64,000 nucleotides of DNA, taken from assembly GCA_021234155.1 (NCBI GenBank), contig JAJEKV010000008.1:6448945-6512944 (forward strand). The letters are read 5' to 3'. Shown here in pieces: positions 1 to 64,000 of the stretch. Under the pieces are notes generated by a model. The model saw nothing but the letters and a program-made list of their open reading frames with translations. It was not told where the DNA came from and searched no databases. Each line of letters opens with the position of its first letter. Positions within the stretch are counted from its first letter, which is position 1. A program made the translations under genes and the position numbers. Source of the stretch: Isoetes taiwanensis. Taxonomy: Eukaryota > Streptophyta > Lycopodiopsida > Isoetales > Isoetaceae.

Positions 1-1034
1 AATGCAATAACATGGTGCATTTTACTTCTTTTTTTTGCTTTCTCCTCCCTTGCCTCTCCGTAATACACGCCAGCTTGGGATTACTGTACAGGCCAAGTGC
101 CATCACCGGAGCTCCAGAAAGACGTCTACATCCGCCATAACCCCGCGAAGAAAATTAAAAAAAAAAGGAACATTATAAAGCTAGGTGACGTGGTCGTGAC
201 GACGTGGAGCACATAATGTATGTAATCCCAGTTGGTGTGGTATTACGCACCGTTGGCGGCGCCGCCTCGCGGATTATCCTCCAGAATATTCGAGGGGGAG
301 ATTTTGCCTTATAAGAATGGTAGGTTTTGTTTATAGATTTATTATTATCTTTATCTTGAAGGAACCTTTGGCTCTCTCCTTCCTTTCTTTTGGCATCCTT
401 TAGATTTATGGATCCACAAGGGATTGTGATGCTTGTTTATAATTGCTTGTCGTGGAAGAAGCCCTATTTTGCATGGCCAACTTCGTGGCCTTCTTTTCTA
501 TGGATAGAGTATTCAAGGACAAAAATCTGTCAAATCTAATGGTTTTTTGCAGTAGCATCTTCAGTCGTCGTATTATGAAAGTAAGCCAGTCCATAACTAA
601 GCAGTTTAGTGTATTGTTTGGTGTCTTCATTCTTGAAAATTTTCTAGGGTTTAGCAGATACTCTTTCCAAGCCTATGTTCATGATTCTTTTATGCCAGAT
701 AATCACCTTAACGCATGGTATAGGCACTGGCTCTCTTATGTTATTTCATCGTTGGTTTCTCCAGTTCGAAATGGATCATTTATATGACCCCATTTTATGT
801 AAATGCTTCTGTTACATTAGTACTTAAGAGTCTTCAATTCACAAACAAAGATAGCTTAGATTTGTTTCTTTCATAATCTAGGGAGAGTGATTTTCTGCTT
901 CTAAGAATCTATTATTGCATATTTTTTATCTAGTGGACCTTTTCTCTAGATGTGATTGACATGTATATGACTTAAGATGACTCGAATCAAAACCATTGCT
1001 ACTTTTGCAGTGGTTGTCCAGGTATTTAGCGCTG
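1..1034. other. Left edge, no supported gene
   Basis: I see no convincing gene here. Overlapping ORFs on both strands at about 406-787 lack recognisable motifs and shadow each other. The stretch is AT-rich with an A-rich run near 150 and a GC-rich patch near 245-285. It ends where the truncated Copia begins. Confidence 0.5.
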
Positions 1035-1040
1035 CTGGAT

Positions 1041-2754
1041 TTATTTATTAGGAGACAAAAGTAATGAACTACCTTTTCTTGGTATAGCTCCTAACATTGA
1101 GTGGTCCACAAACATCTGTGTGCACAACTTCCAATGGTGCTTCAGCCCGTTTAGTTTGTTTCTGAAATGGCAGTCTTGTGCTTTTCCCAAGCATGCATCC
1201 CCTGCAAATGAAATTCTTGTATTCTGTTTTATCACTTGTAATATATCCAAGCTTGCTCAAGGTTCTTACATTATTAATATTCGTGTGGCCAAGACGTTCA
1301 TGCCAGGTTCTTAGATTTGAAATTGTCACATTGTTAATTGTTGGCATATGTTCTGTCACATCCGATTCAAACAAATCTCCAACTCTTTTTGCCAAAAAAC
1401 AAATTTTATTATCCTTCTCAACCATATAAAAGAGTTTTTCAAAGGACACTTTAAAACCCAAATCCACTAACTGCCTCACTGAAATTAAATTTTTAACTAT
1501 TCTAGGGACTCATAGCACTTTTTCCACTCTATTGGCTCTCCTTGCAAATTGTACAGTTTTAGCATTCCTGCAACTTCAACTTCTTTGATTCTTCCATCTC
1601 CAGGTCTGATCCGTCTTGAAAACTGCTTCTCATCCTTCTTTGTAAGCAAATTTGAATCCCCTAAGATTTTTCTTTCAGCTCCTGAATCTAAAACAAACAA
1701 TAATTTTAAATCTTTATCTTTACTTGAAATGTTAGAAAAAGCATTGATTACCTCTTCTTCTGAGTCACTTTCTTCATTTTCTTTCACAACAATATTTGTA
1801 CTTGCTGGCCTGATACCTTTGCCTTTTTCCTTCTCAACACCCCCCCAATTACCTTTGCCCCTACCTCTTCCTCGGCCTCTTCTAAGATTCCTTGGGCTGG
1901 GATACTTTGTAGACAAGTGTCTACTCCACCACAAGTATACCAGGTCTTTGTGGTTTGCTTCCATTTTGGGCAATTGAATTTCAAGTGGCCTACCTCTCCA
2001 CAGCCATAACATGGCCCAACCTGTCTATTTCTGCCTTCAACAGAGCTCTTCCCCTTGCTTATCATCAGCACCTCGACTGTATCCTCGTCTTCTTCATCAA
2101 TATCTTCCATCACATACTTCTGCTCAATTTATGTTTGAGCTATATGCTCAGCCTCCTCTCTTGTTTTAGCAACAGTACGTATAAGTGTAGCCAAATGTTC
2201 AAACTTAGAAAACATTCTGGAGATGGCCAAAATCTGATGGCTTACTGACATGGTTACACCAGCAGCCTCCAAGTCCGCATACAGTGAATCAAATCTTTGA
2301 AACATATTTATTTTCTCATCAAATTTAATTTTTCTGATCTCCTTTTCTAATACATCTATCTGAGATGAGCTTTTATCTTGATATGTCTTTATTAAGTACT
2401 TCCAAGCATCTTTGGGATGGAAGTCTCTCAATTTCAGCATTATACATGGTGCCACCTTACACATAGTAATTGCTTTGGCCTGTCCTACTTTCAGATCTTC
2501 ACTAAGCAAATCACTATTATGGCTTCCTCCCTTTGATTTAGCAGTAGAGTCATCTGATTTGGCAGATACTGTTTCACCTATTGGAGTTGTAGGAGAACTG
2601 CTTGCTTCTTCTGCTACAGTAGCATTTGGCTCAATGACGTACCATAGTCCTTCAAATTGCAGCACTTCTTTAATTTTCTCTTTCCATATTTGAAAGCCTC
2701 CAACTGAAAAACCTCAACTAATCCCAACAGAGTTGCTCCAAACCTTGTGGACAT
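1041..2754 (-). pseudogene. Truncated Copia gag-pol (family A)
   Basis: This is the 5' half of a Ty1/Copia polyprotein read on the minus strand in several frames. Gag starts at the ATG at 2754 (MSTRFGA), shifts frame near 2700, and continues through the UBN2/retrotran_gag region containing SSSQIDVLEK. A CCHC zinc knuckle follows (CYGCGEVGHLKFNC, near 2025-1985). The protease-like part has LDSGA near 1690. The GAG-pre-integrase segment has TWHERLGH and the HHCC-type cysteines CRGC. The integrase core starts (VVHTDVCGPLN) but is cut off just after YTKK near 1070. Reverse transcriptase and RNase H are absent. The gag opening matches the Copia gag at 57,034, so both belong to one family, in opposite orientation. 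The frameshifts and truncation mean it is dead. The domain calls are secure; the exact breakpoint near 1040 is approximate. Confidence 0.9.
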
Positions 2755-2765
2755 TGTTAGATAAT

Positions 2766-2777
2766 GCTCTGATACCA
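2766..2777 (-). promoter_or_regulatory. Primer-binding site of Copia A
   Basis: Read on the minus strand the sequence is TGGTATCAGAGC, complementary to the 3' end of initiator tRNA-Met, the standard plant Copia primer. It lies 12 bases upstream of the gag ATG at 2754, at the inner edge of the LTR remnant. Confidence 0.88.
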
Positions 2778-2778
2778 A

Positions 2779-2877
2779 TGAAAGGTAATAGTGGATCTAA
2801 CTAGAGTTTGCTCAATGCAAACAACTTAAAAGAATAGTTATTTATTTAACCCAGCCACAATGTCACATAATAGAATA
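2779..2877 (-). mobile_element. LTR remnant of Copia A
   Basis: These about 100 bases lie where the 5' LTR end should be, directly outside the primer-binding site. The LTR is cut short by the Helitron-type terminus at 2878, so only its inner end survives. No matching 3' LTR is visible to the left. Confidence 0.5.
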
Positions 2878-2905
2878 CTAGTTATGGTGCCCGGCATTGC
2901 CAGGC
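2878..2905 (-). mobile_element. Helitron-type 3' terminus
   Basis: On the minus strand a GC-rich hairpin (plus-strand span 2889-2905, arms GCCTGGC / GCCGGGC) is followed by ACCATAA and CTAG and then a T. Plant Helitrons end in a short hairpin about 10 bases before CTRR and insert between A and T. The element would extend to the right from here. Its 5' end was not found. Related ends occur at 29,638 and 55,350. Confidence 0.6.
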
Positions 2906-3056
2906 TTTAGTAACAATTTGAGGAGGTGGTTTCGTTGTTGGCTAGAGTAATATAACCTGACTTTTAGGGGGCAAATGTAATATAGAGAAAGCCTTTAAGA
3001 TTCAAAAATAAAGAATCATTGTGCATAAAATTATGGATTTGGTCTCCGATGTTGAA

Positions 3057-4177
3057 CTATACAAATGTTATAGGACATTGTTTCTGTTTATATGCGAGCT
3101 TTAGCAAAGATGAGCTTTGGTAGTGGTGGGATGGGAGGTAGGAGGCAGTGGGATTGTGGAAGTGGAGGTGAGAGCCAATGGAAATGTGGAAAGGGGGGCT
3201 GACATCGGTACTGACATAGGAGTAGTGGGATGAGATATATATGGTAGCACTGCTATGGATAGGCACCCTCTCAATGTAAAGATCCACATCAACAGATGTA
3301 TACGGGAGGAATGAAGTACTAGGACATAGAGATGTTCCAACAAGTGTACGTGAGGGGGCCATATAATCTCTGTCATCCTCCATAGTAGATGAAGTGGAGG
3401 GACAAGCAAGTCCTAGTTGTAATGCATAATTTATCATAGCTCCTGCCTCTTGTATGCCCTGTACTAGAAAATGATGTCCAAGACCCAGACAACCCTCCTT
3501 AATCATGCCCTCTGTTACTGCATGACCTGAGGCTACTATACCATCAAATACAAAATCCTCAGCTACCTTGATATCCTCACCCTTCTCAATCCTATCGTCT
3601 GCTGTCCCTGTATGTAATGAGTCTATTAGAGCATCATGAGCCACCTCAAGATCCTTCTCCTCCTCAACATGCTTATGCCTATGTCTCCTCGTGAGCCTAA
3701 CCTCTGTCTCTCATCTATGCGTCTCTGCCCCAGCTGCACACACATCCAAGAGCCTCTGTACTTGCTCATCCATCCACGGATCCCTTCCCTGCAGAGCAGC
3801 CCATGCTAGCTCTAGTGGTGGCAGTGTCTGCTCCATCTTTCTCCACTCTATAATCATCCGTGTGTGTGCTCTAGCCCTATACTTCCTCTCTTGCTGGCTA
3901 ATCAAGTAATCTGCTTTGCTACACCGCTCTTGTCCACGCATGTGGCTCTTCTCCCTTTCTTTTTCGCAGGGGCATCCTCATGCCTCGTACGTGCACCTCA
4001 TGCACGAGGAACCCAAGGCACCTCACTGTGCTTATCCCTCTGATGGATAGCTACCCCCTGCATCGTCATCCCCAAATACCCCTCCCCACCATGGTCATGG
4101 GTATGGATGCACCCATCATATATGCAAAACCACATGTCCTGAGATATGGCAAACTGCCCATGTATAGTCATCGTTAG
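3057..4177 (-). pseudogene. Unrecognised decayed ORFs
   Basis: Minus-strand reading frames run from about 4177 to 3057, broken by several stops. The middle part (3941-3711) is charged and helical (ERKYRARAHTR, DPWMDEQVQRLLDV). The distal part (3644-3057) has an acidic start and a long Ser/Thr/His/Pro-rich tail (ISSHYSYVSTDVSPP). No family is recognised. The position just inside a Helitron-type 3' end suggests a decayed transposon ORF or captured gene. The plus-strand ORFs over the same stretch look like shadows. Confidence 0.3.
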
Positions 4178-4732
4178 ACGACGTATCTTTCATAACCCGT
4201 TATGCACAACCCTAATTCAAACACAAATATTAATGCTAAGATGAGAGGCTACTACGATTTTAAAAGGAAATTTGAGAAATTTATATCTTACCCTATATAC
4301 TTCTTACGATCTAAATCTATTGTAATACCTCTTATGACCTAAATCTATTGTCTAGGAAAGAAGAACATTATAATACCCACACTTTAGCACCCCAGGTCAT
4401 ATGTCTGGATGGCATCGCCACACCACCTCCCTCTTGCTGTGAGTCTTTTGTAGCCATCCCTATGATAAAGCGCTAGAAAAATCATGTTTTAGTTAGAAGA
4501 CCATAAATATTATATGCACACAATTAAACATTTGCAAATACATCTTATTAACCATATATACACTCTTAAGCTAATGTAAATCCACACGAAGTCGAGTGTA
4601 CAATTGCTTTTTGTTTTAATATTAAGCAACAAGCTCGAGTCTTAGTTTTATCCTGATATTAATCACAGTTTCATTAAATATGGACAATACCTTGAATTGT
4701 GGACTTTTTATAAAACAGACGCTTCGATAACA
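4178..4732. other. AT-rich spacer
   Basis: No coding signal. It contains one short internal duplication (the 'ctaaatctattgt' unit at about 4309 and 4343) and otherwise AT-rich sequence leading to the 3' end of the transposase pseudogene. Confidence 0.5.
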
Positions 4733-7700
4733 CTAACATACATCCCCGGCAAGTGCCGCGTATGCTTCTGCAACAAGCGTAGGAATCTTGACAGTGTTTG
4801 GTAGCTTCTTCTTATTCGAAGGACTCCAAGCATAGTCGATACTCTCTATCTCAATGCGGTCACTAGCAGTCGTCGGCCTCCATCTCTTCTTCCAACAATT
4901 GACATAGTTGGACATCTGGTTCCTAACAGGGACAGGCTCCCACCAAGTGACCTGGATAGTCTCGAAGTTGTCTTTCTTATCATCCATTTGGGGTTCCTCT
5001 GTAGCATATCCTAGCCATGTTGGGCACAAGACATCATCAATACAAACATGCCCTTCTTCAAATCCTTGAATGGATTGAATTCTGGTACGGGCTTATCCTT
5101 CAATGGACCAACATAAGCAGGAGTGATGGTTGCAATTGGCTCCACCACAGCCACCACATCAGGTATGTCAAGTCTATCTTGCCTAGTGCGCGGCCAAAAG
5201 TCCTCGTAAGGATCTTCCACGTTGGTGATGTTACCCAGATGCTGCAAGAGTCCCATCCAATATTCAATTGTCGCCGTAAATTGTGCTGTATATTTGGCCG
5301 TCTCTGGTGTGCCCTTCCTATTCGTCGAGCATGCGATCCAATGGAGGATATGCTTATGGATACTGTTTCGGAGCTGACCAATGTCTTTCACCGAGGTCTT
5401 AGGTGCTAACATCTTCGGATTTCCAGATGGCATTAGGGGTTTTCCATTCTCTCCTTCTTTCCACATTCTTATTCTAGCAGCAGGTAACCAATCCACGAAC
5501 GTAGGACGAGCCTTATGGTACATGACAGGCCAGTCACCATTCATAGCAAATCTAAAGGTCAGAGGCTCAGTGTGACCAGTCAATCTATCTTCCCCATCAG
5601 GGATATACCCTTCTATAAAACCTTTCCAATCTGGAACCTTATCAACAAGATATGGCACTGGCGTGTTGAGATTGCACGTATGAAATTCATACAACTCGGG
5701 CATGGTTAGCACTTCGGCTTTCTTCAAGGTAGATGAAAAATTACCAAACATAGCATCTATATCATCATGAGTATGGCCAGGCATCATAAAACCTAACTCA
5801 ATCTCCTCGAAAACACCGAGATATACAAGGTATGAAAGATATGAGAATACATACCTATTTTTGTTTTGTCCAGATGCATTGTCTAGTTGCAACATCAATT
5901 GCTTCAATGAGGGTCCCTCCGGTTGAGGGAGGGCAACGGGGATGCTCTTGCCAGATAGCGACAACTTGGACGCTAGCGCGGTGGTGTCACGTAAGGCCCT
6001 TGCCCAATCTGAGACTGATGGATCAGACAATGCAAGATGGCCTCCTGCAAACTCATTAGGCAGCTCCAACTTTTCAAAATACTATTCAAGGAACCTACGT
6101 GGAAGTTGGAGTCGTCTGACCACAGATCCAAAGCAAAATTTCCATAGGACCCTCTCCCATGGCCGTGGGTAAGTGCACCTGTCAATGAAGTCTTTAGCTT
6201 ATCTAGTCTCCAAAGGGACTTCACGGATTGTAGCAACTTTGGAATCATAGTCTTTGCCTAATCCATTTTGTCGTGAATGATACATACATAGTCTCCAGGA
6301 TGCCTGTGGGATAACAGTCTTCATGACCAGTACTGGGTGCGACATGATTGCTGCTCTAGTCTATGTGCCCTTCTCTGATCATGCAATATTCTCCTTTCAG
6401 CCTCATCCTTGGTCTTCAACAGCTTCGTCCGGATAACCTCGCAAGTGTCACACTTGGAGAATGCAATCTTCTTAGCAATACTGACGTCCTTGAAGCTACG
6501 TCTCCACGTTCTATGAAATCCTGTCGGAGACACCTTCTTGCCTGTGAGTGCCATCACTTCAGTGTTGACCTCTTCGAGAATGCAGGTCTTCGTAAACATA
6601 GCAGGCAACTTTCTCACATTTTCTCGAATCCCATCATCATTCCTCCTGCTACAGTGAGGTAAGGATTCACAATTTTCCTTCACAAACATAGAAAAAGCAG
6701 CCTCTGAGGCCAAGGTCGCGGCACGTGCTTTCATCGTGCCTGAATTGCCATGCTCAGCCTTTCGAGCACCGGAGCGGAATTGTGCCTTCCACTTGAGATA
6801 CCCTGACTTTGAAATCCCAAGACCAAGGTACCAAGCTCTCTCACAGACACTGACGCCTTGCAAGACTAGCCGATGTACTCTTCTACCCTTTATATTGTTG
6901 CCTAACATATCATACACAAAAGTGGTCCTGTCACTCGATTTCATGGCAAAGAAATCCTTTCGCATGTTTATAGCTTGATCCCTACTGAATTTCTCACAAC
7001 ATCTCTGTTTGCAACACATGGTCTTCCTATACCTCAAGATGGATTCATTGGTTGTTAGCCGATCTATCTTTGGAGGCTTTGATGCTTTCTTTGACTGACG
7101 AGAATGGAAGGTGTATTTACGCTTCTCGTACTGCAGATGCTTCTCAAGCTCCGAGCTGCCCTGGCTCGACGTCGTATCATGTTGTTCCACTGGTGCTGCA
7201 CTTAAAATCTCCGACACCTTCACCCCAGAAACCCTAACTAGATCATTATTCCACCTCAAAAGCATGCCCGCTTTAGGTACTGTCAAACATGCCTGACACC
7301 GGAAGTTCACCTCTATCGGAGGGGGAAAGCCTTCAGTAACAGACACTCCTACGGTCTTCATACCCAAAAACTGGTCACATACTGCATCGTCTGGACCAAT
7401 GAAGGATATAAATCCCTTCGCTGCAGGGATGGCAGCACAAGAGTGAAAAATTTCGCAGTCAGTCTCCAGTAGTGTGTACCTAGTTAGCGACATAGTGTCT
7501 CTGTTGCTTCCCACTCGCTGTCTTTTGGATGCTGATGGCACGTCCACGACATTGGAGTCGTGACCATCACTTTCCCTCCAGAGAATGAAGGAACCTAGGG
7601 CCTCACCTAAGGTTCTTGCATCTGGAGTAGGCCAACAGAGAACATGATGCCCCTCAAACACAGCTAGAACACCAACACTCACAACTCCATCTGGGATGTC

Positions 7701-7781
7701 TTTAAAATGGCATCTATCCCTGGCTCCTATGGCTCCTTTGACACCAGCCCGACCGTCTTTGAATAGGTACACCTCCTGCAC
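4733..7781 (-). pseudogene. DDE-like (DUF7869-type) transposase, decayed
   Basis: Minus-strand coding region in three blocks. Block 1 (7781-6321, 486 codons) is basic and Cys-rich in its middle (CCKQRCCEKF), and its start sits on a strong splice acceptor (T7-GTGCAG at about 7777), so upstream exons are expected. A TGA at 6323-6321 is followed in the same frame by VCIIHDKMD, a TAG, then AKT. This is the first acidic site of the DUF7869-type RNase-H-like core (usual form D-x-MD-Q-x-KT). Block 2 (6248-about 6075) has LTGALTHGHG and DDSNFHV. A frameshift near 6070 leads to block 3 (to 5011) with LQLDNASGQNKNR and GHTHDDIDAMF, the second and third acidic sites. Another shift near 5025 leads to the tail with IQVTWWEPV. 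All three acidic positions survive, but two stops and two frameshifts make this copy inactive. The family assignment comes from motif memory and the transposase role is inferred. Confidence 0.72.
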
Positions 7782-7804
7782 AAAAAAATGAATCAGTTTT
7801 AGAG

Positions 7805-8305
7805 CAAAGTTGTAGCAGATGGTCCTTAGCAGGTGAAATTGGGCGGGCGCCCAATTTGCTCCCTGTTGTAGTGGTCCTCAGCGGATCAAATTGGGAACCC
7901 GCCCAATTTGTTCCCAGTTGTAGTCGTCCTTGGCAGGTGAAATTGGGCACCCGCCCAATTTGCTCCCTGCTGTAGTCGTCCCTGCTGCTCCCTGTTGTAG
8001 TGGTCTTCAGGAGTTGAATTTGGGCACCCACCCAATTTGCTCCCTATAGTGATGGTCTTTAGAAGTTGAAATTGGGCACCCGCCCAATTTGCTCCCTGTT
8101 GCAGTGTTCCTTAGCAGGTGAAATTGGGCGGGCGCCCAATTTGCTCCTTGTTGTAGTGGTCCTTAGCAGTTGTAATTGGGCACCCGCCCAATTTGCTCTC
8201 TGTTGCAGTGGTCCTTAGCAGGTGAAATTGGGCAGGCGCGCCTAATTTGTTCCTTGTTGTAGTGGTCTTTAGCAGTTCTAATTGGGCACCCGCCCAATTT
8301 GCCAG
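7805..8305. repeat. 52-bp minisatellite with palindromic core
   Basis: About nine to ten units start at 7836, 7888, 7940, about 8017, 8069, 8121, 8173, 8225 and 8279, so the period is 52 bp with one longer step. Each unit carries a palindrome built from CAAATTGGGC and its complement GCCCAATTTG around 2-4 variable bases, then a 'ctccctgttgtagtggtcc' linker. The array lies just upstream of the splice acceptor of the minus-strand transposase, so it may be intronic. Confidence 0.88.
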
Positions 8306-9766
8306 TACAGGAGGTCTATCTGCCCATATGTAGTTACTCAGGAATCAAATTAGGCACCCACCCTACTTGGCCTTGCACATCTACCTGGGTATGAAATTGA
8401 GCAAGGAACCCGATTTGCTAACCCAGCTGGAATTTAATTTGGCCATTCGCATCTACCTGGTGTGTCTAATTGGGTTGTAACCAGGACAGCTTCTATGCTA
8501 CCCCAGCTAGAATCTAGGCTACATCAGTTATGTTGGGGGGACCGCACATGCATCTCTCAAATTTCTATTTATTTCTCAAATCTTCTCATCAATAATGTTC
8601 TATACCAATCTAGGCATCTTAATATCAGCGCATGCAACCCACAGTGGCAAAGGGGCAAAAGTATGCTAGTGGGTATCAAAAAAACGCGGCCCCAGCACTT
8701 AGATCAGCACCCTGGATGTACTATTCTATCATAGTATTCCACTTGTTATTAGTTGGAGTTGTTACATATTTCTATTGATTACCTAATTACCATGTGCTAG
8801 TACCAGTAACACCTTAAACAAGCTGCCATATGGGGTGCTATATGAGTGCTGTCAGCATGTGTCCGGACGCCTGCTTTTGATACCCACCAGCATACTTTTG
8901 CCCAAAGAATAAACGTATAAACCGAAAGAAATTTACCTTTGGTGAAGTGCACGCCATCCGCTGAACAAGTAGCCGCCCAAGAATGTGAGAGAACGAAATG
9001 GCTTAGCCGCTCCGCTTCCTTGAGACTAATTCAAAATTCAAATCTCCCACGAGAGTTTGATTGGGCGGGCGGGCGCGTAATATAAATTCAAATTCAAATT
9101 CGGGCGGGCCCGTAATTCAAATTCGGGCGGGACCGTAATTTTAAATTCAAAATCGAGCGGGCGGCCCGTAATATAAATTTAAAATTGGGCGGGCCGCGTG
9201 AGAATTCCAAATTTAAAATTTAAAATTTAAATTCCACGACGTCTATATTAATTTAAAAATCCGCATTTAATGTTTCGGGCACATTTATTGCAAAAGTCTA
9301 TCTTTATTGTTATTTGTTTTGGTCTATATTTAGTTAAAAAGGTCTATGTAAAAGGCTCTTCATTTGCATGGCTGCCACTTGTCATTCACCTGTTCAATCT
9401 CACCGCCCATTCCTTTTCGCTTGCTCATTCATTCCTTTCCGACAACAGTTGCCTGTAGTCTTATTCTCTGAGGATCACGATACGCCTATCGTCTTCAAAG
9501 TGATTGCGCCTCCCATCATATCTTCTAAGCGCCCTCTCTGAGCATCCAAGCGCCACTGCTTTTCATGGAACGTCGACCCTCGAAGGCAGGAAAAGGTACT
9601 GCTTTTTTGTTCAGCTTTAGTTTATTATATTACTGCAGGCGATAAGCCACTGGCCATTTGCATTCTTGCCCTAAATGAAATTCTCAGCTATCCTACATCC
9701 ATCATTTTTTGTTTCTATGCTTCTAAACCCTCTGGCGCGCACCTCTGGCCGCTTGGTTGTTACTAA
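8306..9766. other. Spacer with GC/AT alternating block
   Basis: No supported gene. Degenerate versions of the palindromic unit trail off to about 8480. At 9055-9235, GC-only blocks (gggcgggc, gggcggcccg) alternate with AT-only blocks (ataaattcaaattc, taaatttaaa), giving strong local compositional swings and many short inverted repeats. This could be a subterminal or terminal region of a mobile element, but no TIR pair was found. Confidence 0.45.
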
Positions 9767-10325
9767 GTACCTCAGAAGTTGTGTCCTCTGCACCAAATAA
9801 CCCTCTGGCCCATTGCATCTTTCTAAGTACCTCAGAAGCTGTGTCCTCTGCACCAAATAACCCTCTGGCCCATTGCATCTTTCTAAGTACCTCAGAAGCT
9901 GTGTCCTCTGCACCAAATAACCCTCTGGCCCATTGCATCTTTCTAAGTACCTCAGAAGCTGTGTCCTCTGCACCAAATAACCCTCGGCCCATTGCATCTT
10001 TCTAAGTACCTCGGAAGATGTGTCCTCTGCGCCAAATAACCCTCTCGCCCATTGCATCTTTCTAAGTACCTCGGAAGTCGTGGTCCTCTGCACCAAATAA
10101 CCCTCGGCCCATTGCATCTTTCTAAGTACCTCGGAAGCCGTGTGTCCTCTCGCACCAAATAACCCGTGGCCCATTGCATCTTTTTAAGTACCTCGGAACA
10201 CTGTGTCCTCTCAGACCAAATAACCCTCGCCCATTGCATCTTTCTAAGTACCTCAGAAGCTGTGTCCTCTGCACCAAATAACCCTCTGGCCCATTGCATC
10301 TTTCTAAGTACCACAGAAGCTGTTT
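9767..10325. repeat. 60-bp minisatellite
   Basis: About nine tandem units of exactly 60 bp, with three consecutive ones near 9787-9967 almost identical. Units to the right carry small indels. Because 60 is divisible by three, long ORFs are open on both strands (20-residue repeats such as SEVLRKMQWARGLFGAEDTA on the minus strand). This is a by-product of the period rather than evidence of a gene. Confidence 0.92.
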
Positions 10326-10379
10326 CCATGCATCCACACACCCTCTGCGGGTGCCGAAAAGCTGTTTCCATGCTTCTAA

Positions 10380-10885
10380 ATGTCCTCTGGGGTGGCAAAT
10401 TGGGCGGGCGCCCAATTTGGGACCCTCTTGCCTCTCTACGTGCTTCCAAACCTCCTCCGGTGCGGCAAATTGGGCGGACGCCCAATTTGTCAAACTCGCC
10501 TCCTTTCCTGCTTCCATTGCACTCCTCTGGGGTGGCAAATCGGGCGGGCACCCAATTTGGCACCCTTTTGGCTATTTCCCTGCTTCCAAATGTCCTCTGG
10601 TGTGGCAAATTGGGTGGGCGCCCAATTTGGGACCCTCTTCCCTCTCTCCGTGCTTCCAAACCTCCTCTGGTGCGGCAAATTGGGCGGATGCCCAATTTGT
10701 CACCCTCTTGCCTCTGTTCCTGCTTCGGAAACTCCTCTGGGGTGGCAAATCGGGCGGGCGCCCAATTTGGCACCCTCTTGGCTCTTTTCCTGCTTCCAAA
10801 TGTCCTCTGGGGTGGCAAATTGGGCGGACGCCCAATTTCGCACCCGGTCCTCTAGTGGGGCAAATTGGGCGCACGCCCAATTTGA
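10380..10885. repeat. 70-bp minisatellite with the same palindrome
   Basis: Units begin (at the AAATT of the palindrome) at 10398, 10467, 10537, 10607, 10677, 10747 and 10817, a period of 69-70 bp, with a shortened last unit at 10862. Each has arms CAAATTGGGCG and CGCCCAATTTG around a two-base spacer. The linker (cctctctccgtgcttcc...) differs from the 52-bp array at 7.8 kb, so only the palindromic core is shared. Confidence 0.92.
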
Positions 10886-10944
10886 TGTCCTAGGAACATT
10901 TAATTTTTCTGATGACACGGTTGTGGGCTTCTCTGTGCCTTTCT

Positions 10945-11583
10945 GTCCATCACTCTTTCTAGCAAGTCCATAACGTGACCTCAACCACGCCGTGTGATAG
11001 ACCTTTGGTTGGCTCTTTCCATGATATTCTGTATAAAGGGCTTTTGATCGATTTTGTTTGTGATCGAGTATCCACTGTCTAACTGTATTAAATCCATCAA
11101 TAATATCTCCCCGTTTGGTCAGTCCAGATTTCTCAAGGCTTTCGTAAGAAGCCAAGACCCAGCCCTTGGCTTGAGACGAATGTGGAGCCTCAGTGATGCT
11201 TGCATGCATTTGTAAGTTTCGAAGGGTAACCTGTATCCTTGAAATGACTTATCAAGCACGTCTTCCACGACAACATCTATCTCGTTGGCAACCTCAGTGC
11301 TCACATTCATGTCAATTGCTATGCCAGCATTCTGTGTCCTCCGAGTCCCGGGCTCAGCAAAGTACAAGCACAGATCCTTGAGATGATTTGTGCTAGAGCC
11401 AGGGTGGATTGGGCCTACATCTATGCATCATGAAAACTTATCGGCTACAGCAGTCATTAGCTCTGGGACGACTTCAATACCATTGAACTGAATGCTTGAA
11501 TCTGCTTCCTTTGCTGCAGCAAATGCCTGTGCCAACGGAGGGCCAGATCCAGGTACATGTGCAGTTTGCTTAGTTCTGGCCAT
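10945..11583 (-). pseudogene. ORF with histone H3-tail-like N-terminus
   Basis: Minus-strand ORF with an ATG at 11583-11581 in a strong context (ACCCATGGCC). The protein opens MARTKQTAHVPGSGPP. Residues 1-8 equal the start of histone H3 (Met plus A1-R2-T3-K4-Q5-T6-A7), after which similarity stops; K9 and the rest of the H3 tail are absent. The frame meets TGA at 11430-11428 after 51 codons, then stays open (GIAIDMNVSTEVANEIDVV) to about 11200. There it shifts into a second frame (FNTVRQWILDHKQNRSKAL) that reaches about 10,945 before running into the 70-bp minisatellite. No known fold is recognised beyond the tail. It is on the same strand as the transposase at 4.7-7.8 kb, whose first visible exon begins at a splice acceptor, so the two could be one split gene with the minisatellites in introns. 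That link is inference. Confidence 0.55.
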
Positions 11584-11737
11584 GGGTGCTGCATAACATC
11601 ATTCATTAATCCCATTAGTAGTGTATGCAAGCATTAAAACAAGGTAGGGGATGCCCCCCATAGGGGGTTTGAAAGCACGAAAAGAGGCAAAAGGGTGCCA
11701 AATTGGGCGCCCCCAATTTGCCCCACTAGAGGAGGTT
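11584..11737. other. Divergent spacer with lone palindrome
   Basis: This short gap separates the H3-tail-like ORF (minus) from the methyltransferase-like ORF (plus). At 11,699-11,720 it holds a single copy of the CAAATTGGGC / GCCCAATTTG-type palindrome seen in the 52- and 70-bp arrays. A shared bidirectional promoter would lie here if both genes were expressed. Confidence 0.5.
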
Positions 11738-11740
11738 TAG

Positions 11741-12664
11741 AGACACGGATTTATCGCTCCAGATCGTTTGAGTGAATGCTTGTCCGCCATGAAGACTATA
11801 GACGGAGGTAGTCGTGTATGGGTGGGAGCGTACCAGGATCCAAAAAAGAGAAACCCTTCATCTCGTGTTCGCGAGCTGCAGACCCTTGTTCTGGTAATGT
11901 ACGTGGCCGGAGACCAAGCAGCTGCCCCTGCTATGCATGACCTGAATCTATGCTTCAACGACGCGGACCATCCTCAAGAGTATTCGAAGTTTCCGCAGCA
12001 CTTGAAAGAAGTGGAGGACATAGAGAAGAACCTCCCCGATCATGAGTGCGCAGCAGGTAACATGGTTTAAACTTGTGTCTCTGTCCATTTCTTTTCAATA
12101 CCACTTATAACGGTTGTCTACTTTCCTTCATCATACTGGTTGTATCGGCCTTGGGGTGATAAGAGTGCGGGAGGAGGCGCGGGTGCTCTTTTGCCACATC
12201 AATTGGATTCCAGGACATGCACATACCTAGTGCGGAAATTTATGCTAGAGGGTTGCAGTGTCCTTGATTTCTTCTCCGGAGGATCGTTTAGCCGTGCAGC
12301 TTTGTGTGAAGGGTATAAAGCTATTGCCTTTGAGATTGATGAGAATATGCAGCTTAAACTTGTTCAGATTTTTGATCAACTCGAAGTAATGCTGGACGAG
12401 AAGAAATCGAGAGCCCGTGCTTTGCAAAAAATAGCAGAGGGAAAAAAGAAAGCAAGTGGCTCCAAGGCATCGACAGTAGCGACCGCTACTCCACCTCCTT
12501 GTCCATTCCCTGCACAAACAGTGCAGGAGTTGCAATCCACTCTCCGAATGTCTAAGGATTTTGTCACAGACCATTTGAGAAAGGTGGGAGGTTTTGGAGC
12601 AAAGGACATGTCTTTCTTTAGAAAGAGAAGGAGAACATTAATGCATTGGCGGGCACTGCACTAG
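11741..12664 (+). CDS. N4/N6 DNA methyltransferase-like ORF (partial)
   Basis: Two plus-strand blocks. Block 1 (11,741-about 12,056) encodes LSECLSAMKTIDGG, then LQTLVLVMYVAG and HDLNLCFNDADHPQEY. It ends at AGCAG|GTAACA, a plausible splice donor. Block 2 (about 12,140-12,664) encodes YRPWGDKS, then VLDFFSGGSFSRAAL and AIAFEIDEN, then a Lys/Ala-rich linker and a basic C-terminus. The order 'P-x-x-K, VLD-x-F-x-GGS, AFE-x-D' matches motifs X and I/II of beta-class N4/N6 amino-DNA methyltransferases (usual motif I form DPFxGSG). The catalytic D/N-PP-Y/F motif, expected upstream, is not visible, so the copy is 5'-truncated or missing exons. It lies head to head with the H3-tail-like ORF. The methyltransferase call rests on motif I and its spacing; another Rossmann-fold enzyme is possible. 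Confidence 0.45.
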
Positions 12665-13821
12665 TGTGCACCCAAGATCTGGTCGAGGGTAGCTCGAAGT
12701 TTACGCAGCTACTCCTCAAGGACCAAGAACCTTCTGTTGTATTGGAGACACAACCGTTGCTCTTTTGCAAAATTTGGCCTGCCCAGATACCTCAGATTCT
12801 TCAAAAATAGGGAATGCAAGTGCTTAGTTCTATGGGATTTGTCATTTTTAAGCCCAAGCGGTTGGAGCTGCTATGTACATATTTTACTCCTTTATCTTCT
12901 CTTTTGTTACTGATGTTGAACAACAATAGGATAAGGTTCTTCATTGAAACTGAAACCAAAGGCCTCAAAATCACCAAAGACCTCAAAATTGGCTATTCAG
13001 GTAGATAGCTTTGCTTCGATTTCTTTATGCTGTTGTATTCTCTTCTCGGGTGGCCCGAATTTAGTAGAAGTTTTTTGCATGTTGTAGAAACTGCCACAGG
13101 TCCAGCTTTATCCAAGTCAGCATTTGAACCTTTCAATTGTAGCCTTTGATTGGTAGAAAAGGATTTAATGGTGCTAAAAGTTAGATCATCATAGATATAT
13201 ACTCGGTTTTGCCTATCACTTATGTCTCTAAACTTGGGCGTCTCTGTTTTGAGCTAGATTATTAAATGATTCCTTGCTGCGTTTTTGCTTCCTTGTGTTT
13301 TATTCTACAGAAAGAACTTCTAAAATCAATGTTTAGACGATTTTTTGCTTGATTTTGCAGAGAATATAATATACAAGCTACACTGCTTCTGATATAATAC
13401 TGCCTATGATTTCTACGCTGGTTGTGATATAAGTTTTCTTATGATGCAAAATTACAACTAATGGTCTTACTTTGCTGTTACTTTGTTGTGCTAAAATAAT
13501 TTGATCCACTTAAAAACTTTTGGCTGTTGACAAATATGTCCGACGATTCAATGTGCTCTAAGGTCATCTATAGGATTTTTGTTTGCTTTGAATAGCCACA
13601 AGATAAAAGCACTCAACAATGTGGCATCTCTAGGGAGTAATATGCCATATTTCAGTAATACAAGTTTCCACCTTTGTAACTTCCTCTTTAGTGAGCAATG
13701 TAGTAAAATTTCAGTAGTTTCCACGTTTCTTTAACATTCATTTTTATAAAGCCCATGCACTATCAAGATATCTTCCAACATACTTCTACAAATTGCAATT
13801 TTTAATTCGATGTTATTCAAC
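12665..13821. other. Spacer without genes
   Basis: AT-rich, with no motif-bearing ORF. The minus and plus ORFs near 12,801-13,008 overlap each other and show no domain. Confidence 0.55.
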
Positions 13822-13824
13822 TTA

Positions 13825-14186
13825 GGGTGCATCCCCATTAGGGCGAAACAGGGTTTTTCCTCCTCTTCCACATCATCAAATCAAGAAGACCCATAGTTCC
13901 TATTGCGACCTGATTTCGCCACCAGAAGAACACAAAAGAATCCTCAATAGAGATCTTGCAAGAAGACAAAATTCTTGCAAGAGGACAAATTGTTCTTTGC
14001 TAAAAGACAAATTGAGTTTCCATTTAAGTTTTTCGGAAGTAGGCTGGAACTTCCTAAATCAAATCAGTTTTCTGTGCCATGTGGGCTAAAACCAGGAAGA
14101 GGAAGTATGTTGATTTTTGTCCTTATTCGCCACTCGCCACGAAGCAAAAAAAAGAGGCCTATTTGGGTCTAATGGGGATGCACCCT
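13825..14186. mobile_element. Tourist/Harbinger-type MITE
   Basis: A 362-bp element bounded by inverted repeats: GGGTGCATCCCCATTAG at 13,825 and its reverse complement ending at 14,186, matching perfectly for 17 bases. Each end is flanked directly by TTA, the target duplication made by PIF/Harbinger elements. There is no coding capacity. It sits about 150 bp upstream of the eIF1A start codon, so it lies in or near that gene's promoter. Confidence 0.85.
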
Positions 14187-14311
14187 TAGTGAATTTAATT
14201 TCATGTTCAATTAAAGATTTTTGCTTCCACTAGGATAACATAGCTTTGGAGGCCTTTATTCGCTATATTCAACTCGTAAGGGTTTTCTCTCCTCCTCCGT
14301 TCCTTCGGCAC

Positions 14312-14333
14312 AGAGAGAGAGAGAGAGAGAGAG
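14312..14333 (+). repeat. (GA)n in eIF1A 5' leader
   Basis: About 11 GA repeats immediately precede the ATG of eIF1A, after a CT-rich stretch (14,285-14,300). GA/CT tracts are common in plant core promoters and 5' UTRs. Confidence 0.85.
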
Positions 14334-14334
14334 C

Positions 14335-14772
14335 ATGCCAAAGAACAAAGGAAAGGGAGGAAAGAACCGCAAGCGAGGTAAAAATGAAGCAGATGATGAG
14401 AAGCGTGAGCTTGTCTTCAAAGAAGATGGCCAGGAATATGCCCAAGTGCTGCGTATGCTTGGAAACGGCCGTTGTGAAGCTCTATGCATCGATGGTACCA
14501 AGCGTATGTGCCATATCCGAGGTAAGATGCATAAAAAAGTCTGGATTGCTGCTGGTGATATAATTTTAGTAGGTCTGCGTGACTATCAGGATGATAAGGC
14601 AGATGTTATATTAAAATATATGCCAGATGAGGCCCGTCTCCTTAAGGCCTATGGTGAACTTCCCGATAACCTTCGTCTTAATGAGGGTATTGCTGGTGGT
14701 CTTGATGAAGAAGAAGAGGGTGGTGGTGATGACTACTTGGAATTTGAAGATGAAGACATTGATAAGATTTAG
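14335..14772 (+). CDS. eIF1A: Translation initiation factor eIF1A
   Basis: Complete uninterrupted 145-residue ORF. eIF1A binds the A site of the 40S ribosomal subunit and, with eIF1, promotes scanning and start-codon selection. The basic N-terminal tail ([19 protein letters not shown]) is diagnostic. It is followed by the OB-fold core (about residues 25-95; [38 protein letters not shown]) and an acidic C-terminal tail ([17 protein letters not shown]). The length equals that of plant eIF1A, and no residue looks lost. A single exon is normal for plant eIF1A. The ATG follows a GA-rich leader with a MITE just upstream. Part of the 3' end and 3' UTR is duplicated about 1 kb downstream. Cytosolic; very likely functional. 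Confidence 0.96.
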
Positions 14773-15200
14773 TTAGTAATTTGAAACATATTTTCCTGTG
14801 CCGTTTAGCAACTTCCCTATGTGTGACTTGTAGCTTCTCAATAATATCCGCTATTGGTTGTTTCTTTTAGCTAATTTTCCTGGTCCCGTCTGAGGACTTG
14901 AGTAGTAGTTTGGTAGGCTTTAGTGTGCCTGTCCGTTGGTAAGTAGTTTCTTGGATTGGGCGAAATTCATTAAGTTAAACTTCTGCTTTTATGGTGCTGT
15001 AAGGCTTTTGTTCATTTAGTATTTATTGAACCCAGAGATGTAGTAGTATCTTGAGTAAGCCTTGTGTTTTGTAATGTTTAGGACAAGCCATTCCAGGTAT
15101 TATCCCACAGGAGACAAATTTTATTCTAGAAAACGTTCTCATAATTCTGGTCTACTTTCTGATGGAACTGTCCAGAAACATTAACAAAGAGTTATTAGTA
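14773..15200 (+). other. eIF1A 3' UTR and flank
   Basis: Non-coding sequence after the eIF1A stop. It is the source of the homologous stretch at 15,740-16,215, which fixes its extent to about 15,190. Confidence 0.6.
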
Positions 15201-15299
15201 AGGACCAAGTAAGTTGGGTAAATGCAGGTTCTGTTAACACGTGCGAGCTGGTAAATGCTGTATCTGGATAGCTTGACCTAAATAAGAATTATTTTGGTG

Positions 15300-15600
15300 A
15301 CTAAAAATGACCCTAATTGTTCTGTGTTCTTTGAGACTCTAAATGACTCCTTCAGCCTAGCAGATTCTTCGTGCTTTTCTTGGCTCAGCTTGTCCAATTG
15401 CGTGATTTTCTGTTCATAAACTCTCTAATTTTGTTGAGCCTTCATGAAGAACATCAATTAGGTTGGTGTTCTTTGCAACTAGTTTCTTATTTTCTGTTTC
15501 AAGAATTTTAACCTGTTCAAGATATCCTTTGCAGTAATTTGATCAAAATGCATGTAGCTCCTCTAATTTGCTCGCTATGACATGCTGCTGTTGCCTTTGT
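15300..15600 (-). pseudogene. Coiled-coil protein fragment
   Basis: On the minus strand two frames together read as heptad-rich coiled coil: YLEQVKILETENKKLVAKN then, after a frame change near 15,420, YEQKITQLDKLSQEKHEE and SARLKESFRVSKNTEQL. A TGA interrupts the first part near 15,540. The parent gene is not identified; kinesins and cytoskeletal linkers have such segments. It sits between eIF1A and its partial copy, so the tandem duplication or an insertion placed it there. Confidence 0.45.
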
Positions 15601-15644
15601 GCTTAAAGCTTGTTTAGTAGAGCTAGAACCAATTTAGTAGAGCT

Positions 15645-16215
15645 AGAACTTTCCTCTTAATGAGGGTATTGCTGGTGTCTTGATGAAGAAGAAGAGGGCG
15701 GTGGTGATGACTACTTGGAATTTGAAGACATTGATAAGATGTAGTTAATAAGTTTAAACATATTTGACTTAGCCGATTAGCAACTTCCCTATGTGTCACT
15801 TGTAGCTTCTTAATAATATCTTTATTGTTGTTTCTTTTAACTAATTTCTCTGGTCCCATCAGAGGACTTGTAGTATTTTTGTAGTGTGCCTGTCCGCTGG
15901 TAACTAGTTTCTTGGATTGGACGAAGTTTATTAGGTTAAAACTTTTACTTCGTGTAAGTCTTTTGTTCTTTTAGTATCTATTGAATAGACCCACAAACTT
16001 AGTAGTAGCTTGAACAAAACTTGTGTTTTGTAACATTTATTAGACCAAGCCAATCCAGGTATTATCACAAGAGACAAATTTCCTTGTAGAAAATGTTCTC
16101 ATAATTATTCTGTTCCAATTTTTGATGGACAAATTTCATTGTAGAAAGTGTTCTCATAGTTATTCTGTTCCAATTTTCGATGGAACTGTCTAGAAACATT
16201 CATAAAGAATTACTG
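15645..16215 (+). pseudogene. Partial tandem copy of eIF1A 3' end
   Basis: The stretch 15,652-15,742 repeats the last about 100 coding bases of eIF1A (14,668-14,772) with small indels, including loss of one GATGAA unit. The similarity continues through the 3' UTR to about 16,215. No 5' part is present. It arose as a segmental duplication (introns cannot be used as a test, and there is no poly-A tail). An internal about 64-bp repeat at 16,075-16,195 is superimposed. Confidence 0.88.
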
Positions 16216-16224
16216 CAAAGGATA

Positions 16225-16385
16225 CGATGCAGCGGCCCTTCTCTTTGTCGAACATTGTGCTAAGTCAAAGTGATGTCAATGCTGGACATGTGAAAGCCAA
16301 AGCCCTTCTCTTTGTCGAACATTGTGCTAAGTCAGAATGATGTCAATGCTGGACATGTGGAAGCCAAAGCGATGCGTTTGCTTGA
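16225..16385. repeat. Tandem duplication, about 77 bp
   Basis: The block 'cccttctctttgtcgaaca...' through 'gccaaagc' occurs twice in direct tandem with three or four differences. There is no coding signal. Confidence 0.8.
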
Positions 16386-16565
16386 AGATTTTAAACCTTC
16401 ATAAACTTTGCACAATTGGTTTCGTAAGGCAGGAGGGTACAAGTCAACATAGAATTATCACACAGAACAGCTCGTAAGGGGATTTGAATTGCCAGAGAAT
16501 ACAGCACTAAATGACAGCACAAAATGAAATTAATTGACATAAAACAACAAAATTTGTAAGAACAC

Positions 16566-16985
16566 ATTCAGGTTTAAACGGCCTGCTCCTTGCTCATACA
16601 TATTGGGTCCATCTAGTTTTATAGCACCCTCCATAAGTGCTTGAGCTCATATATATTGGGTCCATCTAGTTTTATAGCACCCTCCATAAGTGCTTGTTTG
16701 ATACTACCAGGATTCAGAACATTCCAGCATATCTCTTCAGGAACTATAAACAATAGCAAGGTCTCTGTAAACAATAGCAAGGTCTCTAACATTACCCATG
16801 TGGAAGCTCCCATGTGCTCATACCACGTGATGAGAAGGATGCAATATGGTTATTGTAATCAATACCACCAACACCAATTATATCATTCTGATCAGCTGGA
16901 TTGTTCAGGGTTCTATATAGTGGTCCATCATTTCCAATTGCTGATGTCATAATAATATTATTTGCAGTCATTTCCCAACCCTGAA
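16566..16985 (-). pseudogene. Site-1 protease (subtilase SBT6.1) fragment
   Basis: Minus-strand reading gives [20 protein letters not shown], then [18 protein letters not shown] and [16 protein letters not shown]. After a gap this continues as VPEEICWNVLNPGSIKQAL, KLDGPNIYE and finally MYEQGAGRLN. These match consecutive parts of the plant site-1 protease catalytic domain (Golgi subtilase that activates membrane-bound bZIP factors), including the oxyanion-hole Asn region. The part carrying the catalytic Ser, normally between the two blocks, is deleted. A 57-bp tandem duplication at about 16,585-16,695 repeats the KQALMEGA to GPN stretch. A stop follows PHG. The first block starts after a likely splice acceptor, so this derives from genomic DNA, not from a processed mRNA. 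Non-functional. Confidence 0.85.
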
Positions 16986-17506
16986 CATTCAAACTAAGAA
17001 CTGTCAATTTGCATGTTCCAGAACAAAATAGAAATACTTGCTTGGCATGCAATCTGTGTGTATGCATGATTGTGCATGATCGGAGGGAAGCTTGCACACT
17101 TTGTTCCAGAACATGTTGCGCGAATATGCTAAAATATACAAGTATATTGTATGCAGGTCAGTCTTGAGGTACAATACAGCTGCCAGCTGCTCCTAAGCCC
17201 ATATGATAGCTTAAGCAGGAAATGGATCACCATTTTAGAATTTTATATGGAGTAGCTCTATCTTGCAGCAGCACAGAAGGAGCAACAGAAAAGGGATAGT
17301 GCCCCACTTGTCTACCATCCTATTGGTTTGACTTCTTATGTATGCAGAAACACTAAAACAAGGCACTCAAGTATATATTGTCAAGTAACAGAGTATATTA
17401 TTTATATTATTTAGTAACAGAGAATATACTTAGTAAATAGGATATTGCCATATCCTATTTGGTACGTACACATTACTGGTTTTAGAAAGACACACCAGAA
17501 TGTCAT
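16986..17506. other. Spacer before CACTA element
   Basis: No gene seen. It has AT-rich tandem 'tatta' stretches near 17,390-17,440 and ends at the GCT target duplication at 17,507. Confidence 0.5.
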
Positions 17507-17509
17507 GCT
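17507..17509. repeat. Target-site duplication GCT (left)
   Basis: GCT directly precedes the left TIR, and the same three bases follow the right TIR at 27,854-27,856. A three-base duplication is characteristic of CACTA/EnSpm insertion. Confidence 0.7.
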
Positions 17510-17529
17510 CACAACAGGAGAAAGGCCAT

Positions 17530-17920
17530 TTAGCGACGTCTATAGCGACGTCTAGGTCACGCGTCTATCGCGACGTCGGCGGCGTGACCGGGCGTGACCT
17601 GAGGCGTCGGCCGGAGACGTCGCGCGCATCGCGACATCGTCGCATCGCGGCGTCGCCAGACGTGACATAGACGTGACGCAGACGTGACATAGACGTCGCA
17701 TGCGACGTGACACGTGGAATATACACGTGGAATATCAAAAAAATCCACGTGTGCCGTAAAAGCCACGTGTAGACGTCGCATGCGACGTGACACGTGGAAT
17801 ATACACATGGAATATCAAAAAAATCCACGTGTGCCGTAAAAGCCACGTGTATATGTCGCATGCGACGTCACGCAGAAAAATTATGAAAATCCACGTGTAA
17901 TTAGAAAAGCCACGTGGCAA
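17530..17920. repeat. Left subterminal repeats
   Basis: Dense GCGACGTC and ACGTGACA motifs, then an 80-bp tandem unit (starts at about 17,692, 17,772 and 17,852) containing GTCGCATGCGAC and CCACGTGT. A run of (A)nT units follows at 17,920-17,997. Confidence 0.85.
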
Positions 17921-18199
17921 GAAAAAAAATAAAAAAAATAAAAAAAATAAAAAAAATAAAAAAAAAATAAAAAAAAAAATAAAAAAAATAAAAAAATGTT
18001 TGGCTTAGATAATTATTACAATATGATGTACAAGGAGCAAAAGGGCATTTATATTTTTATATTTATATTTTAAAATAATCACAAAAGTATTTTTATATTT
18101 ATATTTTTAAATAATCACAAAAGTGAATTGTATTTATATTTTTAAATAATCACAAAAGACTCGTTAAGGGGAGTATCCACCCTTTTAGCCTAGAGCTAA

Positions 18200-19030
18200 T
18201 CTCTGTCGATTCAATTGGAGTAGTCATCCGATTCGGGGTTGCGATTGGATGGCCCTCCACCATAGTTTCTGAGATCCCTCGCCCGACCCAGCCCCCATGT
18301 CCTCGTCTAGGGCCTGATTCATCTCATGCTTTCGCTTCCTATAAAACCAAAAGAATATGGCATTAATGTAGTTCATAAAATTATAATAATTTTCTACAAC
18401 GCACCCCGCATTCCCGTGATGTGGGACGGTCCCTCTTCATTATAATTGTTGATACAGATAAAACAAAATTTCCACGTTAAAGTGGCTATTTTTACGTGCT
18501 GCTTGCTAGGGGGAAACCCGTATAGATAGGTCTATGACAATATAACGAGTATTAGCTAATGACATTTAAAGTTCTTATTAAAATTAATGTGAACTAATAT
18601 AGCTCTTACGAATCTATGGTGAAACCCTTTCCGACCGCTGGAGCCCAAATGAGACGGCTTTCGTTCACTTTTAGTTGCTTTGTCGGTCCGAGCTCTATGT
18701 TTCTGTTCTGGATCCTTTGCACGTTCGAATGCAATCTGATTGCAAGGCACACAACATTATCACAAGTTAAAGTGAACGAATGGCAAAAAAAATAAGAAAT
18801 ACCTTGATATCTTCCTTGTGGAGATTAAGTGGTTTAGGGACTTTTGACCAATCGCCTCCAACTTTTTCGCAAGTCGTCTTCAGTTCCTTGACCACTCTTT
18901 GCCTTTGACATAAATCGATAGATCAACGCAATATTAAAATAATAAAAACAAGACTATGATTAGGTCATGTACCTCCTTTTTCGTAGAAGCTCGCCCATCA
19001 TCGAAGGGAAACTCTGTTTCATTTTATTTT
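18200..19030 (-). pseudogene. Element-internal coding remnants
   Basis: Short minus-strand segments have coding character and splice-like borders: KMKQSFPSMMGELLRKRR (about 19,020-18,965), QRVVKELKTTCEKVGGDW (about 18,905-18,850), and a basic segment with KATKSERKPSHLGSSGRKGF (about 18,690-18,620). The last is faintly reminiscent of the conserved basic block in plant Ptta/EnSpm-type proteins. None is long and the family is unproven. They may be exons of a decayed gene belonging to the element. Confidence 0.35.
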
Positions 19031-19094
19031 TGAAATAAAATAATAATAAGAAAATAATAATACCTCTACCTAACAAAAATAATAAGAAATGTGG

Positions 19095-19570
19095 GACTAG
19101 GGCCCGAACATCTGGTCCCCTCCACTCATGGTGGAGCCGACCATGTCCTTGCCCTAGCTACCTCTAGCTAAAACTGACAATGAACGTGAGCTAAGGCCCG
19201 AACACCTGGTCCTCTCCACTCGCGGTGGAGCCGACCATGTCCTTGCCGTAGCCACCTCTACTCAAGAATGAGAAGAAAAGTGGAATTGGACCCGGACATC
19301 TGGTCCTCTCCACGCAAGATGGAGCCGACCGTGCCCTTGAACAAGCCACTACAATTTTATTTTAGACCTAACAAATAACAAGTCGAAGTCGACTTGAACC
19401 CGGGTAAGTGATCCTCTCCACTCTAGGTGGAGCCGACCGTGCCCTTGAACAAGCCACTCCTTAACCTAGGAAAATAAAATTTGATCATAGTGGAAGTGAA
19501 CTTCGAACCCGGGTACACATGGTCCTCTCCACTCTAGGTGGAGCCGACCCGTGCCCTTGAACAAGCCACT
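19095..19570 (-). repeat. Hairpin repeat family, five copies
   Basis: Five dispersed-tandem units (GGAGCCG motif at 19,132, about 19,226, 19,321, 19,429 and 19,542; spacing 94-113 bp). On the minus strand each forms a hairpin: outer stem GGTC/GACC, GG/AG internal mismatch, inner stem CTCCAC/GTGGAG, 5-base loop. Loops differ between copies while the stems hold. Each is followed by a CGGGTTC-like motif. The same design recurs at 62.0-62.3 kb on the plus strand. Confidence 0.82.
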
Positions 19571-19689
19571 CCGTCAATTTTTTTTAACCTATTTAAAGCT
19601 ATAAAAAAAATGCAAGTGTGATGAACTTACCAAATGAAGAACGTATGCAGACAAGATCCTGCTGGGCCCAAATAAAAAAGGACAGCTGC

Positions 19690-20610
19690 CAAACCTGCAA
19701 CAAAAAGTTAAAAGAATAAGAACAAAAGAAGAAGAAGATCGAAAAAAATAAAAAAATTAAAGTGGAAAAAATAGAAAAATCAAGAAAAGAAAAAAAATTA
19801 ATCGAAGAAGAAGATAAGGGTGGGAGAAACAAGAGAAGGGAGGGAGAAGAAATAAGGGAAGGGTCGAAGATGGGAAGGGAAAGCACGAAGGAGAGAAGAA
19901 GAAATGATGTTGGGGGAGAGAAGAATAGAATCGAAGGGGAAGAGAAAGAATAGAAGGAGGAAGAAGGGAAGAAGGGAAGGAAAAGAAATATGAAGAGAAA
20001 AATAAGAGAAGGAAAGAAGAGATAAAAAAATAAGAGAAGAAGAAAGAATCGAAGAAGGGAAGAAGAGAAAGGAAGAATAGAATCGAAGAGAAGAGAAGAA
20101 TAGAATCGAATAAGAGAAGAGAATAAGAGAATAAGAATAAGAGAAGAGAAGCATAGAATAGAATAAGAGAAGAGAAGAATAGAATCGAGAAGAATAGAAT
20201 AAGAGAAGAGAAGAATAGAATCGAAGGGGAAGAGAAATAATAGAAGGAGGAAGAAGGGAAGAAATAAGAGAAGGGAAGAAGGGAAGGAAACGAAATATGA
20301 AGAGAAATGAGAGAAGAAATGAGAAGAAATGAGAGAAGAAGAAGAAGAAGAAGAAGAAGAAGAAGAAGAAGAAGAAGAGAGAAGAAGAGAAGGAAAGAAG
20401 AGAAATGAGAGAAGAAGAGAAGAAATGAGAGAAGAAGAGAAGAAGAAAGAAGAGAAGGAAAGAAGAGAAGGGAAAGAAGAGAAATATGAAGAGAAATGAG
20501 AGAAGAAGAAGAAGAGAGAAGAAGAGAAGGAAAGAAGAGAAGGGGAGAGGAAAGGAAGGGGAAAGAATAGAAGAGAAGAAATGAGAAGAAATGAGAGAAG
20601 AAGAAAAATG
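19690..20610. repeat. Polypurine (GAA/GAGAA) tract, 0.9 kb
   Basis: Almost pure A/G on the plus strand for about 900 bases, with GAAGAA, AGAGAAG and GAATAGAATC submotifs. The minus-strand Ser/Phe/Leu-rich ORFs that cross it are compositional artefacts. Such mirror-rich purine tracts can adopt triplex (H-DNA) structures. Confidence 0.93.
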
Positions 20611-20699
20611 AAGAACACAAAAAACCTAGGTTAGGCATGCACCTTTCAATCCAAAAAACCTATTCAATCTAAAAAATATGATGTACTAACCTTAGAATA

Positions 20700-20935
20700 G
20701 TTGCTTGCAGGTCGATCAGGGTAGTAGCGCCGCAGATCGCCCAAAAAGCTCGAAGAGAAAGCAAAAAGAAAAGGTGCGGAAAAGCCGGCCGCGCGCAGTT
20801 TCAAAAAATTACAAAACGTCGCATGCGACGGCGGCGTGCATGCGACGGCCCACGCCGACGTATTTTTGTTATAGCGACGTTATGGACTTTATATTTTTTT
20901 TTTGACGTCTTTTTTAAATGTGATGCTCATTAAAG
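20700..20935. repeat. Internal copy of subterminal motifs
   Basis: A short block with GTCGCATGCGAC and GCGACGTTA motifs (20,815-20,882) like those at the element ends. This suggests an older element terminus now internal, or nesting of two related elements. The splice-like 'ttgcttgcag' at 20,710 may be chance. Confidence 0.5.
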
Positions 20936-20949
20936 TTTGTCCCTAGGCT

Positions 20950-23900
20950 TATTTAGACAGTCCTGAGGCCTTCCCGAAGAGGGGCCCCTGAACGGAGGAT
21001 CCAACGGTCGGATAGGGGAACCGGGCTCCGGGAGGGTGGTCATTAAGCGTCACGGCCCCCCGGGAGCGCCGAAGGGCTACCTCGGGAACTTTTTTGGATC
21101 CCGCCTCCTGGGGTCCGGACTCTCCCCTCTTGTGAGGGATCCCTGCAAGGTCCTGGCCTCGTTTGACTTGGGGGAGGGTGCCAGCTTGGTTGCCCCGCAA
21201 CGGGCTGCCCCGACCGTTCTAATGCTAACCCTTTGACCTAGACCTTCTCCGAAAATTCCAAAAATTGGGCTGTGTGCTGGAGATGAATTAGGAATCCAGC
21301 TGGCAAAAAATCAGAATTTATTTTCGTACAATGCATTAATTGCGAATTTATGAATGTCTTGCCACTGCAAAAGCGCCCCCCGACTTCTACTTGCCACATC
21401 GGGAGGAAGACAGGCCCAAACTCCGCTCCGTCAGTTCCCCTTGCTCCGTATTCTCAGCTGCAGCCACTCGGCCAGGTCCCAAGTGCAACAGACCAAGTCT
21501 CGGCTCTCAAAACGCAAACCCTTCTAGAACCTGGCAACCCACAGGGTTTACGTTTTGGAGGCCCTCTCCTTGTCAGATTCGGGCGGGACCTTGCACCGTG
21601 ACTTGACGTGGAGTGGGGGTGTTGACGCCAAAGCACGGACCCTAAAATCCCCCCGGAAGCTGCTTGCCCCGAATTTCCTCTCCCCAAGGCCCTGGGGACG
21701 GACGGGCGACGCGATTTGGCTCTGCCAATGGACTCAGAACGTCGACATTGCCTTGGGGACCAAGTTCCGTGGCCAGAAGACCACCCGACCTCCAAGAAGC
21801 GCCAAAGTAGCTCACTTCCATCACACTCGTAGTCAATTGGCCTAGGATGTGGATGCGGGATACTGTCGTGGAGGGCGTGAGTGTTTCTTTCTTTTGCAAA
21901 ACCGACCTTGTAACTTGCTCCCTAGGGTAATTTCGCCATTCCGGACGATTTGGCAGGGTCGATTTGCCATTCCGGAGCCTCCCCGGGGCCCGAACGATAA
22001 AACACTGCGGTTTATACAAGCCCGACCTCAGAACGCCCCGCGGTTTGACAAGTTCTCCCGGACCGATCTGGAACCTTTTGTGCCTTCCCGAAGAGGGGCC
22101 CCTGAACGGAGGATCCAACGGTCGGATAGGGGAACCGGGCTCCGGGAGGGTGGTCATTAGCGTGCAGCCCCTCGGGGGAGCGCTGCCAGGAAGGGCTGCC
22201 TCGGGAACTTTTTTGGATCCCGCCTCTTGGGGTCCGGACTCTCCCCTCTTGTGAGGGATCCCTGCAAGGTCCTGGCCTCGTTTGACTTGGGGAAGGGTGC
22301 CAGCTCGGTTGCCCTGCAACGGGCTGCCCCGACCGTTCTAATGCTAACCCTTTGACCTAGACCTTCTCCGAAAATTTTGAAAATTGGGGGCTGTGTCTTT
22401 GGAGATGAATTAGGAATCCGGTGGCAAAAAATCAGAATTTATTTTCATACAATGCATTAATTGCGAATTTATGAATGTCTTGCCACTGCAAAAACGCCCC
22501 CCGACTTCTACTTGCCACATCGGGAGGAGGACAGGCCCAAACTCCGCTCCGTCAGTTCCCCTTGCTCCGTATTCTCGGCTGCAGCCCCTTTCGGCCAGTC
22601 CCAAGTGCACAGCAGACCAAGTCTCGCCCCTCAAAGCGCAAACCCTTCTAGAACACGGCAACCCACGGGGTTTACGTTTTGGAGGCCCTCTCCTTGTCGG
22701 TCGGCCGGACCTTGCGCCGTGACTTGACGTGGAGTGGGGGTGTTGACGCCAAAGCACGGACTCTAAAATCCCCCCGGAAGCTGCTTGCCCCGAATTTCCT
22801 CTCCCCAAGGCCCTAGGGACGGACGGGCGACGCGATTTGGCTCTGCCAATGGACTCAGAACGTCGACATTGCCTTGGGGACCAAGTTCTGTGGCCAGAAG
22901 ACCACCCGACCTCCAAGAAGCGCCAAAGTAGCTCACTTCCATCACACTCGTAGTTAATTGGCCTAGGATGTGGATGCGGGATACTGTCGTGGAGGGCGTG
23001 AGTGTTTCTTTCTTTTGCAAAACCGACCTTGTAACTTGCTCCCTAGGGTAATTTCGCCATTCCGGACGATTTGGCAGGGTCGATTTGCCATTCCGGAGCC
23101 TCCCCGGTGCCCGAACGACAAAACACTGCGGTTTATACAAGCCCGACCTCAGGACGCCCCGCGGTTTGACAAGTTCTCCCGGACCGATCTGGAATTTTTT
23201 GGGCCTTCCCGAAGAGGGGCCCCTGAATGGAGGATCCAACGGTCGGATAGGAGAACCGGGCTCCGGGAGGGTGGTCATTAGCGTGCAGCCCCCCGGGGGA
23301 GCGCTGCCAAGAAGGGCTGCCTCGGGAACTTTTTTGGATCCCGCCTCTTGGGGTCCGGACTCTCCCCTCTTGTGAGGGATCCCTGCAAGGTCCTGGCCTC
23401 GTTTGACTTGGGGAAGGGTGCCAGCTCGGTTGCCCTGCAACGGGCTGCCCCGACCGTTCTAATACTAACCCTTTGACCTAGACCTTCTCCGAAAATTTCG
23501 AAAATTGGGCTGTGTGCTGGAGATGAATTAGGAATCCAGCTGGCAAAAAATCAGAATTTATTTTTGTACAATGCATTAATTGCGAATTTATGAATGTCTT
23601 GCCACGCAAAAGCCCCGACTTCTACTTGCCACATCGGGAGGAGGACAGGCCCAAACTCCGCTCCGCCGGTTCCCTTGCTCCGTATTCTCTGGCTGCAGCC
23701 ACTCGCCAGTCCCAAGTGCAACAGACCAAGTCTCGCCCTCAAAACGCAAAACCCTTCTAGAACCTCGGCAACCCACGGGGTTTACGTTTTGGAGGCCCTC
23801 TCCTTGTCGATTCGGCCGGGACCTTGCTTGGCGCGGACTTGACGTGGAGTGGGGGTGTTGACGCCAAAGCACGGACCCTAAAATCCCCCTAAGCTGCTTT

Positions 23901-26900
23901 CCGAATTTCCTCTCCCCAAGGCCCTAGGGACCTGACCTCCCAGGACGATTTTGGCTCGCCAATGGACTCGGAAACGTCGACATTGCCTTGGGGACCAAGT
24001 TCTGTGGGCGAAGACCACCCGACCTCCAAGAAGCGCCAAAGTAGCTCACTTCCATCACACTCGTAGTTAATTGGCCTAGGATGTGGATGCGGGGATCTTG
24101 CCGTGGAGGGCGTGAGTGTTTCTTTCTTTGCAAAACCGACCTTGTAACTTGCTCCCTAGGGTAATTTAGCCATTCCGACGATTTGGCGGGGTCGATTTGC
24201 CATTCCGAGCCTCCCGGTGCCCGAACGACAAAACATCTTGCGGTTTATACAAGCCCGACCTCGGGGCGCCTAGCGGTTGACAAGTTCTCCCGACCGATCC
24301 GGAACCTTTTGTGCCTTCCCCGAAGAGGGGCCCCCGAATCGGAGGATCCAACGGGCCGGATAGGGGAACCTCCCGGGAGGTGGTCATTAGCGTCTCGGCC
24401 CAGGGAGCCCAAGAAGGGTCGCCTCGGGAACTTTTTGGATCCCGCCTCTTGGGGTCCCGGACTCTCCCCTCTTGTGAGGGATCCCCGCAAGGTCCCCGCC
24501 TCGTTTGACTTGGGGAAGGGTGCCAGCTCGGTTGCCACAGCGGGCTGCCCCACCGTTCTAATACTAACCCTTTGACCTAGACCTTCTCCTAAAATTTCAA
24601 AATTGGGGCTATGTCGGAGATGAATTAGGAATCCAGCTTGCAAAAATCAGAATTTATTTTCGTACAATGCATTAATTGCGAATTTATGAATGTCTTGCCA
24701 TTTGCAAAAGCGCCCCCCACTTCTACTTGCCACATCGGGAGGGACAGGCCCAAACTCCGCCCGGCCGGTTCCCTTGTTCAGTATTCTTGGCTGCAGCCAC
24801 TGGCCAGTCCCAAGTGCAATGACCAAGTCTCGCCCCCGCAAAACGCAAAACCCTTCTAGAACCCGGCAACCCACGGGGTTTACGTTTTTGGAGGCCCTCT
24901 CCTTGTCGGTTCGCCGGGACCTTGCGCGCGGACTTGACGTGGAGTGGGGGTGTTGACGCCAGAGCACGGACCCTAAAATCCCCCCGGAAGCTGCTTGCCC
25001 CGAATTTCCTCTCCCCAAGGCCCTGGGGACGGACGGGCAACCTCCCCTCTCCGGAATCGCGATTTGGCTTTGCAAATGGACTCAGAATGTCGACATTGCC
25101 CTGGGGACCAAGTTCCGTGGCCAGAAGACCACCCGACCTCCAAGAAGCGCCAAAGTAGCTCACTTCCATCACACTCGTAGTCAATTGGCCTAGGATGTGG
25201 ATGCAGGATACTGTCGTGGAGGGCGTGAGTGTTTCTTTCTTTTGCAAAACCGACCTTGTAACTTGCTCCCTAGGGTAATTTCGCCATTCCGGACGATGGC
25301 AGGGTCGATTTGCCATTCCGGAGCCTCCTCGGTGCCCGAACGACAAAACACTGTGGTTTATACAAGGCCGACCTCGGGGCCTTGCCGGGTTTGACAAGTT
25401 CTCCTGACCGATCGAATTTTTTGGGCCTTCCCGAAGAGGGGCCCTCGAATGGAGGATCCAACGGTCGGATAGGAGAACCGGGCTCGGAGGGTGGTCATTA
25501 GCGTCGCAGCCCCGGGAGCCGCGCAGAAGGGCTGCCTCGGGAACTTTTTGGATCCCGCCTCTTGGGGTCCTGGACTCTCCCCTCTTGTGAGGGATCCCCG
25601 AAAGGTCCCGCCTCGTTTGACTTGGGGAGCGTGCCACTCGGTTGCCCCGCAACGGGCTGCCCCCGACCGTTCTAATGCTAACCCTTTGACCTAGACCTTC
25701 TCCTAAAATTTCAAAAATTGGGCTATGTCTTTGGAGATGAATTAGGAATCCAGCCGCAAAAAATCAGAATTTATTTTTGTACAATGCATTAATTGCGAAT
25801 TTATGAATGTCTTGCCATTGCAAAAGCCCCCCCGGCTTCTACTTGCCACATCGGGAGGAGGACAAGCCCAAACTCCGCCCGTCGGTTCCCCTTGCTCCAG
25901 ATTCTCGGCTTGCGGCTTCTCCCCAGTCCCAAGTGCAATGACCAAGTCTCGCCCCCCAAACGCAAACCCTTCTAGAACCTGGCAACCCACATGGTTTACG
26001 TTTTGGAGGCCCTCTCCTTGTCAGATTCGGCCGGGACCTTGCGCCGTGACTTCACGTAGAGTGGGGGTGTTGACGCCAGAGCACGGACCCTAAAATCCCC
26101 CGAAGCTGCTTGCCCCAAATTTCCTCTCCCCAGGCCACGGGGACCCGAGGGCGACCTCCCCTCTCCCAATCGCGATTTGGCTCTGCCAATGGACTCGAAC
26201 GCCGACATTGCCCCGGGGACCAAGTTCCGTGGCCGTAAGACCACCCGACCTCCAAGAAGCGCCAAAGTAGCTCACTTCCATCACACTCGTAGTCAATTGG
26301 CCTAGGATGTGGATGCGGGATACTGTCGTGGAGGGCGTGAGTGTTTCTTTCTTTTACAAAACCGACCTTGTAACTTGCTCCCTAGGGTAATTTAGCCATT
26401 CCTGGACGATTTGGCGGGGGTCGATTTGCCATTCCGAGCCTCCCCATGCCCGAACGACAAAACATCATGCGGTTTATACAAGGCCGGCCTCGGGGCGCCC
26501 AGCGGTTTGACAAGTTCTCCCGACCGATCTGGAATCTTTTGGGCCTTCCCAAGAGGGGCCCTCGAACGGAGGATCCACGGTCCGGATAGGGGAACCGGCC
26601 CGGAGGGTGGTCATTAGCGTCGGCCCAGGGGGCGCCGCCAGAAGGGCTGCCTGGGAACTTTTTGGATCCCGCCTCTTGGGGTCCGGACTCTCCCCTTGTG
26701 AGGGATCCCCGCAAGGTCCCGCCTCGCCGGACTTGGAGAAGGGTGCGGCTTCGGTTGCCACTGCAATGGGCTGCCCCGACCGCTTCTAATGCTAACCCTT
26801 TGATCTAGACCTTCTCCTAAAATTTCAAAAATTGGGCCGTGTCTTTGGAGATGAATTAGGAATCTAGCTGGCAAAAATCAGAATTTATTTTCGTACAATG

Positions 26901-27370
26901 CATTAATTGCGAATTTATGAATGTCTTGCCATCGCAAAAGCGCCCCGACTTCTACTTGCCACATCGGGAGGAGGACAAGCCCAAACTCCGCCCGTCCGGT
27001 TCCCCTTGCTCGTATTCGGCGGCTGCGGCTTCTCGGCCAGTCCCAAGTGCAATGGACCAAGTCTCGGCCCCCAAAAACGCAAAACCCTTCTAGAACCCGG
27101 CAACCCACAGGGTTTTTACGTTTTCTGAGGCCCTCTCCTTATCCGATTCGTAGGGACCTTGCGTGCCGTGTCTTGACATGGAGTGGGGGTGTTGACGCCC
27201 GCAAATGAGACCCTAAAATCCCCCTAAGCCGCTGTTGCCCCGATTTCCTCTCCCCAAGGCCACGAGGGGCGGACGAAGCGATCTCCCCTCCCCGAACCCG
27301 CGATTCGTCTCTGCCAATGGACTCAGAACGTCGACATTGCCCTGTGGAGCAAGTTCCGTGGCAAGACCAC
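20950..27370. repeat. 1.1-kb tandem satellite, about 5.7 copies
   Basis: A recurring landmark (agatgaattaggaat) lies at 21,281, 22,403, 23,521, 24,618, 25,735 and 26,849, giving periods of 1122, 1118, 1097, 1117 and 1114 bp. The first unit is partial. Units are GC-rich. The two units around 21.6-23.5 kb are nearly identical and share a 225-codon minus-strand ORF (22,319-21,642 and 23,440-22,763). The later units carry many small GC-rich indels that destroy it. No protein family is recognised, and I treat the ORF as unproven. Confidence 0.95.
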
Positions 27371-27399
27371 ACATGTTCACCCAACTAAGATATGAGTTT

Positions 27400-27845
27400 T
27401 TGACGCGTCGGCTGTATGCGTCGACGCCGACGTATTGTCAATCGGTCACCTTCCGGTCACCTACGACTTGGCGATTACACGTGGCAAATACGCATCGACG
27501 TGTCATCCGCTCAGTAATGTCACGCGTCCGCGCCGCGATGCGACATCACGCCGCGGAACATCCACTGGGCGTGACACACGCCGTCCACCGGCGCCCGATC
27601 CACCGGGCGTGGACAGATAGACCAAGTGACGCGGACGTCGCATGCGGCGTGGCGCCGCAAATGTGGCAACCGCCGTCCACTTGGCACGCGACATCCACCT
27701 GGCGTGACAGATCTGCCAGGTCACGAAAGTGTCGACGTCGCAGCGTTACCGCCGCATGCGACGTTCCTGCGATCGCATGGTCACGTCAATTGCGACGTCA
27801 CGTCGCAGGAACGTCGCAAGCCCACGTCGCTAAATGACCATTCTC
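27400..27845. repeat. Right subterminal repeats
   Basis: GC-rich stretch packed with GACGTC, GCGACGT, CATGCGACG and CACGTGGC-type motifs, mirroring the left subterminal block. It runs into the right TIR at about 27,824-27,853. The ORFs reading through it are low-complexity shadows. Confidence 0.8.
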
Positions 27846-27853
27846 TTGTTGTG

Positions 27854-27856
27854 GCT
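27854..27856. repeat. Target-site duplication GCT (right)
   Basis: Matches GCT at 17,507-17,509, directly outside the right TIR. Confidence 0.7.
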
Positions 27857-28460
27857 TGAGTGCACATGTGATCAATCTCAATCTTTTCTTTATTTTGCAT
27901 ATTTAGCCTGAATGCTCTGTTGAGAAATTCCATGACTGGTATTGCATCATCGACTTTTTTTTCCCTGCTGAAGACTTCTGGTTTCAGAAAGTGCTCAGAT
28001 TATTTCTCAGGTTCTTGACATAATTCTTGGATTTTGTCCTCTATGTATGGTAAGATTTGGAACTGCAGTATATACCTCCTAATTTTTATTTGCATCATGA
28101 TGTGTGCATTTGATGAAAATAGGGTATCCATTAATTGTTTTAGAGGATTAGCTTATTCTGACGGAATTCACTAGAGACCATTTCAATAGGATACCTTAGA
28201 CGCCGTTAAGTATTTGTCGAAAATCCATTTTGACATCTTGAAGCTTATTGAGCATTTTATTTGCAAGTAAATACATTATTGATTTATTCCATTATTTCTG
28301 CAAGGCAGATCATCGAGGATGATCAGTCTTGTGATGGAAAGAAATTGTTACGGCACAAGCTCGGGGGTGTGGCTCAGAGGACTTGAAGATAGAACACAGA
28401 TGCAATTGTAGATTTAAAGCCATAGGTGATCCTAATTTAGCTAAAGGTTATTCCTTTTCC
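27857..28460. other. Spacer without genes
   Basis: AT-rich with no motif-bearing ORF. It looks like intron or intergenic sequence. Confidence 0.5.
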
Positions 28461-28466
28461 AAAAGG

Positions 28467-28687
28467 TTTGAGTGCTTATAATTCATTAGCCAATTCAAAG
28501 AAAGCATTGTTTGATTCCTAATCCAGAACTCCCGAGTATATCCTAGAGAGATTATCCAATTGGGCTAACAGACTCTCAGAATTGGAAAGAACCAGAGATC
28601 CTGTTTGCGGTGTTCGCAAGTTTGAGCCCGGTGGCTGTAAGAAATTTCTTGAAGATGTTTGTGTTTTTACTTTGCTGAATTTGTAGG
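28467..28687 (+). pseudogene. Unrecognised coding-like fragment
   Basis: One plus-strand frame reads KGLSAYNSLANSKKALFDS, a TAA, then TPEYILERLSNWANRLSELE, RTRDPVCGVRKFEPGG and KKFLEDV before ending near 28,687. Composition is protein-like and the minus strand has no better reading. I do not recognise the family. The single stop suggests a pseudogene exon. Confidence 0.35.
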
Positions 28688-28689
28688 AA

Positions 28690-29124
28690 GGCAGATGATT
28701 CGTAACATATAATGGAATTATTACCAAAATCATGAACTTGAACTCTTGGTCATTTCATGAGATTACTTTAATGAAACTGTGCTTCATACATGAATTGTCA
28801 TGCATAGTGCCGATTACTTTGTATCCAAAAAAGGACTCGGTTTTAGAGGAAGACATACATGAATCGTCATGCATAGTGCCACTTACGTTGCTTTCAAAAG
28901 AAGTTACCTTAAGAGCTCCCACAGCCTTAGAAGCACAGATGTTTGTGGTGCTGCATTCCGACCACCAGTGAAACCGCCCTAGCGTGGAAAGAGCCGAAAG
29001 CTCCACTCCGAGAAAAGGAAAAGTAAAAAACATCTTAAAAAAAGGCTATGTTTGGACCGTTCGATCTGATCAATTCATTTGTGTCCGCCCGATCTAGGGC
29101 TGGATACAACACCCTATAACATTA
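28690..29124. other. Spacer with short internal duplication
   Basis: A roughly 70-bp unit (catgaattgtcatgcatagtgcc...) occurs at about 28,790 and, diverged, at about 28,858. Then comes 'ccgcccgatctaggg' (29,086), which recurs at 32,391. No gene. Confidence 0.45.
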
Positions 29125-29200
29125 CTAGTAAATTGCCCACCTTCGGTGGGTAGTCCATGTGGTAGTAAATTGCCCACCTTCGGTGGGTAGTCCATGTGGT
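29125..29200 (-). mobile_element. Helitron-type 3' terminus, hairpin duplicated
   Basis: On the minus strand: ACCCACCGAAGGTGGGC hairpin, AATTTA, then CTAG|T (CTAG at 29,125-29,128). The hairpin block is repeated 36 bp further in (29,163-29,200). The form fits a Helitron 3' end with a duplicated terminator. Confidence 0.55.
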
Positions 29201-29637
29201 TGCATGGCAATAATTTTATAATTGCTAATATATGTTTCATCATGTGAGGTTCTTCATTATTATTTAAGAAATAGAGAACATTGTAGTCATTGAAATTTGA
29301 TTGCCCTCAATAAAAATAGTTCATCGTGCCTATAAGTTGATTATCTGAGGTATGATGTATTCAATTATAGATAGATAGATTGATAGTGTAGATTTGTTGC
29401 ATTTATTATTTAGTTGTGTTCGTGTGTTATGAGAGTTCTTACTTAGGCAAATGGCATTATGCCGATGCATATGTGCCCATAGTAAAGTGCTGCCTTGGAT
29501 TTTATGAAGAATTTGTGCACCCGTTGGATGGTTTCATGTAATTTATCAGAAAAATTGGAGATATATTACAAAACATATATCTCCATGTAACTATAACAAC
29601 TTGGGACTACCAACGTGGTCAAAACGTCATAGATGTA

Positions 29638-29665
29638 CTAGTAATGGTGCCCAGCGTTGCTGGGC
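29638..29665 (-). mobile_element. Helitron-type 3' terminus (inner)
   Basis: Minus strand: hairpin GCCCAGCAACGCTGGGC (29,649-29,665), ACCATTA, CTAG|T (29,638-29,641). Same family as the ends at 2,878 and 55,350 by hairpin and spacer sequence. Confidence 0.65.
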
Positions 29666-31169
29666 ATAAGTTGGGTGTCATTCGTAAACCCAAGAAGGAA
29701 GAAGGTTGCGAAGCTATAGGTAGTTGTTGATCATTGCACCCAAGGAGGAAGATTGCAGAGCTATAAGCAGTCTTTTATCATAATTGAAATATTCTAAAAT
29801 TTGGTTCTATATTAGCGATGACCATGTCCTAAAAAGCATGATGTTGTCATGAGAAACCAACACTATCGATGTTAGTGTATATCTTATTGGCCAATCTTTT
29901 GGGCAATCTGAATGAATAGAATAGTATGCAAAATAAATGAAGCATAATAGTGGCAAAGATTTTATTGTAGAAAGAAGTCTCCAAAGGTAAAGGCAACTTC
30001 AACCTCAACGCAACTTTTGTTTATAGGACATTTTTGAGATCAGCATTTACATTCTCTAGGGTATAAAAACATAGTGAGGTGATTGCAAACCTCATATAAA
30101 AAGAAAAAAATTATTATGTTTGGTCTGCAATGGGTTTGTTATATATCTATTTTGTCGTTATTCTTTAACCCCTTGTGTTCTTTGTGTTTTATTTACAGAC
30201 ATAAAGCTAAAGCTACAGACATAAAGCTAAAGCTATGTTGAAGAGGTACCAAAGTTGCCTATGAAATACTTGAGATACTAATATGTATGCCCTTATGTTT
30301 TATGGTGCATTCCTTCCTCTACGGAAAACTATTGTTAGAGTCTGCCCATCTAAAAAGACTGCTAAGACAATTCTACATTCTTGCAAGAATGTTAAAAGAG
30401 TTCAAAGCAAGCATTTACCATATGGTAAGATCATGTGTTATATGCACTCATCTGCATGTCATAGCTATGAATAATTATTTAGCTGAAACTGCCATATCCA
30501 TCGCATATAACACATTGTCAAAATTCACAAATATATGTCCTTTTGATTACATGGCAACGGACGGAAGAAGTTAAAAGCTGCAAGATTTCTTAAGCTCTGT
30601 GTGCACTTACATGGTAAATCTCAGCCCATTATAGATCCTTTTGTAGCACGGCACATTGACCCATTAAAGATTCTTTTCTGCAAAACATTCACAGCAAGTT
30701 AGTAATCGATCATGCCACAGATAAATATAGATTCCACACTGTGCTTCTTAAGGGCATTATAAGGTGAATCTTAGTCTTATCTTTCTCTAGGGGTTTCCAT
30801 AAACAGATTCATGCTTGAATTATATAACAACATACATGTTAAAATTAAGGTTACTTTGATGTTCTGTTTCCTTCTTACATCAACTGCAAGAACCAGCATG
30901 AGAACGGTAATCAGACCCTAGAGCCGCACAGCCTTCTCCCTTGTGGGGCTACGAAAGTGCAAATGAAGGAAAAGGAGAATAAAAAGTTTTAGCTATAGAG
31001 CAGAGACGCAAACCTCCAGTTCTTGCTAACTACATAAAAGGGGCTGCAGTGGAATTGGGATGTCCATCTATGACAATACCAACAATTCTAACTCAAAATA
31101 CATGCCAAACTCAAAAGCTATTCATGAAACAACAAATGTAAGCAGTAAGGGGCCACTTTGAAACTGCTT

Positions 31170-31790
31170 ACCTTGTAGAAATTAGATATGTTCTGCAAGC
31201 TATCACCGCAGCAGTAGGGCCACTATGGCATGAAGTCGAGTTTCAACCTGCAAAACAAAAGCAATGCATTCATATTGGATGCTCTTAAAGGATCAAAACT
31301 ACCTAGCAGAGTATCAATGCCATAGACCAACTATCAATGCCATAGACCAACAGTCTGCTCCACAGAACAGGAATTGATCCAAGGATCTGGACAACAGATT
31401 GAGACTCCAAAGCAGAACATCTCTTAGCACATTCGATTCTATAATATACCTGGACATATGAAGCTACAAAGCCATCAACTTCAAGAAGCTGTTTTGTTTT
31501 AACATATTTTGCAACAGATCCTTCCATGTCAGCACCCCTTCATCATAAATGGTTCCTGTAGAGTATAACCTTAAACAGATTGTAATATCCAGTGATTAAA
31601 GCTAAATCTCATATCCCAGAAGAAATTTGCTCACCAATTCCTTGAATACTGCATCTTTGAGATCTTTAAAGATGAGATCTTTTGAGGATAAATCTCTGGC
31701 ATCACCATCTGCCATATCAATTTTTGAGTTTATGCTTCCATCTATCTCGTGCCCAGAAGTAGAGGCATTCTGGGATTATGCTTCCATATA
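31170..31790 (-). pseudogene. Captured exon fragments, unknown gene
   Basis: Three minus-strand exon-like blocks. Exon 1 (about 31,790-31,646) reads HEIDGSINSKIDMADGDARD, SSKDLIFKDLKDAVFKEL and ends at a GTGAGC donor. Exon 2 (about 31,557-31,448) starts after a CTACAG acceptor and, with a small frame slip, reads EGSVAKYVKTKQLLEVDGF, VASYVQ up to a GTATAT donor. Exon 3 (about 31,248-31,172) starts after TTTGCAG with VETRLHAIV and ends at GTAAGC. The joins are in compatible phase except for one slip per exon 2 and 3. I do not recognise the protein. Being on the Helitron strand fits gene-fragment capture. Confidence 0.42.
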
Positions 31791-31914
31791 TCTCATGTTC
31801 AGAAGTAGATGCTACATTGCTGACAAAAGGTTAACTGCGAAAACCATAACCAAAACCCCGGCTTCCTATTGGGATGAAATATCCCTAAATGCAAGTTTGG
31901 ATTTAACATAGCCG

Positions 31915-33690
31915 AGTGCCAAAACCATGGCATAAAGCACTTACCCCGTTCGTTTAAACTACTTAGAACATGCTATTGAAGTTTTTGATGCACAGGTAAC
32001 CTGGCCGCCCAAACCGATGAACTGCAGGCAACTGAACTTTGTTTTAAGCAGTGAAAGGGCGTGCATGGACTGGGCCTGATGGCAAAATAGCCAAATGGTT
32101 TGGGGCCCTAAAATATGAGCGGCCCCAGAGGAGCAGCGCAGATGGTCTACGCCTGGGTCGGCATACCCTTGATCCGATCAGGCCGGATACTGCATGGTAG
32201 AGCTGTGTCCCTGAGACACATCTTCGGCCAATGATTTGCATGCCAGAAGCTTGGAATCCGGCCACCCAGCTCGCCTTTCAGAATCGGCCTGCAACCAGCA
32301 ACCGTGAACTGCTGTGAAAGCTCAAAAAGGGCGCTTTTTGCCCTTTTTTTTTCCTGGAATAATCACGACCGTCTATTTAAGAGTTAATGTGGGCCGCCCG
32401 ATCTAGGGTGCGGTCCATTACACAACATTATAATATAAAGAAGATAATATAGGAGGATATGGAGTTTAAGAGTTTTACATCAATTCACTACTGTGTGGGT
32501 TTTTGCAGATGGGCAAAAGCATATGCCTGAAATCTGAAGCCTTATGCTACAAAAAACCAGATATGGCCGTTGGTTTATCACGGATGCTATGGCAAGAAAA
32601 GTAAGGCTCATTTGGTGAATTTTTGCTTTAGATGCATACCTAAAAGCATTTATCCAGGAATGGTGGTTTAGAAAAGGATAGAATGGGAAAGAGAAGTCAG
32701 AAAAATCATGGCCACTGCTACTTTTACACATACTGGAACCATACTATTCCAAATTTGGCAATTACAAGGATCTGGTAATGGTTTACATGAGCACAGGTTA
32801 GCATTTATCTGCACTGTATGTTTTCTGAAAAATACATAGAGGACCACGAATTTGTTATGGCTCTTTGGCCCTCTTACATAAATAGCATAATTGTAACAAT
32901 ATTTTGCCATAAATGGCATTTGCAAAGGCAGTGAACAGATGCATTGTGGCATGCAGCATTTTTCAGAACCATTATATTATGGTAATTTCTGCAGCCAGTT
33001 TGAAGCTGGTATTTAGAGAAGCAATTGGATAAATTTGCATATGGTCTAGGCCCAGCCGAAAACAGGTTTGCCTGTTCATCTTTGATTTCGTCTTTGTTTT
33101 TTCCTTTGCATTCAAAGTCAATGCAAACTTCAATGATTCCAGGTGGTTTTTCAAAAACAGAGGCAAACAAGCTTGATTCTATATGTTACTTATGGTAAAT
33201 GCTCAAGCTATTTTGGAGCTGCTTGATACCTTTCTGCGAGTTATGAGTTATGCGGTGGAAAATATGGCCGCTCCAAAAGCGCAAGCCGATGGTATTGAAA
33301 CAGTTCATTCTCATATAGGGCAAATTCTGTAATGGCTAGGATCGTTGAAATTCTGCTGCAAACAAATCTAAGTCCATTTTAATACAGAAATGCATATACA
33401 CACACCCACACTATGAAAACATGGAGAATTCTTAGCTATCTTACCCTTCTTCTTGTGCTTAGAGATGAAAGGGATGTTTCTAAGACCAATCTTTCCTTTC
33501 TGTTCTTACGTTATACCTCAATGGATTATATCTTCTATCCCAAACTTTTACCAACGCACTGAAAAGGATGAATCAGAAATTACTTTGGTGCATATGCTTC
33601 TTCAAGAACATCAACCTAAAAGCACCATTTTGTTTTGTATATATACAAATTCTCTGGAAATTGTTGAGTCGATGAACAACTTTTGTCTAT
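31915..33690. other. Spacer, no supported gene
   Basis: No domain-bearing ORF. It contains 'gggccgcccgatctaggg' near 32,388, also present near 29,083, and the putative Helitron 5' end near 32,459. ORFs at 32,668-33,170 and 33,453-33,734 show no recognisable motif. Confidence 0.45.
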
Positions 33691-33734
33691 GTGGCTCATG
33701 GGTGGTGTTGGAGACAACGCCACAAGTTAGTTGA

Positions 33735-34310
33735 TTCAAATACACCTGCCATGGAAGCTAAGAGTACATATGGAACTGGATGCTTCATTTTACTAAATAC
33801 GGGAGAGGAAGTTGTGTTCTCTAAGCATAGATTGCGTACAGCAGTGGCCTTCAAGCTAGGCGCAGATGCACCTACATACTATGCTCTAGAAGGGTTAATT
33901 GCTATAGCTGGAGCTACAATGCAATGGTTAAGAGATAATTTAGGAATTATTACATGTGCAGCTGACATTGAAGATTTGGCCAAAAGTGTTGATAGTGCAG
34001 GGCATTTAGTGGGCTATTTGTACCAAGGTGGTGAGATGATGCACGTGGAGTATGTGTTGGAATAACCCGTTTCACAACAAAGGCACACCTTGCCCGTGAA
34101 GCACAGGAAGTTCTTCTAGCTATGTTCTCAGATGCAGATTTTAACGACCATAAGAGTTTTTCTTTGAGAGTAGATGTCAACAATTTGCTGATGAAAATAC
34201 AGGTAATTGCACATGATATTGCGATGGCAATGAATTTTATCTTTTTTAATCTGAATCTTATATCTGTGGTATGCAGGCAGATTTATTGGCAAATAGCCAT
34301 CCCCTTTACC
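33735..34310 (+). pseudogene. Glycerol kinase fragment
   Basis: Plus-strand exons of a plant FGGY-type glycerol kinase (ATP + glycerol to glycerol-3-phosphate, cytosol). Recognisable blocks in order: [53 protein letters not shown]. After a frame slip and a short deletion come FSGLFVPRW, a TGA, and [18 protein letters not shown]; then FSLRVD and NNLLMKIQ. A canonical GT-AG intron (GT at about 34,202, AG at about 34,278) separates MKIQ from ADLLAN, as expected for this family. The N-terminal half and the C-terminus are missing. The stop replaces an expected residue in the WR-DDARG region. It is a broken copy joined directly to an EDR1-like fragment. Confidence 0.88.
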
Positions 34311-34311
34311 A

Positions 34312-35295
34312 AAAAGGTGATACATTTGGCTTAACTCTGCAATATGGCATCGTAAAAGTTGAAGGTACGAAAAGTCAGAATGAGAGACCCTCAATGGCTC
34401 GGATCCGTTCATTTACTATTGAAAAAATTTATCCTTTGAAAATACCATATGGCATAGCGGAAGGGGAGCAAATAAAGGATGTACAAGTTTCTGTAAGCCC
34501 ATGTATTGTGCCTGATTTATTTCCCTTGCCTTGCTCAGAAGTGGGCGATCGTCGTATCAAAGATGCAAAACCATCAGAGAGTGTTGAAGGACTGACCAAG
34601 AAATATTTTTGCAACAGCTGGTGAATCTTCAGTTTCTGAAGTTAAGCCTGGTGACAGACGCCACAGTGAACCTGAAGTTTATGGCCTGAGATCGCTTGCA
34701 GGAAGGTGTACACATTCTAGATCTCCTTCCTGGACGGAGGGCATTGGATCACCAGCTGCTCAAGAACTGAAGGTAACATAATGGATGCTGCCAAGGAAAA
34801 TCCTGAGCTGGCTCAAAAATTGCAGGATGTGCTTAGAGAAAGTGGCGTTGAAGCACCTGCAGACTTATTCCTAGATCTTTCTTTGCAACAGATGCATGAT
34901 GAAGCAACTGAAGAGAGACAGGTTGCAGAGGATGCAATCGAAAGAGGAGAAGGTGAAGATGGAAGTCTGATCAACAGAGAAGTTAGGGATGATTGAAGTA
35001 TGAGACAGAATAGAAAAGGGCCTCGTATACCAAAAGCCAAGCCAAGATCTGGTTTGCCTGGTCATCCACCTTTAGCATCCTTCATCTGGCGCCCAAGAAG
35101 CAGGGTCAGACAGTCTTCAGAGGCCAAATTTTGTAGAAGAGTCGGCTGAAAGACAGCCAGTTGAGATTATGGCTATAGTATCGGCTATTCGACCAACTAT
35201 TACGGAGTCAATGGTTTGTTTAGAAGAATTACCCTTGGAACCTAAGCAATACATTTTTGTTGCATCACAAGTATCTCCGGCAGTACTATCATCAC
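34312..35295 (+). pseudogene. EDR1-like Raf MAPKKK N-terminal fragment
   Basis: Downstream of the glycerol kinase piece, plus-strand frames carry features of the N-terminal regulatory half of EDR1/CTR1-type MAPKKKs: SRSPSWTEGIGSPAA just before a splice-like AAGGTAACA, and DAAKENPELAQKLQDVLRES followed by APADLFLDL (34,784-34,870), close to the conserved plant EDR1-like motif. An acidic stretch follows (EERQVAEDAIERGEGEDG). Further on, a frame with RQPVEIMAIVSAI, MVCLEELPLEPKQ and FVASQVSPAVLSS runs into the Copia insertion at 35,296 and resumes at 40,168. No kinase domain is present. Several stops and frame changes are visible. The EDR1 assignment rests mainly on one motif block; the rest may be a different captured gene. 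Confidence 0.6.
35291..35295. repeat. Target-site duplication ATCAC (left)
   Basis: ATCAC precedes the left LTR, and the same five bases follow the right LTR at 40,163-40,167. Five bases is the Copia norm. Confidence 0.9.
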
Positions 35296-35540
35296 TGAAA
35301 TACTGAGTGCTTTATTCCAAAAGAACACGAAATCTACAAAGAAATCTGCATAAATAGAAGACATCCTGGCTTTTAGGAGTTGGCTAAAGCGGCCACCGAG
35401 ATGTCTTCTATTTCAGAATCTACGCCAAAATTGGCTGCTGGAATTTAGGGTTTGATTGAACATTAATCAGGCTAATAACAGCACAGACTTTTTGTGTCTT
35501 TTAATGTCTGTTTGTTATGCCTTTACAGCATGTTCCAACA
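35296..35540 (-). repeat. 3' LTR of Copia B
   Basis: 245-bp LTR identical to the copy at 39,918-40,162 except for two transitions near its 5' (right-hand) end. Confidence 0.96.
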
Positions 35541-35550
35541 CTCCCCCTCA
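35541..35550 (-). promoter_or_regulatory. Polypurine tract of Copia B
   Basis: Minus strand TGAGGGGGAG lies immediately upstream of the 3' LTR, the plus-strand priming site. A second G-rich tract (plus strand ctccccctcag) is near 35,637. Confidence 0.85.
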
Positions 35551-35676
35551 AATCAGACTTAACAAGACAACTAAAATGAAGAAATTAACTACTCAACTTA
35601 GCTGTTTCAGATATGGATTGGCTGCTCCCCTTGACTGCTCCCCCTCAGAATGGAAATGGATTGCAGCCGATGATAT

Positions 35677-38349
35677 TCATGTAGTAGTCATCCCTAACTC
35701 ATTGATGCACCTGCAGAATGGTTTTCTACCCAAAGGTTTTGTGAATACATCAGCTGGCATTTTATCTGTCCTGAGATACTGCACATCAATTTTGCCCTCT
35801 ATGATTTTCTCTCTTGTGAAATGATACTGCACCTGTATATGTTTGGCTTTTGAAAAATTGGTGGGATTTTTAGCAAGTGACAACGCTGCCTTGTTGTCAT
35901 TGAAGATGACAGTGCCCTGTTCCTGAGCTGTATTGAGCTCTTTTAGCATTCTTCTCAACCAAATGGCCTCTTTGGCAGCAGAAGCAAGCGCCATATATTC
36001 AGACTCGCAACTTGATGCAGCAGTTGCCTTTTGTTTTTTACTGGACCAGCTCACTGCTCCCCCTTGCAGCATAAAACAAAAGCCACTTCGAGATTTCCGA
36101 TCTATGGAATCTCCTGCATAATCGGCGTCAGCATACCCTACAAGAGTGAGTGAGCTACCAGCATGAAAGGTGATGCCAAGGTTCTTAGTGCCTTGTAGGT
36201 ATCTGAGCAATCGCTTAAGGCCCTGCCAATGTTGAGTCTCCGGCTTCTCGAGAAATTGGCTGAGCGTGATCACAGCTTGAGAAATATCCGGTCGCGTGCA
36301 GACCATGAAGTGCATCAGGGAGCCAACAATGCTTCTATAGCCTATCGCTCGTAATTCAGAGTCGATACTTTTAAGGGAATGAGAATGCTGAGTGGTAGCA
36401 GGGGTGGCGATGGGCTTACTGTCCTCCATGTTACATCTGTTGAGGAGAGATTGGATCGCTTTAGTCTGATGGAGGGTGATGTTGCCACTGTCCGCATCTT
36501 TCAGCACTTGAATGCCAAGGAAATAGCGCAATGCTCCAAGATCAGTCATGTGGAAGCGTGTATTGAGGGCTGCTTTGGTGCTGTTCATGAGCAATGGACA
36601 GTTACTAGCCAAGATCAGATCATCTACGTAGAGTACGATGATGATCATGTTAGAATCGTGGATCTGGTAATATATGTTCCAATCAGCCTGGCTGCGTGAG
36701 AACCCCTTGTCTGAAAAGAATTGGTGTATGGTGTGATACCATTGCCAGGAGGACTGCTTCAAGCCATAAAGGGCACGTTTCAGCTTATATACCAAGTTCT
36801 CTTTTCCCTTTGTTGTGAAGCCAGGAGCCTGCTTCATGTAGACTTCCTCCTTTAAGTGGCTATGGAGGAATGCTGTTTTTACATCCATTTGTTGAAGATC
36901 CAAATTATGTGCAACTGCCATAGCAATGACCAATCTAACAGATGTCAAGCGTGCCACAGGTGCAAATGTTTCATGGAAATCAACTCCGGGTATTTGGGAA
37001 TACCCCTTTGCTACGAGGCGTGCTTTGTATCTATCAATGTGTCCTGCTTCATCATACTTGACTTTGTAAACCCATTTGCACGACACTGCTTTTCTGTTTG
37101 GAGGAAGGGAGCATAAGGTCCAAGTATCATTGTCCAATAAGGACTGATATTCATCATGCATTGCCTGCTGCCATGCTTTACAGTGAGGGCTGCTAATTGC
37201 TTCTTGAAAGCTGAGGGGCTCATCCATTGTGACTGTGGTATGAAATGCGATGTAAGATGATGTTTTTCCTGATTTAGACTCAAGGTATGACTGCATCCTA
37301 TCAGTGAGCTTTCTGTTCCGGCCTGACCGTCTGATGGGGACAGCAGAGAGCTCCTCGTCCTCTTCAAGGTCAGTTTCTTCTGGTTCTGAAGGAAGAGGTT
37401 CTGGATCTGCGTAGGAAGGGTCCTCATGATCGTCAACAACATGTGTTTCTTCAGGGCAGTTTTCATGTTCATCATCATCGTCACTTTCATGCCACTCAAC
37501 CATGGAAGATTTCTCCTTTTTGCCAATCGAGAATACACTTTCATCAAATTGGACACTTCGTCTTACAATGATCTTTCTGCTGGAAGGCACATAAAGCCTA
37601 TACCCTTTGACATGCTCATCATATCCAACAAACATGCAAGCCAAAGCACGGGTAGATAACTTACCTCGAGGACGCTCTTGGGGACTGAGATGCGCATATG
37701 CCTTGCAGCCAAAGATCTTGAAATCTTGCACATCTGGTTTGTGACCAGACCAAACTTCCTCTGGTACACTGTTGGGATTTGCCTTGGTAGGCACTCTGTC
37801 GAGAATGTAACAGGCCGTATGCACTGCTTCTGCCCAAAAAATTGGATCAAGTCCCCTGCCATAGATCATAGCTCGAGCACATTCAAGCATGGTACGATTT
37901 TTTCTTTCCACCACGCCATTTTGTTGATGTTCATATGCTACTGATCTCTGATGATGTATGCCAGATTGCTGCAAGAAGTGGCTGAGTCTATGATTGACAA
38001 ATTCCCTATCTTGGTCTGTTTGAATGGTTTTTATAACACATTCAACCTGTTTTTCGACCATTGTTTTCCATCTGGTAAATTCATCAAATACCTCAGATTT
38101 GTGTTTAAGGAAGAAAACCCAATTCTTCCTGCTGAAATCGTCAATGATCAGCATAAAATACTTTGAGCCCCCAAGTGATTTGATGCTCGCTGGCCCCCAC
38201 AAATCCAAATGCAGCAGCTCTAGTTGTTTGGATGCTCGTTTGGTTTTCTCCTTCCTGTACGATTTCCTTCTCAATTTGCCTAGCACACATCCTTCACAAA
38301 GGGATTGTGGCTTAGAAACTTTAGGCAGGCCCGTTACAAGATTATGTGC
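35677..38349 (-). pseudogene. Copia B pol: integrase, RT, RNase H
   Basis: Long minus-strand frame, in phase with the protease block upstream, separated from it by one TAA at about 38,349. Integrase: zinc-site end CEGCVLGKLRR, then LLHLDLWGP and the D,D-35-E core (QTDQDREFVN; VVERKNRTMLE). The Copia-specific C-terminal GKR-like segment (FKIFGCKAYAH) follows. Reverse transcriptase: WVYKVKYDEAGHIDRYKARL, QMDVKTAFLH and the catalytic YVDDLILAS. RNase H: KQKATAASSCESEYMALA and VFTKPL at the end. All catalytic motifs look intact over the 869 codons from 38,286. It copies and integrates the element via RNA in virus-like particles. The single stop in the linker just after LLKEM is what breaks the polyprotein. 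Confidence 0.93.
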
Positions 38350-39851
38350 TTACATCTCCTTCAACAATGGATAATTGGCGTGCCCTAGCCTTTCGTGCCA
38401 TGTTCTGGCAGTCTGCATTTCAACAGCAGTTAGGGCTGTGTTGGGAGTGGACGACCAACTCAGCTGATATATATTGCCAGCTCTCTCTCCTTTGGCAATA
38501 ATCTCCTCCTTTCTATCCTTAACAATGCATTTACCGTTGCCAAAATTCACAAAGAGCTTTGCGTCATCCATTTTGGATATGGAAAGGAGGTTGGCCTCAA
38601 GGTCTGGAACGTGCAAGACATTTTTCAAGTCAAGTGTTCCTTGTGGCAGCTCAAGAGTCACACTGCCAATCCCTGCAATGCTGAGCTTTCCTTTGCCTAT
38701 CCTCACTTTTCTCCCGGATGTGTTTGGGCAGTAGCTTTTAAATAGTGCCTTTTGTTGGGTCATGTGGTCACTTGCCCCTGAATCCAAGTACCATGCCCCT
38801 TTGACTATGTCAGATGCTATGAAACAGGAAGCCATAGCGTCATTGGATTTCCACATCATCATGAATGATATTATAATCTGAAAAAATTTGAGCAGAGGTG
38901 AAATGCAAGCCTTAACCTTATCAATGATGCGTGATGCAGGCTCAGGTTCAGCTGAAGCGAAGAATGCTTTGCTGGCAGACACTATGGAATCATCATCAGA
39001 TTCTGTACCTTCCTCTTCTTCGGATGAACTACTTTTGCTAGCCTTATGTGCCTTCGGATCTTCCTTTGGCCTTTTGTGATTCCCTTTGCCATTATCTTTT
39101 CCTTTCTGATTCTGTGTCCTTTTTCTCCTGTCGGGCTCTGGACAATTTTTTCCTATGTGTCCAATCTTGTTGCAGTTAAAGCACTTTCGAGATTCTTGTT
39201 TGTTGCCTGTTTGGTGCCTCCTTGATTCCGTTCTTCAAGCATCAGCTGCTGACATGCCCATTCAAGTTCCACCTTCTCTACTGAACCAATGATGTTCTTG
39301 ACATTATTGTAACTGGAAGGCAGCCCAAGTAGCAGTGCTCCGACTACTACATCATCATCAAGGCCCTTTTTCATGCCCTGTAACTGTTTAGCAGCTTGGC
39401 GAATAATTCCCATGTATTCTTCGACTGAATCGCAGTCCTTGAGCTTGGTGCTGAATACAGTGTTGTAAAGATTTGCCTGGATTGAGAAATGCCTCCTCTT
39501 GTAAGACTTTTCTAACTGCTCCCATGCTTCCTTAGCTAAATTCGCTTCAGCGATTTGAGGCATCAGAGTATCATCCAGATACTTTAGGATTCTGCTCTTG
39601 GCTGCCCAATCCTTTTGCAGCCATCTTGCCAAGCTCTGTCTCTCAACTTCTGCCTTTGCAGGATCTTCTGCAGCAGGTTCTCCTTTCACCACTTGAGCTG
39701 CACTTTGGACCACGTTTGTCCCCTTTGCTTGGGCTGTGGGTTTTGGTTCAGCACCTGAAACCACTCCCCATAGTCCCTTCTCACACAGTTTGGTTTGTAC
39801 CTTGATAAACCAATAGTATGCATTGCTGTGGCTTAGAGGTTCAATCCTCAT
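38350..39851 (-). pseudogene. Copia B gag and protease
   Basis: Gag begins at the ATG at 39,851 (MRIEPLSHSNAYYWFIK) with the UBN2 domain (about residues 60-200; MPQIAEANLAKEAWEQLEK). Near 39,190 the frame shifts by one. The other frame then carries the zinc knuckle CFNCNKIGHIGKNC, a Lys/Glu/Ser-rich linker, and the aspartic protease (WYLDSGASDHMT, with ILDL-type sheet LKNVLHVPDL). The GAG-pre-integrase region ends TWHERLGHANYPLLKEM before the TAA. The sequence around the shift (ACAAACAAG) is not a classical slippery heptamer, so I favour a mutation over programmed frameshifting. Confidence 0.9.
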
Positions 39852-39905
39852 GATTGATGCTTATAAACCACGGTCTTTAGCTATGACGGGCCTTGGATCG
39901 TGCCC

Positions 39906-39917
39906 GCTCTGATACCA
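39906..39917 (-). promoter_or_regulatory. Primer-binding site of Copia B
   Basis: Minus strand TGGTATCAGAGC directly abuts the 5' LTR, complementary to initiator tRNA-Met. Confidence 0.93.
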
Positions 39918-40162
39918 TGAAATACTGAGTGCTTTATTCCAAAAGAACACGAAATCTACAAAGAAATCTGCATAAATAGAAGACATCCTGGCTTTTAGGA
40001 GTTGGCTAAAGCGGCCACCGAGATGTCTTCTATTTCAGAATCTACGCCAAAATTGGCTGCTGGAATTTAGGGTTTGATTGAACATTAATCAGGCTAATAA
40101 CAGCACAGACTTTTTGTGTCTTTTAATGTCTGTTTGTTACGCCTTTACAACATGTTCCAACA
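39918..40162 (-). repeat. 5' LTR of Copia B
   Basis: 245 bp. It should hold the element promoter and start of transcription. See the 3' LTR for the comparison. Confidence 0.96.
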
Positions 40163-40390
40163 ATCACCAATCACCACTTCAGGAGTGGCTAAGGATCTGC
40201 GTATATCATTTGGACATAAGGCAAAGCAATGTAATCATTGCGGGGATTAGCATTAGAATAGCAGAAGGGCTATCGAGCAGATAACAAACTCTTTACAGAT
40301 GGATATCTTTATCGTCTTATCAAAACTGATATTGGCAACTCCTTTACACCAGTTCTTGTAGAGGGATTGTACTGCATTTTTAAAGCTTAA
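40163..40390 (+). pseudogene. Continuation of the ORF split by Copia B
   Basis: Removing the Copia and one ATCAC restores an open plus-strand frame. On the left it reads QVSPAVLSS; on the right it continues with PITTSGVAKDLRISF and GHKAKQCNHCGD, then TAG. A second frame just after reads DGYLYRLIKTDIGNSFTPVL before TAA near 40,390. The parent gene is not recognised, but the reading across the junction shows that the insertion hit a coding-like segment. Confidence 0.5.
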
Positions 40391-40509
40391 CCTTCTTCTT
40401 ATGTTTTGATGTTATAGCAACCCATGGAAATCAGGCAAGACAGGTTATTTGTCGACGGGTCTTGAGATTTGCAAGGGCAATGTTCTAACTCTGTAGGAGC
40501 TTTAAGCAA

Positions 40510-40662
40510 GATCACAAGATTCTATTAAATTTAACAGTTGTGATGGTTGATATGTATCTCTCTACCTGCAATTTGTGATTGTATTATTATGATGATGATT
40601 CAAGGCAGAGATATTGGCATAGTCTAAAAGCACATTTAAACATATTTGTCATAATGAAGTTG
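40510..40662 (+). repeat. Diverged direct repeat flanking the LINE (left)
   Basis: Contains 'ctattaaatttaacag', 'ttgtgatggttg', 'tatctctct' and 'aaaagcacattt', in the same order as 44,604-44,765. The two copies flank the LINE as diverged repeats of about 150 bp, too long for a target duplication. Confidence 0.75.
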
Positions 40663-40679
40663 TAATAGTATCATGGAAT

Positions 40680-43600
40680 CCAAATACCGATCGCCCCGGG
40701 TGGTCATCTTCACAAATCGAGCGCGTGCAGGCGGGTGGCCATCCCGCGTCGGGCCGAAGTTGAAGGGGACGGCTCAGACGTTGATCGGACTTGACCCCAA
40801 AGACAAAGCAAGAGATCCGGCGTGAGCTGGCCAAAGTCGGGGGGCGCCGCAGACATGGAGGGGGCGGGGGCTGGTCCGGGGAAGGATGCGGAATTCAGCA
40901 GCCCAAACAGGGATGCGAGCACTCCGCCCCCTCGAGTCCCTCTCGAGGGGCCCCCAGCTGCACAGCATCCACATCTTCCGCTCCCCACAGGACCACCACT
41001 ACCACCGGACTGAAGTGGCGATGCATGCCACTAAATAGGGATCGTGCCTCGGCGTGGTATCCCGAATTGCCGTGGCTTTCCATGGCGTGAAGGGGATATC
41101 TCAATTAATTGCCGCCATGGACATGGACCTTATCTTCCTCATGGAAACATGGGAACATGCCGTCACAAAGCTACCCGATTTGCCAGATACCGGCCATACT
41201 CGCCTTCAATGAGTGCACCGAAAACGAGGACACGGAGGAATTATGTGTTACTACCGCATGCGGCCTTGGCCCAATCGGTCTCCCCGGCAAGGCGGGACGG
41301 CACAACCGATACCTGGGGTACGAAAGTGCGAAACAAATGGCAGCCCTCTCTTTGTGGCGGCTTGCTACTTCCCACATCTTTGAGAGCAACTTTTACCACA
41401 CGCACTTGGATGTGGATGCGGGAGCCCTATGTCGATCTATATGATGACATACTGCCAGCATGCATAATTGGGCAAGGTCATGTTGCTTGGAGATTTCAAT
41501 GCGCCGCGACAAAAAGGGAGAAGCGGATCCCAAAATTCGCACCTCTAGGCGAGGATGTGTTGCAAATGGACCCCGCAGAGATGGTTTGGCCAAGGGCGTC
41601 GGATGACAGACCAGGTGACACGGTATGGCGGCTGCACCGCCCATTCTTTGGGCAATATCTTTGACCTGGTCATTTGCAATGGGTCAAGCATGCGATGGCC
41701 GCCCTCCGGCCGCTTCACTTGTAGACGGGAGAACCGGGGCGGCACCCGGTGTGGTGGATTACGTGCTAGCGGACGAGCAATGCCTACACTTGATCACTGC
41801 GCTTCCGATTAATAGGGGCAGTGGCCGGGGCGAGGAAGTAGACTCACCATCACCCTGTTCTTGCGGATAGATTGGCGTGCCAACCGAGCACCCATTGCCC
41901 AAACACCCCATGTACCACGGTTGCGTCGGACTATGATCATGCGGCGGTCTATGCGAGGATGCTTGAGCATGAGCTGCCGGAGTCTTTGCAACTCCCCACA
42001 CTTCAACAAAGAGACAACCCAAACTAAACCCGGCTCCCTTCCGAGGGTAGGGGACGGATGCTTTGGGAGAGGCCGCTCTCGACGATCCATTGGGGTCTGC
42101 AACCACCTTCCCCGCAATCATCGGGTTCGATGATCTAATGTCGGGAGCTGAAACGATGGCTCCGCCAAGTCTTTGGACCCCACCATTCGCCCGCTGGGCC
42201 GTCCGTCAATACCGCTCCTTCCTCAAGACCAAGAAAGCGGTACCTTCGCGAGCACCAAGAATGATGTTTGGTCTTCTAGACCGCCACCCTAGGGCCTTCC
42301 TGGAGAAAAGTCTTGAGTAAGCACACCACGACCCACGGGAAATATTACCCGGAACAATGGGTGAGATACTTGCGGCTTTGTTGTATGACCCAATGGGAAG
42401 CCGGGCACCGTACCTCCGACAGAGGCCTAGCACTAGTCATTCTTGAAGGGGATGTCATAATGGGCCCCAACGCCGCTAACGGGGAAGGCGGCAGATTTGG
42501 ATGGTATGCGTGCAGAGCTTCTCAAGTGGGCGGGCCCCGAATGGTGCCGGTTCTCACAAAGACTCTTCAACGAGGGCATTGCAAGAAGGCTTCCCCGCGA
42601 CTTTGGACTACCCGGTAGAGTTGTGCCCATATACAAAGCGGGGGACCCCACCCCGACCAACTATCGTACCATTATGGTCGGTTACGTCTTTGCCAAGTTG
42701 CTTGCGGGATTCTTGAGCGATTGACACTTTGGGCGTAGGGATGGAGAAGTCGCGGGCTCTCCACGCTTGGCAGGCTTCCGCCCGGCATTCTACTATTGAC
42801 CATATCTTCACTCTGCGAACACTCATAGAGGATAGCCGGAATCGGCGCCGAATCAGACCGTTGCTTTGTGGATTTTGCAAAGGCTTTTGACACGATGCCC
42901 GGGATAAGTTGTGGGACGATTGAGACAGCTAGGGACCCCGCCGACTTGCGAGAATGCTATATCTGACTATACGAGGCTTGCTCCTGGGTGCCTCACCTGC
43001 TTGTCGAGGAGCCCGTTGTTAGTAGCATTGGGGTGCGCCAGGCTGCCCTCTATCCCCGACGCTCTTCGGCTTGTACATTGACCAGCTAGAAGAATGGCTA
43101 GGCGAGCACGGGGAGGCGCTCGGTTGATGCACCACATAATCCGCCAACTCATATATCCGATGATGTTGACCTGCCGCGATATACCCCAGGGACATGCAAC
43201 GCCACCGATGCTTTGGACACTTTCTCGCCAATTCAATCGACATGAGAGTTAACTTGGCCAAGACAAGGGTGCTTTGGGTCCCATCATCCCGGCACCCACG
43301 CCTTCCCTCATTCACTTACCAGGCGGGTAGTGGAGGTGGCTCGATCTTATAAGTATTTGGGCATTGAGTTTTCTACTACCACACACCGGGATGCATCCAT
43401 CGTTCTTACGGGTCATTGCAGTCGGAAAGCCCCATGCAATGCAAAACAACAATCACAAGGCGTAGTCAGATGCATGGGGTCACCAGGCACACTTGTTCGG
43501 GGCCTTGGTTGAACCGGTCCTCCTCTATGGGGCGAAAGTGTGGGGCGGTGATATCCCTCACCACTTGGAACGATCTAGAGCAGTCTGAAGGCCTTCTTGG

Positions 43601-44556
43601 CCCGTGCACCGGGAGTGAAATCCACGGTCCCATATCGATCTTGCTCCAGAGAGAGGCTTCCTTCCATTACGAGAGGGCTGCGCCCGAACGTCACATTATT
43701 TACTTCCGGAAGGTGGTGGCTATGGATGAAGCCCGGCTGCCCAACCTTGCTTTGGCGGTGGCGATGGGCCCGCAAATACTCAAAGCTTCTTTGGAAAGAC
43801 AAGCAAGCCCGCTGGTTCTCGCTATGGAATGTGCAGGCACACGATGTGGACCGGTGCATACACCGAAGGAACGCTGCCTTGAAGCAAGATTTCTTGGATG
43901 CTTGCTTCATGGCCAAGCTTTGGGATCAGAGGCCCCGTCACATGTCAAGGTGGCAAATTATCGACAGCCAGAGTTAATCCCATGCTCACGAGGGGCCCAC
44001 ACCACTACCTGCGCACCCATCTACCCATGAAAAAGCGCCCAGGTGATTGCTTCCATTCGCGACAGTGCACACCACCTCCGCATTGAGACAGGGAGATGGA
44101 TTCGGGGCCGCCGCGTGAGGACAGAGTCCGCCGGCTTTGTCAGCGAAGCCATTGAGGATGAAAGTCACGCCCTCCGTGCTTGTCCGGCAGACGAGCATAT
44201 CCGGCTCTCGGTATGCTCGGTTAGTTGTGCCCCATCAGGCCTTGCATGAGCTACGAAAGCACGGCCTCTGTGGGCTTGTTGGGATCAGACCTCAGGAGGT
44301 AATGGATACTGCGGACTCGATTATGCCCCCGTCCGGCATTAACCTCGGTTGTACTTGTGATTATGTATATAATCGGTAGCGATATGTCAAAGATCCTTAT
44401 TGCTACTAAGGTTTTTCCCGAAAACCCTTCTTCGGTGGGGTTTTTAATCCTGGTAGTAATACGCCTGCTGCTCTCTCTTTGTACTTGGGTCTCATAGGCC
44501 AGTTGGTCTCCGTGGACGATAAAATCATATTCTATTCTATTCTATTCTATTCTCAT
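40680..44556 (+). mobile_element. Decayed LINE retrotransposon
   Basis: Plus-strand non-LTR element, GC-rich against AT-rich flanks, with many frameshifts. Endonuclease: MDMDLIFLMETWEHA (about 41,115), CYYR, and LLGDFNA-type sequence near 41,485. Reverse transcriptase: GMRAELLKWAGPEWCRFSQR and VVPIYKAGDPTPTNYRTI (42,500-42,680); HSTIDHIFTLRTLIEDSRNR (about 42,785-42,850); FVDFAKAFDT (about 42,875); a degenerate SDDVDL catalytic box (about 43,155); and SYKYLGIEFSTTTHRDASI (43,345). The C-terminal region has STWNDLEQ and LARAPGVKSTVPY-like sequence. It ends in (TCTAT)n at 44,530-44,555 in place of poly-A, as in several LINE clades. The RT order resembles the SPEGLQ-type LINEs abundant in ferns, gymnosperms and animals. 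Dead copy. Confidence 0.88.
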
Positions 44557-44603
44557 TGCTGAGTTGCAATATACAATGTTCTCAATGCACCCATTGTCCA
44601 ATG

Positions 44604-44765
44604 TAATTCTATTAAATTTAACAGGGCCACAGTTGTGATGGTTGCTATGAAAGGGACCACAAAATATCTCTCTCAAGGACCTACAGTTTGTGATCGTATT
44701 ATATGATGTTGATGTAGAAGATATCGCCATAAATCTAAAAGCACATTTGAGCATTTTTGTTATAA
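44604..44765 (+). repeat. Diverged direct repeat flanking the LINE (right)
   Basis: Partner of 40,510-40,662, a little longer because of a 'ggccacagttgtgatgg' extension. It runs directly into the L1-type endonuclease relic, so both flanks may be pieces of an older LINE. Confidence 0.75.
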
Positions 44766-44793
44766 TCTCTTCTTTTATAATTCCCCTTCTAAG

Positions 44794-44961
44794 ATGTGGC
44801 AGGCTGTTACTTTCACCATTCAGGACTCCACCTTTGGAGTTATTAACATTTATGCCTCCACAAATCCCAAAGAAAGGGAAATCCTTTGGACTGAGATCGA
44901 TTCTTGGATGCATAACAGTCCCAATTCAGACTGGATAGTTGCTGGTGATTTTAAGACATGA
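44794..44961 (+). pseudogene. L1-type LINE endonuclease fragment
   Basis: Frame from the ATG at 44,794 reads MWQAVTFTIQDSTFGVINIY, then ASTNPKEREILW and DWIVAGDF before TGA. INIYAS and GDF are the strand motifs of the apurinic-like endonuclease of plant L1 elements. No reverse transcriptase follows. It belongs to a different LINE clade from the 40.7-44.6 kb element. Confidence 0.72.
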
Positions 44962-47115
44962 GCCTGGGGAATCGAACCCCAATTCCAATCCAATGCTCAA
45001 TGCTTTCCTGAAACTTAAGTATGGGCAGACCAAAGAACATAGAAAAAAATTGTACTCCTTCATGGTGCAATAGCATAATTGATTCTTGGCATGGGGCTTG
45101 TTCAGAATGGTGGCTATGGATGAAGTCGAGTTTATCAGATTATGCATGCAGTTGTTGAGACTACTGCTGTTATGAACCGCAAAGGAAAAAATGAGCAGAG
45201 CCCAAAGCAATTTTCCTTGCGATATCGTTCTTAAATCACTGCTAGAAGTTGTTTTGCTTCCAAACATAGAGCCAGCAGCGCCTTAGGAGCCCCCAATCAT
45301 CGTGTAGATATTTGAGAAACTAAGATCATGCTTTGTGATTTTTTTTTATTTTTTTGGGATGAACGTGGATCTTTATTACTCAAAAGAATATAAAGAGTAG
45401 ATTCAGTAGCAAATATCATGCATGGCAACCTTTTAATCTGGCTCCCTTTAAAACATAAAAAAGTCAAAATTTATCATTGCCATGCTAGTAGAAGTTGAAT
45501 AAGCTACGACATCATACTATTCAAATGTGCGACTAAATCGATTTGCTAAAGTTATTATGAAATGATTTGACCATTTAAATATATTATAATCAGTGGAATT
45601 TGCCAACTTATTCATCTCGAATGGACTCAATGTTTATACTCAGTTTGCCCAACGAAATACAATTGAAAGTTTCAAATAAATATGCAGAATGCAGAGACAT
45701 GATTAGAAGAATGAGTTTATCATAAACTTCCAATTATTCGTTTGGTATTTGGGGACAGTATTTTGCGCATGGTTTTGCCTAGATTTTGGGGTGTATTGTA
45801 TGCAAAACCATAGCCAGACTGTATTTTTTGAGCGATTTGAGCTGCTTGTTGGGCAATCAAATAGGAATCCAAAATCGGCTCTAGGATATGATTATTTTGG
45901 TGTTGCTCTGCATGGTGTGGAAAAGGAAGGGATCTGATGCGCACATGGGAGTTCTACTGGGTGGACAGCTGCTGTTGCCATGCCATTGTTTTCGATTCTA
46001 GAAACCCCTGCAGGTTTTGAGCGGATGGCGGGAAGGGGCAGTTCATGCATTGGGCGGTATGGGCAGTATGCATTGGCAGTTAGTTCTGATAAGGCCGATT
46101 CTGGATCCAGGATGTGCTCTGAGATTATTAGGCTACATTGAGAGATGTGATTGGAAATTAGATGTGGAAGCTAAGCTGCTAAGCTCATGGAAAATCGCGA
46201 TTTCAGAGCAGAGCTGAGCTGCTAAGCTGCTGAAAGCCCAGATTTCAGAGCTGAGGTTAGCTTGAAGCGAGGGAACATATGGTTTGCGAGAAGGCGGCTG
46301 GGCAAGGTTGTTTTTATAGGATAAGATGCCATTCTGGACCATAGGATTCGAAGGGCTGAGCAGGGGGAGAGCAAGGCCTGCATAGATGATTCGTGCAAAT
46401 CATTCCGTCGCCCAGATGCTTCCTGCACAGTTTGGATGCTCATCGTCCTGTTTTTTTTGCCGTTAATTTTTTTGCAATGGCCCAGTTTGAAACCATGGGT
46501 TATTTTGTGAGTATATATTAACGAAAATGCCTTTTTCTCATATTGGCAATTTGGACCTCCCAACGAAATACAATTGAAAGTTTCAAATAAATATGCAAAA
46601 TGCAAAGACATGATTAGAAGAATGAGTCGATCACTACTGGGCAAATTCTGGGGTAGAGAAGATTTGTTCCGATTTGAAATTAAGAATTTTTGGTTGAGGT
46701 TGCGCATCGCAAAAAATTTTTTTTTGCATATTTGTATAAGGGTAATACAAATTTCCAACCGGAAGCTTGAAAGGTCCGACTATTTGAGGAAACATAAGGA
46801 AATTTTCCAGATAGAGCTTAAAAAGTTTGCCCTAACATTGGAGTTGTGCAATAAAATATGTAAGACTAAACCGATGTACACATGGCACATTAAGTGATTT
46901 TGAATCCCTTTGCCTTAAATAGAAGGATACAACCTTTGTCTAACAATGTTTGCAATGTATCTCCATGCTTTTGCATAGATAACCTCCCATGCATTTGCAA
47001 ACACAATAAGAGCTCCAATAGCTCCAACATCATACCCAGTGTAATATTATGACAACATTTGCATTGTAAACCCGTGCCTTCACAATGTATGCGTCAACCC
47101 ATTTCCATGTCTCAA
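44962..47115. other. Spacer with a 72-bp direct repeat pair
   Basis: No supported gene. A block (ccaacgaaatacaattg... to ...agaagaatgag) occurs at 45,649-45,722 and again at 46,560-46,632 with about four differences. ORFs between them (46,017-46,217 plus; 46,222-46,758 minus) have no recognisable domain. Confidence 0.55.
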
Positions 47116-47119
47116 AATC

Positions 47120-47275
47120 TCACATATTCAGGCTGCATTTGCTCAAAGAGCGGAAAAGCTTCCTTTGTTCTACCATGATGGGCATAACCAGCAATCAAAG
47201 CCTTCCATGATACAACATTTTCATTCATGTAGGCTGTCAAATACTTCACTTGCATTCGGATATGGTCCAATGGTT
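47120..47275 (-). pseudogene. PPR repeat fragment
   Basis: Minus strand reads YMNENVVSWKALIAGYAHHG then RTKEAFPLFEQMQ, a clear pentatricopeptide unit of PLS type (normal form NVVSWNALIAGYAQHG). Stops follow within 15 residues. PPR proteins bind organellar RNA; this is a single stranded-out unit, not a gene. Confidence 0.7.
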
Positions 47276-47925
47276 AGGGCTATATATTTTCAATGTCACA
47301 GATATAGATATCATGCATGTAATTGACGGCAAATGCTTTCAGCAGCAAACGCAAATAACACGTGCTGATATTTTGATATTTTACGAATAAAAATTCTATA
47401 GAGATCTGCTACAGTACCTATTTTCATAGAGATTTGGTTAAAATATTGATAGAATTGCTTACATAAACAAAATAGCTGCCTTTCTTGTTGTAGCTTAACC
47501 TGAAAATATAACTAAATTCTTAGCTCTATCAGATATAGAACTAAAAGCCAAAAACATAATGCAACATGCATTATTGTGCAGATTTGGTAGTGGGCTAACA
47601 TGAACATTTATTCCGAGTCTAATATTTGAGCTGTGCAGATCTAATAATATATTTGATCCTAATACAACTTTATCAGCTCTTCTCAATGCAGAAGTAGCAA
47701 ATATGGACCTTTGACATATTGCCGCAAAGTCCTTTTCTTGAGACCTACATTTGGACCTCAACAATAATGTTTGTTTTGCATGCATTGTTTGGCCTGAATG
47801 TGGAGCACATTAATGAAAGGGGCAGGCGCTGCAACAGCTTTGTAAGTGACAATTCTTCACCATCCTGTTGTACTCTTGTCAGCTATATTCTATAACCGAA
47901 ATTTCACAAAGTAAGGTGGTATATG
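47276..47925. other. Spacer between PPR relics
   Basis: No clear gene. The minus ORF at 47,495-47,785 lacks motifs. Confidence 0.45.
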
Positions 47926-47929
47926 CTTG

Positions 47930-48045
47930 CACAAAGAATGAGCCCGCTAATGATGTGCTTACATGGAATGCACTTATTCGCATGTATGGGAGCTTTGGAT
48001 ATCTCGACGCTGCATTTGTATTATGCATGTTCTGTAACTAATGTA
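47930..48045 (+). pseudogene. Second PPR-like fragment
   Basis: Plus strand reads NDVLTWNALIRMYGSFGYLD then AAFVL, a PPR-type helix pair. It is on the opposite strand to the fragment at 47.1-47.3 kb. Confidence 0.5.
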
Positions 48046-51000
48046 TGGACCTAAAGAGATGTGGTGGCATTAATGACAGTTTGTGCTAATTATAGAGGCA
48101 AAAGAACATCATCCAACATCAATCATGGACTAAATTGCAACTAAATAGAAGATAAAATAACCAACCTGCATATCACGATATGTTCAATGGGGACTTCTCC
48201 TTTCCAGCAGCAATAAGTTGCACTTGCACATGATAATAATGATGAAATGGTGAAATTAAAACGTGCCTCCTTGGCTTGTGTGGAATAAAGAAAACAGATA
48301 GTAAAAGAAAACTCACATTGTAGATGGATGTACTTTACAACAAATGGACTATTGACCTCCTGCAGCAAACAAAGAACTTTAGAAGACATGCTTTAAAATT
48401 GAAGAGTATCACTAAGACTACATAGTATATTTCTAAGAACCAGCATGCTGTCAGCAACATGTGCATTTCCGCTCTATCATTTATAGCACCTGAAAGACAT
48501 GTTTTGCTGATTTAATACCAGTGTATAATATGCTTAAATGCCTATCATATAATGATTCATCTATTAAGGTTTTACTCTAAACCCTACAGCATAACAGAAA
48601 AACCATAGTTTTATCATCACCATTTTTTTGGGTCCACCATGAACTAAATGTCAGTTTATGTCTATCCAAAATTTATTAACCAAATTTATCCAGGTCATGC
48701 TTGTATTCTAAGATGTGATAGCCTTAAAGATGTGTCTGACTGGCATATTTAGCAGAGCCGTCTCAGAAGAAAGAGTCACAAAGATTGCATGTGAAAAAGG
48801 AAATAGTTGTTTGATGATCTAATGCAAATTTTCCATAGACCTGTTGTTATTGGCAGTTCCTGCAAATATTAAGTAACAACTGCAATGACAAAGCTAATTG
48901 AAAAGGAATATTGCTTAGTGAGCTGTAACACCAAATAATAACTCGCCGCAATACTTGGTGACACAAAACAAAACACCGAATGACCTTGAGGAAAACATTC
49001 AAGCTTGCTAAGATATATTGAAAACTTTTGCACAAAGAGCTACAGACGTAAGAAACTAAATTCCAGGGCTCACCATACTTCAAAGACCTGGAGACCTGGA
49101 GTGATCTGCTTGGAGTGTTCTGTTGCTATGCTATAGAAGCTAAACCAGACCTTCTGCAATACGAAAAAGGAGCCTTTGCCATGAATACATCAGGTGCAAA
49201 TAAATGTTAAACCTAGGGACATTTTAAAGTTTTAATAGGAATAGATGTAAATGTGCAAAGTTAAGATTAACAGTTCAATAGCAAGCTGCTAAGTTATATT
49301 GAAAACTTTTGTACAAAGAGCTAGAGAGCTAAGAAACTAAACTCTAGTGCTCACCAGGAAGGAATCATTTTGAAGACCTAGAGTGTTCCTACTGCTATGC
49401 TATAGAAGCTAAAATAGGCCTTCTACAATACAAAAATGGAGCCTTTGCCATGAATACATAACATGCAGGGACATTTTAAAGCTTTGATAAAAATAGATGT
49501 ACTGAAAGTGAGAGTTGAAATTTATAGGATTGCCATCGCATTGGTTGGGGCTGGTGGAAAATACTCTGAATGACTCCATTAGAATGCTTTTGAGTTGAGC
49601 AAATACCAAATCCTTCCCGCTCTTCAAGAAGAAGGCTGTTATAATTGCAAGAATATAGTTGAATATGAAGAAGCCCAAAAGAGAAAATGCTCTGCACAGC
49701 TTTTTACCTTGAATCAGGTATTGCTTTCTTGGGTATCCAACTACAAATCTTTGTAGATCCTCATTGAATTAAGCTCAAGTTGAAAGAAAAACATTGTTAT
49801 CTTTTTTAAGCACTCTTGCACCTGATTTAGAATGATGGAAGAATTGATGTGCAGAGTTCATTCTCAAGCCCCTGTTTTCCAAACATGGAGCTAAAAAATG
49901 GGTCAGTTAATATACTTTACCACTAGAAGCCGGACTTTTCATGAGAAACTGGAGCTGAATCATATTCCTATTGAATGCCAAGGAGAGTTGTAGGTCCTGC
50001 ATTTCACAAAAATCCTTAACAATTTGATGCATTTCTGAAGGACGATCAAGTAGGAATAGAAATGGTAAGAAATATACCTGAGGAGTTGTTTGACTTTCGC
50101 ATCAAGTTCTTCTTCCAAGAATTGAGATTGACGTTCCCGACCCCAAGAGACGTTTGCTAGCTATCTTCTTCAATCTAGCTGTACGCTGCTCGGTTCTTCT
50201 GCGATTTCGTCTAACAGGCTGACGGTTCTAAATTGCATGTATGACTGCATTAATTGCATCGGCGAAAGCAAGAACCCGACATCACTGAAACAATTGCCCA
50301 ACTTACCCTTGAAGTCGTGGCACAAATTTTATGTCGACATAAAAGCAGACGTGGGCAAGGTGGCATCAAAGTCTTGCTCTTCTTCAAGAGCTACAAAAGA
50401 TCCCACCTCCGGCTACTCACCTCTCCACAGCATGTGTCGCTCATCTGTGTCCCCTGTACATTACACTGCTCTAATGTTAAGAAATATAACAAAAAGATTG
50501 CAAGAAAACCCTGCTGCTATCAAGAACTGAAGGATGTGCCAAAAGCAGCAACGCCAAGAACTGTGTAGGACTAGGGCCATTGCTGCCCTGTGCCGCTCTC
50601 TTCCGCTCAAAGTTTCAACAGGTAGGAGAGGCGAAAGACGCAGACGACCAAAATAGTCCCGCAGGGGCGAGAAGGAACGCCGCATGCGCCTGCACATGCG
50701 GCGTTCTGGCACAGAAACCAACACTCTCCCATTTTAATAAAGAAGATGAACAATTTGAACTATAATGCACTAAATTATAAGAGAACTTGCACGGAAAAAA
50801 TAATATTGCTCCATCAATCCTGATAAATGCTAATTCAATTCTCAATCTAATGTCCATTTAACTCCACCAAACAAATACACAAAGAATGCAGAGGCCAAAA
50901 CCGCGATAATGTAGCTTCATTTCGACCAACAATAACTCCCCACCCATCACTCAATGCACTATGTATACAATATCAAGACAAAATGCAAGGCTATTATGAA

Positions 51001-51685
51001 CTGCCACCGACCACTTATTGCATTGAATGTGTAAAATGTAGAAAGATTACAGGGAAAAAAAATTCGTCATCTACACAAAAGCCTAAAAAAATTGACACAT
51101 TTGATGTAGTAGGCATCTTTATCGATGGCTTGAATGTGCACTAAGCTTCATATTGGTTCATGATTGATGTGCTAGCTTATCCTTGTTGAATATTTCCTTT
51201 TACTTCGCCAAGGCTTTAGAACTTGCATGCTGATTGTTTTGGAATAGAATCCCTTATACCTATATAGAGGACATGCTACTGTGTGCAAGGGGTCGGCAAA
51301 ACCCCCTTGTATAGGTATTGTACTAAACTCAACAAAAAAAAAAACCTAGATATGGTTTAAGTAAAATAATTACTCACCTTGTTTTTATAGGTCAAGGTAT
51401 ATTATTACAAGAAGATGTCTTCTTCAACAAGGTTGTATGATCAATATCTGGTTTAAAAGTTGCCTAGTGCATACAAAAAAGAGGTTTGGGAGTGTTATAT
51501 CTTCTCCTCTTTAGTAGCATCATTCCACTTGCAAGACAAACTTTACATAACTCACATGTAATCAATTCAGACGGATTTGCCATAAAGAAAAATAAATACG
51601 TGGATACCTAAATTGCAGCCGTACCTGATACTTTTGAACATAGATGTTTACGAAGCTTCTTGTTACAAAAGAAGGAACAACGACA
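48046..51685. other. Long AT-rich spacer
   Basis: I see no gene. A diverged repeat pair occurs at about 49,005-49,205 and 49,290-49,475 ('aagctaagatatattgaaaacttttgcacaaagagcta...', 'cttctacaatac...gagcctttgccatgaatac'). ORFs near 50,237-50,857 overlap on both strands without recognisable domains. Confidence 0.5.
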
Positions 51686-51689
51686 AGGA

Positions 51690-51786
51690 GCTGATTCTTG
51701 CTCTGGAATGGGAGCTGGCTACTGGCAGCAGCCAGTCGCGCCGGCTGCTGCCAGTAGCCAGCTCCCATTCCAGAGCAAGAATCAGC
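51690..51786. repeat. Perfect 44-bp foldback with 9-base loop
   Basis: Left arm 51,690-51,733 and right arm 51,743-51,786 are exact reverse complements over 44 bases, separated by AGTCGCGCC. Weaker pairing extends a few bases further out. Transcription from either strand would give a long stable hairpin. It could be a young MIRNA-like or siRNA locus or a recent inverted duplication. No expression evidence is available here. Confidence 0.93.
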
Positions 51787-52085
51787 GACTTGTTGCTGCT
51801 CCACGACGTCAAGGAAAGCCAAGAACAAGCTGACTTGAGCGATTTTAGATGCAAGAACAGAGATTTGGGCCAAGAACAGAGTGATTCGAAGAGATTTCAG
51901 GTGTAAGAAAAGAGATTAAGGCCAAGAACAGACGATTTATGGTAAAAAACTGAGAGTTTAGGGGGCAGATGGTGCACATGCTTCAGATGCTTTAGTCGAG
52001 CTATGGTTTCGGCAGATCATGCTTCAGGCTTCGAATGCGATGGTGCAAGATGCTTCGAGCGCGATGGTGCAAGATCTTCAGAGTT

Positions 52086-52301
52086 AGGTCACAGAAACAG
52101 GCTGTAACAGGTAATCGGGAGAATGCTTACCCATTTATTAGGTCACAGAAACAGGCTGTAACAGGTAATCGGGAGAATGCTTACCCATTTATTAGGTCAC
52201 AGAAACAGGCTGTAACAGGTAATCGGGAGAATGCTTACCCATTTATTAGGTCACAGAAACAGGCTGTAACAGGTAATCGGGAGAATGCTTACCCATTTAT
52301 C
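52086..52301. repeat. 4 x 54-bp identical tandem repeat
   Basis: Units start at 52,086, 52,140, 52,194 and 52,248, with no visible differences. The array ends about 150 bp upstream of the receptor kinase start codon, so it is in the promoter region. Confidence 0.95.
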
Positions 52302-52379
52302 ATTGTTGATTAGAATGGTCGCCACATGGCGGCCATTCATTGGTCTATAATCAAGAACGTGAATCCACTTTCCTTGACG

Positions 52380-52387
52380 TATATATA
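52380..52387 (+). promoter_or_regulatory. TATA box of receptor kinase gene
   Basis: TATATATA lies 72 bp upstream of the ATG at 52,452, with an ATTGG (CCAAT-type) motif about 45 bp further up. The spacing fits a short 5' UTR. Confidence 0.6.
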
Positions 52388-52451
52388 GCCTATGAGCAGG
52401 GGATAATCGTATGTTTATTTGGTCTTAAGTAGCAGAAGCTGAAGCTCAAGA

Positions 52452-54168
52452 ATGGCTTTGGCACTACCTTTTCTCTTGTTTTTCATGCCCTTCATCTCTG
52501 CATGTTCTCGTAATAATAAGTGTGGTGAAATTGAGTTTGAAGACCCTTTCTGGATTGAGGATGATTGTGGACACAGTATGCCTTTTCAACTTTATTGTTC
52601 TTCCGGAAGCCTTTACTTTTACCACACCCATCTGCACATCGTCAAGATCGAGAAGAATGAAAGCGTCTATTTTGTACACGTCCACTGTTCTCTTCTTCTG
52701 AGTTCCATTTGCCAAGAGCTAGGAAATCTTTCTGCTAGTTATGCTATCGATTATATTCGATTTAACAACCATTATTCTTCCTGTGATTGGTCATGGAACA
52801 TTTCTTCCCCTTATCATATTGATGTCAATTCAAGCGTTGCCGTTGCAGGTAACTTAACTGTGCTACTTCGATAATATTTCATTTTTCCGCAAATCTTACG
52901 CCTATAATACTCTTTTTTGTAGGTAATTCGAATCTCACTCAAATTATAGGTGAGACTAGAACACAATTTTTGCCCTTAGCTTATTTGCTAACTTGGAATT
53001 GAAGTGTTAACAAAAAAACAGGGGGTTTGTTTCAGCTGGCAGCGTGGCAGGAGCCATTTCGTTCATAGTGCTTATAATGGCAATCTCTATTTTTGTGTTG
53101 AAACGGAGCTTTAATAAATCCGCAGAAGAAGAACGATCTTTCAAGTCCGAATTCAACGATTCAGGATATGAATTCTCCTACAAGGAGCTTCACAAAGCCA
53201 CAAATGCATTTTCACACACTCTGTTATTGGGCGATGGGGGTTTTGGTTCAGTGTACAAAGGAAATCTATCAGACGGAACTGTAGTTGCAGTGAAAAAATT
53301 ATATTCATCCAACAAACACAGGCGTCAACAATTTGACACAGAAGTTATGATTTTGTCAAAAGTAACCCACCAAAATCTTGTCAGACTTCTAGGTTATTGC
53401 TTCGAGGGCACAGAGCTGCTGCTAGTATACGAATTTATTGACAATGGAACTCTGTCACAGCATATTCATAATGTGAAAGGAAAAGGTCTGCCATGGCATA
53501 TCCGACTCAGAATTGCATTAGAAACTGCACAGGCTTTGGTCTATCTGCATGAAGAAATGAAGCCATCCATCTATCACAGAGACATTAAATCTACCAACAT
53601 TCTTTTAGATTCAGAGTTCCATGCTAAAGTTGGGGACTTTGGATTATCTAGACTGGTGCCCGCGTTAGATCTGTCTCATGTAAGCACTGCCCCACAGGGA
53701 ACTCCTGGTTATTTAGATCCAGATTATCAACACTGTTACCAATTGACCGATAAGAGCGATGTGTACAGTTTTGGGGTGGTTCTGGCAGAACTGGTGTCGG
53801 GTAAAGCAGCAGTGGATCTGACAAGAAACAGGAGAGAGGTTAATCTGGCAGCATTTTTTGTTGCAAAAATTCAAATTGGGGCTTTGGATGAGATTGTAGA
53901 TCCATGTTTAAAAGCCCAAAATTATGATGCAATAAAAGATGGAGTTGCTCAGGTCGCGGAGCTTGCATTTAGGTGTGTTGCTGAAGAAAAGGATGATAGA
54001 CCAAGAATGATGGAGGTGACCCAAAAGCTAAAACGGATTGAAGGCCAAATTGAAGTAGGATTATTCGTAGATTATGAAAAAACCCAATTCCTGGATTCAC
54101 CCACTTGCGTCCAAATGCCTTGGATTAGCACTGCTACTACTCCTAATGACAGCAGGGAAAACTTTTAA
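52452..54168 (+). CDS. LRK10L/WAK-type receptor-like kinase, three exons
   Basis: Exon 1 is 52,452-52,848, exon 2 a 27-base microexon at 52,923-52,949, exon 3 53,036-54,168. All introns are GT-AG and the phases agree, giving 518 residues. Signal peptide (MALALPFLLFFMPFISAC), then a short cysteine-containing GUB_WAK_bind-like ectodomain (CGEIEFEDPFWIEDDCG) to about residue 130. The microexon encodes NSNLTQII before the transmembrane helix (AGAISFIVLIMAISIFVL). Serine/threonine kinase domain from about residue 190: LGDGGFGSVYKG, VAVKKL, HRDIKSTNILLD, DFGLSRL, GTPGYLDPDY; all catalytic residues are present (RD-type). The family senses cell-wall or defence cues at the plasma membrane; the ligand is unknown. 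The ectodomain is shorter than in most LRK10L proteins (no clear WAK_assoc domain). Two truncated copies lie downstream. Confidence 0.92.
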
Positions 54169-54560
54169 CTTACCTTGCATTTTGAAAGCAGCTGTCAAAT
54201 GTTGAACTTCGTTGTCGTTTATGACAGACAAGAGTATAATTGCTACTCAAGGGACATGCAAATATTCTACCACATATTTCTCTTTTCGCTTATTGTTTTT
54301 TCCCTCTTCATTTTGTGGACCTTTGATATTTGATATGGAATCTTCCGGATCCGAATCAGAAAACTAAGAACTTTATCATACGGTATGATGGAATTTTAAC
54401 GTTTACAGAAGAAACAAGGTGCTGCGCGTACGAGGGGTTGCTTTCTGGTGGCCTGAAAATATGTTTTCATGGTTTCTGCTTTCTGGTGGCCTGAAAATAT
54501 GTTTTCATGGTTTCTGTAGAGAGTAGGTTAGGTTTCATCATTCCATGGTTTGCTTGTTTT
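54169..54560 (+). other. Receptor kinase 3' flank with small duplication
   Basis: Shared with the two downstream copies as far as about 54,410. A 39-bp unit (ctttctggtggcctgaaaatatg...) is tandemly repeated at 54,438-54,520 only here. Confidence 0.7.
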
Positions 54561-55246
54561 GTGTTGTAGAACTTAGTAGATAGTGTACTTTGCATGTGGA
54601 GAAGCATGTTGTGTCCGTGTCATCTTTGAAGACATCGCACATGAGGGGTAGGGGTGCTTAGAATGAGGAAATCGTTAATGCATTTGAGAAAAGAATTCAG
54701 TTAGCTAGGATTAAAAAACCCCTGTCTAGAAAGTTTTTCAAGGGAAAAACCTTTGCAGTAACGATGATACTGGACAAGCAAGAAAAAAATATAAGTAAGC
54801 AATGATGACTACTAAGGGCTCAATAATTGAAGATGCTCATCCAGAACCTCAAGTATGTATAATGTCAAGTCATGCACAGATGGGGCTCTAAGAAGTTGTG
54901 GAAGGGTGGAATGGAATGCAAAAGTCAAATAACGATTCCTGATCATCTCAAAAGCAGAGAGTATTGCTTTCATCTTCAATAACCTGTAACTGGCAACATG
55001 CACATAATCTCGTCTCTCTTAGCAATTGCAGCCACTCCCATGTACCTGTCTCAATCCATAGCTTGTGGGACCTTTTTTTCAAGAAATGTTCGACAGTACG
55101 TGTCTTCACGAAAGTGATCCGATGGAGAAATTTGATGCCACCAAGTTTCCATGCTAGGCTTAAGCTTTAGCTTCGTTGCAGTTTTAGGTGTGTATGGTGT
55201 AGAGGTAGGTGCATGCGTGCATTTCATCTATATGTTTTCAAGTAGA

Positions 55247-55274
55247 GCCCAACAATGTTGGGCATCGTTATTGG
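55247..55274 (+). mobile_element. Helitron-type 3' terminus, degenerate
   Basis: Hairpin GCCCAACAATGTTGGGC, ATCGTTA, TTGG|T. Same layout as the end at 55,323 but with TTGG in place of CTAG. Confidence 0.4.
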
Positions 55275-55322
55275 TACACGCTCTTCTCATTGCGCCAAAA
55301 CATTTACAAGCTTCTAACTTAT

Positions 55323-55350
55323 GCTCAGCAATGCTGGGCATCGTTACTAG
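55323..55350 (+). mobile_element. Helitron-type 3' terminus
   Basis: Plus strand: hairpin GCTCAGCAATGCTGGGC (55,323-55,339), ATCGTTA, CTAG|T (55,347-55,350). The element would lie to the left; its 5' end was not identified. Confidence 0.62.
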
Positions 55351-56619
55351 TTTGTAATAAATGTGGTTGGAAGTTTGGCTAATATGTATCTTTCCATATC
55401 ATTGCACATATACCTAGCATATCATTTTATTATTTATTCAATGGCTGGCTTAGGCACCATTTGCCTAATTTCTCAAGAAATCAATTTGACTGGACTTTGA
55501 CTTTGTGCATCACTATCTTGATCAAAAACTTGAATCAATGGACTACATGTTGGCTCTGACCCTGCTAAACTGCGTAAGTTGTGTTGCTAAACCTTGTCCT
55601 ATGTGATCTAGCTTCATAGAAATACAAATAAAAAAATCTATATCAAGGTCATTTTCTAGCCCTTGTCTCTTTTTTTCTTTCTTTCTTTCTCTTTGCCGGT
55701 GCACTCTCTGCTGTGGTTGCTATCACTTTTGTGTGTGTTTAGCCTCCTTGTCACTAATAGTCCTCTCGGAATCAGGCTTTCCAATGGAATTTACAGGAGA
55801 ATGATGCTGGGGCTCGTCTTGCTCATCCTTCTTCTCCTCATGATGCTCGTTCCCCTTCTCATCCTCCTGAGCCGACTCTTGATCTAGCTGCCTTTATTCT
55901 TCTTCTCCTCCTCCTGCCTTCGTTCCTTTAGCTATTCTGGTTGCTGGTTTGGCCTTCACACCCTTTCTATCTACCTCTCTAAGCAGCCATCTGTTGTCCA
56001 TTAGTGTTGGCATGTTGCCTGAGAGCTTCGCTCTGACAATGTGGGACACGGAGTTTTTTGACATGTCCATAGCTGCTCGCAGAATACCAAATCCTTTGAG
56101 GATCTCTACTGTGCCTTTGATATTTGCTTGGTCCCGGGACGCATATCAACTTTTCTTGCAATTTAATTGAAGCATTAGGATGCAATGTTTGTCTTATACT
56201 CAAGTTTCTACATGTTGCTAAGAATTTCAAGAAACTGGAGAAGGAAAAAGGGATTGCGATACACTTTGTCATAGGCCACAGGTAAGCTCTTGGCAATGAT
56301 TTTTCTTTCCGTTGAATGTATTTTCCTCTCTCTTTGAATTATAATCATGTCATGGCAGTACATGTTACAGTTAAATTAATAATCTGAAAGTTTGGATATG
56401 GGAAGTTGCAGAATAAAAATGTTATAAGGTTACAGTGTAGCCTACATGATCATAACCTTAGTTGTGAGATCATAGCAGTTCATGGAGATTGATATATGAG
56501 TCGAAAAGATTGACTCAAGTATATTTAGGGATGACCTCTATTAATATGCAATGGTTCATATTGGTTTATAGATAAGACCTATTATTAAGCATGGTTTTAT
56601 TTCTATACGAGGTTAAAAT

Positions 56620-57010
56620 TGGCATGAATCATCTCGGTCCAATAGTATGGAGGCAAGAAGAATACACAAATATTAGAGTTGCCATTCCGGTCACAGCAGA
56701 TGAGTTCGGTCCGGCTTATCGGCCAGATCAACGAGAATAAATCAAGTAGTATGTTTTTGTAACTGTATAAGTATGCACAGGTGCTTTGTGAAGTCTATAT
56801 ACGTGAAGCTTGGGCTATCGAAGTTCAATAGAAATCCATTGCTACAGTAAATGAAGTATTGCATATTGTTATTATTTGCTGTATTCTCAATGGTAGCAAT
56901 AATAACATATTAAATTGAAAGTTCTTGTATTGCATTTGTTAAAGTTTTAAATTGTATTCAACTAATTGTACTAGTGCAATTGATCTATATTGCCTAGTCA
57001 AAATTCTTCA
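56620..57010 (+). mobile_element. Copia A 5' LTR region (approximate)
   Basis: Sequence upstream of the primer site has LTR character: a TATA-like 'gtataagtatgc' near 56,765 and a CA end at 57,010. The left boundary is a guess; no second LTR is in the window. Confidence 0.4.
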
Positions 57011-57011
57011 T

Positions 57012-57023
57012 TGGTATCAGAGC
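57012..57023 (+). promoter_or_regulatory. Primer-binding site of Copia A (third copy)
   Basis: TGGTATCAGAGC, complementary to initiator tRNA-Met, 10 bases upstream of the gag ATG. Confidence 0.9.
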
Positions 57024-57033
57024 ACAGGTTGCC

Positions 57034-57535
57034 ATGTCTACACGATTCGGAGCCAATGTCTTAAATGTCATAGAAGTTTTCAAGGGTGAAGGGAGCTTTC
57101 AAGTTTGGAAACAAAGCATCAGGGAAGTTCTTGAATTTGAAAATTTGTGGTATCTAATAGATGAAAATGCTATTAGACGTACCACTTCAAATGTAAGTGC
57201 AGGAAGTGTTAATGCAGGGGGAACTAGCGACCTCTGTAAGTTCCACTGTTGGTGGAGGTTCTGTGAATGCCACAGCAAGTTCTGAAGTGGTTGATGAAGG
57301 CTTGAACATTATGGAAGCTCAAGCTATTATTTCATGCAAGGTTGGAATAGTAATCAAGTTAAAATTAAGGGGACTGTCACCAAGAGTTATGTGGCAGTAT
57401 ATGATTAAGAATTATGAAGCAAAATCGTCCTCTCAAATAGATGTCTTGGAGAAACAATTGAAAAGACTTAAGCTATATGATAAAGAAGGCCTGACTGAAT
57501 TTCTTGAGAAATTTGAATCTGTTGTTGCAGCCTAG
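57034..57535 (+). pseudogene. Copia A gag fragment
   Basis: Gag opens MSTRFGANVLNVIEVF and has FQVWKQSIREVLEFENLWYL, as in the copy at 2.75 kb. A frameshift near 57,240 leads into a second frame with AQAIISCKVG and KSSSQIDVLEKQLKRL, ending at TAG 57,535. Zinc knuckle and pol are absent. The fragment abuts a Harbinger transposase pseudogene immediately after. Confidence 0.88.
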
Positions 57536-57539
57536 AAGG

Positions 57540-57903
57540 GGCAGGGAATGTACTGACTGAAGAATATCATTTTCTACTGGAATTGCTGCACACATTCTAG
57601 TATCTTCATGCATCATATCACCTGCCAAAGTCTTACAAATGTAAAAGAAAGTATCCTTTGATACTCTTAATCTCCGTTTGAACATATTGTCACTATATGA
57701 TTGAAGCAAACTAACCCCATAAAAGTGGATGGTCTGTTATAGCACCATACTTGAGGTGCATTTCTAAATGCTCTGCCATCTGTGCCTTCGATCATATTTA
57801 AGCACAATGCATTCCAGCATTCCATAGCTAGCAACACCATTGCAAGAGAATCTGCCTCCATAATTGCTCTTATCTGGTAGTACATGAGGACAGCCAACTT
57901 CAT
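57540..57903 (-). pseudogene. PIF/Harbinger transposase N-terminal fragment
   Basis: Minus strand. The first frame (57,903 to about 57,690) reads AVLMYYQIRAIMEADSLAMV, then PQVWCYNRPSTFMGL. After a frame change it continues DNMFKRRLRVSKDTFFYICK, TLAGDMMHEDTRM and AAIPVEN. The FR(V/M)SKDTF-x-Y-(L/I)C signature followed by DTRxxxAIPVE is typical of the helical N-terminal part of HARBI1/ALP1-type proteins. The DDE nuclease is not present. It lies in opposite orientation to the adjoining gag fragment. Confidence 0.78.
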
Positions 57904-58683
57904 CTTCTCGCGTCAATCCATTATTCTAACTTAAGCAAGAATAGCCAAATCTAACTTAAGAAATAGCAGACGTAGCATGCTACAATGATTTCCCATCCTC
58001 TAATCACATCTCCGAGATGTTGTTGAAGTTTGAAATAAAACATATACAATAAACAGTACAAGTTAAAATTAATAGAGAGATACTGCCCAACTGTTCTATT
58101 AGCTCATGGAAGCACAAAAATTGAAAATTCCACAGATCTGAGACTACTTCAAAATTAAAAGTCTATATTCTTTGTAGATTGTATGATTAATAGAAGCATA
58201 AAGCGTAAAGCAGATTTTTTACCGATTTCCAGTCGAGAGGAATGATAACTATATTGCTAAGTTAATGGAATTCCATCAAAGTTGTCTTTATTGAACCTGA
58301 ATGTCCCTGACAAGAATTGGACACAAGATCTCATGTTTGCTAGTCGGTATATAGATGTGGCTGGCAGATGGAACTCCTTGAAGGAGCTATCCACTAAAAG
58401 ATAATTCTACAAGAATAATTTCTTGAATATATCCTAAGATGGTTTCCTTAGACAGGAGGAGATATCATTACCTTTCCAGGAAGCCGACCACCTTGAGGCA
58501 ACTTTTGAACTTTCTGGAGCAGAAATTCTTGCTTTTGTACATATATGAGCTCACCCGACTTACTCAGCAAAATGTTGTCAAACCAAAAGAGGGACAATTA
58601 GCTACTTCAGGGTTAAAGCAAACAGTGATGCCTCCTTTTTGATTTGGCGTCATCAGACATGGGTAGCAGTAGCAAATAGCAGG
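57904..58683. other. Spacer without genes
   Basis: The plus ORF at 58,439-58,642 has no recognisable domain. The stretch ends at the breakpoint of the truncated kinase copy. Confidence 0.5.
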
Positions 58684-59360
58684 AAGGATGTTACCCCAAC
58701 AATTGCCAATTGACCGATAAGAGCGATGTGTACAGTTTTGGGGTGGTTCTGGCAGAACTGGTGTCGGGTAAAGCAGCGGTGGATCTGACAAGAAACAGGA
58801 GAGAGGTTAATCTGGCAGCATTTTTTGTTGCAAAAATTCAAATTGGGGCTTTGGATGAGATTGTAGATCCATGTTTAAAAGCCCAAAATTATGATGCAAT
58901 AAAAGATGGAGTTGCTCAGGTCGCGGAGCTTGCATTTAGGTGTGTTGCTGAAGAAAAGGATGATAGACCAAGAATGATGGAGGTGACCCAAAAGCTAAAA
59001 CGGATTGAAGGCCAAATTGAAGTAGGATTATTCGTAGATTATGACCCACCCACTTGCGTCCAAATGCCTTGGATTAGCACTGCTACTACTCCTAATGACA
59101 GCAGGGAAAACTTTTAACTTACCTTGCATTTTGAAAGCAGCTGTCAAATGTTGAACTTCGTTGTCGTTAAGGGACATGCAAATATTCTACCACATGTTTC
59201 TCTTTATAGCTTGTTTGTTTTCCCTCTTCATTTTGTGGACCTTTGATATTTGATATGGAATCTTCAAGATCAGAATCAGAAAACTAAAAACTTTATCATA
59301 CGGTATGATGGAATTTTAACGTCTACAGAAAAGCAAGGTGCTGCGCATGAGGGGTTGCCC
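58684..59360 (+). pseudogene. Truncated receptor kinase copy 1
   Basis: Starts in kinase subdomain IX: from 58,708 the sequence matches the intact gene from about 53,742 (QLTDKSDVYSFGVVLAELVS) to the stop at 59,117, then its 3' flank to about 59,360. The signal peptide, ectodomain, transmembrane helix, ATP site and catalytic loop are all missing. It has a 24-base deletion near the C-terminus (VDYDPPTC in place of VDYEKTQFLDSPTC). Upstream it shares 24 bases (58,684-58,707) with copy 2 but not with the intact gene. Confidence 0.93.
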
Positions 59361-60530
59361 TTCGGTGGCCGGAGAGTGTGTTTTTACGATTTCTGTAAAA
59401 AATGGATTTGTTTAAGTTTGATCACTACTCAGGTTGTTTGTTCTATATTATGCACCAAATTTTGAAATTGATGTACTGAAAAAATTTAAAGAAATAATTA
59501 ATATTTTTTCTTCTCTATTTTGATGTTTTTGATATCTCACTTTCAGAGATTATGTATTCATGTCCACATTTTGCCATTTTCAAGGGTGTTTCTTTGCAAA
59601 AAAACAAACTTGTCACTTAATGAGGGGCCAAAATGAGGGGAAAAGAAAACCAAACCTTTTGAAATTCTCAAGTTTATCCAAAAAATGCCAATTTTAAGAA
59701 CATGGTGTTTTCTTAAAGGGAATCTTTGAAACGGGAGTTCTGCAGCACTCTCGTTTAATTTGCAACCTTGTTCCTTGCCAGAACCCTCATACCATATCTA
59801 TGCTCAGCTTGCAATCCTGTTTCGTCACAATTCTAGATCCTAAAAGGATCAAGCTGCAGATCTTGATACACTTTCATTACGGTGCCATAAAATTCAGTAT
59901 TATGTATGGTCATTTCCTTCATTATGTTGACCTCCACACATTGTGTAGATCTTAACACAAGATCATGATGTCTTTGAATCAAAGGCTAATAGTAGACCAT
60001 GTCATCAATCCAAGAAGACATGGCATTTCGGCCATTAGGTGCAGAAAAGTTCTACATAAGAGCTAAGGAGAGAAAGGAGGAAAAAAAAATGAAGGATAAG
60101 ATGCAAACATGTCATCAATCCACCATGCTAAAGAATCTACACTTTCTATAGCAGGCTCGAATGCTTCTTTGGGCCTGTAAATATAAAACTCATGGCTAAA
60201 AATACTGCCACTGCCGTCAGGATCCATGATTTTCGTGGGCAAATGAAGGTTTCCGCATACCTTCAAGATTGTAACAAACACCATTAAGGAACCACCGCTA
60301 ACCACCACGAAATATTGCCGCTCCATTGCCATGAACACCTAGAACCATCGCTTCCTATTTGAAAACCCTTAGGGTATGAGCCATCGCAGACAATGGTCAA
60401 CAAGTATGCCACCTCAAATTTGAAAACATGCTATTTTGACCGTAAAAAATACCACGTAGGGGTGCGCCAAGAAGGACCCTTCACCATTGGTGGGCACCTT
60501 CCCTTATTACTAGAGTGGTTCAAGAACCGA
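59361..60530. other. Spacer, one unrecognised minus ORF
   Basis: The minus ORF at 60,338-60,063 (RQYFVVVSGGSLMVFVTILK, then SHEFYIYRPKEAFEPAIESV) has protein-like composition, faintly like plant beta-propeller F-box tails. I cannot assign it. Confidence 0.35.
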
Positions 60531-60534
60531 ATGA

Positions 60535-60810
60535 AAGGTCCATTGCCAAGCTGGCAGGCCTGCGTGTCAAGACACGTCAGCAAGACGTCGTTAAACGACG
60601 TTCAGCAGAGCTGACGTGTCCACCATGCCTGCGTGGCATGGTGCTGTTGCCAAGCTGGCAGGCCTGCGTGTCAAGACACGTCAGCAGGACGTCGTTAAAC
60701 GACGTCCAGCAGAGCTGACGTGTCCACCATGCCTGCGTGGCATGGTGCTATTGCCAAGCTGGCGGGCCTGCGTGTCAAGACACGTCAGCTAGACGTCGTT
60801 AAACAATGTC
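60535..60810. repeat. 104-bp tandem repeat with palindromes
   Basis: Unit landmarks (ggcctgcgtgtcaag) at 60,557, 60,661 and 60,765. Each unit includes the palindrome ACGTCGTTAAACGACGT or a variant, plus paired GCTGACGTGTC / GACACGTCAGC. Confidence 0.88.
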
Positions 60811-60862
60811 CCACAGACTTGATGATGAATACGAAATTATTTTTGTATGCCAAATACGAACC

Positions 60863-60895
60863 CTAACACTAACCCTAACCCTAACCCTAACCCTA
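60863..60895. repeat. Short interstitial telomere-like tract
   Basis: About five CCCTAA units (TTAGGG on the other strand), the first one imperfect. Most plants have TTTAGGG telomeres, so the six-base unit is notable, but the tract is short enough to be a microsatellite. Confidence 0.75.
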
Positions 60896-60971
60896 CATCC
60901 ACGTTATAAGTGGATCCATCAGTAGCTGCTGTTATTATTATTTTTTGAGTGTTCTTGCCCATCTTGCTATA

Positions 60972-61232
60972 ATGGCGTGACAGTTAAAGACCACCTTCGC
61001 GCGATATGTTCCTTCTAGCAGTAATCCTCCTCCTCCTCCTCCCCCTCCTCCAAGGGAAGACACCTCCAGCAACCCCCCTGCTTCTCCCGCTGAGAACCCT
61101 CCCTTCACCATCGTGGCAAAGATGAGTGAAAAGGAGCTTCTGATTGCACTAACATCTGGCGTTCCCTGCAGGGAACGACTGGTAGAATGGCTCACCGAGC
61201 CAAACAAAGAGAAAACGACGTTAATGGTGTAG
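60972..61232 (+). pseudogene. Proline-rich ORF with early TGA
   Basis: From the ATG at 60,972 the frame reads MA, TGA, QLKTTFARYVPSSSN, a run of nine prolines, then PAENPPFTIVAKMSEKELL and ERLVEWLTEPNKEKTTLMV before TAG at 61,230. The first stop is a probable CGA-to-TGA change. It lies between the two palindrome-rich arrays, so it may be a short exon of a mobile-element gene. No family is recognised. The Gly-rich minus-strand ORF across it is the shadow of the proline codons. Confidence 0.35.
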
Positions 61233-61284
61233 ATAATGATGCAAATGGTTGCATCAAACTGTCATGTCCTCAGGATGGACATAA

Positions 61285-61400
61285 CTAATGTATAAGCTTT
61301 TTTTATGAATGGAAACAATAAGTTTTTTTATCTATTTGTGTTGTCGTTGTATAAGCTTCTTTTATGAATGGAAACAATAAGTTTTTTTATCTATTTGTGT
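61285..61400. repeat. Tandem duplication, about 64 bp
   Basis: The unit 'gtataagct...atgaatggaaacaataag...tttgtgtt' occurs twice in succession with minor differences. Confidence 0.85.
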
Positions 61401-61444
61401 TATTTGTATTTTATGTTGTTTCTCTTATGTTAAACAAGCACAAT

Positions 61445-61830
61445 ACGTCGTTAAACGACGTTATGATCATCTGACGTCGTTAAACGATGCTACGATCATC
61501 TGAGGTGGCATCTGAGGGGGCATCTGACGCCCCGAGCTGACGTGGCATGCCTGGGTGTTATGCCATGTCGGCTTAACGTCGTTTAACGACGTCCCAGGTG
61601 TTATCTGAGGTGGCATCTAAGGGGGCATCTGACGCCCCGAGCTGACGTGGCATGCCTGGGTGTCAAGCCACGTCGGCTTAACATCGTTTAACGACGTCAC
61701 AGGTGTTATCTGACGTGGCATATGAGGGGGCATCTGACGCCCCGAGCTGACGTGGCATGCCTGGGTGTCAAGCCACGTCGGCTTAACGTTGTTTAACGAC
61801 GTCACACAGACGTCGATAAACGACGTCCAA
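61445..61830. repeat. 105-bp tandem repeat with palindromes
   Basis: Landmark gagctgacgtggcatgcc at 61,534, 61,639 and 61,744. It contains AACGTCGTTTAACGACGT-type palindromes. The period and motif set resemble the 60.5-kb array in inverted arrangement, suggesting the two subterminal regions of one mobile element about 1.3 kb long. No TIRs were found. Confidence 0.88.
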
Positions 61831-62034
61831 ATATGGCGGGAACCCGCTTGGTTTATCTTTTCATTCCATTGTTATTTTGGCTCATTTCTTTTGGATTTTT
61901 TTGCGCCCTTGGGTCTTCATAAGGTAAGATCTCTGCTAGTTTGTTAATCTTTGTGGTTTTGGAGTTAAACACCTCCAAATGCTAAATTAGAAGATTGAAT
62001 CTTGTGTTAAAAACTTGAGGGATGCATGATCAAG

Positions 62035-62325
62035 GTACGAGTCGGCTCCATCCCGAATGGAGAGGACTAGATGTATCGGGTTTATGCACCCTAGAATAGA
62101 AGTTTCAATCTTCATAGATTACAAAAGATTTGAAAGGTTGCGTGAATAACGTACTGGTCGACTCCATCCCAAATGGAGAGGACTAGATGTATCGGGTTCA
62201 GGCACCCTAGAACAGAAGTTTCAATCTTCATAGATTACAAATGATTTGAAGGGTTGCATGAATAAGGTGTTGGTCGACTCCATCCCAAATGGAGAGGATT
62301 AGATGTATCGGGTTCAGGCACCCTT
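62035..62325 (+). repeat. Hairpin repeat family, three copies
   Basis: Three units about 118 bp apart (hairpins at about 62,041, 62,158 and 62,275). Each reads outer stem RGTC/GACT, inner stem CTCCAT/ATGGAG (one unit has a G-to-A change nearby), 5-base loop, then TAGATGTATCGGGTT. It is the same architecture as the five units at 19.1-19.6 kb on the other strand, with base-pair-preserving differences. Confidence 0.8.
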
Positions 62326-62557
62326 CAATCAAATGCTTTCTAACTATCATAAACGTTGTATCAATCTAAATCTTAAGAAGAAACATTTGATAAAATCTAT
62401 AAAAAGAACATGGATATTTATATTTATTATATTATTACATGGTTTTTTATTAATATTTTTATTGTTCACTAGTAAAAACAACATGGACGAACGTCAGAAG
62501 GAATTTGAACGTAAACTGAAACAGAAAGCTTTGAGAATGTTACATGGCGACTTGCGC

Positions 62558-63245
62558 AAGGATGTTACCCCAACAATTGCCGATTGACCGATAAGAGCGA
62601 TGTGTACAGTTTTGGGGTGGTTCTCGCGTAACCGGTGTGTCGCAAAGCGGAATGGATCGACCGCGAAAACAGAGAGAGGTTAATCCGGCAAAAGATTTTT
62701 TGTTGCAAAAATTCAAATTGGGGCTTTGGATGAGATTGTAGATCCATGTTTAAAAGCCCAAAGTTATGATGCAATAAAAGATGGAGTTGCTCAGGTCGCG
62801 GAGCTTGCATTTAGGTGTGTTGCTGAAGAAAAGGATGATAGACCAAGAATGACGGAGGTGACCCAAAAGCTAAAACGGATTGAAGGCCAAATTGAAGTAG
62901 GATTATTCGTAGATTATGGAAAAACCCAATTCCTGGATTCACCCACTTGCGTCCAAATGCCTTGGATTAGCACTGCTACTAACCCTAATGACAGCAGGGA
63001 AAACTTTTAACTTACCTTGCATTTTGAAAGCAGTTGTCAAATGTTGAACTTCGTTGTCGTTTATGACAGACAAGAGTGTATTTGCTACTCAAGGGACATG
63101 CAAATATTCTACCACATGTTTCTCTTTATCGCTTATTTTTTTTCCCTCTTCATTTTGTGGACCTTTATATTTGATATGGAATCTTCTAGATCCGAAACAG
63201 AAAACTAAAAACTTTATCATACGGGTATGATGGAATTTTAACGTC
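62558..63245 (+). pseudogene. Truncated receptor kinase copy 2
   Basis: Begins with the same 24-base leader as copy 1 and enters the kinase at the same point (62,582). The first 100 bases are degraded, then the frame DEIVDPCLKAQSYDAIKDGV to NPNDSRENF and stop (63,010) is well kept. It retains the KTQFLDSP segment lost in copy 1. The 3' flank is shared to about 63,245. It cannot make a kinase. Confidence 0.93.
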
Positions 63246-63610
63246 AAGGAAAATGGACCTGCCTTCTTGTTTTCCATCCAATCAGGGACTACAGTGCTAT
63301 ATCCAGTATGTTTGTGATTGTTGCACCATTTTTTTTGGGTTGCTAATAGAGGGGCAAACCCTCGTTTATGTGGGTATGTGGGCATATCCAGGTATACGGC
63401 ATATGCCTAGCATATGCTGGTGACTGCTCCAAACTGGCTGTTGCCTGTAAACTCTCGGTCATCCAGCCCCATTCCTTCGCAGGCGTGGCTATGGCACAGC
63501 TCGACCCTTATTCTTCTTCCAAGCATTTTCCTCTGGCTTCCAAGAGCATGGCAGTTATTTACCATACTGCTTTGAGTTTGGATGTACAACAGCAAATGCT
63601 GTAAGTGCAG
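63246..63610. other. Spacer before SBP fragment
   Basis: The ORF at 63,368-63,604 has no recognisable domain and ends in TAA just before the SBP fragment. Confidence 0.45.
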
Positions 63611-63754
63611 GTACCTCGTTGCCAAATAGAAGGTTGCCAGACTGATCTTTCTACTGCCAAGGATTATCATCGCCGTCATAAGGTCTGCGCCATGCATTCC
63701 AAGGCTCCCAAGATCATGGCTGCTGGTTTAGAGCTTTTGGATGTCCGGTGTTAA
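63611..63754 (+). pseudogene. SBP-box (SPL) zinc-finger fragment
   Basis: Plus-strand frame reads [20 protein letters not shown], then [20 protein letters not shown] and a divergent tail (ELLDVRC) before TAA. This is the first zinc-binding half of the plant-specific SBP DNA-binding domain (C-x4-C ... H-x2-RH-x2-C-x-MHSK). The second zinc finger (normally QRFCQQCSRFH) and nuclear-localisation segment are absent. An upstream TAA sits just before a GTGCAG that could be a splice acceptor. It looks like an exon piece left by duplication or insertion, 63 bp upstream of the next gene. Confidence 0.82.
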
Positions 63755-63817
63755 AATATATGACCACCGTGGAAAAAGGGCCTTACACTGTTGTTTTTAC
63801 GCTTCGAAGCTCTAGAT

Positions 63818-64000
63818 ATGGCGGAACAACTCACTGAACAAAATGCAACGAGCCTTCAAATGCCTCTCGTGGTGGTGGTTGGTGGATCTGGTTATTTAGG
63901 ACTTCATCTGCTCAAATCCTTTGCTTTCCCCAAATCTGGCCGCCCTAGATATACCGTGGCCTTTACTTATAACTCTAGGCGTTTGCCTTCAGATGCAAAG
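63818..64000 (+). CDS. NAD(P)-binding Rossmann protein (RmlD/MAT2B-like), 5' end
   Basis: ORF from the ATG at 63,818, open to the window edge (61 codons). It encodes MAEQLTEQNATSLQMPLVVV then VGGSGYLGLHLLKSF and RYTVAFTYNSRRLPSDAK. VVVVGGSGYLG is the Gly-x-x-Gly-x-x-Gly dinucleotide-binding loop of extended short-chain dehydrogenases. The following AFTYNS layout fits plant RmlD-substrate-binding / methionine adenosyltransferase-beta-like proteins (dTDP-4-dehydrorhamnose reductase family). The rest lies beyond 64,000. No defects are seen in the visible part. Other extended SDR families remain possible. Confidence 0.72.
   Translation, partial: MAEQLTEQNATSLQMPLVVVVGGSGYLGLHLLKSFAFPKSGRPRYTVAFTYNSRRLPSDAK

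Follow-up and report, generated by a model that had tools for sequence, protein, structure and literature searches.

Some algal transposons, Sola1-1_Ec32 of Ectocarpus and similar elements of green and red algae among them, are known to carry a ParB-methyltransferase gene in opposite orientation to the transposase (PMC12477816). Transposon-borne proteins of an epigenetic kind include TET/JBP dioxygenases in fungi, the SET-domain HarbingerS elements and the Vandal anti-silencing protein (PMC12730594), and retrotransposons with captured cytosine methyltransferases have also been described (PMC5890265). In the literature searched, part of it available as excerpts, no report of an H3 tail or of histone mimicry in mobile elements was found. 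Viral mimics of histone H3 do exist, for instance influenza NS1, whose motif is shorter and C-terminal.

The locus described here lies in a 64,000-nucleotide stretch of the Isoetes taiwanensis genome (the window). As with influenza NS1, a protein of a parasite bears a short motif resembling the H3 tail, but the parasite is a plant transposon family and not a virus. The element resembles Sola1-1_Ec32 in being a large DNA transposon with an accessory gene opposite the transposase and an N4/N6-methyltransferase-like part; it differs in its H3-tail motif near the N-terminus, an apparently lost catalytic motif and a ParB domain that is not demonstrable. With the TET/JBP, HarbingerS and Vandal cases (PMC12730594) it shares an element-borne protein that possibly alters host silencing, whereas its own cargo is a histone-tail copy and not a histone- or base-modifying enzyme. 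A mobile element with a DNA-methyltransferase-derived domain is common to it and the methyltransferase-capturing systems; those, unlike this DNA transposon, are retroelements with C5 enzymes, and the accessible part of PMC5890265 mentions no H3 tail. Overall, a decayed transposon whose accessory protein displays an H3-tail copy is the explanation that we favor, with moderate confidence.

The window harbors a broken, rearranged copy of a mobile element holding all three units: transposase, H3 tail and methyltransferase-like part. Judged by its relatives elsewhere in the genome, the region is almost certainly what is left of a copy of a DNA transposon of the cut-and-paste kind, which measures about 11.6 kb in complete form and has two divergent genes around a central promoter region. 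Alignment of copies establishes, at the sequence level, its ends, strand geometry, copy number and motif conservation. Copy A (C1063) spans 11,609 bp, is bounded by 16-bp terminal inverted repeats (TIRs) matching at 16/16 positions and by a 5-bp target-site duplication (TSD), CCATT, and contains all three units. C1030 and C1078 also have TIRs at both ends, with the 4-bp TSDs GTGG and CCTA respectively. A TSD of 4 or 5 bp was present in 3/3 copies with both ends located, and in each the TIRs flank all three units from outside; C1036 was left out of this tally as its right end lies beyond the stretch compared, and copy B has no outer left end. TSDs of 4 bp would fit the Sola1 superfamily. The left-end sequence finds a match of at least 20/25 bases at 27/30 DUF7869 loci, at the usual distance from DUF7869 in 21 of the 27. 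The match at L012 is of right-end type.

Among the matches listed genome-wide, at least 28 places have the three units all within 10 kb, and 27 of the 28 share one geometry, with the transposase on one strand and the H3 tail followed by the methyltransferase-like part on the other. The sole exception is the window, where the H3-tail segment is inverted. In pairwise terms, again among the matches listed, 73 of 147 H3-tail places have a methyltransferase-like unit within 10 kb (71 on the same strand) and 48 have DUF7869 (45 on the opposite strand, the window being among the three exceptions), against a chance expectation of 0.0014-0.0018 for such pairing; the remaining 74 and 99 places have no such partner at that distance. 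DUF7869 and the methyltransferase-like unit lie on opposite strands in 36/36 pairs (matches listed). The initial annotation had proposed a single transposon combining a DDE-like transposase, an H3-tail protein and a methyltransferase-like domain, and had named in advance what would speak against it: copies without the other units, or ends falling between them. The linked triples and the position of the TIRs in three copies left the idea standing. A chance adjacency of three unrelated genes or repeats would agree with the window itself, in which a TIR search found no bracketing pair with a duplication and the right end is missing, but it is refuted by the linked triples with their near-uniform geometry and common TIR ends, and by the C1063 ends enclosing all three units; its probability is negligible.

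Table 1. Features of the element copy in the window.
Feature	Position	Strand	Basis or remark
Left TIR, AATCACAGTTTCATTA (other copies AAGCACAGTTTCATTA), ATATT just before	4661..4676		Among-copy homology begins here
DUF7869-bearing transposase exon(s), interrupted by stops and frame changes	4733..7775	-	Profile match and frames
Minisatellite, 52-bp units, palindromic core AAATTGGGC..GCCCAATTT	7822..8302		Lies within presumed intron 1 of the transposase gene
Nested MITE-like insertion, 39-nt inverted ends	8653..8903		Not in ancestral element
Presumed transposase exon 1, M-A-C-T-S-P-K, donor GTAAAT	8937..8957	-	Phase 0 to acceptor at 7776
Presumed accessory exon 1, MERRPSKAGK (others MEKRPLKEGK or MASRPTTGGK), donor GTACTG, phase 1	9565..9595	+	Predicted from sequence
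Minisatellites, 60-bp and 70-bp units	9742..10897		Presumed accessory-gene intron 1 region
Inverted segment in which accessory-gene exon 2 begins (MARTKQTA running down from 11583)	10891..11741	-	87-88% to copies A and B in reverse
H3-tail motif, MARTKQTA here and often MARTKQTAR elsewhere	11560..11583	-	Frame translation and copy comparison
Inverted copy of 70-bp minisatellite unit at inversion edge	11652..11749		Repeat comparison with other copies
Accessory gene 3' part, methyltransferase motif-I-like VLDFFSGG	11750..12753	+	90% to copy A 12249-13240

The minus-strand DUF7869-type, DDE-like transposase noted at the outset is confirmed by a frame at 5011-6081 (PF25273, E=3.8e-32), and the start of the domain is matched at minus 5973-6257 (E=4.3e-5, short of the curated cut-off). 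We take DUF7869 to be an RNase-H-like transposase; no literature was found under that name, and structure prediction for the protein gave no usable model (two predicted structures overall, pLDDT 33 and 32). From 7775 down to 4733 the frames are interrupted by stops near 6322 and 6258, and the reading frame changes near 6081 and again near 5030; the window copy is therefore broken. Stop-to-stop frames of 997-1075 aa are present in five other copies. The splice acceptor beside the minisatellite, at which the first visible transposase exon was said to start, is plausible near 7776. The suggestion that the H3-tail ORF supplies the transposase's first exon(s) fails because the two lie on opposite strands in 45/48 linked places (matches listed), the window arrangement being an inversion; moreover, the transposase has its own presumed exon 1, MAC(D/T)SPK, which is kept in copies A and B as MACDSPK followed by GTAAAT. 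Both copies also have the minisatellite of 52-bp units at the matching place. The MITE-like insertion has no counterpart in them and its flanks are contiguous there, so it is not ancestral.

The H3-tail and methyltransferase-like units do lie head to head in the window, but comparison with other copies identifies this arrangement as the result of a local inversion and not as the native order. In addition, the window is without 2.3-2.5 kb before the 3' part of the accessory gene and, relative to copy A, without 1.5 kb after it; homology to A and B ends at 12753. The two units, initially described as separate, are both present but most likely form one accessory gene, whose methyltransferase-like part looks catalytically dead. 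Exon 1 of this accessory gene and its acceptor phase are kept in 8/10 diverged copies, and the reading phase is maintained across the junction in each of four diverged types examined (close family, L065 type, L070 and L074).

The plus-strand ORF assigned to an N4/N6 methyltransferase stands in part. Its frame (11741-12664) does contain a motif-I-like stretch and matches a PHROG DNA methyltransferase (2.2e-5), but Pfam N6_N4_Mtase (E=0.03) and NCBIfam RsmD (0.021) fall short of their cut-offs; RsrI methylase scores 1.5, and the accessory exons of A and B have no Pfam methyltransferase match. The catalytic motif of N4/N6 methyltransferases is (D/N/S)PP(Y/F/W); placed by eye, the corresponding position in A and B holds SARF instead of the expected (D/S)PPY, and catalysis has probably been lost. 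A single TAA near 12068 was rejected as proof of a dead gene because 8 of the 10 best-scoring other copies also have at least one TAA somewhere within the match, which may be intronic or a shared stop. The middle domain, with a GNHTTA box, is ParB-like by eye. Sub-cut-off Pfam matches of the protein are to NUP210 Ig-like (0.0025-0.0041), bPH_9 (0.0012) and DUF3634 (0.0061 at best). No relatives were found in the protein database, and a search of viral contigs returned nothing informative. One alternative is a ParB-methyltransferase of the algal-transposon kind that binds and methylates its own element, with an H3-like start that is incidental or just the N-terminus of a nuclear protein. The motif-I-like stretch, matching phage DNA methyltransferases, speaks for it; SARF at the catalytic position, the lack of any ParB match in Pfam or PDB and a motif conserved at least as well as the domains speak against it, and we regard it as unlikely, roughly a one-in-four prospect.

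The minus-strand H3-tail-like ORF was correctly recognized: the frame from 11583 begins MARTKQTA, reads MARTKQTAH in the window version, stops after residue 51 and is frameshifted near 11.2 kb. MARTKQTAR corresponds letter for letter to the H3 initiator Met plus residues 1-8, and the domains attached to it are unrelated. In PDB the only matches of the accessory-protein profile are two histone H3 sequences, from H3 residue 1, albeit at E 5.4 and 7.4, and Pfam finds no histone match, hence no histone fold, in accessory exon 2 of copy A. While one such site could arise by chance in a genome of 1.66 Gb, a chance motif is refuted by its recurrence in diverged copies and by 2,079 MARTKQTA sites in the genome against 0 for the reversed-pattern control, and merits almost no weight; the count of Met-ARTKQTA expected in the six frames of the window is 2.4e-6. 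None of seven sampled sites (0/7) was an H3 gene.

Exact MARTKQTAR occurs in 16/30 close loci (14/30 are without an exact match) and in 8/10 diverged copies at 41-64% protein identity, in which the codons of the retained motif show synonymous changes only. L069 has MAQTKQTAQ instead and L074, within a 600-aa open frame, MARIKKTAR. Between L041 and L073 the nine motif codons differ by 7 synonymous and 0 non-synonymous changes, against a background of saturated synonymous sites (pS 0.84) and an overall pN of 0.35. Two pairs from the close family give dN/dS ratios of 0.28 and 0.31, and one pair from the other branch (L073 vs L066) gives 0.56. The motif ranks 1st of 209 nine-column windows in an alignment of nine copies, a ranking biased because these were selected for beginning with it. 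Selection appears to have preserved the nine residues, and this points to an imitation of chromatin by the parasite. Alternatively, the motif could be a functionless remnant of a captured H3 gene exon, and the match does take in the initiator Met-Ala, as capture would yield. Exact retention in 8/10 diverged copies despite heavy synonymous change, along with the preserved exon 1 and acceptor phase, disfavors a remnant, which we consider very improbable. H3 mimicry is the probable reason for the conservation of the motif. Counting against mimicry, the conserved upstream exon would put the motif about 13 residues from the N-terminus (MEKRPLKEGK-AP-MARTKQTAR in one predicted splicing) unless translation starts at the motif, whereas a free Ala1 is a requirement of many proteins that read the H3 tail. 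The copies lacking the exact motif, the dN/dS of 0.56 in one pair, the H3-tail places with no partner unit within 10 kb (matches listed) and the weak ParB and methyltransferase assignments also tell against the favored explanation.

Under the mimicry reading, the accessory protein would use two domains, the middle one (ParB-like by eye) and the methyltransferase-like one, to bind the element's own DNA, perhaps at the repeats with the palindromic core AAATTGGGC..GCCCAATTT; the methyltransferase-like domain, with catalysis probably lost, would act as a DNA- or SAM-binding module. The protein would display its H3-tail copy, ARTKQTAR, which includes K4 but stops short of K9, to host readers, writers and erasers of H3 marks, and recruiting or decoying such proteins would keep the element expressed. 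An anti-silencing role of this kind is a tentative proposal, to which we give slightly less than even odds. A second dispersed family (L079 type, 150 matches) encodes a protein that looks unrelated beyond the motif. On a broader reading, mobile elements of this genome would make general use of histone-tail mimicry: the DUF7869 transposon, together with one or more further families (L079 type), would put the H3 tail on non-histones that capture or decoy the host H3-reading machinery. We give this reading even odds.

Transposons with enzymes for writing or erasing epigenetic marks are already known; an element whose protein bears the histone tail itself would have a further way of dealing with silencing. 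The mimicry is testable, as the tail of nine residues can be removed or altered at K4 and natural variants exist among copies of the element. If the genome-wide pattern holds, a single host would contain several families of elements with the same mimic.

A search of the Isoetes taiwanensis genome (G000; 1,658,258,908 bp in 1,110 contigs), with at least 114 DUF7869, 150 H3-tail and 134 methyltransferase-like candidates scored, found the three units repeatedly linked, the last two most likely forming one accessory gene. Among the 147 listed H3-tail places, 73 lie no more than 10 kb from a methyltransferase-like place, sharing its strand in 71 cases, and 48 lie that close to a DUF7869 place, in 45 cases on the opposite strand; chance linkage amounts to less than 0.2% in either case. 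DUF7869 accompanies a methyltransferase-like unit in 36 of the 114 listed, invariably on the opposite strand (36/36). In 27 of the 28 triples among these matches, the methyltransferase-like unit lies 3' of the H3-tail unit on the H3-tail strand, start to start over 1.2-3.5 kb (2.4-3.5 kb in 26), and DUF7869 is found upstream of that H3-tail unit on the opposite strand; in 23 of the 27 the distance to its nearer end is 3.7-5.1 kb. The sole exception is the window copy. Truncation, insertion or the limited length of the match lists may each account for the listed H3-tail places that lack a methyltransferase-like partner (74 of 147) or a DUF7869 partner (99). Stop-to-stop frames of 997-1075 aa enclose five of the DUF7869 places.

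Copy A (C1063) spans 11,609 bp (its index 3110 to 14718), with terminal inverted repeats, AAGCACAGTTTCATTA, identical at 16/16 bases and the target-site duplication CCATT. Two other copies are flanked on both sides by GTGG (C1030) and CCTA (C1078). Copy B (C1055) retains its right end but lacks the outer left end, and no right end was seen within the stretch inspected of another copy, C1036. The left end is matched at 20 or more of 25 bases in 27 of 30 DUF7869 loci, at the usual distance in 21, and the 12-bp flanks of these matches differ.

Copies A and B served as the reference for aligning the window, where one segment matches directly, the next in reverse and a third directly but displaced. 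The window copy has therefore had a segment inverted, has lost 2.3-2.5 kb and lacks its right end. The inversion probably took place between minisatellite patches, which share the palindromic core AAATTGGGC..GCCCAATTT. The head-to-head order of the H3-tail and methyltransferase-like units described in the initial annotation is indeed present in the window, but as a product of this local inversion. Each claimed frame has the lowest stop count of six across seven window stretches tested; by codon usage it ranks first in six, the transposase N-terminal stretch excepted, but rises above the 95% level set by non-coding pieces in only one.

Features of the window
Feature	Position	Strand	Remark
Transposase frames carrying DUF7869	7775-4733	-	interrupted by stops and frame changes
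DUF7869 match	5011-6081	-	E=3.8e-32
DUF7869 match	5973-6257	-	E=4.3e-5
H3-tail frame	from 11583	-	begins MARTKQTA; stop after 51 residues, plus frameshift
Frame with methyltransferase motif-I-like stretch	11741-12664	+	
Alignment to copies A, B	4658-7925		direct
Alignment to copies A, B	10891-11738		reversed
Alignment to copies A, B	11750-12753		direct, displaced 2.3-2.5 kb further along
MITE-like insertion	8653-8903		39-nt inverted ends; presumed transposase intron 1; missing in copies A, B
Presumed accessory-gene exon 1	9565-9595		matching exons in L065-L074; some copies read RPTTGGK here, by eye similar to H3 RKSTGGK
MITE-like element	13820-14190		33-nt inverted ends, TTA both sides; PIF/Harbinger-like by eye
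eIF1A gene and downstream partial copy of its 3' part	14337-14772; 15647-16129		81% alike
GC-rich tandem array	20967-27370		~1.1 kb units, 84-90% alike
Copia-like element	35296-40168		251-bp terminal repeats, 98.4% identity; no H3-like start among listed frames (by eye)
Receptor-kinase-like gene segment, three copies	53736-54402; 58703-59395; 62577-63244		88-94% alike

Both genes are predicted to begin with a short exon. That of the transposase would read MAC(D/T)SPK up to GTAAAT, with a phase 0 junction to 7776, and is kept in copies A and B. The predicted accessory exon 1 is 31 nt (ATG..AAG before GT) in length. Of the 30 close loci, 22 have it, L034 and L056 with a stop and L035, L054 and L059 with a length change. 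Eight of ten diverged copies carry it with other residues (MASRPTTGGK, MDSRPTKGSK, MEAAAPRGGK); it was not found in L069 and L071. The putative acceptors preserve phase, as in MEKRPLKEGK-AP-MARTKQTAR and MASRPTTGGK-GI-MARTKQTAR. In exon 2 of copy A, 539 residues counted from the motif, a conserved part (~230 residues) is followed by a basic serine-rich linker and then by a FWIVNGNHTTAVAQIL part, most of which L065 lacks. By eye this last part looks like ParB, an assignment that found no support in Pfam or PDB searches of the accessory protein. Further accessory exons contain VLDFFSGG (copy A and window) and, in the position expected for a (D/S)PPY motif, SVDVVNTSARF... (A and B).

The H3-like motif is conserved in many copies. 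MARTKQT is exact in 24 and MARTKQTAR in 16 of the 30 close loci, the remainder being changed, frameshifted or without match; in the window the last Arg is replaced by His. Eight of ten diverged copies keep MARTKQTAR exactly. Across the nine motif codons, L041 differs from L073 by seven synonymous and from L070 by five synonymous changes, with no non-synonymous change in either pair, and from L074 by eight synonymous and three non-synonymous. Two close pairs give dN/dS values of 0.28 and 0.31, and L073 vs L066 gives 0.56; between-branch ratios are meaningless because synonymous sites are saturated. The motif is the only fully invariant window among 209 nine-column windows, a ranking biased by the choice of nine copies that begin with it. 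Against the PDB, the accessory alignment profile matched histone H3 alone, and not significantly.

The motif also occurs elsewhere. MARTKQTA is encoded at 2,079 sites genome-wide (995 + 1,084; reversed-pattern control, 0); among the first sites listed (contigs C1-C223), two (C105:150244, C97:102411) coincide with full-length histone matches. Seven further sites, sampled as 210 bp each by codon spelling, gave no H3 reading (0/7): four are open across all 70 codons, one for 48, and two stop within 15, the open ones reading as non-H3 proteins such as MARTKQTARKYRLGEQPSAQ. A second dispersed family, represented by L079 (C3:293749-293958), itself among the seven sampled sites, encodes a protein beginning MARTKQTARK; among the 150 scored of 1,022 candidate matches, ~125 start from residue 1, in open frames of up to 454 aa. 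For the histone fold (PF00125), 15 of 150 scored matches reach 164-165 bits across nearly the whole model; the other 135 score at most 154.7 bits, start at model positions 4-25 and often sit in open frames of 200-494 aa, more than expected for ordinary histone genes.

Transposons are described as encoding TET/JBP, SET and Vandal anti-silencing proteins (PMC12730594), and cytosine methyltransferases have been captured (PMC5890265). Closest to the Isoetes element among known systems is Ectocarpus Sola1-1_Ec32, whose opposite-strand protein joins a ParB-like part to an N4/N6 methyltransferase and has similar proteins in algae (PMC12477816). No H3-tail-bearing transposon was found among titles and abstract openings in a literature set with few subscription papers. 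The sequence establishes the geometry, ends and motif conservation of the element; its accessory protein would be nuclear and bound to the element, and may display an H3K4-type tail at its putative N-terminus.

Follow-up and report, generated by a model that had tools for sequence, protein, structure and literature searches.

Sequence evidence for histone H3 tail mimicry in transposable elements of Isoetes taiwanensis

An open reading frame (ORF) on the minus strand at position 11583 of the window (the whole 64,000-nucleotide stretch analysed, C1089:6448945-6512944) begins MARTKQTA, an exact match to Met plus residues 1–7 of histone H3. From its sequence and its relatives, this ORF is the broken start of an accessory gene of a DUF7869 DNA transposon, a gene that in the family lies divergent from the transposase. 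Mimicry of H3 by the transposon is strongly supported by sequence comparison: among the frame-intact copies compared, the tail shows less amino-acid change than any other eight-codon window, and the same N-terminus recurs in a second class of mobile elements in the same genome.

The window copy

The window ORF, MARTKQTAHVPGSGPPLAQAFAAAKEADSSIQFNGIEVVPELMTAVADKFS, which opens MARTKQTAHVPGSG..., has 51 aa and a TGA stop; past that stop, homology of its frame to intact relatives continues to about 11122. The original prediction of an ORF opening like H3 was right, with coordinates correct to within the stop codon. The features of the element are as follows.

4664–12753, no strand: extent of the transposon copy, which starts at a left terminal inverted repeat lacking its outermost AAGC and runs to the end of homology; right end lost
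4736–7877, minus: remnants of the transposase gene, with DUF7869 (PF25273) in 5014–6081 (E = 3.8e-32)
7836–10883, no strand: 16 copies of the 22-bp palindrome AAATTGGGCG-SS-CGCCCAATTT, with ≤4 mismatches
10888–11749, no strand: segment of the element that is inverted when compared with the C1070 copy and matches L023 4292–3419 at 95.7% identity
11122–11583, minus: frame of the ORF including the part past the TGA; longer open frames homologous to it occur at other places in the genome (e.g. 590 and 549 aa)
11428–11583, minus: TGA-ended 51-aa ORF, corresponding to exon 1 of the H3-tailed gene (5' part, truncated)
11560–11583, minus: MARTKQTA codons (initiator Met and H3 residues 1–7), next codon CAT (H)
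11589–11591, minus: CAG, 5 bases upstream of the ATG, that may be a 3' splice site
11768–12070, plus: exon 2 of the H3-tailed gene, 3' part (SECLSAMKTIDGG...), in uninverted orientation
12071–12661, plus: remnant of exon 3 with motif LDFFSGGSFSRAALCEGYKA, methylase-like by eye (RsrI methylase, E = 0.33, not significant)

The window element is collinear with the C1070 copy on the plus strand, save for the inverted segment and ∼2.2 kb that are missing, and the homology between the two stops at 12753. By its sequence, the window copy is a decayed, dead relic of a large DUF7869 DNA transposon family. Because the ORF is truncated and lies in an inverted relic, a product from 11583 is unlikely here, and for this copy the original prediction of a functional mimic is not supported. 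Its assignment of the region to mobile-element DNA and not to a histone gene is borne out, the ORF lying in transposon DNA linked to a DUF7869 transposase.

Elsewhere in the window, fragments at 1072–2713 (minus strand) resemble, by eye, Copia-type Gag and integrase (HERLGHTNINNVRTLSKLGY). Closely similar ORF stretches (GASYKVGFAKERNTHALHDSIPHPHPRP...) recur at 21457–26800 (minus strand), which indicates kilobase-scale repeats, and a 145-aa ORF at 14335–14772 (plus strand) is one that we take, by eye, to be like the translation factor eIF1A.

Structure of the element and linkage to the transposase

In relatives, the H3-tailed gene apparently has several exons, assigned by eye from open frames: exon 1 of ∼540 aa with the tail, exon 2 of ∼360 aa, and exon 3 with the motif given above. 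No significant family, and no known DNA-binding or other domain, emerged when the protein was searched against Pfam, PHROGs, NCBIfam, and PDB profiles. Identities as ParB or as a methylase, suggested by motifs seen by eye, found no support in database profiles: ParB gave no profile match in the exons scanned, and the RsrI methylase match of exon 3 is weaker than its coiled-coil match (E = 0.051), neither being significant. An extra conserved ORF (LDTLTCLMTFDDLHA...GITLD.WLHG.ATGR...) lies 3' of exon 3 in L045 (3981–4385, minus strand), L047 (4760–5221), and L095 (4617–5072); its L045 and L047 copies gave no significant Pfam family.

The best-defined ends are those of the C1063 copy, an element of about 11.6 kb with ∼25-bp terminal inverted repeats in which 23 of 25 end bases are equal (AAGCACAGTTTCATTAAATATGGAC and AAGCACAGTTTCATTATTTATGGAC) and with a 5-bp duplication, CCATT, on both sides. 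A clean target-site duplication was not seen in the C1032 and C1055 copies.

Linkage was assessed with the 114 best DUF7869 relatives of the window (121 rows, from which 7 second pieces were dropped) and 150 places of the tailed gene. Fifty-one of the 114 lie within 25 kb of a tailed gene, against 0.5 expected. Divergent orientation was found in 46 of these 51 pairs, the other five, including the window copy, being on the same strand, and the spacing is 3.7–4.8 kb in 32 of them. A wider genome search for DUF7869 gave 9,907 candidates (best 150 scored). The domain present in the window is here paired with a divergent H3-tailed gene.

Conservation of the tail

The genome searched comprises 1,658,258,908 bp in 1,110 contigs. 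The family query was the protein minus its tail (best 150 of 756 candidates scored), so that retrieval was unbiased by the tail. From the best 150 we read 35 copies: 12 that include the window, 20 that span 43–65% identity, and 3 with element ends. MARTKQTA is present in 23 of the 35 and MARTKQTAR in 21. The proposed end of the match after residue 7 therefore holds for the window copy, where residue 8 is H (as in one other, L016, of the 23 MARTKQTA copies), and fails for the family, which in those 21 copies includes R8. Retention of the tail in intact copies linked to a DUF7869 transposase, the check that the original prediction had put forward, is likewise seen (23/35 with MARTKQTA; 51/114 linked).

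The 12 copies without MARTKQTA carry MARTKSTAR (n = 3), MARIKKTAR, MARTKLTIR, or MARTKSTIR (n = 1 each), or are defective in the tail, with MARAKQTA-stop, MARTK-stop-TAQ, or an indel in or near the tail (four copies: L028, L032, L035, and L096). The MARTKSTAR copies (L040, L042, and L095), with Q5 changed to S, form a subfamily of the window's transposon. K9 and S10 are missing from this family, so only readers of A1–R8 could be engaged.

We then compared codons in 26 frame-intact rows, after dropping nine (L009, L010, L028, L029, L031, L032, L035, L037, and L096) in which the stretch contained a stop codon, the aligned start lacked Met, or the tail had an indel. The need for a Met and an open frame biases the set towards intact copies, not towards ARTKQTAR. 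In the tail, pS was 0.689 and pN 0.054, and in the following part 0.615 and 0.244, giving pN/pS of 0.08 for the tail vs 0.40 for the rest; since the rows are mutually related, these figures are descriptive. For the 236 pairs below 70% identity, pS and pN were 0.899 and 0.066 in the tail and 0.777 and 0.314 in the rest. Among 110 eight-codon windows, pN is lowest in the tail. A1, R2, K4, and T6 are invariant in all 26 rows, with variation at positions 3, 5, 7, and 8, and 15 DNA spellings of the tail encode 5 peptides. These comparisons demonstrate, at the codon level, that the H3-identical N-terminus is maintained by purifying selection on the protein. A signal at the DNA level, such as a promoter or splice element, was ruled out, as silent sites of the tail vary freely (pS 0.69–0.90).

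Position of the tail at the start of the protein

The ATG of the tail is present in all 35 copies. In 29 of them, CAG or TAG lies ≤11 bases before it, and in some a CTAAC resembling a branch site lies upstream; an intron thus probably ends there. We compared the spacers that separate transposase from tail in three subfamilies (C1063, C1032, and C996) with palindromes masked; tblastx gave 0 matches at E 0.01 in 3/3 pairs, which argues against a conserved coding exon ahead of the tail there. An internal position of the tail, reached through a conserved upstream coding exon, was rejected on this result. A coding exon of unconserved sequence may lie upstream, and the simplest reading of the sequences is a noncoding 5' exon with translation starting at the tail ATG. 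As proteins starting with Met-Ala normally lose the Met, A1-R2-T3-K4 would be free as in H3.

H3 tails elsewhere in the genome

Genome-wide, the MARTKQTA pattern, which also admits Ser at R2 (present in none of the 100 sites listed), has 2,079 sites (995 + 1084), and its reversed control has 0. Chance would give ∼0.1 site in 1.66 Gb, as estimated from the specified bases of the pattern, in agreement with the original judgement that a chance match is very unlikely. A comparison pattern for the H4 tail has 16 sites genome-wide. MARTKQTA gave 0 matches in viral contigs, a set that may omit records near the window's genome.

Seven of the first eight tail loci have sequence of the H3-type fold downstream, often broken; that of L008 matches Pfam Histone (E = 5e-23) and H3.3 in PDB (2e-21). 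We chose forty of the 100 listed sites, mainly for the variety of their codon strings and with L048 repeating L007, and sorted them by eye into 2 ordinary H3, 4 of the window's family, 4 of a further family, and 30 charged ORFs. L068 and L069 are canonical H3 genes. The further tail-bearing family (L007, L048–L050, and L061; MARTKQTARIHPGGVRPGDYISPPSSSD...) is mostly decayed, and an ORF downstream in L007 (WYASAPHDNEE...) looks, by eye, like the middle ORF of gypsy-type elements.

Many sampled tail sites belong to Ty3/gypsy-type elements coding for a giant H3 that has both the tail and the histone fold. One such element, at C1:1573501-1592000 (L089 + L022), has LTRs 90.9% identical and a duplication GTTGA. 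It codes for Gag, protease, and RNase H domains and for an integrase C-terminal domain that includes a chromodomain (E = 1.6e-10); no Pfam match was significant for the pieces of its reverse transcriptase and integrase core. A second, at C4:268000-285500 (L021 + L090), has LTRs 89% identical. Both have an extra 5' gene in which a long charged linker joins a MARTKQTARK tail to H3-fold sequence. No relation between the gypsy-type element and the window element was found beyond the tail.

A genome search with the fold only (best 150 of 8,127 candidates scored) led to nine loci being examined, of which five have an exact MARTKQTA upstream and three have tail and fold in one open ORF. L100, L102, and L105 are open ORFs of 386–394 aa with an intact H3 tail and a fold that starts ∼300 residues in, and 43–45 of 85 positions of this fold equal the host's canonical H3.

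Palindrome arrays

Arrays of the 22-bp palindrome occupy non-coding parts of the family's elements, with 10–15 sites in each of four spacers and 8–13 in each of three right-hand element parts (≤4 mismatches), and the palindrome is common to three subfamilies whose proteins differ greatly. No sites were found in flanks, the rest of the window, and two gypsy-type loci (about 103 kb compared), nor in 50 shuffles of the window spacer. Exact palindrome sites number 2,161 genome-wide, with 0 in the reversed control; of 50 sites listed, 22 (on C8, C20, C105, C138, and C162) lie ≤10 kb from a listed tail site or a best-150 tailed place, and the other 28 are not near one.

The shape of the palindrome suggests a putative operator-like site for a dimeric protein. 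That protein could be the transposase instead of the H3-tailed protein. The arrays may also be functionless, minisatellite-like tandem repeats, as tandem duplication alone is able to spread palindrome repeats of this kind.

Proposed function and alternatives

We favour, with moderate confidence, a reading in which the accessory protein would bind the palindrome arrays on its own element copies and display its H3 tail there as a decoy or tether. The tail would titrate or recruit host proteins that read a free H3 N-terminus, candidate partners being PHD fingers of VIM/UHRF1-type factors, H3K4 enzymes, and DNMT1/MET1-type enzymes that contact H3. This would lead to anti-silencing or targeting on a local scale, as with the VANC proteins that VANDAL elements encode. 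The exact H3 tail in a second element class, the gypsy type, of the same genome was counted for mimicry.

VIM proteins fill the role of UHRF1 in plants. Known systems offer precedents: tandem-repeat motifs in noncoding sequence are the binding sites of VANC proteins, which cause silent marks to be lost (PMC10398659); the PHD finger of UHRF1 reads the H3 N-terminus with unmodified R2, loss of this contact is reported to cause hypomethylation, and DNMT1 is contacted by H3R8 (PMC6316679).

A wider reading, which we put forward as speculative and consider doubtful, joins both element classes: DUF7869 transposons would use the H3 tail as a DNA-targeted decoy on their own palindrome arrays, and gypsy chromoviruses would use a giant H3 that could be built into nucleosomes at their own copies and read by their own integrase chromodomain, a self-made chromatin address.

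Among the alternatives to a tail-displaying decoy, we regard as unlikely a role in integration or localisation, in which the tail would tether the protein, together with the transposase complex, to chromatin, active or silent, via readers and without anti-silencing. It would account for a conserved tail linked to a transposase and for the combination, in one gypsy-type element, of a tail gene with an integrase C-terminus bearing a chromodomain, but the palindrome arrays sit in the element itself, which fits action on its own copies. R2, K4, and T6 of H3 can be modified, and the tail could be a substrate rather than a ligand, with host enzymes modifying these residues and so regulating the activity or stability of the transposon protein. 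We consider this improbable: the three residues are indeed invariant in all 26 intact rows, but so is A1 at the very N-terminus, which would go unexplained unless the enzyme needs it.

Slimmer still is the chance that the likeness to H3 is incidental to a basic N-terminal peptide that serves for localisation or determines stability. Among the exceptions, KSTAR, IKKTAR, and KLTIR are still basic, but an exact H3 start in two element classes, with 2,079 pattern sites, and a tail pN that is the lowest of the 110 windows speak against it. Capture of a histone H3 exon at the window locus, the alternative that the original prediction had named against itself, is contradicted even with canonical H3 genes in the genome, as the match is limited to residues 1–8, what follows it in the aligned relatives is conserved protein of non-histone type, and scans of pieces of exons 1, 2, and 3 found no histone fold. 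A chance match in a junk ORF, short and broken as the window ORF is, is ruled out by conservation among copies and by selection at the codon level.

Relation to known systems and significance

VANDAL transposases are of the Mutator type, and we know of no VANC protein with an H3 tail. VANC of Arabidopsis VANDAL is, like the protein studied here, encoded by the element beside a DNA transposon's transposase, and VANDAL elements have arrays of short-motif repeats in their noncoding parts, as does the window's family (PMC10398659, available excerpts). The systems differ in that the transposase here is DUF7869, the H3-tailed protein gave no significant Pfam family, and anti-silencing by it is a prediction.

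PAF15 (with UHRF1) and the SNAG domain (with LSD1) are host mimics of the H3 tail that engage H3 readers. Like them, the transposon protein has its H3-like N-terminus directly at the start codon; it differs in matching H3 residues 1–8 exactly (21/35 copies) and in being encoded by a mobile element, and its binding to a reader is a prediction. Among retroelements, one tail-bearing element resembles the Ty3/gypsy chromoviruses of lycophytes in its LTRs, its Gag, protease, and RNase H domains, and its integrase C-terminus with a chromodomain, and the excerpts of that description available to us do not mention the additional 5' gene seen here, with its H3 tail and remnants of the H3 fold (PMC3350952). 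Judged by titles and the starts of abstracts, the open-licence literature yielded no report of transposable elements that carry H3 tails or H3 genes.

Viruses and a few host proteins are known to mimic histones. Here such mimicry appears in plant transposable elements, under selection, at high copy number, and beside a transposase and operator-like repeats. ARTKQTAR, ARTKSTAR, and ARIKKTAR constitute a natural set of H3-tail variants shaped by selection, and the H3 variants encoded by retroelements raise the question of whether a mobile element can supply a histone to a nucleosome. If the proposed function is true, it would give transposons a concrete, testable route to counter or exploit the chromatin code.
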